From positions 1 to 34,114 of the forward strand of contig JAOPWH010000122.1 in NCBI GenBank assembly GCA_025965795.1: DNA of 34,114 nt, read 5' to 3'. Shown here piece by piece: positions 1 to 34,114 of the stretch (position 1 is its first letter; each line of letters opens with the position of its first letter). Made by a program: the position numbers and the translations under genes. The notes below the pieces were generated by a model. It had not been told where the DNA came from and made no database searches. It worked only from the letters and a program-made list of their open reading frames with translations. This DNA comes from Blastococcus sp. Lineage in GTDB: Bacteria; Actinomycetota; Actinomycetes; Mycobacteriales; Geodermatophilaceae.

Positions 1-2
1 CA

Positions 3-347
3 GCCGTCGTCGAGACCCCGGTCGGACCCGTGACGATCAGCGTCACGGCGGCGCACGTGGTGACCGTTGCGCTGCCCCCGACCACGCCGAACACCCTCGT
101 CTTCGGCGTCCCGTTCGCCTTCCCGCCCGGCCCGCCCGTCCTGCCCGGGTACACCCGGACGACGTTCGACACGATCACCGGCGGCGTCGTCTTCATCGAC
201 ACGATCCGACTGCCGGCTGGGCCACCCACCCGCCCCGCGCGCCTGAACATCGCCGTCATCTCGATCCACCCGCCGAGCCCGTGCCGGGTGAGGACGACCG
301 GCCTCACGGTCGAGTTCACGCCGATCCCGTTGGGTTCGCACGTCTGA
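3..347 (+). CDS. C-terminal part of an unrecognised protein (5' end outside window)
   Basis: The reading frame is open from the first bases of the window, so this is probably the end of a longer gene. A GTG at position 30 could also be a start, but no ribosome-binding site can be judged there. The visible 114 residues are rich in Pro, Thr and Val, with alternating hydrophobic stretches (around VVFIDTIRL and LNIAVISI) that look like beta-strands. There is no catalytic motif, membrane helix or signal peptide in the visible part. I do not recognise the family. It could be a secreted or structural beta-rich protein, but nothing here proves that. Confidence 0.5.
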   Translation, partial: AVVETPVGPVTISVTAAHVVTVALPPTTPNTLVFGVPFAFPPGPPVLPGYTRTTFDTITGGVVFIDTIRLPAGPPTRPARLNIAVISIHPPSPCRVRTTGLTVEFTPIPLGSHV

Positions 348-432
348 GCCCCCGCTGAAGCCGCGACGGCAACGAGCCGTTCGTCCACGTCGGGTCACGC
401 TCCGCGGAAGGACGAACACGGCCGGGAACGAC

Positions 433-466
433 CGAGGGCCCGGTCACCGTGGTGACCGGGCCCTCG
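433..466. terminator. Strong hairpin terminator
   Basis: A perfect 16-bp inverted repeat (433-448 with 451-466) leaves only two central bases, so the real hairpin has a slightly shorter stem and a small loop. It lies between the truncated gene on the plus strand and the 3' end of the tRNA on the minus strand and could serve both. No clear T-run follows, which is common in high-GC actinobacteria. Confidence 0.75.
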
Positions 467-472
467 TCGCAG

Positions 473-546
473 TAGCGGGGACAGGATTCGAACCTGTGAC
501 CTCTGGGTTATGAGCCCAGCGAGCTACCGAGCTGCTCCACCCCGCG
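473..546 (-). tRNA. Initiator tRNA-fMet (CAT), 3' CCA not encoded
   Basis: The minus strand folds into a full cloverleaf of 74 nt: 7-bp acceptor stem with an unpaired first position (C1 opposite T72), D stem GAGC/GCTC, anticodon stem CTGGG/CCCAG with loop CTCATAA, and T loop TTCGAAT. The anticodon is CAT. The three G-C pairs in the anticodon stem and the C1 mismatch mark it as initiator rather than elongator tRNA-Met. After the discriminator A the genome reads CTG, so CCA must be added enzymatically. A near-identical copy lies at 24284-24360 and does encode CCA. Confidence 0.93.
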
Positions 547-558
547 GTGGTGTCCTCC

Positions 559-564
559 ACGGTA
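559..564 (-). promoter_or_regulatory. Possible -10 box of the tRNA gene
   Basis: On the minus strand TACCGT (TANNNT type) lies 12 bp upstream of the tRNA 5' end. No convincing -35 box was found, so this is tentative. Confidence 0.3.
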
Positions 565-596
565 CACGGCGAACCGGTCGGGTCCGGTGTGAGCCC

Positions 597-614
597 TGTG
601 ACAGCCCCGTCACA
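597..614. promoter_or_regulatory. Perfect inverted repeat TGTGAC-N6-GTCACA
   Basis: Six-base arms (597-602 and 609-614) form a perfect palindrome between the divergent tRNA and hypothetical-gene promoters. It resembles a CRP/FNR-type site, but the spacing between TGTGA and TCACA is eight bases instead of the usual six. It is therefore a candidate operator only. Confidence 0.35.
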
Positions 615-663
615 CGCGTCTCAGGGACGCGCGCGCCTTCCGGCCGGTCCTGCCGGTGCCGCT

Positions 664-669
664 TACAGT
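664..669 (+). promoter_or_regulatory. -10 box of a probable leaderless transcript
   Basis: TACAGT lies seven bases before the GTG at 677, which puts the expected transcription start at the start codon. No good -35 element is visible. Confidence 0.4.
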
Positions 670-676
670 CCGGCTC

Positions 677-1177
677 GTGGGGGTGGACAGGGCGACGAGC
701 GCGTTCACCGGTGCGCCACAGCCCGTGGAGATCCACCACCGCGGGATCTGGTACTCCGGCGAACTGCTCGGCTGGCGGCACGAGAGCGACGGCAGCGTCG
801 TCGCCCGCGTCCGCTGCGTGGTCGACCGCCTGCGGCACTCGACGTGGAAGGACCTCACCGAGCTCCGGCTGCCCGATCCCGCCCGACCACCACGCTCCGA
901 GCCCTTCCCGGCTCCCGTGCCCGATCCCCGGGCCGTCTCCCCCGACGGGGACGACGCGACCCAGCCACACGTGCTGCTCGCCGGACTGCGCACCCGCCCG
1001 GCCAAGCCGGCGCACGCGGTGACCCCACCCGCTCCGAGGCAGGTCGAGCCGCCAGCACCGCGGCCGGCCCCCCGGCCGGAGCGGATGCCGTCGCGTCCCG
1101 CGGTACGGACGCCGGAGTCCGCCCCCGCCGACCGGCGGCGGCCGCGCCCCCAGTCCGCCCAGCTCACCGGCGTCTGA
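677..1177 (+). CDS. Hypothetical protein with Pro/Arg-rich tail
   Basis: A 166-residue protein that I cannot assign. Residues 1-65 look folded and contain several Trp residues (GIWYSGELLGWRH, then a valine-rich strand, then STWKDLTELRLP), as in a small beta-barrel. Residues 65-166 are low complexity, rich in Pro, Arg and Ala, and probably disordered. No catalytic residues, membrane segments or signal peptide are seen. The GTG at 677 was chosen because a TACAGT -10 box ends seven bases upstream, which fits a leaderless mRNA. GTG codons at 656 and 683 are in frame and also possible. The gene stands alone, divergent from the initiator tRNA and convergent with the ROK kinase gene. Confidence 0.65.
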   Translation: MGVDRATSAFTGAPQPVEIHHRGIWYSGELLGWRHESDGSVVARVRCVVDRLRHSTWKDLTELRLPDPARPPRSEPFPAPVPDPRAVSPDGDDATQPHVLLAGLRTRPAKPAHAVTPPAPRQVEPPAPRPAPRPERMPSRPAVRTPESAPADRRRPRPQSAQLTGV

Positions 1178-1208
1178 CGGCCCGGTCCGGAGCCAGGGAG
1201 CGGACGCC

Positions 1209-2117
1209 TCAGACGGCCGCGTCCGCTGCCGAGACCGCGGCCCCCATCGCTCCGGCGTAGGAGCCCAGCACGGCCGGCACGATCTCGACGTCACGGCCAG
1301 GCACCAGCCGCAGGCGACGCGCGACCTCGGCGCGCACGGGAGTCAGCAGCGTGTCACCGGCCGCCGCGACCCCGCCACCGACGACGATGCGCTCCGGACC
1401 GAGGACGTTCACCAGGCTGGCCAGTGCGGCGCCGAGGTGCCGGCAGGCCAGGGCCACGGCCGCGATGCAGTCCGGATCGCCGTCCCGCGCACCGGCATAG
1501 ACCTGCTCGGCGCTCGCCCGCCCGGCCTGCGCCGCCAGGACGTCGGCCCGCAGGTAGGCCTCGAGGCAGCCGCGGGCACCGCAGCCGCAGGGTGCCGCGT
1601 CGTCGCCGTCCTCGACGAGCATGTGTCCGATCTCGCCCCCCATCCCCCAGCGCCCGAGATGGAGGCGCCCGTCCACCAGCACTCCGCCGCCGACGCCGGT
1701 GCCGAGAGTGATCCCCACGAGCGTGGCGCACCCCTGCCCGGCGCCCATCCGGCCCTCTGCCAGGGTGAAGGCGCGGGCGTCGTTGACCATCACGGCCGGC
1801 ACGCCCAGCCCTGCCGCCAGCCGGGCCCGCAGCGGGAACCCGGGCCACGCACCCGGCAGGTTGCTGAAGAACTCGACGTCACCCGTCGTCCGGTCGAAGA
1901 GCCCGGGTACGCCCAGGCCGACAGCTGCGATCCCGTCGCAGCGCCCGGCGAGCTCGCGGCCCAGCGCCAGGATGCGCGCCGTCACGCCGTCCGGGAGCTC
2001 CTCGCCGTGGGTCGGCGCCATGGCGCGCGCGATGACGACCGGCGGACCGTCGCCGCCCACGTCGATCACCACGCCCTTGATGTTCGTGCCGCCGAGGTCG
2101 AGACCCAGGTACCGCAT
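1209..2117 (-). CDS. ROK-family sugar kinase, probably N-acetylglucosamine kinase or glucokinase
   Basis: A 302-residue cytosolic kinase that would phosphorylate a hexose or N-acetylhexosamine at O6 with ATP. The N-terminal phosphate-binding loop is at residues 5-15 (GLDLGGTNIKG). The catalytic Asp is D113 in VNDARAF. The zinc site has H165 in GEIGHM and C177, C179 and C184 in CGCGARGC, the ROK signature. Its stop is 31 bp from the convergent hypothetical gene, and its start lies 52 bp downstream of nagB on the same strand, so the two are probably cotranscribed. The nagB/nagA context favours N-acetylglucosamine as substrate, giving GlcNAc-6-phosphate for NagA. The sequence alone does not separate this from glucokinase. 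Confidence 0.85.
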   Translation of the reverse strand: MRYLGLDLGGTNIKGVVIDVGGDGPPVVIARAMAPTHGEELPDGVTARILALGRELAGRCDGIAAVGLGVPGLFDRTTGDVEFFSNLPGAWPGFPLRARLAAGLGVPAVMVNDARAFTLAEGRMGAGQGCATLVGITLGTGVGGGVLVDGRLHLGRWGMGGEIGHMLVEDGDDAAPCGCGARGCLEAYLRADVLAAQAGRASAEQVYAGARDGDPDCIAAVALACRHLGAALASLVNVLGPERIVVGGGVAAAGDTLLTPVRAEVARRLRLVPGRDVEIVPAVLGSYAGAMGAAVSAADAAV

Positions 2118-2169
2118 CCTCAGTCCTTCCGTTCCGGTGCTCGACCGCGTGCTCCTCCACCTGAGCCGG

Positions 2170-2949
2170 TCAGTCGCGCTGCCAGGCCGGCTTGTGCTCG
2201 TAGGCGTAGCGGTAGTACTCCGCGTGCGCGAGCCGGCCGGCGGCCGGCTCGTCCAGGTAGACGGTGACCGCCGGGTGCAGCTGGATGATCGACGCCGGGC
2301 AGGAGCTGGAGACGGCCCCCTCGACGGCGGCCGCCACGGCCGCCGCCTTCGCCTCCCCGCCGGCGAACAGGACCAGCGCACGGGCGTCGAGGATGGTGCC
2401 GAGCCCCTGGGTGAGGCAGTGGGCCGGCGGTTCCTCGCCGGGGCCGAAGAACCGTGCGTTGTCCTCACGGGTCCGCTCCGTCAGCGTCTTCACGCGGGTC
2501 CGGCTGGCCAGGGAGGAGCCCGGCTCGTTGAAGCCGACGTGCCCGACCGAGCCGATCCCGAGGATCTGCAGGTCGATCCCGCCCGCGGCCGCGATGGCCC
2601 GCTCGTACTCCTGCGCGGCCGCGGGCAGGTCCGCCGCCGCGCCGTCGGGCACCCGCACCCGGGCTGGATCCAGCCCGAGCGGCCGGACCACCTCCCGGTC
2701 GATCGTGGCGGCGTAGGAACGCTCGTCCTCCCGCGCGAGGCCGACGTACTCGTCGAGCGCGAAGCCCCGTACCCGGCTCAGGTCCAGGCCCTGCTCGACC
2801 CGGCGTCGCAGGGCGCGGTAGAGCGGGAGTGGCGAGGAGCCGGTCGCCAGGCCGAGCACGGCATCGGGCTTCGCGCCCACCAGCCGCGCGACCCGCGCCG
2901 CGGCCAGCTCGCCCGCATCGTCGAGCGACGGCAGGATGACGACCTCCAC
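2170..2949 (-). CDS. nagB: Glucosamine-6-phosphate deaminase NagB
   Basis: This 259-residue enzyme converts glucosamine-6-phosphate to fructose-6-phosphate and ammonia, the last step of amino-sugar catabolism. Visible motifs are the phosphate-binding segment GLATGSSP (33-40), the active-site DEY at 66-68 (in FALDEYVGL), and GxxGHVGFNEPGSS with H137 and E142. The length is close to E. coli NagB (266). Three in-frame GTGs lie close together (2949, 2955, 2961). The one at 2949 is preferred because GGAGG sits five bases upstream and the following sequence aligns best with the family start. The gene is divergent from the GntR regulator, with two DasR-like palindromes in the 177-bp gap. Confidence 0.93.
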   Translation of the reverse strand: MEVVILPSLDDAGELAAARVARLVGAKPDAVLGLATGSSPLPLYRALRRRVEQGLDLSRVRGFALDEYVGLAREDERSYAATIDREVVRPLGLDPARVRVPDGAAADLPAAAQEYERAIAAAGGIDLQILGIGSVGHVGFNEPGSSLASRTRVKTLTERTREDNARFFGPGEEPPAHCLTQGLGTILDARALVLFAGGEAKAAAVAAAVEGAVSSSCPASIIQLHPAVTVYLDEPAAGRLAHAEYYRYAYEHKPAWQRD

Positions 2950-2994
2950 GCGCACCTCCACTCCGACGCCGGGAATCCGCTCCGTCCGCTGCGG

Positions 2995-3000
2995 ACCGTA
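2995..3000 (-). promoter_or_regulatory. Likely -10 box of the nagB promoter
   Basis: On the minus strand TACGGT lies about 46 bp upstream of the nagB GTG. A -35 region 17 bp further up would fall inside the palindrome at 3015-3030, so a bound repressor would block it. Confidence 0.4.
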
Positions 3001-3014
3001 ACACCGCGGCGCCC

Positions 3015-3030
3015 GCTGGTTCGTACCAGT
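3015..3030. promoter_or_regulatory. DasR/NagR-like operator 1 (dre-type palindrome)
   Basis: The sequence GCTGGTTCGTACCAGT has perfect CTGGT/ACCAG arms around a 4-bp centre. This matches the layout of the known DasR-responsive element (a TGGT-N4-ACCA core). It lies in the divergent nagB/gntR region, over the expected nagB -35 box. The probable ligand-controlled repressor is the adjacent GntR protein. Confidence 0.65.
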
Positions 3031-3068
3031 CCGGCCCGCGTCCGAGCCGTCACCAGGGCGGACCCGCC

Positions 3069-3084
3069 GGTGGTACGGACCGGG
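3069..3084. promoter_or_regulatory. DasR/NagR-like operator 2 (imperfect)
   Basis: The same TGGT-N4-ACC pattern as operator 1, with one arm degenerate (ACCG instead of ACCA). It sits just upstream of a TACGTT -10 box (3087-3092) for the gntR-nagA operon, so it may mediate autoregulation. Centre-to-centre distance to operator 1 is 54 bp. Confidence 0.45.
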
Positions 3085-3086
3085 TG

Positions 3087-3092
3087 TACGTT
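3087..3092 (+). promoter_or_regulatory. Likely -10 box of the gntR-nagA operon
   Basis: TACGTT lies 34 bp before the regulator start codon and directly follows operator 2. No clear -35 box was found. Confidence 0.35.
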
Positions 3093-3126
3093 CCTCGAAC
3101 CGGGAGGACGACGGGACGGAGGCGAC

Positions 3127-3897
3127 ATGGCGCTCAAGCGCGACGTCGTCCGCGAGCGTCTGCTCGACCTCGTCGAGGAGCTGCCGATCGGCGCGGCCCT
3201 GCCGGGGGAACGCACCCTGGCGCCCAGGCTCGAGGTCTCCCGGATGACCCTGCGCTCGGCCATCGACGAACTGGTGCGGCGGGGCCTGCTCGTGCGTCGC
3301 CAGGGCAGCGGCACGGTCGTGGCGAGTCACCGGACCACCGCCGTCCCGCCGCTGCGGATGGTGTCCTTCACCCAGGACATGCGCAGCCGCGGCCTCGACC
3401 CCAGCTCGCGCACCCTGTCGCTCGAGACCGCACCTGCCGGTCCCCGGGTCGGTCGCCGGCTCGCCGTTCCGCCCGAGACCCTGGTCCACACGGCGCTGCG
3501 GCTCCGGCTGGCCGACGGCACCGCGATGGCCCTGGAGACCCTGCACGTGCCCGCCTCCCTGGTGCCCGGTCTCGACGCCGTCGCGCTCGAGCAGACCGGC
3601 CTGTACGGGCTGCTCGCCGCGGCCGGCGTTGCGCCGACCGGCGGAACCCAGAGCGTCGAGCCGACCGTGCTGGAGGCCGAGGAGGCACGGCTGCTCGACG
3701 TGCCGCTGCACTCGCCGGCGTTCCTGTTCGAGCGCAGCGCCCACGACGCGCGCGGCCGGACGGTGGAGTTCGTCCGCTCGCTGTTCCGGGGGGACCGCTA
3801 TGCGCTGGTCGCCGAACTGGTCCTGCCCGATCCCGCTCCGGTTCCCAGCCCCAGGACGGCAGCCGCTCCTGCTCGCGTCGAGAGGCATGCCCGATGA
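3127..3897 (+). CDS. GntR-family (HutC/DasR-type) transcriptional regulator with UTRA domain
   Basis: A 256-residue regulator. Residues 1-68 form a winged helix-turn-helix (LAPRLEVSRMTLRSAIDELV, then the wing RRQGSGTVV). Residues of about 85-245 fit the UTRA effector-binding domain, which in DasR, NagR and YvoA binds glucosamine-6-phosphate or N-acetylglucosamine-6-phosphate. The ATG at 3127 has a GGAGG four bases upstream. The stop overlaps the nagA start by 4 bp (ATGA). The genomic context and the two palindromes at 3015 and 3069 make it the likely local repressor of nagB-kinase and of its own operon. The ligand is inferred, not seen. Confidence 0.88.
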   Translation: MALKRDVVRERLLDLVEELPIGAALPGERTLAPRLEVSRMTLRSAIDELVRRGLLVRRQGSGTVVASHRTTAVPPLRMVSFTQDMRSRGLDPSSRTLSLETAPAGPRVGRRLAVPPETLVHTALRLRLADGTAMALETLHVPASLVPGLDAVALEQTGLYGLLAAAGVAPTGGTQSVEPTVLEAEEARLLDVPLHSPAFLFERSAHDARGRTVEFVRSLFRGDRYALVAELVLPDPAPVPSPRTAAAPARVERHAR

Positions 3898-5087
3898 CCG
3901 ATCTCCTCTTCACCGACGCCCAGCTGATCGGCATCCCGCATCCGCTTCCCGGACGCGGATGGCTGGCCACCTCCGGCCGCCGGATCGAGGCGTTCGGCGA
4001 CGGTGACCCGCCGGCCGGGCTGCGGGCAGGGCGGACCGTCCTCCCCCTGGGCGGGGCCTTCCTCCTGCCCGGCTTCATCGACGTCCACGTGCACGGCGCG
4101 GTGGGCTCCGAGGCCATGGACGGTGACGTGCCCGGCCTGCTGGCGATGTCGGCGTTCTACGCCACCCGCGGGGTCACCTCGTTCCTGCCGACCACGTGGA
4201 CGGCCGACCGGGCCACGACGCTCGCCGCCCTCGACGCCATCGCCGCCGCGACGGCCCTCGACTCCGGCGGTGCGCGGATCCTCGGCGCCCACATGGAGGG
4301 CCCGTACCTCAGCTCAGCCCGCTGCGGCGCCCAGGACCCCCGCCACATCCGTGAGGTCGACCGGGACGAGGCCGCGGCGTTCCTCGACACCGGCGCGGTC
4401 CGGCTGATCACCGTCGCTCCCGAGACGGCGGGCGCCGACGACCTGCTGGACGAGTGCCGTCGGCGCGGCGTCACGGTCAGCGTGGGCCACACCGACGCCA
4501 CCTACGAGCAGGTGGCCGCCGCCGTCTCGCGGGGTGCCCGCCACATGACGCACACGTACAACGCCATGACGCCGCTGCGGCACCGCGCACCCGGCGCGGT
4601 CGGTGCCGCCCTGGCGCTCCCGGGGTTCCAGGCCGAGGTCATCGCCGACGAGGTGCACGTCCACCCCGCTGCCGTGCGGGCGCTGCTCCGTGCCCGGGGT
4701 ATCGACGAGGTCGTGCTGGTGACCGACGCGATCCGGCCCACCGGCACGTCCACCGTCGGCGGGCAGCTGCAGGGGCGAGCGGTCGCCGTGCGCGACGGCG
4801 CCGTGCGCTTCGACGACGGCCAGCTCGTGGGCAGCGTCCTCACGATGGACCTGGCACTGCGCAACGTCCTGCGGCTCAGCGGCCTGCCGCTGTCCGAGCT
4901 GTGGCCGGTGGTCAGCCGCAACCCCGCGTTCTCCGCCGGAGTGGCCGACCGCAAGGGCCGGCTCGCCGTCGGGATGGACGCGGACCTGGTCGTCCTGGAC
5001 GAGGACCACCAGGTGGTCCGAACCGTCGTCGAGGGCCGCACCGTGCACATCGCAGGCGATTCCGCCGACGAGAGGACCACCCCGTGA
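3894..5087 (+). CDS. nagA: N-acetylglucosamine-6-phosphate deacetylase NagA
   Basis: A 397-residue metal-dependent amidohydrolase that removes acetate from GlcNAc-6-phosphate to give the NagB substrate. Motifs: HVH at 65-67 after the first barrel strand, metal ligand E135 in AHMEGPY, H199 in SVGHTDA, H220 in MTHTYNAMTPL and catalytic D278 in VTDAI. The usual THLFNAM is THTYNAM here, a mild change. It overlaps gntR by 4 bp upstream and the next oxidoreductase by 4 bp downstream (GTGA), so it is translationally coupled at both ends. Its clustering with a GntR regulator, nagB and a kinase agrees with amino-sugar catabolism. The unusual part is the two oxidoreductases that follow. Confidence 0.92.
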   Translation: MTDLLFTDAQLIGIPHPLPGRGWLATSGRRIEAFGDGDPPAGLRAGRTVLPLGGAFLLPGFIDVHVHGAVGSEAMDGDVPGLLAMSAFYATRGVTSFLPTTWTADRATTLAALDAIAAATALDSGGARILGAHMEGPYLSSARCGAQDPRHIREVDRDEAAAFLDTGAVRLITVAPETAGADDLLDECRRRGVTVSVGHTDATYEQVAAAVSRGARHMTHTYNAMTPLRHRAPGAVGAALALPGFQAEVIADEVHVHPAAVRALLRARGIDEVVLVTDAIRPTGTSTVGGQLQGRAVAVRDGAVRFDDGQLVGSVLTMDLALRNVLRLSGLPLSELWPVVSRNPAFSAGVADRKGRLAVGMDADLVVLDEDHQVVRTVVEGRTVHIAGDSADERTTP

Positions 5088-6094
5088 CCCCCCTGCGCAT
5101 CGGCATCGTCGGATCGGGCTTCATGGGCGGGGTCCACGCCGAGGCCTGGCGCGCCGCGGGGTCGCCGGTCACCAGTGTGCTGACCCGGCCGGGAGGCTCG
5201 GGGGCCGAGCTGGCCTCCAGGCACGGCGCACGGCTCACCGAGGACTGGGACGCGTTCCTCGACGGCGTCGACGTCGTCGACCTCTGCACCCCCACCCACG
5301 TGCACGCCGAGCAGGCCCTGCGGGCGGCGCGGGCCGGCCGCGCCGTCGTCGTCGAGAAGCCACTGGCACGGACCGCGGCCCAGGCCCAGGATCTGGTCGA
5401 GACGTGCGAGGCGCTCGGCGTCCCGCTGCTGGTGGGGCACGTGCTGCGGTTCTTTCCCGAGTACGCGCGCGCGAAGGAGGTCGTCGACCGCGGCGACATC
5501 GGCACTCCCGCGGTCCTGCGGCTGAGCCGCAACCGCTCGCTGCCCGCCAAGGACGGCGACAGCTGGTTCCTCGACGACGCGAAGTCCGGCGGACTGGTCC
5601 TCGATCTGATGATCCACGACCTGGACTACGCGCAGTGGGTCGCCGGGCCGGTGACCAGCGTCTACGCGCGCAGCATCCGCGGCTCCCGGCCGGACGCCGA
5701 CGTGGACCACGCCGTGGCCCTGCTCCGGCACGCCGACGGTGCGATCACCCATCTCGAGGCGTCGTGGGCACATCCCCCGGCCGTCTTCCGCACCTACCTG
5801 GAGATCGCCGGCACCGCCGGGCTGCTGCAGTCGGACTCCGACCGCACGGCCGCCGTGCGCCCCGCGCTGCGCGACCCCTCCCCCGACGATGCGGTCCCGC
5901 TGCCGGGCAGCCCGATGTCCCGGTCGCCGTTCGAGGCGCAGATGCGGCACCTGCTCGACGTCCTGGCCGGCGACGCGGAACCGGTCGTGACCCCCCGCGA
6001 GGCGCTCGCCGCGGTCCGCGCCGCCGAGGCCGCCGTCGAATCCATCCGCACCGGCCGCCCGGTGCTCCTCCCCCTCGAGGAAGGTGCCCGATGA
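5084..6094 (+). CDS. Gfo/Idh/MocA-family NAD(P)-dependent oxidoreductase (first of the nagA operon)
   Basis: A 336-residue protein with an N-terminal Rossmann fold (GIVGSGFMG at 7-15), the family EKP motif at 91-93 (catalytic or cofactor-contacting Lys92) and the D174/H178 pair in SGGLVLDLMIHDLDY. These are the standard features of sugar and inositol dehydrogenases of this family. Some relatives instead use NAD transiently to break glycosidic bonds (GH109, GH4-like chemistry). The GTG at 5084 overlaps the nagA stop and the gene's stop overlaps the next start, so it is made together with NagA. The substrate is unknown; an amino-sugar derivative is a context-based guess. Confidence 0.85.
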   Translation: MTPLRIGIVGSGFMGGVHAEAWRAAGSPVTSVLTRPGGSGAELASRHGARLTEDWDAFLDGVDVVDLCTPTHVHAEQALRAARAGRAVVVEKPLARTAAQAQDLVETCEALGVPLLVGHVLRFFPEYARAKEVVDRGDIGTPAVLRLSRNRSLPAKDGDSWFLDDAKSGGLVLDLMIHDLDYAQWVAGPVTSVYARSIRGSRPDADVDHAVALLRHADGAITHLEASWAHPPAVFRTYLEIAGTAGLLQSDSDRTAAVRPALRDPSPDDAVPLPGSPMSRSPFEAQMRHLLDVLAGDAEPVVTPREALAAVRAAEAAVESIRTGRPVLLPLEEGAR

Positions 6095-7107
6095 CCCGCA
6101 TCGGCCTGCTCGGCGTGGCCCACCTGCACGTCGACGCCTACATCGCCAACCTGCGGGCGGCCGGGGCCGACGTCGTCGGGGTGACCGACGCCGATCCGGT
6201 GCGGGGCCGGCAGTGGGCGGCCCGGTACGGCGTTTCGTGGTTCGACGACCCCGACGCGCTGCTCGCCGCGGGCGTCGACGGCGTGGTCGTCTGCAGCGAG
6301 ACGTCGCGGCACCGCCCGCTCGTCGAGGCCGCAGCCCGCTCCGGCGTCGCGGTGCTCTGCGAGAAACCTCTGGCGACCACCGCCGAGGACTCCGCCGCGG
6401 TGGTCGAGGCGTGCCGCACGGCCGGCGTGCCCCTGATGACCGCCTTTCCGATGCGCTTCAGCCCGGTCATGCGCGACGGCGTAGCCGAGGCCCGGTCCGG
6501 GCGCCTCGGGCGGGTGCTCTCGGCGGTGGGCGTCAACCAGGGTCAGCTGCCGATGGCGGAGCGGTCGTGGTTCGTCGACCCGACCCTCTCCGGGGGCGGC
6601 GCGCTGATCGACCACGTCGTCCATCTGACCGACATCCTGCGCTGGCTCCTCGGCGCCGACCCCGTCGAGGTCTACGCCGTCGCGAACCGGATCCTGCACG
6701 GCCAGGTGGTCGGCGTGGAGACCGGCGGCCTGGTCGTGCTCACCTTCGCCGACGGCACCTTCGCGTCGATCGACAGCAGCTGGAGCCGACCGGAGCGGTA
6801 CCCGACCTGGGGCGGCATGGCGCTCGAGCTGGTCTGCGAGCGCGGGGTGCTGAGCCTCGACGCCTTCAGCCAGTTCCTCACCGTGTACGGGGGCCGCGAG
6901 GGCGACCTCGCCTGGCCGGCCTGGGGATCGGACCCCAACCAGGGACTCGTCGACGAGTTCCTCGCCGTCTGTTCCCGAGGAATCGACCCCAGTGTCGACG
7001 GCGAGGACGGGCACGTCGCGACGCTGGTCGCGCTCGCCGCCCTGGAGTCCGCCCGCACGGGCCGGCCGGTGCCGCTCGACGCGGCCCGCAGTACTCAGAC
7101 GAGGTAG
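6091..7107 (+). CDS. Gfo/Idh/MocA-family oxidoreductase (second of the nagA operon), GVAHLH variant
   Basis: A 338-residue member of the same superfamily as its upstream neighbour but clearly diverged from it. The glycine-rich loop is IGLLGVAHLHVDAY (residues 4-17) instead of the usual GxGxxG, a variant known in a subgroup of these enzymes. EKP is at 91-93 and D174/H178 are in GGGALIDHVVHLTD. It starts at an ATG that overlaps the previous stop by 4 bp. Its 3' end overlaps the convergent isomerase gene by 13 bp (7095-7107). It ends the nagA operon. The sequential pair suggests two redox steps, or oxidation and re-reduction, on one substrate; this is inference. Confidence 0.82.
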   Translation: MTRIGLLGVAHLHVDAYIANLRAAGADVVGVTDADPVRGRQWAARYGVSWFDDPDALLAAGVDGVVVCSETSRHRPLVEAAARSGVAVLCEKPLATTAEDSAAVVEACRTAGVPLMTAFPMRFSPVMRDGVAEARSGRLGRVLSAVGVNQGQLPMAERSWFVDPTLSGGGALIDHVVHLTDILRWLLGADPVEVYAVANRILHGQVVGVETGGLVVLTFADGTFASIDSSWSRPERYPTWGGMALELVCERGVLSLDAFSQFLTVYGGREGDLAWPAWGSDPNQGLVDEFLAVCSRGIDPSVDGEDGHVATLVALAALESARTGRPVPLDAARSTQTR

Positions 7108-8012
7108 GGCTCGAGCACGTTGCGGGCGAGCAGGAAGCCCCGCTTCACCAGCTCGTCGGTGCCCTCGAACTGGCGGTCCTCGTGCTCGACGACGACGGCG
7201 CCCTCGTAGCCGACGCGGATCAGCGCCGACAGGAACCGAGGCCAGTTCACCTCGCCGAGGCCGGGGAGCCGTGGCCGCTGCCAGCCGATGCCGATCGACG
7301 TCGTCCCGTGCTCGTAGAGGCCGTTCCGGTCGATCTCCACGTCCTTGGCCTGCACGTGGTAGATCCGCGAACCGAACTCCTCGACCACCCGCTCGGCGTC
7401 GATCATCTGCCACACCAGATGCGAGGGGTCCAGGTTCAGGCCGAGCGTGTCGCCCGGGATCGCGTCGAACATCGCGCGCCACACCGCCGGTGAGTGCGCC
7501 ATGTTGTTGCCGCCCGGCCACTCGTCCTCGGAGAAGATCATCGGGCAGTTCTCGATGCCGATCTTCACGCCCTGGTCGGCCGCGTAGGACACGAGGTCGG
7601 GCCACACCCTGCGGAACTCCTCGAAGTTCTCCGACGGGGTGCGGTGCCGGTCGTTGCCGATGAAGGTGTTCACCACGGGCACGCCCATCAGCGAGGCGGC
7701 GCGCATGACCGCCTTCAGGTGCTCGTGCGTCATGGCCCGGTGCTCGAGGTCGGGGTGCAGCGGGTTCGGGTAGTAGCCCAGGCCCGACACCTCCACGCCG
7801 CGCTCGCGGAGGTCGGCGACGAGGTCCTCGGCCTCCGACGTGCCCAGGTCGACCACGTCGATGTGCGACGTACCCGCGTAGCGCCGTTGCTCGCCCGAGG
7901 TCCGTGGCCAGCAGGCGATCTCGAGAACCGGATATCCGTTCGCGGCGGCCCAGTCGGCGACGTCGGCGAGCGGAGTGCTCTCGAACGGGGCGGTCAGCAG
8001 CCCGAGCTTCAT
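7095..8012 (-). CDS. Sugar phosphate isomerase/epimerase (AP-endonuclease-2-like TIM barrel)
   Basis: A 305-residue TIM-barrel protein. Metal ligands typical of the family are visible: the Glu in IGIENCPM, Asp and His in LNLDPSHLVWQ, the segment VQAKDVEI and the Glu in VVVEHEDRQF. Family members epimerise, isomerise or dehydrate keto-sugars and inosose (IolE, IolI), and some cleave 3-keto-glycosides by beta-elimination. It does not look like a clear IolE. It is last in the leftward importer operon, its ATG overlapping the upstream oxidoreductase stop by 4 bp (ATGA). Such barrels are often paired with Gfo/Idh/MocA enzymes, as here. The exact reaction is unknown. Confidence 0.82.
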   Translation of the reverse strand: MKLGLLTAPFESTPLADVADWAAANGYPVLEIACWPRTSGEQRRYAGTSHIDVVDLGTSEAEDLVADLRERGVEVSGLGYYPNPLHPDLEHRAMTHEHLKAVMRAASLMGVPVVNTFIGNDRHRTPSENFEEFRRVWPDLVSYAADQGVKIGIENCPMIFSEDEWPGGNNMAHSPAVWRAMFDAIPGDTLGLNLDPSHLVWQMIDAERVVEEFGSRIYHVQAKDVEIDRNGLYEHGTTSIGIGWQRPRLPGLGEVNWPRFLSALIRVGYEGAVVVEHEDRQFEGTDELVKRGFLLARNVLEPYLV

Positions 8013-9169
8013 GTGTCTCTCCTGACGGGCGCCCAGCGCCCGGTCTCGTTGCTGGCGAGGACGGCGTCCTCCAGGTGCAGCCCCTCGACGCCGTCGGCGA
8101 ACGTGGGGAAGTCGGGCTCCGCCGGTTGACGTCCGTCGAGGACGGCGGCGTAGACGGTCTCGACCAGGCCGAGGAAGGACTCGGCGAACCCTTCCGCGTG
8201 CCCGCCGGGATAGTGCGTGATCCGCTGGGCGGCGGGACTCATCAGCGTCGCGTCGCGGAGCAGCAGCTCGTTGAACGCGCCCCGCCGGCCGATCCACAAC
8301 CGCTCCGGGTCCTCGGAGTTCCAGGCCAGCCCGGCGGTGCTGCCCGAGACCTCGAACGACAGCGCGTTCTTCCGCCCCGCCGACACCTGGGACACCGTCA
8401 GCACGCCGCGCGCCCCGTTGTCGAACCGCAGCAGGATGCTCGCCGCGTCCTCGCTGGAGACCCGGACCTCCTCGCGCTCGACGTCGGTGACCCGGTCGGC
8501 GGTGAACGTCTCGACCGAGCCGGTCGGCCGGCGGCGTACCGGCAGGAAGGTGTGCAGATCGGCGAACACCTCCGTGATCCGGGCACCGGTGACGAAGGAG
8601 ACCAGGTCCAGCCAGTGCGAGCCGATGTCGGCCACCGCCCGCAGGCGGCCCGACGCGGCCGGGTCCAGCCGCCAGTTCCAGTCGGTGTCGAGCAGCAGCC
8701 AGTCCTGCAGATAGGAGCCGTGCACCAGCCGGGGCACGCCGAGCTGCCCGTCCTGCACCATCGACCGAGCGTGGTGGACCACCGGGTTGAACCGGATGTT
8801 GAAGCAGACCGCGTGCACCACCCCGGCGCGCTCGGCCGCCGCGAGCATGACGGCGCCGTCCTCGGCGGTGAGCGCGAGCGGCTTCTCGCAGACGACGTGC
8901 TTGCCCGCCGCGATCAGCGCGGAGACCTGCGGGAAGTGCAGGGCGTTGGGGCTGGTCACGTGCACCACGTCGACGCCGTCGTCGGCACACAGCTCGTCCA
9001 GATCGGCGTACACCCGCGGATAGTGGCCACTGGCGCGGGCGGCCGCGGCGTCCCGGGTCAGGACTCCGGCGACCTGCACGCCGACGCGGCGCAGTGCGTC
9101 GATGTGCAGGGCGGCGATGAACCCGGTGCCGATGACCGCAGCCCGCACGTCGGAGAGTCGCCCTGCCAT
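8009..9169 (-). CDS. Gfo/Idh/MocA-family oxidoreductase of the importer operon
   Basis: A 386-residue NAD(P)-dependent dehydrogenase: Rossmann motif AVIGTGFIAALH at 11-22, EKP at 95-97 and the D181/H185 pair in DIGSHWLDLV. It is longer than the two plus-strand family members in this window and resembles the subgroup found with sugar isomerases. It follows the permease with a 1-bp TGATG overlap and precedes the TIM-barrel gene with a 4-bp overlap, so transport and first enzymatic steps are coupled. A role as inositol 2-dehydrogenase (IolG) cannot be excluded. Oxidation of a sugar or glycoside ring carbon is equally possible. Confidence 0.85.
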   Translation of the reverse strand: MAGRLSDVRAAVIGTGFIAALHIDALRRVGVQVAGVLTRDAAAARASGHYPRVYADLDELCADDGVDVVHVTSPNALHFPQVSALIAAGKHVVCEKPLALTAEDGAVMLAAAERAGVVHAVCFNIRFNPVVHHARSMVQDGQLGVPRLVHGSYLQDWLLLDTDWNWRLDPAASGRLRAVADIGSHWLDLVSFVTGARITEVFADLHTFLPVRRRPTGSVETFTADRVTDVEREEVRVSSEDAASILLRFDNGARGVLTVSQVSAGRKNALSFEVSGSTAGLAWNSEDPERLWIGRRGAFNELLLRDATLMSPAAQRITHYPGGHAEGFAESFLGLVETVYAAVLDGRQPAEPDFPTFADGVEGLHLEDAVLASNETGRWAPVRRDT

Positions 9170-10170
9170 CAGGCGCTGCTCCGGCGCCGGGTGGCCCCGC
9201 GTCGAGTGGAGCTGACGTAGACCCAGGCGAGCGCGAGCAGGATGGCGCCGGCGACCAGCTGGCGCAGTGACTCGTCGACGGCGAGGCGGGTGAGCATCGT
9301 GTCGAGCACGGTCAGGATGAGCGCGCCCAGGACGGTGCCGCCGTAACCGCCGGCGCCGCCGAGGATCGATGTGCCGCCGATGACGGCCGCCGCCACCGAG
9401 GGCAGCAGGTACGACGCGGTCAGCTGCAGGTCGACCGCGCCGCTCCGCCCGCCGACCAGGATGCCGGCGACCGCGGCGAGCAGTGCGGCGATGACGTAGA
9501 CGGCGGTCTCCACCCGCCACACCTGGACGCCGGCCAGCCGGGCGGCCCGGCGGTTGTCGCCCACCGCGTACACCAGCCGGCCCAGGCCGGTCCGACGGAG
9601 GAGCAGCACCAGTCCGACGCCGAGGACGGCCCACACGAGGAGGTTCCAGGGCAGCGGACCCAGGAAGGTGCCGCGGCCGAGGTCGAGCACGATCTGCGGC
9701 ATCCGGGTGGCGCCGCCCAGGAACGACTGGCTGCCCACGGTGAGGACGCCGGTGATGATCGCGGCCATCCCCAGGGTCATGATCAGCGGGTTGACCCCGA
9801 AGACGCCGATGGCCAGGCCGTTGACCAGCCCGATCACGAGGGCGACGAGGAAGCCGAGCGCGATCGCCGTGAACGCGCTGTCTCCCGACGCCGCCCGCGA
9901 CCCGACCACGTAGGCGACCGCCGTGGCCGTCATGGTCACCGAGAGGTCGATCCCGCCGGTGAGCATGCACAGCGTCTGCGCGCCGGCGAACAGCGCCAGC
10001 GGGGCGGCGATGAGCAGCGTGTTGCGCAACTGGCCGAGGGAGAAGAAGCCGGTGTCGACGAGTCCGTTGGCCAGGATCAGGGCCAACAGCACGCCGAGCA
10101 GGGCGAGCATCGCCGCGGGGATCCGCCGCAGCGGTGACCCCTGCTGCCGGGGGGCGTCGAGGACGGTCAT
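9169..10170 (-). CDS. Sugar ABC transporter permease (RbsC/BPD_transp_2 family), second permease
   Basis: A 333-residue integral membrane protein with about eight to ten hydrophobic helices. Family motifs are present: CMLTGGIDLSV near residue 70, YAVGDNRRAARLAGV in the cytoplasmic loop that contacts the ATPase, and IGGTSILGGAGGYGGTVLGA near the end. A short cytosolic N-terminus precedes the first helix (about 17-35), and the C-terminus is basic. It forms the membrane channel with the permease encoded just upstream. ATGA overlap with that gene and TGATG overlap with the downstream oxidoreductase show a compact operon. Confidence 0.92.
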   Translation of the reverse strand: MTVLDAPRQQGSPLRRIPAAMLALLGVLLALILANGLVDTGFFSLGQLRNTLLIAAPLALFAGAQTLCMLTGGIDLSVTMTATAVAYVVGSRAASGDSAFTAIALGFLVALVIGLVNGLAIGVFGVNPLIMTLGMAAIITGVLTVGSQSFLGGATRMPQIVLDLGRGTFLGPLPWNLLVWAVLGVGLVLLLRRTGLGRLVYAVGDNRRAARLAGVQVWRVETAVYVIAALLAAVAGILVGGRSGAVDLQLTASYLLPSVAAAVIGGTSILGGAGGYGGTVLGALILTVLDTMLTRLAVDESLRQLVAGAILLALAWVYVSSTRRGATRRRSSA

Positions 10171-11180
10171 GCCTTGCTCCACTTCCGGCGCAGCAGCGAG
10201 CCGCTGAGCACCACGAGCACGATCACCACGCCGCGGACGACCTCGCCGTAGGACGGGTCGACCCCGAAGGAGAGCAGGTTGGCGGGGATGAGGAACAGAC
10301 ACCACACCGCGAGCACCGGCCCGATCAGTCCCCCGACCCCGCCGGTCAGCGCGATGCCACCGAGGACGACGGCGGCCACGGAGCCCAGCGTCGCGGTGTT
10401 GGCGACCGCGATCGAGGCCTGGCCGCCTCCGGTGTAGGCGGTGGTGGCGAGCCCCGCCAGCGCGGTGAACATGCCGGCCAGGGCGTAGGCGGTCATCCGC
10501 GCGCGCGGCGCGCTCACACCCGCGAGGAAGGCCGCCTGCGGGTCGCTGCCCAGCGCGTAGATCGACAGCCCGATGCGGCTGCGCCGCAGCGGCACCCAGA
10601 CGACCAGCAAGGGGACGGCGATGCACAGCAGTGCGGGCCAGTAGGCGGTGCCGGAGCCCACGAACATCTCCTGGAACGAGGGGTTCGCGCCACCACCGGG
10701 CTGCGGCATGATCCAGAGCGCCAACCCCAGCCAGATGAAGCTCGTCGCCAGCGTCACGATGATGTCCGGGACACCCGAGACCGTGATGATCCACCCGGTC
10801 AGCACGCCCACCACCGCGCCGAGCACGAGGGTCAGCGCCGCGAGGGCGAGCGAGGACCCGAAGCCGGCGCCCTCCATCAAGGAGGCGGCGACGCAGTTGA
10901 AGAGGACCATCTGCGCGCCGACGGAGAGATCGATGCCGCCGGCGATGACCACGACGCCCTGGGCCAGGGCGATGAAGACCAGGGGCAGGGTCGAGGTGGC
11001 CAGCGTCTGGAGCTCGAAGGAGCCCCAGGCCCGCACCTGTGTCGACTGCCAGAACAGCAACCCGGCGAACAGCAGCACGAGCGCGCCGGTCCAGGCCTCG
11101 TCCCGGAGGAACCGCTGCAGTCGCCCTCGGGGCTGGGTGGGCGGCGGCATCTGCGGCACCGGCGGTGCGGTGACGGTCAC
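10167..11180 (-). CDS. Sugar ABC transporter permease (RbsC/BPD_transp_2 family), first permease
   Basis: A 337-residue permease with a Pro-rich cytosolic N-terminus (about 25 residues) and a series of hydrophobic helices. The motifs IAGGIDLSVGAQM, IYALGSDPQAAFLAGV and VLGGIALTGGVGGLIGPVLA place it in the ribose/xylose/inositol permease family. The GTG at 11180 overlaps the ATPase stop (GTGA). Having two different permeases suggests a heterodimeric channel. Confidence 0.92.
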   Translation of the reverse strand: MTVTAPPVPQMPPPTQPRGRLQRFLRDEAWTGALVLLFAGLLFWQSTQVRAWGSFELQTLATSTLPLVFIALAQGVVVIAGGIDLSVGAQMVLFNCVAASLMEGAGFGSSLALAALTLVLGAVVGVLTGWIITVSGVPDIIVTLATSFIWLGLALWIMPQPGGGANPSFQEMFVGSGTAYWPALLCIAVPLLVVWVPLRRSRIGLSIYALGSDPQAAFLAGVSAPRARMTAYALAGMFTALAGLATTAYTGGGQASIAVANTATLGSVAAVVLGGIALTGGVGGLIGPVLAVWCLFLIPANLLSFGVDPSYGEVVRGVVIVLVVLSGSLLRRKWSKA

Positions 11181-12709
11181 GAGGCCTCCCTCGGCTCGAG
11201 GTCGTGCGGTCCCAGCTCGTGCGGTCCCAGGTCGTGCGGTCCCAGGTCGTGCATGGCGTGCAGCAGTCGTTCCTCGTCCGCCTCGGCCGCAGGCATCTCC
11301 GCCACGATGCGTCCGTCGTGCAGCACCACCACGCGGTCGCAGACGATGCGGACCTCGCGCAGCTCGCTGGTGAACATGAGCACCGAGCGGCCTTCCGCCG
11401 CCTGCTGGCGCAGCAACCGGTAGATCTGGTGCTTGGTGCCCACGTCGATCCCGCGGGTGGGGTCGAAGCAGAGCATCACGTCGTAACCGCCCACCAGCCA
11501 GCGGCCGATGGTGAGCTTCTGCTGGTTGCCCCCGGAGAGCTGCTTGGCCTGACCGGCCGCCCGCATGTCGATCTCGAGCTCCTCGACGGCCTTGTCCACG
11601 GCACGCCGCTCGGCCCGGTCGCTGATCCAGCCCCACGACCGCATCGAGGAGTAGAGGGGCAGCGCGAGATTCTCCCGGATGGAGCGCTGCGGCAGCACGG
11701 CGTGCTGGCGGTCCGACGGCACGAGGGTGATCCCGCGACGGATGGCCTGGATCGGGTGCCGGCCGCGCACCGGGGTGCCCTCGACGAGCACGCGGCCCGA
11801 CTTCGGGCGGAGGTCGCCGGCCAGCGCGAGGAACAGGTCGTCCTCGCCCTGCCCCTCGAGCGACACCACGCCGAGCACCTCGCCGGGGGCGACGCTCAGC
11901 GAGACGCCCTTGAGCCGGCGGCCGGCCACGAGCTCCTCGACCTCGAGGCGGGGGCGGGCGCCGGGAACCGCGGCGGGCCCGCGTTCGGCCATCGGCAGGT
12001 CCACCCGCGCCGCCCGCTCACCGAGCATGGCGCCGACGATGCGGGCCTCGCTGCCCTCCGCCGTCCGGTGCGTGTCGACCGCCCGGCCGTCGCGCAGGAC
12101 GGTGGCCCGATCGCAGATCTCCCGCACCTCGGTGAGGCGGTGGGAGATGAACAGCACCGACCGGCCCCTGTCGCGCCACTCGCGCATCACCGCGAACACG
12201 CGGTCCGCGTAGTCCGACGGCAGTGCCGCCGTCATCTCGTCGAGGAGCAGCAGCTGGGGGTCGTGGGCGAGCGCCCGCGCGAGGTCGAGCATGCGCAACA
12301 GCGCCAGCGGGAGCGCGTTGACCCGCTCAGCGAGGTCGACGTCGAGCTCGAGCCGGTCGAGCCACGGCCGCACCGCCGCGCGGTCGGTGCCGGTCAGCGT
12401 GAAGTTGTCGGCAACCGACAGGTGCGGCACCAGCGCCGGGTCCTGGAAGACCGGCGCGATGCCGGCCCGCCGCGCATCGACCGGCGAGGAGAAACGGACC
12501 TCGCGGCCGGCGACGGCGATGGTGCCCGAGTCCGGACGCAGGGCGCCGCTGAGGATCTTGACGAGGGTGCTCTTGCCTGCCCCGTTGGCACCGAGGAGTG
12601 CATGGATCTCGCCGGGAGACACCGTGAGATCGGCGGAGACCAGCGCCCGTACCGCGCCGTAGCTCTTGGCGACGTCGCGGACCTCGAGCAGGTCCGGCGG
12701 CTGGGCCAT
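11177..12709 (-). CDS. Sugar ABC transporter ATP-binding protein (RbsA/XylG/MglA type, two domains)
   Basis: A 510-residue double ATPase that powers the importer at the cytosolic face. Domain 1 has an intact Walker A (GANGAGKST, 40-48), Q-loop Q89, Walker B LLLLDE (153-158) and the switch His in FISHRL, but its signature is degraded to LPLALL (133-138). Domain 2 keeps LSGGNQQK (391-398) but has lost the Walker A Lys (LEGQGEDD) and the Walker B Asp (LCFDPTRGID). Only one composite ATP site thus looks complete. The C-terminus carries a HDLGP-type pentapeptide repeat. ATG at 12709 has a GGAGG-type site upstream. A 114-bp gap with a hairpin separates it from the binding-protein gene. Confidence 0.92.
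   Translation of the reverse strand: MAQPPDLLEVRDVAKSYGAVRALVSADLTVSPGEIHALLGANGAGKSTLVKILSGALRPDSGTIAVAGREVRFSSPVDARRAGIAPVFQDPALVPHLSVADNFTLTGTDRAAVRPWLDRLELDVDLAERVNALPLALLRMLDLARALAHDPQLLLLDEMTAALPSDYADRVFAVMREWRDRGRSVLFISHRLTEVREICDRATVLRDGRAVDTHRTAEGSEARIVGAMLGERAARVDLPMAERGPAAVPGARPRLEVEELVAGRRLKGVSLSVAPGEVLGVVSLEGQGEDDLFLALAGDLRPKSGRVLVEGTPVRGRHPIQAIRRGITLVPSDRQHAVLPQRSIRENLALPLYSSMRSWGWISDRAERRAVDKAVEELEIDMRAAGQAKQLSGGNQQKLTIGRWLVGGYDVMLCFDPTRGIDVGTKHQIYRLLRQQAAEGRSVLMFTSELREVRIVCDRVVVLHDGRIVAEMPAAEADEERLLHAMHDLGPHDLGPHELGPHDLEPREAS
11192..11254. repeat. 15-bp tandem repeat inside the ATPase gene
   Basis: About 3.5 to 4 copies of the unit GTCGTGCGGTCCCAG (11201-11215, 11216-11230, 11231-11245, partial copies at the edges) encode the repeated pentapeptide HDLGP/HELGP/HDLEP at the C-terminus. 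The units are nearly identical, which suggests recent slippage. The length stays in frame. Confidence 0.8.
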
Positions 12710-12769
12710 GCGGGCCTCCTGGTTGACGTCGGGACGGGACGCCCGGGCCGGGAACGGCCGCGAGCATGA

Positions 12770-12808
12770 CACGGGCGGCCCGGCGCTCGTCGCGCCGGAC
12801 CGCCCGTG
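12770..12808 (-). terminator. Intercistronic hairpin between binding protein and ATPase genes
   Basis: A 17-bp stem with one C/A mismatch and a 5-base loop (12787-12791), 15 bp beyond the binding-protein stop codon. No T-run follows. In importer operons such hairpins often stop part of the transcripts or protect the upstream mRNA, so that more binding protein than ATPase is made. Confidence 0.6.
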
Positions 12809-12823
12809 GTCAGTGCAGCAAGG

Positions 12824-13885
12824 TCACTCGCCGGGACCCTTGCAGGCGAACAGCTGCTCGTTCGTGTAGGTGGTGTAGGGCTTCACCTGGACGGCCGAGC
12901 TGTAGGTCGACTCGCGGTCGGGGAAGTAGTTCGCCTTCAGCGCTTCCTTGTCGTCCTTGGTCAGCACCTCGGGGGTCAGGACCGTCGCCTTGTCCACGCT
13001 CTTCCCCTCGAGGACGTCCAGGGCGATGGCCGTGCCGACACCGCCGATGACCGCGGGGTTGGTGACGGCGGCACCCTTGACCTTGTCGTCGTTGAGCAGC
13101 ATGCCCACGAACTCGTTGTTGTCGGCGCCGATCACCGGGACCGGGTCGATACCGAGGGTCTCGAAGGCGTTGACGACCGTGTAGTCGATGCCCGAGGTCC
13201 AGATGCCGTCGACCTTCTCCGCGGAGTTGAGGATGTCCAGCGCCTGCTGGCCGCCCTTCGAGAAGTCCCACCCGGTGTTGGTCTCCTGGACGACCTTCAT
13301 GTCGGGGTACTTGCCCAGGGCCTCCATGAAGCCCTCGTGCCGGTCGGTGTCGGCCGGGACACCCGCGATGCCGCGCATCTCGACGACGTTGCCCTTGCCC
13401 TGCAGCATCTCGGCGAGCGCCTCGCCCCCGAGCCGGCCGTACTCCTTCTGGTCGTTGGTGACGTTGTAGGCCGCGTCGGTGGTGACGGCGCTGTCGACGG
13501 CGACGACGACGATGTCCTTCTTCTTCGCCTCCTCGATCACCGAGTTCAGCTTGGTGGGATCGCTGGGGTTCACCACGATCGCGTCGACGCCCTGCGAGAT
13601 GAGCGAGCGGAGGTCGGCGATCTGCTCGGTCGGGCCGCCGTTGCGGTTGGCGGAGATCACCTTGGTGACCTTCCCGCTGGCCAGGGACTGCGCCTTGACC
13701 GCGCAGATCATCTGCTCGCGCCAGCCGTTGCCGACCAGGGTGTTGCTGACGCCGATGATGTAGTCACCACCACCGTTCCCGCCGCCACCGGAGCCCTTGT
13801 CCGAGGAGCCGCCACAGGCGGCGAGGGCGAGGGCGAGGGAGAACGCGACGGAGGTCGTGACCGTCCTGCGGGCGAGGTGTGCCAT
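12824..13885 (-). CDS. Sugar ABC transporter substrate-binding lipoprotein (periplasmic-binding-protein-like, RbsB type)
   Basis: A 353-residue exported lipoprotein. The signal peptide has basic residues (ARR), a hydrophobic core (13-23) and the lipobox LAAC with C24 as the lipidated Cys. A Gly/Ser-rich linker (25-40) follows. The mature part has the two-lobe periplasmic-binding-protein fold of the ribose/inositol group: [18 protein letters not shown] at the start, [20 protein letters not shown] and [16 protein letters not shown]. It should capture a monosaccharide or cyclitol outside the membrane and pass it to the two permeases. The gene is first in a six-gene operon and has its own promoter and operator upstream. 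Confidence 0.93.
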
Positions 13886-13977
13886 GAGCGGGGAACCCTT
13901 CCGGGGAGCGTGGCCGGTGCTGCGGATGCCAGGACGAGCGTCCGGGACGCTCCGCGGTACATGGCCTGAATGGCGCG

Positions 13978-14007
13978 ACTATAGGAGTCGGCACGTGTAT
14001 TTGTCCT
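13978..14007 (-). promoter_or_regulatory. Promoter of the ABC importer operon
   Basis: On the minus strand a -35-like AGGACA (14002-14007) and a good -10 TATAGT (13978-13983) are separated by 18 bp. The -35 hexamer is one arm of the palindrome at 14002-14019, so the bound regulator should block RNA polymerase. The predicted transcript starts near 13971, leaving a leader of about 85 nt. Confidence 0.55.
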
Positions 14008-14019
14008 CACATAAGGACA
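14002..14019. promoter_or_regulatory. Operator copy 1 (TGTCC-N8-GGACA palindrome)
   Basis: The 18-mer TGTCCTCACATAAGGACA. Its reverse complement matches the copy at 21208-21225 at 16 of 18 positions. It overlaps the -35 box of the importer operon and begins seven bases beyond the stop codon of the upstream catabolic operon. The likely binding protein is the GntR regulator at 21263-22003. Confidence 0.7.
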
Positions 14020-14025
14020 TGTGCG

Positions 14026-15045
14026 TTACGGAGTTGTGACACTGGCGTGACGCGAAACCCGCAGCCGCAACGTCGAGGCGCGGGAGGAGCCGGCCCCCAG
14101 CATCGGCAGCCGCCCCGCCGCCCGGTCCGACGCGCGCCCGAGCACCGAGCAGTTCGCCGGCTCGATGCCCAGGACGTACACCCCCGGCGCCGGGTGCACC
14201 CACTGGTGCAGTCGGGGCAGGACTGCCGCGTCCCAGCCGATCTCCACCTCGACGCCCAGCGCCTCGTTGACCACCGAGACCGTGCTCCAGCCGGCCGCCC
14301 CCGGTCCGGGGAGGTGCTCGAAGACCCGCTCGCCACCACCGGGCTCGGGGTCCGGCGCGACGTCCCAGTGCGGCAGTGCCGCCGCGGCCGTCTCGTCGCG
14401 CGGGACCACCTCGGCGGACGGCGCCCGCAGCCGGGCACCCGGAGACCACAGCGGTGCGCCGAGGTTGACGTGGTACAGCAGCGGGGCGGCCACCTCGCGC
14501 GCGCCGAGGTTGGTCACGACGTCACGAACCACGACCTCGCCGCGGCCGGTGGTCGTGGTGACCGTCCGCTCGCAGCGCAGATGTCCGCCGAGGGCCGTCA
14601 CGTCGTCGACCACGCCGGACACCGACAGCAGCACCTGACCTGCCTCGCGAAGTCGGTCGACCCGGACGTCGTGCGCCGGCAGGTGGGAGAAGGTGCCGTG
14701 CTGCCCGTGCCCCTCCGACGGCGCGCCGACGTTCTGCAGTCCGCAGGTGGTGAGCAGGCCGCCACCGAAGGCGGCGTTCCACTCGGTGCCCCGGAGGCCC
14801 GGTCGCGGTCGCACCTCTCCCACCGGCGAGATCCAGGCCAGCGGCAACCCGCCGAACCAGGCTGCGGAGACGTCGAGGCCGCGGTCGGGCAGCAGCCGCA
14901 GGTCCACGCCGTCCAGGACCCGCAGGTCGAGGGCCCGCTGCGGATGACCACGGTCGGCACCGGTGGTCGAGGCGCGGACCGAGGCCACCTGGTCCGGGGA
15001 ACCGAGCAGGCCGGCGTCGGCCAGGTCACCCGCGCCGGGCAGCAT
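14026..15045 (-). CDS. DUF4432 / aldose-1-epimerase-like protein
   Basis: A 339-residue protein of the galactose-mutarotase-like beta-sandwich fold (DUF4432 type). Features that support this are LDLRVLDGVDLRLLPDRGLDVSAAWFGGLPLAWISP near residues 40-75, GGGLLTTCGLQNVG (about 95-108), LLYHVNLGAPLW and the Gln-Trp-Val-His segment near the end. Mutarotases interconvert alpha and beta anomers so that a dehydrogenase can act on the right form. It is the last gene of the catabolic operon, joined to the lactonase gene by a 1-bp TGATG overlap. A mutarotase next to a sugar dehydrogenase and lactonase fits an oxidative sugar pathway. The substrate is unknown. Confidence 0.78.
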   Translation of the reverse strand: MLPGAGDLADAGLLGSPDQVASVRASTTGADRGHPQRALDLRVLDGVDLRLLPDRGLDVSAAWFGGLPLAWISPVGEVRPRPGLRGTEWNAAFGGGLLTTCGLQNVGAPSEGHGQHGTFSHLPAHDVRVDRLREAGQVLLSVSGVVDDVTALGGHLRCERTVTTTTGRGEVVVRDVVTNLGAREVAAPLLYHVNLGAPLWSPGARLRAPSAEVVPRDETAAAALPHWDVAPDPEPGGGERVFEHLPGPGAAGWSTVSVVNEALGVEVEIGWDAAVLPRLHQWVHPAPGVYVLGIEPANCSVLGRASDRAAGRLPMLGAGSSRASTLRLRVSRHASVTTP

Positions 15046-15920
15046 CAGTCCGTTCCGGCCGGTAGGACGTCGGCGGCCCAGGTCGCCGGCCGGTGCAGCG
15101 GCGCGCCGACGAAACCGAGGTCCAGCAGCGTCAGGTGCCAGCGGTTGAGGTTGGCGGCGACGAGGCGGTCGAGACGGGGACCGGCCAGGCAGAGATTGGT
15201 GGGCGCGGCGAGCAGCGTTCCCTCCGGATCGGTCGCGACGACGGTGGCGGTGCCGTCGACCCCCAGGTGGACGATCTGGTCGGGTCGGTAGCAGCTCACC
15301 AGCAGGGAGCCGTCCGCGAGCACCGCGAGGCCGTCCGGGACCGTGCCGGGGAGCCGGACGACGTCCTCCGGGAGCGCGTCGGGGGCGGTCAGGTCGATGC
15401 GGGACACGCCTGGACCCAGGGACTCGACGACGTAGAGCCACCGGCCGTCGGCGCTGACCGCCAGCCCGTTGGGAAAGCGGGGCAGCGCCTCGGTCACGGT
15501 GTGCGCGCTGCCGTCGGGCAGCAGGGCGACCAGCCGGCCGTCGTCGGCCTTCCAGGTTCCGGAGTCGCTCAGCCAGAGGGTGCCGTCCGGTCCGAAAGCC
15601 GCGTAGTTGGGCAGCACCAGGGGCCTCCCGTCCACCTCGGTGAGCACCCGCCGGCTGCGACCGTCCTCGACCACGCAGAGCGACCCGTCGCTGGAGGCGC
15701 AGGCGAGCACGCGGCCGACGCCGTCCACGGCCACCCCGAGCACCAGCCCCGGGACGGTGGCCACCTGCTCGAAGGCGCCGTCGAGGGTTCCGGCATAGAT
15801 CTGGCCCGCCTCGCCCCCGGCGTACAGCCGCTCCGAGACCGGGTCCCAGCACACGCCCTCGGGATGGTCGAGGCCGTCGACGAGGACGCCCGAGTGCGCC
15901 CGCCAGTCAGGTCGCGACAT
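15045..15920 (-). CDS. SMP-30/gluconolactonase-family lactonase
   Basis: A 291-residue six-bladed beta-propeller hydrolase that opens sugar lactones to the acids. The metal ligands expected from the SMP-30 family are in place: E21 (DHPEGVCWD), N105 ([12 protein letters not shown]), N151 (FPNGLAVS) and D196 ([11 protein letters not shown]). The ATG at 15920 lies 14 bp inside the SDR gene's end, and the stop overlaps the next start by one base. Between two dehydrogenases and a mutarotase, it most likely hydrolyses an aldonolactone formed by one of the dehydrogenases. No signal peptide is present, so it acts in the cytosol. Confidence 0.85.
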
Positions 15921-16704
15921 GCCCGACGTTCCCGTTGATGGTGAGTCCGCCGTCGACGACGAGCTCCTGTCCGGTGATGTAGCGGGACGCGTGCGAGGCG
16001 ACGAAGGCGACCACGTCGGCCACCTCCTCCGGAACGCCGATGCGGCCCAGGCCGATCCGGTCGGAGTAGCTCCGGCGCACGGCGTCGTCCCAGGCGACCG
16101 TGTTCAGCGGCGTCTCGATCGCACCCGGCGCGACGGCGTTCACCGTGATCCCGTGCGGCGCGAGTTCCAGCGCGAGGGTGCGCGTCAGCCCGACGATGGC
16201 CCCCTTGGCGGCGATGTAGGTGGACAGACCGCCGACGACGAGGATGTCCGCCGCGGAGGAGATGTTCACGATCCGGCCGTAGCCGTGCTCGGCCATCCGC
16301 CTGGCCGCGGCGGAACAGCCGTGGAAGTACCCGTGCAGGTTCGCCTGCAGCAGTCCGTGCCAGTCCTCGGCCGTGGTGCGCAGGAAGGGTTTGACGACGA
16401 GGGCGGCGGCGTTGTTGACCCAGATGTCGATCGGGCCGAGCTCGTCCTCGACGCGGTCGGCCAGCGCCTCGACGGTGGCCTGGTCGCCGGTGTTCCCGTC
16501 GACCATCAGCGCCCGGCGGCCGTGCGCCTCGACGGCGGCGACCGTGCGCGCGGCCCCCCGGGCGTCGTCGAGGTGCAGGCCGGCCACGTCGGCTCCGCCG
16601 CGGGCGAGGGCCACCGCGATGGCTGCCCCGATCCCGCTCGAGGCGCCGGTGACGACCGCGCGCCGCCCGGCCAGCGAGAAGGGGTCCACCTGCCCCGACG
16701 TCAC
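15907..16704 (-). CDS. Short-chain dehydrogenase/reductase (SDR)
   Basis: A 265-residue classical SDR. It has the cofactor motif TGASSGIG (19-26), NNAA at 97-100, N122, and the catalytic S150, Y163 and K167 (YIAAK). The tail ends in [16 protein letters not shown], typical of the family. Gluconate 5-dehydrogenases and 2-deoxygluconate dehydrogenases belong to this group, so oxidation of a sugar acid next to the lactonase is plausible, but the substrate is not readable from sequence. The GTG at 16704 overlaps the upstream dehydrogenase stop by 4 bp, and the 3' end overlaps the lactonase gene by 14 bp. Confidence 0.88.
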
Positions 16705-17717
16705 GCGCCCGGCTCCAGCACGAACTTCACGCCGTCCCCGGCGCGGGTGCGGGTGACCGCCTTCTCCCACGCCGACAGCGGCAGGACGTCGCTGAGCAGC
16801 GGATCCAGGCGCACCAGCCGGGCGCCGACCAGCCGCTCCGCGCGACGCCACGACCGCGGCGTGCTGGCGAACCCGGACGTGACCGTGAGTTCGTGCAGGG
16901 TCACCACGTCGATCGCGATCGGGACCGGCTTTCCGCACAGGCCGATCTGCACGTAGTGGCCACCCTTGCGGACGGCCGTCAGTGCGGTGTCGATGCCGGC
17001 CGCGGCGCCCGAGCAGTCGGCGACGACGTCGAACCCGGCGCCGGGCGCGGTGAGGTCGCCGGACTCGAGCGCGGTCAGCCCCAGGGCGTCGGCCGCGGCC
17101 AGCCGGAGCGCGTCCCGGGCGGTGCCCACGACGGTGACCCGGGCGCCCTGCGCGGCCAGGACCTGCGCCGCGAGGAGACCCATCGCGCCGGGGCCGACCA
17201 CGAGCGCGGTGTCGCCGGGCGAAGCGACGGCCGGGTCGCACAGGGCGTGCGCGACACAGGCCAGCGGTTCGTACAGGGCCCCCGCCGCCTCCCCCACGGA
17301 CGGATCGACGTCGTGGGCGTTGTGCAGCGGTACGACGACGTGCTCCGCGAACCCGCCGTCGACGTGGCTGCCGATGGAGCGCCGTGTCGCGCACAGGTTC
17401 GGCGAACCGCCGCGGCAGTAGTCGCAGCTGCCACACGTGACGTAGTAGGTCTCGAGGGAGACGCGCCGGCCGATGGCGTCGGTGCTGACGTCTGCACCCA
17501 CCGCGTCGACGATCCCGGTGACCTCGTGACCCATGACCACCGGCGGGATGCTCGGGTACTCGTCGTCCATGATGTGCAGGTCTGTGCCGCAGATCCCGGT
17601 CCCGCGGACCCGCAGGCGGACCTGACCGCGAGCCGGTACGGGCAGGGGCACCTCGCGCAGCGACGTCCCGGCCTGGCCCGGCCCACCCTTCACCAGCGCC
17701 TGCATCGTCTCGGTCAC
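16701..17717 (-). CDS. Zinc-dependent alcohol/sugar dehydrogenase (MDR family)
   Basis: A 338-residue medium-chain dehydrogenase. Catalytic zinc ligands C43 (GICGTDLH) and H64/E65 (MGHE), structural zinc cysteines C95, C98, C101 and C109, EPLAC in the middle, and the nucleotide fold motif GPGAMG are all present. Relatives include sorbitol, threonine and L-idonate/galactitol dehydrogenases. In this operon it could oxidise the C1 hydroxyl of a sugar to the lactone, or a secondary hydroxyl of a sugar acid. The GTG at 17717 overlaps the iolC stop (GTGA). A nearby in-frame ATG at codon 5 is an alternative start. Confidence 0.88.
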
Positions 17718-18673
17718 GGGGTTCCCTCTGCGCGCATCTGCTCGATCTCCTCCAGCGTCGGCATGTCGTCGGCACAGCCCAGGCGCCCGGCGACCAGCGC
17801 GCCCGCGGCGTTGGCGCGGTCGACCGTATCCACGAGGCCCGTCGCGGTCAGGAGGCCGTACATCAGGGCCCCGCCGAACGCGTCGCCGGCGCCGAGGCCG
17901 TTCACCACCTCGACCGGGCGCGGCGGCACACGGACCATCTCCTCCGAGGTGGCCGCCAGCACTCCCTCCGGGCCGAGTTTCACCACCGCCAGCCGTACGC
18001 CGAGGTCGAGCAGCGCCCGCGCCGCGTCCTCGGGCTTCCGGTCCCCGACGACGACAGCCACCTCGCTCTGGTTGCCGACCGCCACCGTGCAGTGCGCGAG
18101 GGCCGCCCGGCCGCGGGGTCCGGCGTCCGCCGGATCGGTCCAGAGGTCGGGGCGGTGGTCCAGGTCCAGGACGGTCAGGGCGTCGCGGGACCGGAGGCGG
18201 AGCGCCGCCATGGTCGTACCGAGGCTGGGTTCCTGCGACAGCCCCGTCCCGGTGACCCAGACCGCCCGCGCGGAGGTGAGCGCGTCGACCGGGAGGTCGG
18301 GCTCCTCGAGGGTGAGGTCGGGGGCGACCGGCGCACGGTAGAAGAGCAACGGGAAGTGGTCCGGCGGATAGATCTCGCAGAAGGCCAGCGGCGTGCGCAG
18401 CGTGGGGTGCGTGCCGATGAACGACGCATCGACGCCGAAGCGCCGCACGGCCGCCCGCGCCGCGTCGCCGAAGCCGTCGGCGCCGACCTTCGTGACGACG
18501 GCGGTCCGCAGGCCGAGCCGGGCAGCGGCGACGGCCACGTTCGTGGGGCTGCCGCCCAGCATCTTCCGGAAGCTCGTCACGTCGCGCAGCGGCGTGCGGC
18601 TCTGGTCCGGATAGAGGTCGATGCTGATCCGCCCGATCGTCACGAGGTCGAACGGCACGCCCGGAGCGGTCAC
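17714..18673 (-). CDS. iolC: 5-dehydro-2-deoxygluconokinase IolC (PfkB family)
   Basis: A 319-residue ribokinase-like kinase. It has the N-terminal GRISIDLYP and [15 protein letters not shown] motifs, the IolC-like stretch [26 protein letters not shown], and the PfkB signature [11 protein letters not shown] with catalytic base D264. The C-terminal PTLEEIEQ also recalls Bacillus IolC (325 residues). It would phosphorylate 2-deoxy-5-keto-D-gluconate at O6. It sits between the DUF2090 aldolase gene and the zinc dehydrogenase gene with 4-bp GTGA overlaps on both sides. IolB, IolD and IolE genes, normally nearby, are not in this window. Confidence 0.86.
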
Positions 18674-19647
18674 GCCGGCACCTCCGCAGGACGCCGGGCC
18701 ACGCCGCCGAGGTACGCCGCGATGCAGGCTTCGTAGGTGCTGGCCATCTCCGCGATCGCGTGGTCGCGGGACATCCCCCCGGACAGCCAGGCATCCAGGG
18801 GTCCGGCCCAGATCGTCCGGCCGACGGCGAACCCGTCGTATCCCGCCGCCGCGGAGTGATCGATGCCGGTCACGGTGGCGTCGACGTCCGCGCCCCCGCC
18901 CAGCACCACCACCCGCACGTCCGGATCGGCGGCCCGGCAGGCCGAGAGGAGCCGGGCGAAGTCGCCGGACCGGCTCGGCGCCTCCAGCTTCCACACCGCG
19001 GGCCGGATGCCCCCGGCGATCAGCTGGTCGAGCGCCCGCAGGGTCAGCGGCAGACGCTGCCGGTCGACGTAGTCGGGCGCCTGCTGCTCGGGCAACGCCG
19101 GGACGAGCAGCTCGAACAGCAGCTGGCGACCGGCGGTCCGGCACCAGTCCGACAGTGCGCGCAGACGGGCGGTCTGCCGATTGAGCAGCGCGGCGTCGTC
19201 CTCGGGATTGTGGCGGACCAGGACCTTGACCAGCTGGGGGTCGAACGTGTCGAGGTGCCCGGCGAATCGTTCGCCGAACTCACAGAGGAACTCCCCGGCC
19301 CTGCTGCGCTCGGCCGGCATCGCCAGCACCAGCCGCTCGGCACGGGCGCGCAGGGCCACGTGCGCCCCGTACTGCTCGTCGACGAAGATCCCCAGACCAT
19401 CGCGGGCGGCCGGCGCCGTCCGCTTCCGCACGAGCAGGCACGCCTCGAGCACCAGCTCCTTGGCCGTCGCGATGGTGGCGAACCGGCTCAGGTCTCCGCC
19501 GCCGCGTCCGTCGATCATCTGCTCGAAGTAGTCGCGGTGGTCGAACGCGCACAGCAGGAGGGCGCCGCGGCCGGCCGGCGCGCCGTCGGGACCGTTCAGC
19601 GACCGGCCCCCGGGAGTAGGCCCGGCGACGGGCTGGAACTCCTCCAC
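18670..19647 (-). CDS. DUF2090 TIM-barrel aldolase, probable 2-deoxy-5-keto-gluconate-6-phosphate aldolase
   Basis: A 325-residue protein of the DUF2090 family, often found fused to IolC in proteobacteria. The barrel core includes LLLCAFDHRDYFEQM (about 31-45), GIFVDEQYGAHV, LVKVLVRHNP, LLFELLVPALPEQ and IRPAVWKLEAPS with a candidate Schiff-base Lys, then GFAVGRTIWAGPL. It would split the phosphorylated keto-acid into dihydroxyacetone phosphate and malonate semialdehyde, feeding IolA. Position between iolA and iolC strongly supports this. The GTG at 19647 follows the iolA stop with one base between. No strong ribosome-binding site is visible, so coupling is likely. Confidence 0.8.
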   Translation of the reverse strand: MEEFQPVAGPTPGGRSLNGPDGAPAGRGALLLCAFDHRDYFEQMIDGRGGGDLSRFATIATAKELVLEACLLVRKRTAPAARDGLGIFVDEQYGAHVALRARAERLVLAMPAERSRAGEFLCEFGERFAGHLDTFDPQLVKVLVRHNPEDDAALLNRQTARLRALSDWCRTAGRQLLFELLVPALPEQQAPDYVDRQRLPLTLRALDQLIAGGIRPAVWKLEAPSRSGDFARLLSACRAADPDVRVVVLGGGADVDATVTGIDHSAAAGYDGFAVGRTIWAGPLDAWLSGGMSRDHAIAEMASTYEACIAAYLGGVARRPAEVPA

Positions 19648-19648
19648 G

Positions 19649-21145
19649 TCAGTTCGACGTCGGGAACGCGTAGCTGGCGACGGCACGCGGCCAGCGAGCC
19701 GTCACGACCTTGCCGCGCGTGTAGAAGGCGACACCCTCGGGACCGTGCACGTGCGTATCGCCGAACAGGGAGTCCTTCCAGCCGCCGAAGCTGTAGTACG
19801 CCATCGGGACGGGGACCGGCACGTTGATGCCGATCATGCCGACCTGCACCCCGCGCTGGAACCGTCGGGCGGCCTCGCCGCTCGACGTGAAGATCGCCGT
19901 GCCGTTGCCGTAGGGATTGGCGTTGACCAAGCGGATCGCCTCGTCCACGTCGGCGACGCGCAGCGTCGACAGGACGGGTCCGAAGACCTCCTCGCGGTAC
20001 ACGGTCATCGAGGGCCGGACGTGGTCGAGGACGGTGGGGCCGACGAAGAACCCGTTCTCCGAACCAGGGACGACGAGTCCGCGGCCGTCCACGACGAGCT
20101 CGGCACCCTCCTCCTCGGCGGAGGTGATCAGCCCGACGATCCGGTCGCGGGCCGCGGCGGTGATGACCGGGCCCATGTCGGAGGTGGCATCCCGGCCCGG
20201 GCCGACGACGATCGTGCGGGCGCGGTCCCGGATGGTGGCCGCGAGCTCGGCAGCCACCCCGCCGACGGCGACCGCCGCCGACACGGCCATGCACCGCTCC
20301 CCGGCGGAGCCGAAGGCTGCGGCAAGGAGGTGGTCGGCGGCCCCGTCGAGGTCGGCGTCGGGAAGGACGACGGCGTGGTTCTTGGCGCCGCCGAGGGCCT
20401 GGACCCGCTTTCCGGCCCGGCTCGCCCGCTCGAAGATCGACCGTGCGATCGGGGTGGAGCCGACGAAGGAGACGGCCGCGACGTCGGGATGGTCGAGGAG
20501 CGCGTCGACGGCGGTCCGGTCGCCCTGCAGCACGGAGAACACGCCGTCGGGCAGGCCTGCCTCCGCCCACAGTTCGGCGATCCGCAGTGATGCCGAGGGA
20601 TCGCGCTCGCTGGGCTTGAGGACGAAGGTGTTGCCGCAGGCGATCGCGACCGGGTGCATCCACATGGGCACCATGACGGGGAAGTTGAACGGCGTGATGC
20701 CGGCCACCACCCCGAGCGGCTCCCGGAAGGAGAACGCGTCGACGTCGGTGGAGATCTGGTCGGAGTAGTCGCCCTTGAGCAGCTGCGGTATGCCGCAGGC
20801 GAACTCGACCACCTCCAGTCCGCGCTGCACCTCCCCTCGGGCGTCGGCGAGGACCTTGCCGTGCTCGGCGGAGATGATGCCGGCGAGTTCGTCGATGTGG
20901 TCGTGCACGAGCTGGCGGAAGGCGAACAGCACGCCCGTGCGGCGGCTGAGCGAGGCCTGCGACCAGTGCTCGAACGCCGCGACCGCGCTGCGCACCGCCG
21001 CGTCCACGTCGCCGGCCGAGGCCAGGGTGACCTGGGCCTGGATCTCTCCCGTCGCCGGGTCGTGCACGGGCGCCGTGCGCTCCCCCGTGCCGGCCGCCCG
21101 ACGGCCGTCGATCCAGTGCTCGATGATTCGCACGGGGCTTCCCAT
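19649..21145 (-). CDS. mmsA: CoA-acylating (methyl)malonate-semialdehyde dehydrogenase IolA/MmsA
   Basis: A 498-residue aldehyde dehydrogenase that makes acetyl-CoA or propionyl-CoA and CO2 from (methyl)malonate semialdehyde. The catalytic Cys is C285 (GERCMA), and N154 lies in TPFNFP. The usual general-base Glu of aldehyde dehydrogenases is replaced in QALGGAKNH (A250), a hallmark of CoA-dependent MMSDH. EEVFGPVLS and a GGWKDSLFGD tail segment agree. The ATG at 21145 is directly preceded by GAGG with no spacing. The GTG at 21133, with GGGAAG four bases upstream, may be the true start. First gene of the seven-gene operon. Confidence 0.92.
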   Translation of the reverse strand: MGSPVRIIEHWIDGRRAAGTGERTAPVHDPATGEIQAQVTLASAGDVDAAVRSAVAAFEHWSQASLSRRTGVLFAFRQLVHDHIDELAGIISAEHGKVLADARGEVQRGLEVVEFACGIPQLLKGDYSDQISTDVDAFSFREPLGVVAGITPFNFPVMVPMWMHPVAIACGNTFVLKPSERDPSASLRIAELWAEAGLPDGVFSVLQGDRTAVDALLDHPDVAAVSFVGSTPIARSIFERASRAGKRVQALGGAKNHAVVLPDADLDGAADHLLAAAFGSAGERCMAVSAAVAVGGVAAELAATIRDRARTIVVGPGRDATSDMGPVITAAARDRIVGLITSAEEEGAELVVDGRGLVVPGSENGFFVGPTVLDHVRPSMTVYREEVFGPVLSTLRVADVDEAIRLVNANPYGNGTAIFTSSGEAARRFQRGVQVGMIGINVPVPVPMAYYSFGGWKDSLFGDTHVHGPEGVAFYTRGKVVTARWPRAVASYAFPTSN

Positions 21146-21207
21146 CCTCGATGTTGCGATGACTGCACGGCATGCGGCGGTCGACCCCGGTGTCTGGCGG
21201 GACTGCC

Positions 21208-21225
21208 TGTCCGTATGTCAGGACA
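21208..21225. promoter_or_regulatory. Operator copy 2 (TGTCC-N8-GGACA palindrome)
   Basis: The 18-mer TGTCCGTATGTCAGGACA lies in the divergent region between mmsA and the GntR gene. It matches the reverse complement of the copy at 14002-14019 at 16 of 18 positions. On the minus strand it overlaps a possible -10 box TAATGT (21223-21228). A plus-strand -35-like TTAGCC follows directly. It could therefore control both directions. Confidence 0.7.
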
Positions 21226-21255
21226 TTAGCCTCAACGGCCGGAAGCGACTAGGTT
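21226..21255 (+). promoter_or_regulatory. Probable promoter of the GntR gene (leaderless)
   Basis: TTAGCC (21226-21231) and TAGGTT (21250-21255) are spaced by 18 bp. The expected transcription start is at about the GTG start codon (21263). Confidence 0.4.
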
Positions 21256-21262
21256 GCGCCGC

Positions 21263-22003
21263 GTGACACTCGTGGACCCGGTGCTCCAGAGGTCGAGTCC
21301 CGTGCCCTTGTACTTCCAGGTCGCCCAGCACCTGGAGGCGGCGATCGAGCGCGGCGATCTCCGGGTGGGCGACCGCCTCGAGAACGAGGTCACCCTCTCC
21401 GAGCGCTGGGGCCTGTCCCGTCCGACCGTCCGCCAGGCCATCGGCGACCTCGTCGACAAGGGACTCCTCGTCCGCACGCGCGGCGTCGGCACTCAGGTCG
21501 TCCGCCGCCGGGTCCAGCGCCAGGTGCAGCTGACCAGCCTCTTCGAGGACCTGCGGTCCTCGGGCCAGCAGCCGACGACGTCGGTGCTCGTGCTGGAGCG
21601 GGCCCCGGCCGACGACGAGATCGCCGAGCACCTCGGTCTGCCGTCCGGGTCGGAGGTGGTGCACATCGAGCGGGTCCGGCGGGCCCGGGGCGTGCCGCTC
21701 GCCGTGCTGCGCAACTGGCTCCCGGTGACGGTCGCGGGCTCGATCGAGCGCGCCGCCCTCGAGGAGCACGGCCTCTACGAGTGCCTGCGCACCGTGGGTG
21801 CGCACGTGCATTCGGCTCAGCAGCGCATCGGGGCACGCGCCGCCTCCGCCGCCGAGGCGCGGCTGCTGGAGGTTCGCCGTGGAGCGCCGCTGCTCACCAT
21901 GGAGCGCAGCGCCTCCGACGACCGGGCACGTCCCGTGGAGTGGGGGTCGCACGTCTACGACGCGCGGGCGTACTCGTTCACGGTGAACCTGCAGTCGGGC
22001 TGA
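21263..22003 (+). CDS. GntR-family transcriptional regulator with UTRA domain
   Basis: A 246-residue regulator of the HutC type. Residues 14-80 are the winged helix-turn-helix (PLYFQVAQHLEAAIERGDL, SERWGLSRPTVRQAIGDLV and the wing RTRGVGTQVV). Residues of about 95-245 form the UTRA ligand-binding domain, ending ARAYSFTVNLQSG. The GTG at 21263 was chosen because a TAGGTT -10 box ends seven bases before it (leaderless). GTG at 21272 is also possible. It is divergent from the mmsA operon, with the TGTCC/GGACA palindrome between, so it is the best candidate for controlling both this operon and the importer operon. The effector is probably a pathway intermediate. Confidence 0.88.
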   Translation: MTLVDPVLQRSSPVPLYFQVAQHLEAAIERGDLRVGDRLENEVTLSERWGLSRPTVRQAIGDLVDKGLLVRTRGVGTQVVRRRVQRQVQLTSLFEDLRSSGQQPTTSVLVLERAPADDEIAEHLGLPSGSEVVHIERVRRARGVPLAVLRNWLPVTVAGSIERAALEEHGLYECLRTVGAHVHSAQQRIGARAASAAEARLLEVRRGAPLLTMERSASDDRARPVEWGSHVYDARAYSFTVNLQSG

Positions 22004-22005
22004 AC

Positions 22006-22026
22006 CCGAGCTCCGCGCCGGCTCGG
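22006..22026. terminator. Weak hairpin between convergent genes
   Basis: A 6-bp stem CCGAGC/GCTCGG with a 9-base loop fills the 23-bp gap between the GntR and helicase stop codons. It may be a shared terminator but is short. Confidence 0.35.
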
Positions 22027-24150
22027 CTAGGGGCGCGCCGACAACGCGTCGGTCAGCAACGCGACCAGGGCCTCCTGCTGCACGTCGGCGGAGGTGAAGA
22101 CCTCGTCGTCCGAGCCGTCGAGCGCCCTCGCCGCGAGTCCGGCCTTGCTGTCGATCAGCTCGGCGATCCGGCCGTCGATGGTCTGCGCGGCGATGATGCG
22201 CCACGCGGTCACCGGTTCGGTCTGCCCGATGCGGTGGCTGCGGTCGATGGCCTGGGTCTGCTCCGCGTCGGTCCAGGACAGCTCGGCCAGCACGATGTTG
22301 GAGGCGACCTGCAGGTTCAGCCCCACGCCGGCCGCGGTGAGCGAGCAGACCGCGATGGCGACGTCCGGATCGTTCACGAAGGCGTCGATGTTCCGCTGCC
22401 GCGACGTCGGCGTCTGGTCGCCACGGATCGAGGAGTAGCGGATCTCCTGCCGGGCGAAGGTCTCCTCGGCCACGTCCATCACGTCGACGTGCTTGGCGAA
22501 GAAGACCACCTTGCCCGCGCTGCGGGCCAGCTGTGCGGCGTAGTCGGCAGCCAGCCCGGCCTTGGCCTGGCCGATCCGCCGCATCATGCTGAACACGTTC
22601 TCGCCGGTCTTGGTCGAGGCCGCTTCCTTCAGCTCCGACCGGGCCACCCGGCGCACGAGGTCGTGGTCGATGCCGTCTACCGGACCGGACCGGCGGCTCG
22701 CCATGGCTGTCTCGTACCGTGCGACCAGCCGGCGGGCGAGGTCGCGCTCGGCCGCCCGGATCGAACGGCCGATTTTGTCGTCGAGCTCGACGGGAAGGTC
22801 CGCGGTGCGGCGGGCCGGGATGTCGGCGGCCACGTCGACCTTGCGGCGACGAACGATGCCGAGGTCGATCACGCAGCTGCGCGCGGCGGCGTAGAACCCC
22901 GGGTCGGCGGGGGTCAGACCGGTGGCGTCGAGGGCGTCCATCAGCTCGGCGAGCGGCTTGGTCTCGTCGATCCAGCCGAGGAACTGCCAGATGGCCCGGA
23001 AGTCCTCGATGTCGTTGATCAGCGGCGTGCCGGTCAGTGCCATCAGCAGCGGACGGGAGACGCGGGACCGGATGCGCTGGGACAGCTCCAGGACGTGCTT
23101 CGAGCGCTGCGAGCTCTTGTTCTTGATGAAGTGCGCCTCGTCGATGACCATGCCGCGGAACCCGAACTCGCCGAACCAGCCCACATGACGGTCGAGCACC
23201 TCGTAGTTGACGATGACGATGTCGGCGAAGCCGTCGATGGTGTTCCCGTCGCCGTGGATGACCGTCGCGGCACGGTGCGGTGTCCAGAGGCCGGCCTCGC
23301 GTGCCCAGTTGGTCTTGACCACGCTCGGCACGACGACGAGCAGCGGATAGGCGTTGGCCGCCTCCGCGGCGAGGAGCGCCTGGGCCGTCTTGCCCAGGCC
23401 GGGCTCGTCGGCCAGCAGGAACGTCCGGTGGCCGCCCCGGGCGGCCGCCACCAGCTGGGCCTGGTGCGGCATGAGCTGAACGGCATCCGGCGCGCGCAGC
23501 GAGGACGGCGCGGGAAGGGCCATGCAGGACGGCGCACCGCCGCCGGCACGCTCGAAGGAGTTGAACAGCGGGCCGAGCAGCTCCCAGCCGGCCAGACGGT
23601 GCGACCGCGCCGTGCTCGGCCGGGCGGAGGAGAAGTCGGGGGCGAGGAAGGGGTTGGCCAGCTGCCGGGACACGACCGACTGCGGCACGACCCGCCGCTC
23701 GGACGCGGCGGGAGCGGCCGCCGGCTCCGCCGGCGCGATCTGCTCGGGAGCCGGCTCGATGCCCACCGCCCTCAGCATCTCCCGCTTCATCGATCTGGCG
23801 GCATCGGAGACGACGGCGTCCTCGGCGAGCAGGGCGAGGAGCCCGGAGTCGCGCACGGCGGTCCTCGCCAGGATCGTGGCGATTCCGTCCAGCCGCTTGA
23901 GCTGCTCGGCCCGGCGTGCCTGGCTGGTGTTCTCCTCCGCACGGATCCGGGCGTGCTCCTCGCGCACCAGCAGAGCCACCACCTGGAACCGTGTGCGCAC
24001 AGCGGGCGTGACCCGTCCCCGCTCGGCGGCTGCCTCCACCTCGCGGACGGCGCGGGCGAGCACCGAGATGACGTCGCCGTCGTCGCGGTGGCGCCGCTGG
24101 TTGCGCGGGGCGGTGCGGGCGCCGGCCTGGCGTTGGCCCCGTCGAGCCAC
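22027..24150 (-). CDS. SNF2-family DEAD/DEAH-like helicase/ATPase
   Basis: A 707-residue superfamily 2 DNA translocase. Residues 1-225 are an N-terminal extension with charged helices, a Pro/Ala-rich linker (131-150) and no recognised domain. The helicase core begins at LMPHQAQLV (227). It contains Walker A DEPGLGKT (248-255), DEAH at 337-340, TGTP at 373-376, motif V GVGLNLQVASNIVLAEL and motif VI QAIDRSHRIGQ (633-643). There is no nuclease or SWIM domain. GTG at 24150 has a strong GGAGGAGGAG site upstream. It stands alone, convergent with the GntR gene. DNA repair or chromatin remodelling is likely, and no defence-system neighbours are seen. Confidence 0.9.
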   Translation of the reverse strand: MARRGQRQAGARTAPRNQRRHRDDGDVISVLARAVREVEAAAERGRVTPAVRTRFQVVALLVREEHARIRAEENTSQARRAEQLKRLDGIATILARTAVRDSGLLALLAEDAVVSDAARSMKREMLRAVGIEPAPEQIAPAEPAAAPAASERRVVPQSVVSRQLANPFLAPDFSSARPSTARSHRLAGWELLGPLFNSFERAGGGAPSCMALPAPSSLRAPDAVQLMPHQAQLVAAARGGHRTFLLADEPGLGKTAQALLAAEAANAYPLLVVVPSVVKTNWAREAGLWTPHRAATVIHGDGNTIDGFADIVIVNYEVLDRHVGWFGEFGFRGMVIDEAHFIKNKSSQRSKHVLELSQRIRSRVSRPLLMALTGTPLINDIEDFRAIWQFLGWIDETKPLAELMDALDATGLTPADPGFYAAARSCVIDLGIVRRRKVDVAADIPARRTADLPVELDDKIGRSIRAAERDLARRLVARYETAMASRRSGPVDGIDHDLVRRVARSELKEAASTKTGENVFSMMRRIGQAKAGLAADYAAQLARSAGKVVFFAKHVDVMDVAEETFARQEIRYSSIRGDQTPTSRQRNIDAFVNDPDVAIAVCSLTAAGVGLNLQVASNIVLAELSWTDAEQTQAIDRSHRIGQTEPVTAWRIIAAQTIDGRIAELIDSKAGLAARALDGSDDEVFTSADVQQEALVALLTDALSARP

Positions 24151-24248
24151 GGACTCCTCCTCCTGAACGCCGCGGACGGTTGCCGCGGCGGACTGCGGCG
24201 CGTTCCGGCCCGGGACTGGATGCCGGTGGAACCGCTGCTCAGACCGAA

Positions 24249-24277
24249 ACGGCCCCCACAGGATCTGTGAGGGCCGT
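24249..24277 (-). terminator. Terminator of the second initiator tRNA gene
   Basis: A 12-bp stem with one mismatch (24249-24261 with 24265-24277) and a 3-base loop, starting seven bases beyond the encoded CCA. In the minus direction GTTTC follows the stem, a weak T-rich stretch. Confidence 0.65.
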
Positions 24278-24283
24278 CTCTCG

Positions 24284-24360
24284 TGGTAGCGGGGGCAGGA
24301 TTCGAACCTGCGACCTCTGGGTTATGAGCCCAGCGAGCTACCGAGCTGCTCCACCCCGCG
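24284..24360 (-). tRNA. Initiator tRNA-fMet (CAT), 3' CCA encoded
   Basis: Same cloverleaf as the copy at 473-546: C1 opposite T72, three G-C pairs in the anticodon stem, anticodon CAT. It differs in one T-stem pair (G-C here, A-T in the other copy), which keeps the stem paired, and it encodes the terminal CCA. It lies between the UPF0182 and SNF2 genes on the same strand. Confidence 0.93.
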
Positions 24361-24371
24361 TCGGTAGGACC

Positions 24372-24377
24372 ACCCTA
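24372..24377 (-). promoter_or_regulatory. Possible -10 box of the tRNA gene
   Basis: TAGGGT on the minus strand lies 11 bp upstream of the tRNA 5' end. A -35 region would fall in or next to the UPF0182 terminator hairpin. No good -35 sequence is visible. Confidence 0.3.
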
Positions 24378-24387
24378 CCAGCAGGTG

Positions 24388-24423
24388 GCGGGAGCAGGAC
24401 GCGCACCCGCGTCCTGCTCCCGC
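24388..24423 (-). terminator. Strong terminator after the UPF0182 gene
   Basis: A perfect 16-bp stem (24388-24403 with 24408-24423) and a 4-base loop, 34 bp past the UPF0182 stop codon. No T-run follows. Confidence 0.8.
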
Positions 24424-24436
24424 TGGGCTTCGCCGC

Positions 24437-24478
24437 TCACCCCGTCGGCTTCGCCTCTCACCCCGTCGGCTTCGCCGC
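24437..24478. repeat. 21-bp tandem duplication spanning the UPF0182 stop codon
   Basis: Two units (24437-24457 and 24458-24478) differ at one position. The unit includes the last codons (AKPTG) and the stop, so an in-frame copy of tail plus stop lies directly behind the real stop. A partial third copy follows (24425-24436). Confidence 0.75.
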
Positions 24479-27436
24479 GCCGCCCGACTGCTGCGCCGTC
24501 TGGTAGGCCTTCACGGCGGCCTGGAGATCGGCGAGCGCCTTGCCCTGTGCCTCGAAGTTCCCGCTGCGCTGGGCGGCCGACAGATCGCTCAGCGCCTTGT
24601 TCAGGTTCCTCACCGCCGCGTCCATGTCGGGGTTCGACGGGGAGGCGCTGCCGCCGGGAGCAGGCGTCGTCGGGGAAGCCGACTCCGTCGTCGGGGTCGC
24701 CGTCCCGTCGGAGGGCTTGGTCGGCTCAGCTCCGCTGTCCGTCGCGCCCTGTCCTGCCCCCGCGCCGAACACCTGATCCAGCGCGTCACTGAGAGTGTCC
24801 GCGTAGCCCACGCGGTCTCCGTAGTTGACCAGCACCTTCCGCAGCAGCGGGAAGGAGTTCTCCGTCCGCCCCTCGACGTAGAGGGGCTGCACGTAGAGCA
24901 GCCCGTTTCCCCCGATGGGCAACGTCAGCAGGTTGCCGAACACCGGCTGGGCCGCCGAGTTGCGGAAGAGCGTCAGGTCGCTGGCGACGTTGTCGTTCGT
25001 GTTGAACGACTGCTGTACCTGTTTCGGCCCCCGGAACGGGGTGTTGCCCGGCAATCGCAGCACCTCGATCTGGCCGTAGCTGGCCGGGTCGCTCGAGGCC
25101 GTGATGAAGGCCGACAGGTTGTCGCGTTCGAAGGCGTTGAGCGCGCTGGTCAGCTGGAACGAGGCCCGCTCGTCGCCCGGCCGCTGAGCGAGGATGTAGT
25201 AGGGCGGCTGGTCGGAGTTGGTGTCCTGGGTCGGATCGTTCGGGATCTGCCACCGGTCGCTGCCCTCGTAGAACGTGCTCGGCTCGTCCACGTGGTAGCG
25301 GGTCAGCACGTCGCGCTGCACCTTGAACAGGTCCTCGGGATAGCGCATGTGGCCCTGGAGCTCGTCCGTCATCTTGCTCTTCGGCTGGACGACGCCCGGG
25401 AACGCCTTCATGAAGGTCTTCAGCACGGGGTCCCGCTCGTCCCACGCGTACAGCGTCACGGTGCCGTCGTAGGCGTCCACCGTGGCCTTCACGGAGTTGC
25501 GGATGTAGTTGAACGTCTTGTCCGGCAGGGCGGTGGTCCCGGTGCCGGTGAGGGCGTCGGTCGCTGCCTCGCCCAGCTGCATCTGCAGGGCGTAGGGGTA
25601 GGAGTCCGACGTCGTGTAGCCGTCCAGGATCCACGTCACGCGCCCGTCGACCACGGCCGGATACGGGTCGCCGTCGACCTGGAGGAACGGCGCCGCCTTC
25701 TCCACCCGGTCCCTGGGGTCACGGACGTAGAGCACCTTCGAGGCGTCGTTGACCGAGTTGGAGAGCAGGAAGTTCCGCTCGCGGTAGTAGATGGCGAAGG
25801 TCAGCTGCCGGAAGAAGCTGCCGACGGAGACACCGCCCTTGCCGTCGTAGGTGTTGCTGATCTGCCCCACATCCGAGCCGCCCTCGGGCTGGTCGAACTC
25901 CCGCTTGGCGCCGCCCTGTGGGGCTCCGACCACGGAGTAGACGTCCTGCCCACCCTGCTGGATCAGCTCGCCGTAGTAGATCCGCGGCTGGGTGATCTTG
26001 ATGTCGCCGACCGGTGGCAGGTCGCGAGTGGTGAACTTCGGCTCGCCACCCTCCTGACCCGCCAGGGAGACGACCTCGTTGGCCGGCGCGGCCACGAAGC
26101 CGTTGCCGTGGGTGTAGACCGTGTGCCGGTTGATCCAGGTGTCCTGGTTCTCCGACAGTCCCTCGCTGTTGAGCTCGCGGACGGCCACGACGTAGTCCCG
26201 GGTCTTGCCGCCGATCGTGTAGCGGTCGATGTCCAGCTTCTTCGGGAACCCGTAGACGTTGCGGATCTGCTGGCGCGCGGTGAACGTGTCGGCGAGGACG
26301 TTGGGGTCCAGCAGCCGCGCGTTCGGGATGGTCTGGGTGTCGTTGCGCAGTTCGGCCAGTGCGGCCGCGGTGTCGACCTCGTTGCCGGTGGCCTGATGGG
26401 CGTAGTCGACGTAGGTGATGTCCGACAGGTCATAGGCGTCGCGCGTGGAGGCGATGGCCCGCTTGATGTAGGGGGCCTCCTTCTCGTTCGCGCTCGGCTT
26501 GACCACGAACTGCTGCACGATCGCCGGATAGGCGACGCCGATGACCAGGCTGGAGAGCAGGAGCAGCACCAGCGCCGCGGCGGGCAGGAGGAAGTTGCGG
26601 ACGACGATGTTGGCGAAGAAGGCGACCGCGCAGACCGCCGCGACGAACATCAGGATCGTCTTGGGCACGAGCAGGGCGTTGACGTCGGTGTAGCTCGCGC
26701 CGGTGAAGACCTCGCCCCGGTCGGAGTAGACGAGCCCGTAGCGGTCCAGCCAGTAGGCCACCGCCTTGAGCGCGACGAACAGCCCCAGCAGCACCGACAG
26801 CTGCACCCGGGCTGCGGCCGTGAGCTTCTGACCCGGCGTCTGCAGCCGCAGCCCACCGAAGACGTAGTGGGTCAGCAGCGAGCCGATGAGCGCCAGCACC
26901 ACGATGGCGAACCCGAAGCCCAGCGCCAGCCGGTAGAAGGGGTAGTCGAAGACGAAGAAGGAGAGGTCGATCCCGAACTCCGGATCGGTCTGCCCGAAGT
27001 TCGTGCTGTTGCGGAAGCTGAGCCACGTCTCCCAGCTGCCCTGGGCGGTGAAGCCGGCGAAGAGACCCAGCACCACTGCGACCGCGGTGAGCACCAGCCC
27101 GCGGCGTGGCTCCAGCGACTGCCGGTAGCGCTCCAGGTTCTGCTGCTCCAGCGACATGGGGCGGAACGTCGGCCGGTGCCGGTAGGCCAGGTGGATCGCG
27201 GTGGCGACCACACCGCCGGTGGCGACGCCCGCGACGGCGAACAGCAGTGCGCGGGTCTGCAGCTCCGTCCAGAAGATCTCGGTGAAGCCGGTCTCGTCGA
27301 ACCACAGGTAGTCGACGTAGACGTTGGTCAGCGTGCCGATGGCGGTGAAGAGCACCAGCAGCACGGCGATGGCGCCGACGACCAGCTTCGCGCGCCGCGA
27401 CAGGGTCGGCACGGGCACGGGGGGCCGCATGGCCAC
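24458..27436 (-). CDS. UPF0182-family large membrane protein
   Basis: A 992-residue membrane protein of unknown function, conserved in actinobacteria (Rv3193c in M. tuberculosis by family and position). Seven hydrophobic helices lie in the N-terminal third (about 17-39, 62-84, 108-130, 165-195, 210-230, 258-280, 286-312). A large, probably extracytoplasmic domain follows (about 320-880), then a Ser/Thr/Pro-rich linker (about 900-940) and a helical C-terminus (945-985). The GTG at 27436 was chosen because GGAG lies seven bases upstream. The ATG two codons later is the alternative. No enzymatic motif is recognised. Confidence 0.92.
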   Translation of the reverse strand: MAMRPPVPVPTLSRRAKLVVGAIAVLLVLFTAIGTLTNVYVDYLWFDETGFTEIFWTELQTRALLFAVAGVATGGVVATAIHLAYRHRPTFRPMSLEQQNLERYRQSLEPRRGLVLTAVAVVLGLFAGFTAQGSWETWLSFRNSTNFGQTDPEFGIDLSFFVFDYPFYRLALGFGFAIVVLALIGSLLTHYVFGGLRLQTPGQKLTAAARVQLSVLLGLFVALKAVAYWLDRYGLVYSDRGEVFTGASYTDVNALLVPKTILMFVAAVCAVAFFANIVVRNFLLPAAALVLLLLSSLVIGVAYPAIVQQFVVKPSANEKEAPYIKRAIASTRDAYDLSDITYVDYAHQATGNEVDTAAALAELRNDTQTIPNARLLDPNVLADTFTARQQIRNVYGFPKKLDIDRYTIGGKTRDYVVAVRELNSEGLSENQDTWINRHTVYTHGNGFVAAPANEVVSLAGQEGGEPKFTTRDLPPVGDIKITQPRIYYGELIQQGGQDVYSVVGAPQGGAKREFDQPEGGSDVGQISNTYDGKGGVSVGSFFRQLTFAIYYRERNFLLSNSVNDASKVLYVRDPRDRVEKAAPFLQVDGDPYPAVVDGRVTWILDGYTTSDSYPYALQMQLGEAATDALTGTGTTALPDKTFNYIRNSVKATVDAYDGTVTLYAWDERDPVLKTFMKAFPGVVQPKSKMTDELQGHMRYPEDLFKVQRDVLTRYHVDEPSTFYEGSDRWQIPNDPTQDTNSDQPPYYILAQRPGDERASFQLTSALNAFERDNLSAFITASSDPASYGQIEVLRLPGNTPFRGPKQVQQSFNTNDNVASDLTLFRNSAAQPVFGNLLTLPIGGNGLLYVQPLYVEGRTENSFPLLRKVLVNYGDRVGYADTLSDALDQVFGAGAGQGATDSGAEPTKPSDGTATPTTESASPTTPAPGGSASPSNPDMDAAVRNLNKALSDLSAAQRSGNFEAQGKALADLQAAVKAYQTAQQSGGAAKPTG

Positions 27437-27545
27437 GAGCGGTCTCCTTCAGTTACGAGAAGTCAGGTACGAGCGGATGACGGAACCCTTGCGGAGACCT
27501 CCGGTCATCCCAGCACAACGCACCGGGGCCGTTCGGGTTCCCGCG

Positions 27546-28568
27546 TCAGCACGGGGCCGGGGTCCGCCCCGCCCGGAGATCGGTCAGCGCCGCGAGCGCG
27601 TCGTCCAGGGTGGCCACGCGGGCCAGGGGGAAGCCCGGATCAGGCGCGGCCACGGCCTCGGCGCAGTTGTCGGCCGGGACCAGGAACAGCTCGGCGCCGA
27701 GGTCGCGGGCGGCCACCATCTTCAGCGGGATCCCCCCGATCGGACCGACCTTGCCGCTCGCGTCGATGGTGCCGGTGCCCGCGATCACGGCTCCGCCGGT
27801 CAGGTCGTCGTCGCCGACGAGGTCGAGGATGCCGAGCGTCAGCATGAGTCCGGCCGACGGCCCGCCGACGTCCGCCACGTGGATGTCGACGTCGAAGGGC
27901 GCCGCGGGCTGGTCGAGGACGGAGACGCCGAGCAGCGCGCCCTTGCGGTCGTCGGCGGTCGTGCTGGCGACCGTCGCGCTGCCCAGCTTGCCCAGCCGGG
28001 TGTAGGACACCGTCACCTCGGAGCCGCCGGGGATGGCCGACAGCACCGCGTTGAGCGTCTTCGAGTCAGGTGTCGGGCGGCCGTTCACGGCCTCGATGGC
28101 GTCGCCCTCCTCGAGGCGCCCCTCGGACGGCGAGTCCTTGGGCAGCCCCTTCACGACCACCTTCTCCGGATAGCCGAGGTGTCCCAGCGCGACGATCTCG
28201 GCCGCCTGCTCCGAGGTCAGGAAGGCCTCCCGGTTGGCCCGGCGGGTCTCCTCCTCGGTCTGCTCCGGCGGGTAGACCGACTCCTCTGGGACGACGCTCA
28301 CCTCGCTGTCGAACCAGCCGCGGACGGCCTGCACCAGGCTGAGGCCGCCCCGGCCCACGCCGACGGTGGTCAGGTTGAGGTTTCCCTCGACGTCGTTCCG
28401 TGCCCTGCCCTCGACGGCGATGATCGGCTGCCCGTCGAGCTTGCCGAGGGTGTTGTAGGTAGGGCCGGGCACCTGGGCCACGTAGGGCACCGGCAGGGCC
28501 GTGCCCAGGACGCCGAACACCAGCAACAGCACGGCACCGGTGGTCAGGACGGCGATCCGACGGGTCAC
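27546..28568 (-). CDS. Membrane-anchored PDZ / Lon-like (S16) serine protease
   Basis: A 340-residue protease of the YlbL/SepM type. One N-terminal helix (about 5-26) anchors it, and the rest faces outside. A PDZ domain covers about 125-195 (VVVKGLPKDSPSEGRLEEGDAIEAVNGRP), and the Lon-like domain holds the catalytic dyad S238 (GGPSAG) and K283 (IPLKMVAA). Close relatives process secreted peptides or help quality control of envelope proteins. The GTG at 28568 lies eight bases after a TAGGCT -10 box, so the mRNA may be nearly leaderless. It is divergent from the DUF2342 gene and upstream of the UPF0182 gene on the same strand, as Rv3194c is to Rv3193c. Confidence 0.9.
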   Translation of the reverse strand: MTRRIAVLTTGAVLLLVFGVLGTALPVPYVAQVPGPTYNTLGKLDGQPIIAVEGRARNDVEGNLNLTTVGVGRGGLSLVQAVRGWFDSEVSVVPEESVYPPEQTEEETRRANREAFLTSEQAAEIVALGHLGYPEKVVVKGLPKDSPSEGRLEEGDAIEAVNGRPTPDSKTLNAVLSAIPGGSEVTVSYTRLGKLGSATVASTTADDRKGALLGVSVLDQPAAPFDVDIHVADVGGPSAGLMLTLGILDLVGDDDLTGGAVIAGTGTIDASGKVGPIGGIPLKMVAARDLGAELFLVPADNCAEAVAAPDPGFPLARVATLDDALAALTDLRAGRTPAPC

Positions 28569-28576
28569 GACGGGCG

Positions 28577-28582
28577 AGCCTA
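28577..28582 (-). promoter_or_regulatory. -10 box of the PDZ protease gene
   Basis: TAGGCT on the minus strand, eight bases before the GTG start. No clear -35 box. Confidence 0.35.
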
Positions 28583-28663
28583 TGTCGCTTCCCTGTGGGG
28601 TCGTCCGCAGCCGTGCTCCGACGGGCCGCACGCCGGGCCCGCGTCACGTGAAGATCTCACGTC

Positions 28664-28669
28664 TACCGT
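28664..28669 (+). promoter_or_regulatory. -10 box of a leaderless transcript (DUF2342 gene)
   Basis: TACCGT ends six bases before the ATG at 28676, placing the transcription start at the start codon. No ribosome-binding site is visible upstream, which agrees with a leaderless mRNA. Confidence 0.45.
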
Positions 28670-28675
28670 GGGCGC

Positions 28676-30064
28676 ATGAGTGACGTGCCGTTCGGCTTCG
28701 GGGTGCCCGATCGCGATCCCGAGCGTCGGGAGCCCGGCAAGCAGGGTGACCCGGCCGGGGATCCCTTCGGTCTCGGTGCCCTCTTCGGTGGGCTGGCCGG
28801 CGGCGGATCGCCCGAGGACCTGATGGGCAAGATGCCGCTGTTCGCCGAACTCCAGAAGCTGATGAGCTGGTCGGGCGGCCCGGTCAACTGGGATCTGGCC
28901 CGGCAGGGAGCGATCAGCCAGCTCGCGGTCGGGCACCAGCCCACGTCGCAGGCGGAGCAGACCGCCGTCGCCGAGGCACTGCGCCTGGCCGATCTGTGGC
29001 TCGACCAGGTCACCGACCTTCCCTCCGGCATCGAGCGCACCGCGGCGTGGTCACGGGTGGACTGGGTGGAGAAGACCCTTCCCGCCTGGAACGAGCTGAT
29101 CGACCCGCTGGCCGAGAAGGTCGTCGCGGCGATGACCAGCGCACTGCCGCAGGAAGCCGCGATGGCCTTCGGTCCCGTCGCCGGGATCATGGGCCGGATG
29201 GGTGGCCTGATGTTCGGCGCCCAGGTCGGCCAGGCGCTGGGCAAGCTGGCCGACGAGGTCGTCACCAGCACCGACGTGGGCCTGCCCCTGGCCCCGGCCG
29301 GCACCGGCGTGCTGGTTCCGCAGAACGTCGCCGACTTCGCGGCCGGCCTCGACCGCCCGGCCGACGAGGTGCGGCTGTTCCTGGCCCTGCGCGAGGCCGC
29401 CTCGCAGCGACTGTTCGCGCACGTGCCATGGCTGCGCCAGCAGCTCCAGGACGCCGTGCACGCCTATGCGCGCGGCATCACGATCGACCGCGAGGCGATC
29501 GAACGCGGGATCAACGAGGCGATGTCCGGGATGGAAGGGGGCCTGGACCCCAGCAACCCCGAGAGCATCCAGCAGCTGCTGGGCAGCGGCCTGCTCGAGC
29601 CCGAGGAGACGCCCGAGCAGCAGATGGCGCTGCGTCGGCTGGAGACCCTGCTGGCCCTCGTCGAGGGCTGGGTGGACACCGTCGTGGCCGCCGCTGCCAC
29701 CGACCGTCTTCCCGGCCTCTCCGCGCTGGCGGAGACGATGCGCCGGCGTCGCGCGACCGGCGGACCGGCGGAGCAGACCTTCGCCACCTTGGTGGGCCTG
29801 GAGCTGCGCCCGCGCCGCCTGCGCGACGCCGCCACGGTGTGGGCCGCCATGAGCCAGCGGTACGGCGCGGCCGACCGCGACCGCCTCTGGTCGCACCCCG
29901 ACCTGCTGCCCACCTCCGACGACCTCGACGAGCCGATGGACTTCGTCACCCGTCAGGGACTCGACGACGAGTTCGCCGCGCTCACCGCCTCGGACGCCGA
30001 GGACGAGCCGACCGACGAGGAGAACCCCGAGGGGCCGGGAAACGGGGAGCCCGACCGGCCCTGA
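28676..30064 (+). CDS. DUF2342 / zincin-like family protein
   Basis: A 462-residue cytosolic protein of the DUF2342 (Zincin_2) family, conserved in actinobacteria (Rv3195 by position). It has a Gly-rich N-terminus (25-50), a mostly helical body, the family stretch IMGRMGGLMFGAQVGQALGKL (171-191), and an acidic, probably disordered C-terminus from about 435. No HExxH zinc motif is visible. The segment REAASQRLF (239-247), where I expect a metal-site Glu and His in relatives, has Ser in place of His. Peptidase activity should therefore not be assumed. The next gene on the opposite strand ends one base away. Confidence 0.82.
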   Translation: MSDVPFGFGVPDRDPERREPGKQGDPAGDPFGLGALFGGLAGGGSPEDLMGKMPLFAELQKLMSWSGGPVNWDLARQGAISQLAVGHQPTSQAEQTAVAEALRLADLWLDQVTDLPSGIERTAAWSRVDWVEKTLPAWNELIDPLAEKVVAAMTSALPQEAAMAFGPVAGIMGRMGGLMFGAQVGQALGKLADEVVTSTDVGLPLAPAGTGVLVPQNVADFAAGLDRPADEVRLFLALREAASQRLFAHVPWLRQQLQDAVHAYARGITIDREAIERGINEAMSGMEGGLDPSNPESIQQLLGSGLLEPEETPEQQMALRRLETLLALVEGWVDTVVAAAATDRLPGLSALAETMRRRRATGGPAEQTFATLVGLELRPRRLRDAATVWAAMSQRYGAADRDRLWSHPDLLPTSDDLDEPMDFVTRQGLDDEFAALTASDAEDEPTDEENPEGPGNGEPDRP

Positions 30065-30065
30065 C

Positions 30066-30683
30066 CTAGTCGACCGGGTCGCGGCCGTCGGCGGCGGCCT
30101 CACCGGCGGTGTTGGCCAGCTCGACGCCCTCGAGGAACCCGCGCGCCCGCTCGGCGCGCGGATACCGGGCGACCAGAGCCCAGAAGCGTTCGTCGTGCCC
30201 GGGCTCCAGCAGGTGCACGAGTTCGTGGACGAGCACGTAGTCCACGACGTAGTCGGGCATCGACTGGAGCCGGCTCGACAGGCGGATGCTGCGGTCGGCG
30301 GGTGTGCACGACCCCCATCGCCGGTGCTGGTTGTCCACCCAGCGCACGCTGGCCGGCTCCGCGGCGCCGTCCAGATGCGCCTCCGACAGCTCTCGGGCGC
30401 GGACCATGAGCGCGTCGTCCCCGCCCAGTGCGCGGCGGCGGCGTTCCTCGCGGGTCTGCAGCTTGGCGACCATCTGCGCCACCCAGCGCCGCTCCTCCGC
30501 GGGGCTGAAGGCAGCCGGGATCAGGACGACGGTGCGGCCCATCTCGCGGTAGGCGGTGACGGTGCGGCGGCGGCGCGGGCTGCGGCGGACCTCGACGACG
30601 TCGCCGTCGCCCGCTCCCCCACCGGGAGCCCCGGAACGGGCCGCGGGCAGCGCTCGGCGCGCCCCGAGGGCGGCCGGCGGCAT
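30066..30683 (-). CDS. YgjP-like / M48-type zinc metallopeptidase (DUF45)
   Basis: A 205-residue protein of the YgjP-like (WLM/DUF45) metallopeptidase family. It shows WGSC at 123-126, followed by IRLSSRL, and the zinc site HELVH (153-157) with a third ligand H163 and FW at 167-168. The N-terminal 40 residues are Ala/Pro/Arg-rich and not conserved-looking. The ATG at 30683 has GAGAGG six bases upstream. A GTG at 30731 is in frame and follows a TACGGT box by six bases, so a leaderless longer form is possible. The biological substrate is unknown. It is convergent with the DUF2342 gene. Confidence 0.85.
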   Translation of the reverse strand: MPPAALGARRALPAARSGAPGGGAGDGDVVEVRRSPRRRRTVTAYREMGRTVVLIPAAFSPAEERRWVAQMVAKLQTREERRRRALGGDDALMVRARELSEAHLDGAAEPASVRWVDNQHRRWGSCTPADRSIRLSSRLQSMPDYVVDYVLVHELVHLLEPGHDERFWALVARYPRAERARGFLEGVELANTAGEAAADGRDPVD

Positions 30684-31122
30684 GCCGGGCCTCTCGGGGT
30701 GGGTGGAAGCATCGGGCGTCGATCCGGGCACGGCTGCACCGTAAGCCACGGGTACGGCACTTCGCCTCCGTACGGGCCCTCGTCCGGTACAGGTCCACCG
30801 GACGGTGGACATGACCGCCGCTCTCGTCGGTGATCCTGCTACGGACGGCGGCCGATCCACAGCCCTCATCCGGACGTCCGCGCTGGTCATCCGGCCAGTC
30901 GCCGGTCACGCCAGCCGGTGCCGACAGGGCGTCGTCCCCGGTTCGCACACAGGGACACGCCGTCCCGTCCCCACGCCGTCCACAGCTCCGTCCACAGGCT
31001 GTGGGCAGCTGTCCGCACCCAGCGGGCCGCCCGGGGCGTCGTGCCCGGCGGCGCCGGGTAGCGTGCCTCCGCAACGGCGCCCGGCCTGCATGCCGGAGCA
31101 CCCCGAGAACGAGGAGAAACCC
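30684..31122. other. 439-bp region without a supported gene
   Basis: This holds the upstream regions of the divergent metallopeptidase and DUF5679 genes. A frame open on the plus strand from 30805 runs into the DUF5679 frame, but its codons look like noise. Two copies of CCGTCCACAG (30976-30985 and 30988-30997), 12 bp apart, resemble degenerate DnaA boxes, and a third, inverted copy is at 31352-31361. No RNA gene or clear promoter was recognised. Confidence 0.5.
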
Positions 31123-31275
31123 GTGGCGGAGAGCTACAACGGTTACTGCGTCAAGTGCAAGGAGAAGCGCGACTTCGACGGCGAGGTCAAGGTCAGCGAG
31201 TCCGGCCGTCGCATGGCACAGGGCACCTGCCCGGTCTGCGGCACCAAGATGAACCGGATCCTCGGCAAGGCCTGA
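31123..31275 (+). CDS. Small zinc-ribbon protein (DUF5679)
   Basis: A 50-residue protein with two CxxC knuckles, C9/C12 (GYCVKCKEK) and C36/C39 (CPVCGTKM), that should bind one zinc ion. The basic residues between and after the knuckles suggest nucleic-acid or protein contact. The family is common in actinobacteria and has no known role. The GTG at 31123 has GAGGAG six bases upstream. An in-frame ATG at 31090 would add 11 residues but lacks a ribosome-binding site. A strong terminator follows, so it is a single-gene transcript. Confidence 0.85.
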   Translation: MAESYNGYCVKCKEKRDFDGEVKVSESGRRMAQGTCPVCGTKMNRILGKA

Positions 31276-31304
31276 GCACCAACCCTTTCCTGGAGGGGGC
31301 CGGT

Positions 31305-31337
31305 ACGGCGGCGTTCCCGTCACGGGGACGCCGCCGT
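31305..31337 (+). terminator. Terminator after the DUF5679 gene
   Basis: A 15-bp stem (31305-31319 with 31323-31337, one G-T pair) and a 3-base loop, 30 bp after the stop codon. Confidence 0.75.
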
Positions 31338-31400
31338 CGTCGTTCCCGCGCCTGTGGACGGCGTCAGCAGCGGAGTGCGCTCCACTGCGACGCTGCCTCC

Positions 31401-32465
31401 GTGAGCGACACCGCACATCCCCTCCTGCCGGGCGCCACTCCCCTGCTCCGCGCCGGGGACGGTGCCGTCCGGGTCGGCGGCGTGGACTCGACCGACGGCG
31501 TCGTGGTGCGCCCGGCCGGTGCTGCTCTGACCGCACTGCTGCGCCGCCTCGACGGCCGCCGAACGCAGCGGGCGGTCCTGGCCGACGCGGCCCGTGAGGG
31601 GCTCTCCCCCGACGCTGTCGCCGACCTGCTGGACGGACTGCGCAGCGAGGGCCTCGTGATGGACCTCGACCCGGCCGATCTGCTCGCCGCTGCCGCCGGT
31701 CCGGCGTCCATCGCCCGGACGCTTCCGGAACTGGAGGCCTCGATCGACCGTCGCGCCCGGCGCGACGCCATCGTCGTGGTCGAAGGGGCGACCCGCGTCG
31801 GCGCGCCACTGGCCGCCATGCTGGCCGCCAGTGGAGTCGGCCGGGTCAGCGTCCGGGACCGGGGCCTGGCCGGCGCCGGCGACGCCGTGGTCGGTGGCCT
31901 GACCGCCGAGGACGAGGGCCGGCCGCGCACCCTGGCCGCCGCCGACGCCGTGCGCCGCGCCAGTCCGCTCGCCGATCTGCGGCCGCTGCCCCCCGGGGTC
32001 TCGCCCGATCTCGTGGTCCTCGCCCGTCCCTGGGCGGCGTCCGATCCGCTGACCGCCGGCGTCCACCGATCGGGCGTGCCGCACCTGGTGGCCACCGTGC
32101 GGGGCCGGATCGGAGTGGTGGGCCCGCTGGTCCTGCCGGGGCTCACCAGCTGCCTGCGCTGCGCCGACCTGCACCGGCGCGACGCCGACCCGGAGTGGCC
32201 GTCCCTGGCGGCCCAGCTGACCTCCGGGGAGGCACCGCCCAGCGGAGCGACGGTGACGTGCCTGCTCACCGCCGCCACGGCCGCGCTCCAGGTACTCGCC
32301 TTCCTGGACGGGTCCGCGGCGCCGGCGACGCTGGACGCGACGGTCGAGCTGCATCCGCCCGATCTCGTGCCACGGATCCGGCGCTGGTCGGCGCACCCCG
32401 CGTGTGGCTGCGGGGCCGCTCCTGCGGGCAGAGTGCACTCCGAGCAGGAGACAATGGGCCGCTGA
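31401..32465 (+). CDS. ThiF/E1-like protein (TOMM leader-binding type), probably non-catalytic
   Basis: A 354-residue protein. The N-terminal part (about 1-90) looks like a small winged-helix domain for peptide binding. Residues 120-240 form a Rossmann-like E1 fold, but the nucleotide loop reads VVVEGATRVGAPLAAML rather than GxGxxG. Residues 248-270 (SCLRCADLHRRDADPEWP) and the tail HPACGCG provide C251, C254, C335 and C337, a four-Cys zinc site typical of ThiF-like and cyclodehydratase C proteins. No TOMM precursor or YcaO gene is nearby. By position it matches Rv3196. The GTG at 31401 has no strong ribosome-binding site. It is probably cotranscribed with the ABC1 kinase gene 105 bp downstream. 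Confidence 0.72.
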   Translation: MSDTAHPLLPGATPLLRAGDGAVRVGGVDSTDGVVVRPAGAALTALLRRLDGRRTQRAVLADAAREGLSPDAVADLLDGLRSEGLVMDLDPADLLAAAAGPASIARTLPELEASIDRRARRDAIVVVEGATRVGAPLAAMLAASGVGRVSVRDRGLAGAGDAVVGGLTAEDEGRPRTLAAADAVRRASPLADLRPLPPGVSPDLVVLARPWAASDPLTAGVHRSGVPHLVATVRGRIGVVGPLVLPGLTSCLRCADLHRRDADPEWPSLAAQLTSGEAPPSGATVTCLLTAATAALQVLAFLDGSAAPATLDATVELHPPDLVPRIRRWSAHPACGCGAAPAGRVHSEQETMGR

Positions 32466-32570
32466 CGGGGCTCACGAGCTCAGCGAGGACGACGAGGGGG
32501 CTCATGGGCTCACCCGGGACGACACGGCGGCGCTGCGCAGGCGGCGAACCGGCGCCGACGAGGAGGACGT

Positions 32571-33893
32571 GTGAGTGACGACGGACCGGTGATGCCGAGC
32601 GGCTCGGTCTCGCGGACGGCACGACTGGCGTCACTTCCTCTGGGAGCGGCCGGCCGGGCCACCCTCGGGCTGGGCAAACGGCTGTCGGGACGACCCGCCG
32701 ACGCCGTCGCCGCCGAGTTGCAGCAGCGCACCGCCGAGCAGCTGTTCGCCGTGCTCGGCCAGCTCAAGGGCGGCGCGATGAAGCTCGGTCAGACGCTCTC
32801 GGTGTTCGAGGCAGCTGTTCCGGAGGAGATGGCCGCGCCGTACCGGGAGGCTCTGACCAAGCTTCAGGAGGAGGCGCCCCCGATGCCGGTGCGCACCGTC
32901 CACGCGGTGCTGGCCCAGCAGCTGGGCGGCAAGTGGCGGGAGCGTTTCCAGTCCTTCGACGACGCCCCCGCCGCCGCGGCGAGCATCGGACAGGTGCACC
33001 GGGCGACGTGGCGCGACGGGCGCGACGTCGCCGTTAAGATCCAGTACCCGGGCGCCGGTACCGCGCTCATGTCGGACCTCAACCAGCTCGCCCGCTTCGC
33101 CCGGCTCTTCGCCGCGCTGTTCCCCGGCCTGGACGTCAAGCCGCTCATCGCCGAACTCAAGGCCCGGGTGGTCGAGGAGCTCGACTACGGCCTGGAGGCC
33201 GACGCGCAGCGCACGTTCGCCGCGGCCTACCTCGGCGACCCGGAGATCGTCGTGCCGCGGGTGGTGGCCAGCGCGCCGAAGGTGATCGTCTCCGAGTGGC
33301 TCGAGGGCACACCGCTGTCGAAGATCATCGCCGGCGGCACCCGGGAGCAGCGAAACCGCGCCGGTCACCTGCTCGCCGTCCTGCATTTCTCGGGGCCGCA
33401 GCGGGCCGGGATGCTGCACGCCGATCCGCATCCGGGCAACTTCCGGCTGCTGGCCGACGGCCGGCTGGGCGTCATCGACTTCGGCGCGACCGCGCGGCTC
33501 CCCGACGGCCATCCCGAGCCGATCGGCCGGCTGTTGCGCTGGGCCCTGGCCGGCCGCGCCGACGAGGTGCTGACCGACCTGAGGGCCGAGGGGTTCATCC
33601 GGCCCAGCATCGACGTCGATCCGGAGGAGGTGCTGGACTATCTGCGCCCGCTCCTCGAGCCGGTCGAGGACCGGCACTTCCACTTCACCCGTGCCTGGAT
33701 GCAGGAGCAGGCCGCGCGGATCGCCGATCCGCGGACGGAGGCGAACAAGCTCGGCCGCCAGCTCAACCTGCCGCCGGCGTACCTGCTGATCCACCGGGTG
33801 ACCATCGGTTCGATCGGAGTGCTCTGCCAGCTCGACGCCGCCGGCGACTACCGCGGCGTCCTGGAGGAATGGCTGCCCGGGTTCCTGGAGTAG
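32571..33893 (+). CDS. ABC1/UbiB (ADCK)-family atypical kinase
   Basis: A 440-residue protein-kinase-like protein. It has the family KxGQ motif KLGQ at 71-74, the Ala-rich nucleotide loop AAAASIGQVH (134-143) in place of a Gly-rich loop, the VAVK lysine K156, HADPHPGN (283-290) as catalytic loop and DFG at 303-305. UbiB relatives support quinone synthesis through an ATPase activity; in mycobacteria the orthologue Rv3197 is encoded just before whiB7. GTG at 32571 has GAGGAGG seven bases upstream. No transmembrane helix is obvious. It is the last complete gene of the window. Confidence 0.9.
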   Translation: MSDDGPVMPSGSVSRTARLASLPLGAAGRATLGLGKRLSGRPADAVAAELQQRTAEQLFAVLGQLKGGAMKLGQTLSVFEAAVPEEMAAPYREALTKLQEEAPPMPVRTVHAVLAQQLGGKWRERFQSFDDAPAAAASIGQVHRATWRDGRDVAVKIQYPGAGTALMSDLNQLARFARLFAALFPGLDVKPLIAELKARVVEELDYGLEADAQRTFAAAYLGDPEIVVPRVVASAPKVIVSEWLEGTPLSKIIAGGTREQRNRAGHLLAVLHFSGPQRAGMLHADPHPGNFRLLADGRLGVIDFGATARLPDGHPEPIGRLLRWALAGRADEVLTDLRAEGFIRPSIDVDPEEVLDYLRPLLEPVEDRHFHFTRAWMQEQAARIADPRTEANKLGRQLNLPPAYLLIHRVTIGSIGVLCQLDAAGDYRGVLEEWLPGFLE

Positions 33894-33907
33894 GGGTCCG
33901 AGCGGCT

Positions 33908-34114
33908 ACTCAGCGGCTCAGCGCAGCAGGGGGACGGCTCCTGGCCGCGGTGGAGTCGGTCGAGGCGAGTGGAGGCCCGGAGGGTCTCCGCGCAGCCTCG
34001 ACTCAGCGGCTCAGCGCAGCAGGGGGACGGCTCCTGGCCGCGGTGGAGTCGGTCGAGGCGAGTGGAGGCCCGGAGGGTCTCCGCGCAGCCTCGACTCAGC
34101 GGCTCAGCGCAGCA
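33908..34114. repeat. 93-bp perfect tandem repeat (2.2 copies in window)
   Basis: Units 33908-34000 and 34001-34093 are identical, and a third begins at 34094 and runs to the window end. Each unit holds a nested hairpin (first unit: outer arms 33959-33966/33995-34002, inner arms 33978-33982/33986-33990). The unit length is a multiple of three, and all three plus-strand frames are open through it. It begins 15 bp after the ABC1 stop codon and may act as terminator or REP-like element. Confidence 0.9.

Follow-up and report, generated by a model that had tools for sequence, protein, structure and literature searches.

How would a bacterium supply the closing enzymes of inositol breakdown with their substrate if the enzymes that open the ring are not encoded beside them? 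This question is raised by a 34,114-nt stretch of DNA from Blastococcus sp. (the whole stretch being referred to here as the window), in which genes for IolC, a candidate aldolase and IolA/MmsA stand in one run with genes for two dehydrogenases, a lactonase and a mutarotase-like protein.

Operon organization

Family profile searches of the window proteins delineate a run of 13 co-directional genes on the minus strand (7095–21145). The first-pass annotation had described seven of them; all seven are encoded as described, on this strand and with family scores that agree, and their frames overlap by 7–38 bases if the longest possible starts are assumed. Its gene list was thus correct in its members and too short in its extent, as six more genes, which encode a substrate-binding protein, an ATPase, two permeases, a Gfo/Idh/MocA dehydrogenase and a PF01261 TIM barrel, carry the run on to 7095. 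The sugar ABC importer comprises the binding protein (12824–13885; PF13407, 193 bits), a double ATPase with two PF00005 stretches (11177–12772), which is AraG/RbsA-like with scores below the cut-offs, and permeases 1 (10167–11183; PF02653, 97 bits) and 2 (9169–10173; PF02653, 107 bits); as predicted from sequence, it is of the Rbs type. Among the PDB matches of the Gfo/Idh/MocA dehydrogenase (8009–9172; PF01408/PF22725), the scyllo-inositol/L-glucose dehydrogenase 5ya8 is fifth in the list (126 bits). The TIM barrel of the AP_endonuc_2 family (7095–8012; PF01261, 130 bits) is a candidate hydratase/eliminase or epimerase. Relatives of both proteins (417 and 421 bits to the window proteins) form a Gfo-TIM-ROK trio in a Chloroflexota plasmid. 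A ROK kinase is also encoded outside the operon, in the neighbouring cluster.

Lower branch and apparently missing ring-opening enzymes

The CoA-acylating (methyl)malonate-semialdehyde dehydrogenase MmsA/IolA (19649–21145) reaches 718 bits on TIGR01722 (cut-off 448.5) and carries the GERC motif, and the 5-dehydro-2-deoxygluconokinase IolC (17714–18697) reaches 348 bits on TIGR04382 (cut-off 300), compared with 356–391 bits for eight reference IolCs. The stand-alone DUF2090 protein (18670–19686; PF09863, 130 bits, cut-off 27), a putative DKGP aldolase at family level, in the role that IolJ or Cgl0159 can also fill, contains K154 and E192 at a spacing of 38, the same as that of K126/E164 in the available account of LacD (PMC9007349). 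Families and key residues thus place all three proteins, and we infer their reactions from the inositol pathway. DUF2090 was rejected as a marker for the operon: a scan of genome contigs gave 43 pattern matches, none of them confirmed, and relatives (26–43% identity), present in 58 of 395 other genomes of the phylum, mostly lack a nearby IolC, which was found in only two (L070 and L071, apparently IolC-fused) of 40 regions around such matches, many of these on short contigs. Plasmid matches are for the most part annotated iolC; the best two are stand-alone genes, neither with an annotated iolC beside it, and one adjoins transaldolase, transketolase and phosphoketolase genes. Because stand-alone DUF2090 genes are found outside inositol clusters, DUF2090 alone is no proof of the inositol reaction.

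IolB, IolD and IolE were not found among the window proteins scanned. Their absence, noted in the first-pass annotation for this locus, largely held when the search was widened to the Blastococcus genome itself (88% complete, 317 contigs), in which there is no PF04962 match for IolB, IolD is approached only at 43 and 36 bits (cut-off 715), and the only match to the IolE model is the TIM barrel of the window at 32 bits, against a cut-off of 290 that is strict, as two IolE genes in IolD-type clusters reach just 148 and 162. In 40 IolC neighbourhoods of the order (the 32 top-scoring matches plus 8 taken from lower ranks), IolD is present within the stretch fetched in 35, whereas the window locus has none. 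An ordinary inositol pathway with iolB, iolD and iolE in sequence that the assembly lacks, and with the extra genes serving another sugar, would suit the incompleteness of this assembly and the canonical inositol cluster of a genome of the same genus (G008, locus L150). It is nevertheless very improbable, given the IolD count, the position of the extra genes in one run with IolC, and their recurrence with IolC in a distant actinobacterial MAG, G699, in which no IolD candidate was found.

Regulator and operator-like sites

Divergent from the operon lies a gene for a GntR/UTRA regulator of the inositol-operon type (21254–22003, plus strand; PF07702/PF00392), which scores 200–268 bits against the GntR proteins encoded at 21 of the 40 IolC loci and so belongs to the same subfamily. 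The motif TGTCNNGACA, chosen largely from these same regions plus the window, occurs near GntR in 13 of these 21 loci; the window has a single copy, located before MmsA/GntR. Between the MmsA and GntR genes lie the operator-like palindromes TGTCCGTATGTCAGGACA (one mismatch) and ATGTCAGGACAT (21208–21226, plus strand), and a second palindrome, TGTCCTCACATAAGGACA, precedes the binding-protein gene (14002–14019, plus strand). The 12-mer at the first site is expected 0.02 times in the window, and the palindrome pattern with up to one mismatch occurs three times against 0.06 expected. The regulator and the TGTCNNGACA site match those of inositol operons, and the operon is, by prediction, part of an inositol-type regulon. 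Neither TGTCNNGACA nor a TGTCCT-AGGACA site was found in G699.

Upper oxidative set

The first-pass annotation had left C5 oxidation to either the short-chain or the zinc enzyme, and gene order now suggests a division of the tasks. The gene for the zinc-dependent medium-chain dehydrogenase (16701–17741; PF08240/PF00107) directly follows iolC both in the window operon and in G699, and this enzyme is therefore more likely the one that makes the 5-keto group, as a proposed aldonate 5-dehydrogenase. The SDR (15907–16710; PF13561, 207 bits) adjoins SMP-30 and DUF4432 in G699 (L161) and also in the Trueperaceae locus L178, where the three are grouped without IolC, and it is therefore more likely the C1 dehydrogenase acting on an aldose. 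The SMP-30/gluconolactonase-like protein (15045–15920; PF08450, 80 bits, cut-off 26.3) has all of the HPEG, FPNG and VPDG motifs, and in the aldose-1-epimerase-like DUF4432 protein (14026–15051; PF14486, 276 bits, cut-off 32.5) H118, H194 and E297 are invariant in 18 of 18 aligned sequences. Together, SDR, SMP-30 and DUF4432 look like an aldose-to-aldonate unit.

The same enzymes could be arranged around a deoxyinositol of the quercitol type, which the Gfo/Idh and zinc enzymes would oxidise to a cyclic 1,3-diketone; SMP-30 would then cut the ring to give 2-deoxy-5-keto-gluconate directly, and the TIM barrel would correct C4. The carbon balance of this route works out by reasoning, the Gfo/Idh protein matches 5ya8, and the zinc enzyme matches the model of the scyllo-inosose 3-dehydrogenase IolM. 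This last match, however, is only fourth in the list at 135 bits, far under the cut-off of 450 and under the best NCBIfam model, tdh, whose 187 bits are themselves far below cut-off. Moreover, the route leaves the mutarotase-like DUF4432 without a clear job, it has to accommodate the IolC-free grouping in L178, and we know of no SMP-30 protein that acts as a diketone hydrolase. A parallel for the TIM barrel is offered by IolO, described in the available text as a 5-keto-L-gluconate 4-epimerase (PMC12632266). On balance, we regard the deoxyinositol route as quite unlikely.

Occurrence in other genomes

Among the matches listed, IolC is present in one of 80 DUF4432 loci, and it was this locus that gave G699, which has 11 of the 13 operon proteins at 47–65% identity. 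One of its contigs ends in SBP-ABC-Perm-Perm and has an IolC fragment at its end; another carries IolC-ZnDH beside TIM-Gfo-DUF4432-SMP30-SDR. The mutarotase-dehydrogenase-lactonase set named in the first-pass annotation thus accompanies IolC in a second genome. None of the 40 IolC neighbourhoods of the order has a DUF4432, SMP-30 or DUF2090 match of at least 45 bits. Loci known with the set number two among the matches listed, both in draft genomes. DUF4432 alone is not a specific marker: around its relatives L154–L156, L158 and L159 (52–57%) the enzyme set of the window has no counterpart in the stretch covered. Two Sugar_tr transporters are encoded near the relative in L154.

Searches of G699 for a DUF2090 or Cgl0159 aldolase gave none, and the MmsA there that is most similar to that of the operon (59% identity) is encoded on another contig; the lower half is therefore not conserved beside the rest. 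In a tree with reference IolCs, the operon IolC clusters with that of G699 (support 0.973), and the two have in common V216 and D311, positions that are occupied by Ala in 43 of 43 reference IolCs, and L185, where 41 of 43 carry Phe. The substrate of the operon IolCs could, to judge from these substitutions, therefore differ from that of the reference enzymes. Both observations would suit a non-deoxy route, in which an ordinary or L-type hexose yields a 5-keto-aldonate, IolC and DUF2090 convert this to dihydroxyacetone phosphate and tartronate semialdehyde, the C3 piece then passing to MmsA or another enzyme; the upper set also resembles the catabolism of L-glucose and L-galactose to 5-keto acids, as far as described in PMC12632266. 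This route is unlikely, as the profile score of MmsA is that of a CoA-acylating (methyl)malonate-semialdehyde enzyme and its gene stands with those of IolC and DUF2090, and as both regulator and operator-like site belong to the inositol type.

Proposed pathway and substrate

Our best reading, put forward tentatively, is co-regulated import and catabolism with an oxidative entry into IolC, aldolase and MmsA that is free of IolB, IolD and IolE. It is preferred because no IolB, and no IolD or IolE above threshold, was found in the 88%-complete genome, because of the contrast with other IolC loci, and because of the set in G699 and the inositol-type regulator and site. The importer would bring in a compound resembling a hexose, with a 2-deoxyhexose or a 2-deoxyhexose glycoside as the likeliest candidates. 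On this compound the Gfo/Idh enzyme and the TIM barrel would act, either through 3-keto-sugar chemistry (an oxidation, an elimination or hydration, and a reduction) or by correcting the configuration at one centre; their product, judging from the positions of related pairs, would be a free aldose. DUF4432 would provide the right anomer, the SDR would oxidise C1 and SMP-30 would open the lactone to the aldonate, the families being clear and the substrates presumed. The zinc dehydrogenase would oxidise C5 to give 2-deoxy-5-keto-gluconate, IolC would phosphorylate it, DUF2090 would cleave the product into dihydroxyacetone phosphate and malonate semialdehyde, and MmsA would make acetyl-CoA from the latter, so that IolE, IolD and IolB are bypassed. 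The pathway of the first-pass annotation was too small in this respect, since importer, Gfo/Idh and TIM barrel add steps to it. GntR probably senses an intermediate common to inositol breakdown, and would control the operon via the palindromes that precede the MmsA and binding-protein genes.

The substrate most compatible with the operon is a 2-deoxyhexose or its glycoside, with a deoxyinositol or a non-deoxy 5-ketoaldonate as possible alternatives; the scarcity of natural 2-deoxyhexoses other than 2,6-dideoxy compounds counts against this choice. That the operon encodes a complete and undescribed 2-deoxyhexose/2-deoxyhexoside pathway, with 3-keto deglycosylation, C1 oxidation, lactone hydrolysis and C5 oxidation to 2-deoxy-5-keto-gluconate, is conceivable, though doubtful. 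A route from plain glucose via 3-oxidation and 1,2-dehydration was dropped because, by reasoning, opening the ring of the dehydration product would not lead to the IolC substrate. In the literature searched on the subject there is no description of this oxidative route into the inositol lower branch. The accessible account of L-glucose catabolism, in which aldonates are oxidised to 5-keto acids and an IolO homologue epimerises C4, provides a precedent for it (PMC12632266).

Convergence on 2-deoxy-5-keto-gluconate would turn the inositol lower branch into a hub that is entered by more than one route. If so, IolC-aldolase-MmsA is a module into which one or more oxidative sugar routes feed, rather than a tail reserved for inositol, and the presence of IolC no longer predicts growth on inositol. 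DUF4432, stand-alone DUF2090 and the Gfo/TIM pair gain testable roles within one operon, which points to a substrate class without such a bacterial pathway described in the literature searched.

Comparison with known systems

With the lower branch of the myo-inositol iol pathway the operon shares IolC, DUF2090 with both catalytic residues, MmsA, the inositol-type GntR and the operator-like site; it differs in having no IolB, no IolD or IolE above threshold, and extra oxidative enzymes. Its aldolase is a stand-alone DUF2090, whereas in 33 of the 40 IolC loci from the order a gene is similar to a single reference, itself akin to the Cgl0159 gene that Pfam confirms in L115. In L-glucose/L-galactose catabolism (Paracoccus lgn, Luteolibacter lgu), dehydrogenases likewise take an aldose to the aldonate and the 5-keto-aldonate and an IolO-type epimerase takes part; as far as these routes are described there, they proceed through 2-keto-3-deoxygluconate, whereas the window operon has IolC and MmsA (PMC12632266). 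The family searches of the 13 proteins revealed no IlvD/enolase-type sugar-acid dehydratase. The PF01261 family, which is present in the operon, does include dehydratases such as IolE.

The levoglucosan/3-keto-glycoside pathway (LgdA, LgdB1, LgdB2, LgdC) is, in its available descriptions, similar at family level in its Gfo/Idh and PF01261 pair beside a sugar ABC importer, an arrangement that the window operon reproduces (PMC7676230; PMC10066097). It differs in that the window operon has no ROK kinase inside it. The Thermotoga inositol pathway (IolG, IolM, IolN, IolO) combines Gfo/Idh, zinc dehydrogenase and TIM barrel with an importer, as does the window. The window differs from it in the low score on the IolM model and in a lower branch of the IolC type. 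The oxidative deoxyribose/deoxyribonate pathway has another carbon number and other enzymes than the route proposed here. The two are alike in that, as outlined in PMC6365646 for the former, a deoxy-aldose is oxidised to its acid ahead of cleavage.

Gene content and predicted functions

The thirteen-gene operon is best read as an oxidative entrance to the lower inositol branch that would operate without IolB, IolD and IolE, a part of the interpretation in the first-pass annotation that we retain, and, since MmsA requires malonate semialdehyde, a 2-deoxy compound is the favoured candidate substrate. All seven genes named in that annotation (MmsA, DUF2090, IolC, zinc dehydrogenase, SDR, SMP-30 and DUF4432) are present at the positions assigned to them, but the minus-strand run extends past them and ends only at 7095. 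Beyond DUF4432 and a 140-base gap it continues with a binding protein, a double ATPase, two permeases, a Gfo/Idh/MocA dehydrogenase (Gfo) and an AP_endonuc_2 TIM barrel (TIM). If each frame is taken from its longest possible start, it overlaps its neighbour everywhere in the run but for gaps of 140 bases ahead of the binding protein and 51 bases ahead of the ATPase.

Residues H118, H194 and E297 of DUF4432 are invariant in 18/18 sequences and presumably correspond to those of galactose mutarotase. The operon SMP-30, zinc enzyme, SDR, MmsA and IolC retain their usual motifs. The operon DUF2090 protein retains the Lys and Glu of LacD, with a spacing of 38 in both proteins, these being the catalytic residues of LacD (PMC9007349).

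Convergent to the operon lies a neighbour cluster (1209-7107), probably for amino-sugar use, with a ROK kinase and a NagB-like gene on the minus strand and a GntR/UTRA regulator, a NagA-like amidohydrolase and two Gfo/Idh genes on the plus strand. A tRNA-Met(CAT) gene lies on each side of the sugar region (472-546 and 24284-24360); the two are nearly identical and share a strand, and the first has no terminal CCA.

Inositol genes in the own genome and in relatives

A genome-wide search agrees with the proposed absence of the ring-opening enzymes: in the 4.0 Mb of the own genome, which is 88% complete in 317 contigs, IolB has no match, the only IolD scores are 43 and 36 bits versus a cut-off of 715, and the sole IolE score is 32 bits, inside the TIM barrel of the window itself, versus a cut-off of 290. 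This IolE cut-off is strict, as two IolE genes from clusters of the IolD type reach no more than 148 and 162 bits, values nevertheless far above 32. The window IolC has three matches in this genome: itself (709 bits) and two under about 76 bits.

DUF2090 and DUF4432 are matched in 2 and 4, respectively, of 98 close relatives, own genome included, and near-full-length IolC relatives in 298 genomes of the order reach at most 58% identity. Among 40 IolC neighbourhoods (32 best and 8 lower-ranked, up to 20 kb each), 35 contain IolD and 33 a Cgl0159-type aldolase gene, called by similarity to one reference and confirmed with Pfam for one gene (in L115); DUF4432, SMP-30 and DUF2090 occur in none of the 40. 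One neighbourhood (L153, genome G494) is a variant of another kind, in which IolC is accompanied by an aldolase of the LacD type, a zinc dehydrogenase, an SDR and an Rbs-type importer. This locus also has a PF04199 cyclase and an Amidohydro_2 gene, and G494 additionally carries an IolD-type cluster (L147).

Stand-alone DUF2090 genes (loci L032-L067 and L077), mostly at about 40% identity, have no IolC in the stretch examined; one, on a Polaromonas plasmid, adjoins transaldolase, transketolase and phosphoketolase genes. At three other loci (L078, L079 and L080) DUF4432 and an SDR lie near genes resembling, by eye, CaiB-type CoA-transferases, L078 having also an enoyl-CoA-hydratase-like gene and SMP-30; these sets possibly encode a CoA-dependent sugar-acid route.

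A related operon in a second genome

Among the best 80 loci from a scan of genome contigs with a DUF4432 alignment, one (L161, in the Actinomycetota MAG G699) has SDR, SMP-30, DUF4432, Gfo, TIM, zinc dehydrogenase and IolC. Another G699 contig carries the binding protein, ATPase and both permeases at its end, together with a short IolC match. Relatives of 11/13 operon proteins occur in G699 at 47-65% identity (the ATPase alignment covers 322 residues only, its matches split between two frames), and G699 has no IolD candidate. In a quick tree the IolCs of the two operons cluster together (support 0.973), their next neighbour being an IolC from an IolD-type cluster (G701; support 0.906). Two observations count against the reading proposed here: searches of G699 found no aldolase of the DUF2090 or Cgl0159 type, and the closest MmsA there (59%) lies on a separate contig.

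Regulator and operator-like sites

The GntR/UTRA regulator divergent from MmsA (21254-22003, plus strand) scores 200-268 bits against the GntR genes of 21/40 IolC loci. A 10-mer count over 20 GntR-IolC intergenic regions and the window picked out TGTCAGGACA, present in 11 of 21 regions. Of the 21 loci, 13 have a copy of the looser TGTCNNGACA no more than 400 bases from the start of the GntR frame, as against 24 copies in 749,781 bases elsewhere, motif choice and counting sharing overlapping data. TGTCNNGACA is found once in the window, before MmsA/GntR (chance expectation for the bare pattern, 0.46), and ATGTCAGGACAT, the 12-base palindrome at this site, is expected 0.02 times by chance. TGTCCT-N6-AGGACA, allowing one mismatch, occurs three times in the window versus 0.06 expected: as an exact copy before the binding protein and inside a neighbouring gene, and with one mismatch before MmsA/GntR. 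In 767 kb of comparison loci, exact TGTCCT and AGGACA halves with 0-12 bases between them appear once; the G699 stretches contain neither TGTCNNGACA nor the TGTCCT/AGGACA pattern.

Candidate upper-pathway steps

SMP-30, SDR and DUF4432 are also grouped in a Trueperaceae locus (L178) where no IolC appears, which fits a single unit that would mutarotate the sugar, oxidise its C1 and open the lactone. The zinc dehydrogenase gene directly follows iolC in both the window and G699 operons, an arrangement that fits production of the 5-keto substrate of IolC by this enzyme.

As for the Gfo-TIM pair, its highest-ranked plasmid relatives (Chloroflexota) adjoin each other, with a ROK kinase next in line. 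A ROK gene also lies directly after the TIM relative in Enterococcus raffinosus and about 2.4 kb downstream in Niallia, the Gfo genes of these two loci being distant from that of the window (38-54 bits). The Gfo relative of Metabacillus is close (367 bits), and the annotated stretch around it has no ROK gene. These arrangements weakly suggest that the pair yields a hexose in free form, the role that LgdB2 and LgdC have in the use of levoglucosan (PMC7676230). Just as plausible is an epimerase role like that of IolO in L-glucose use (PMC12632266).
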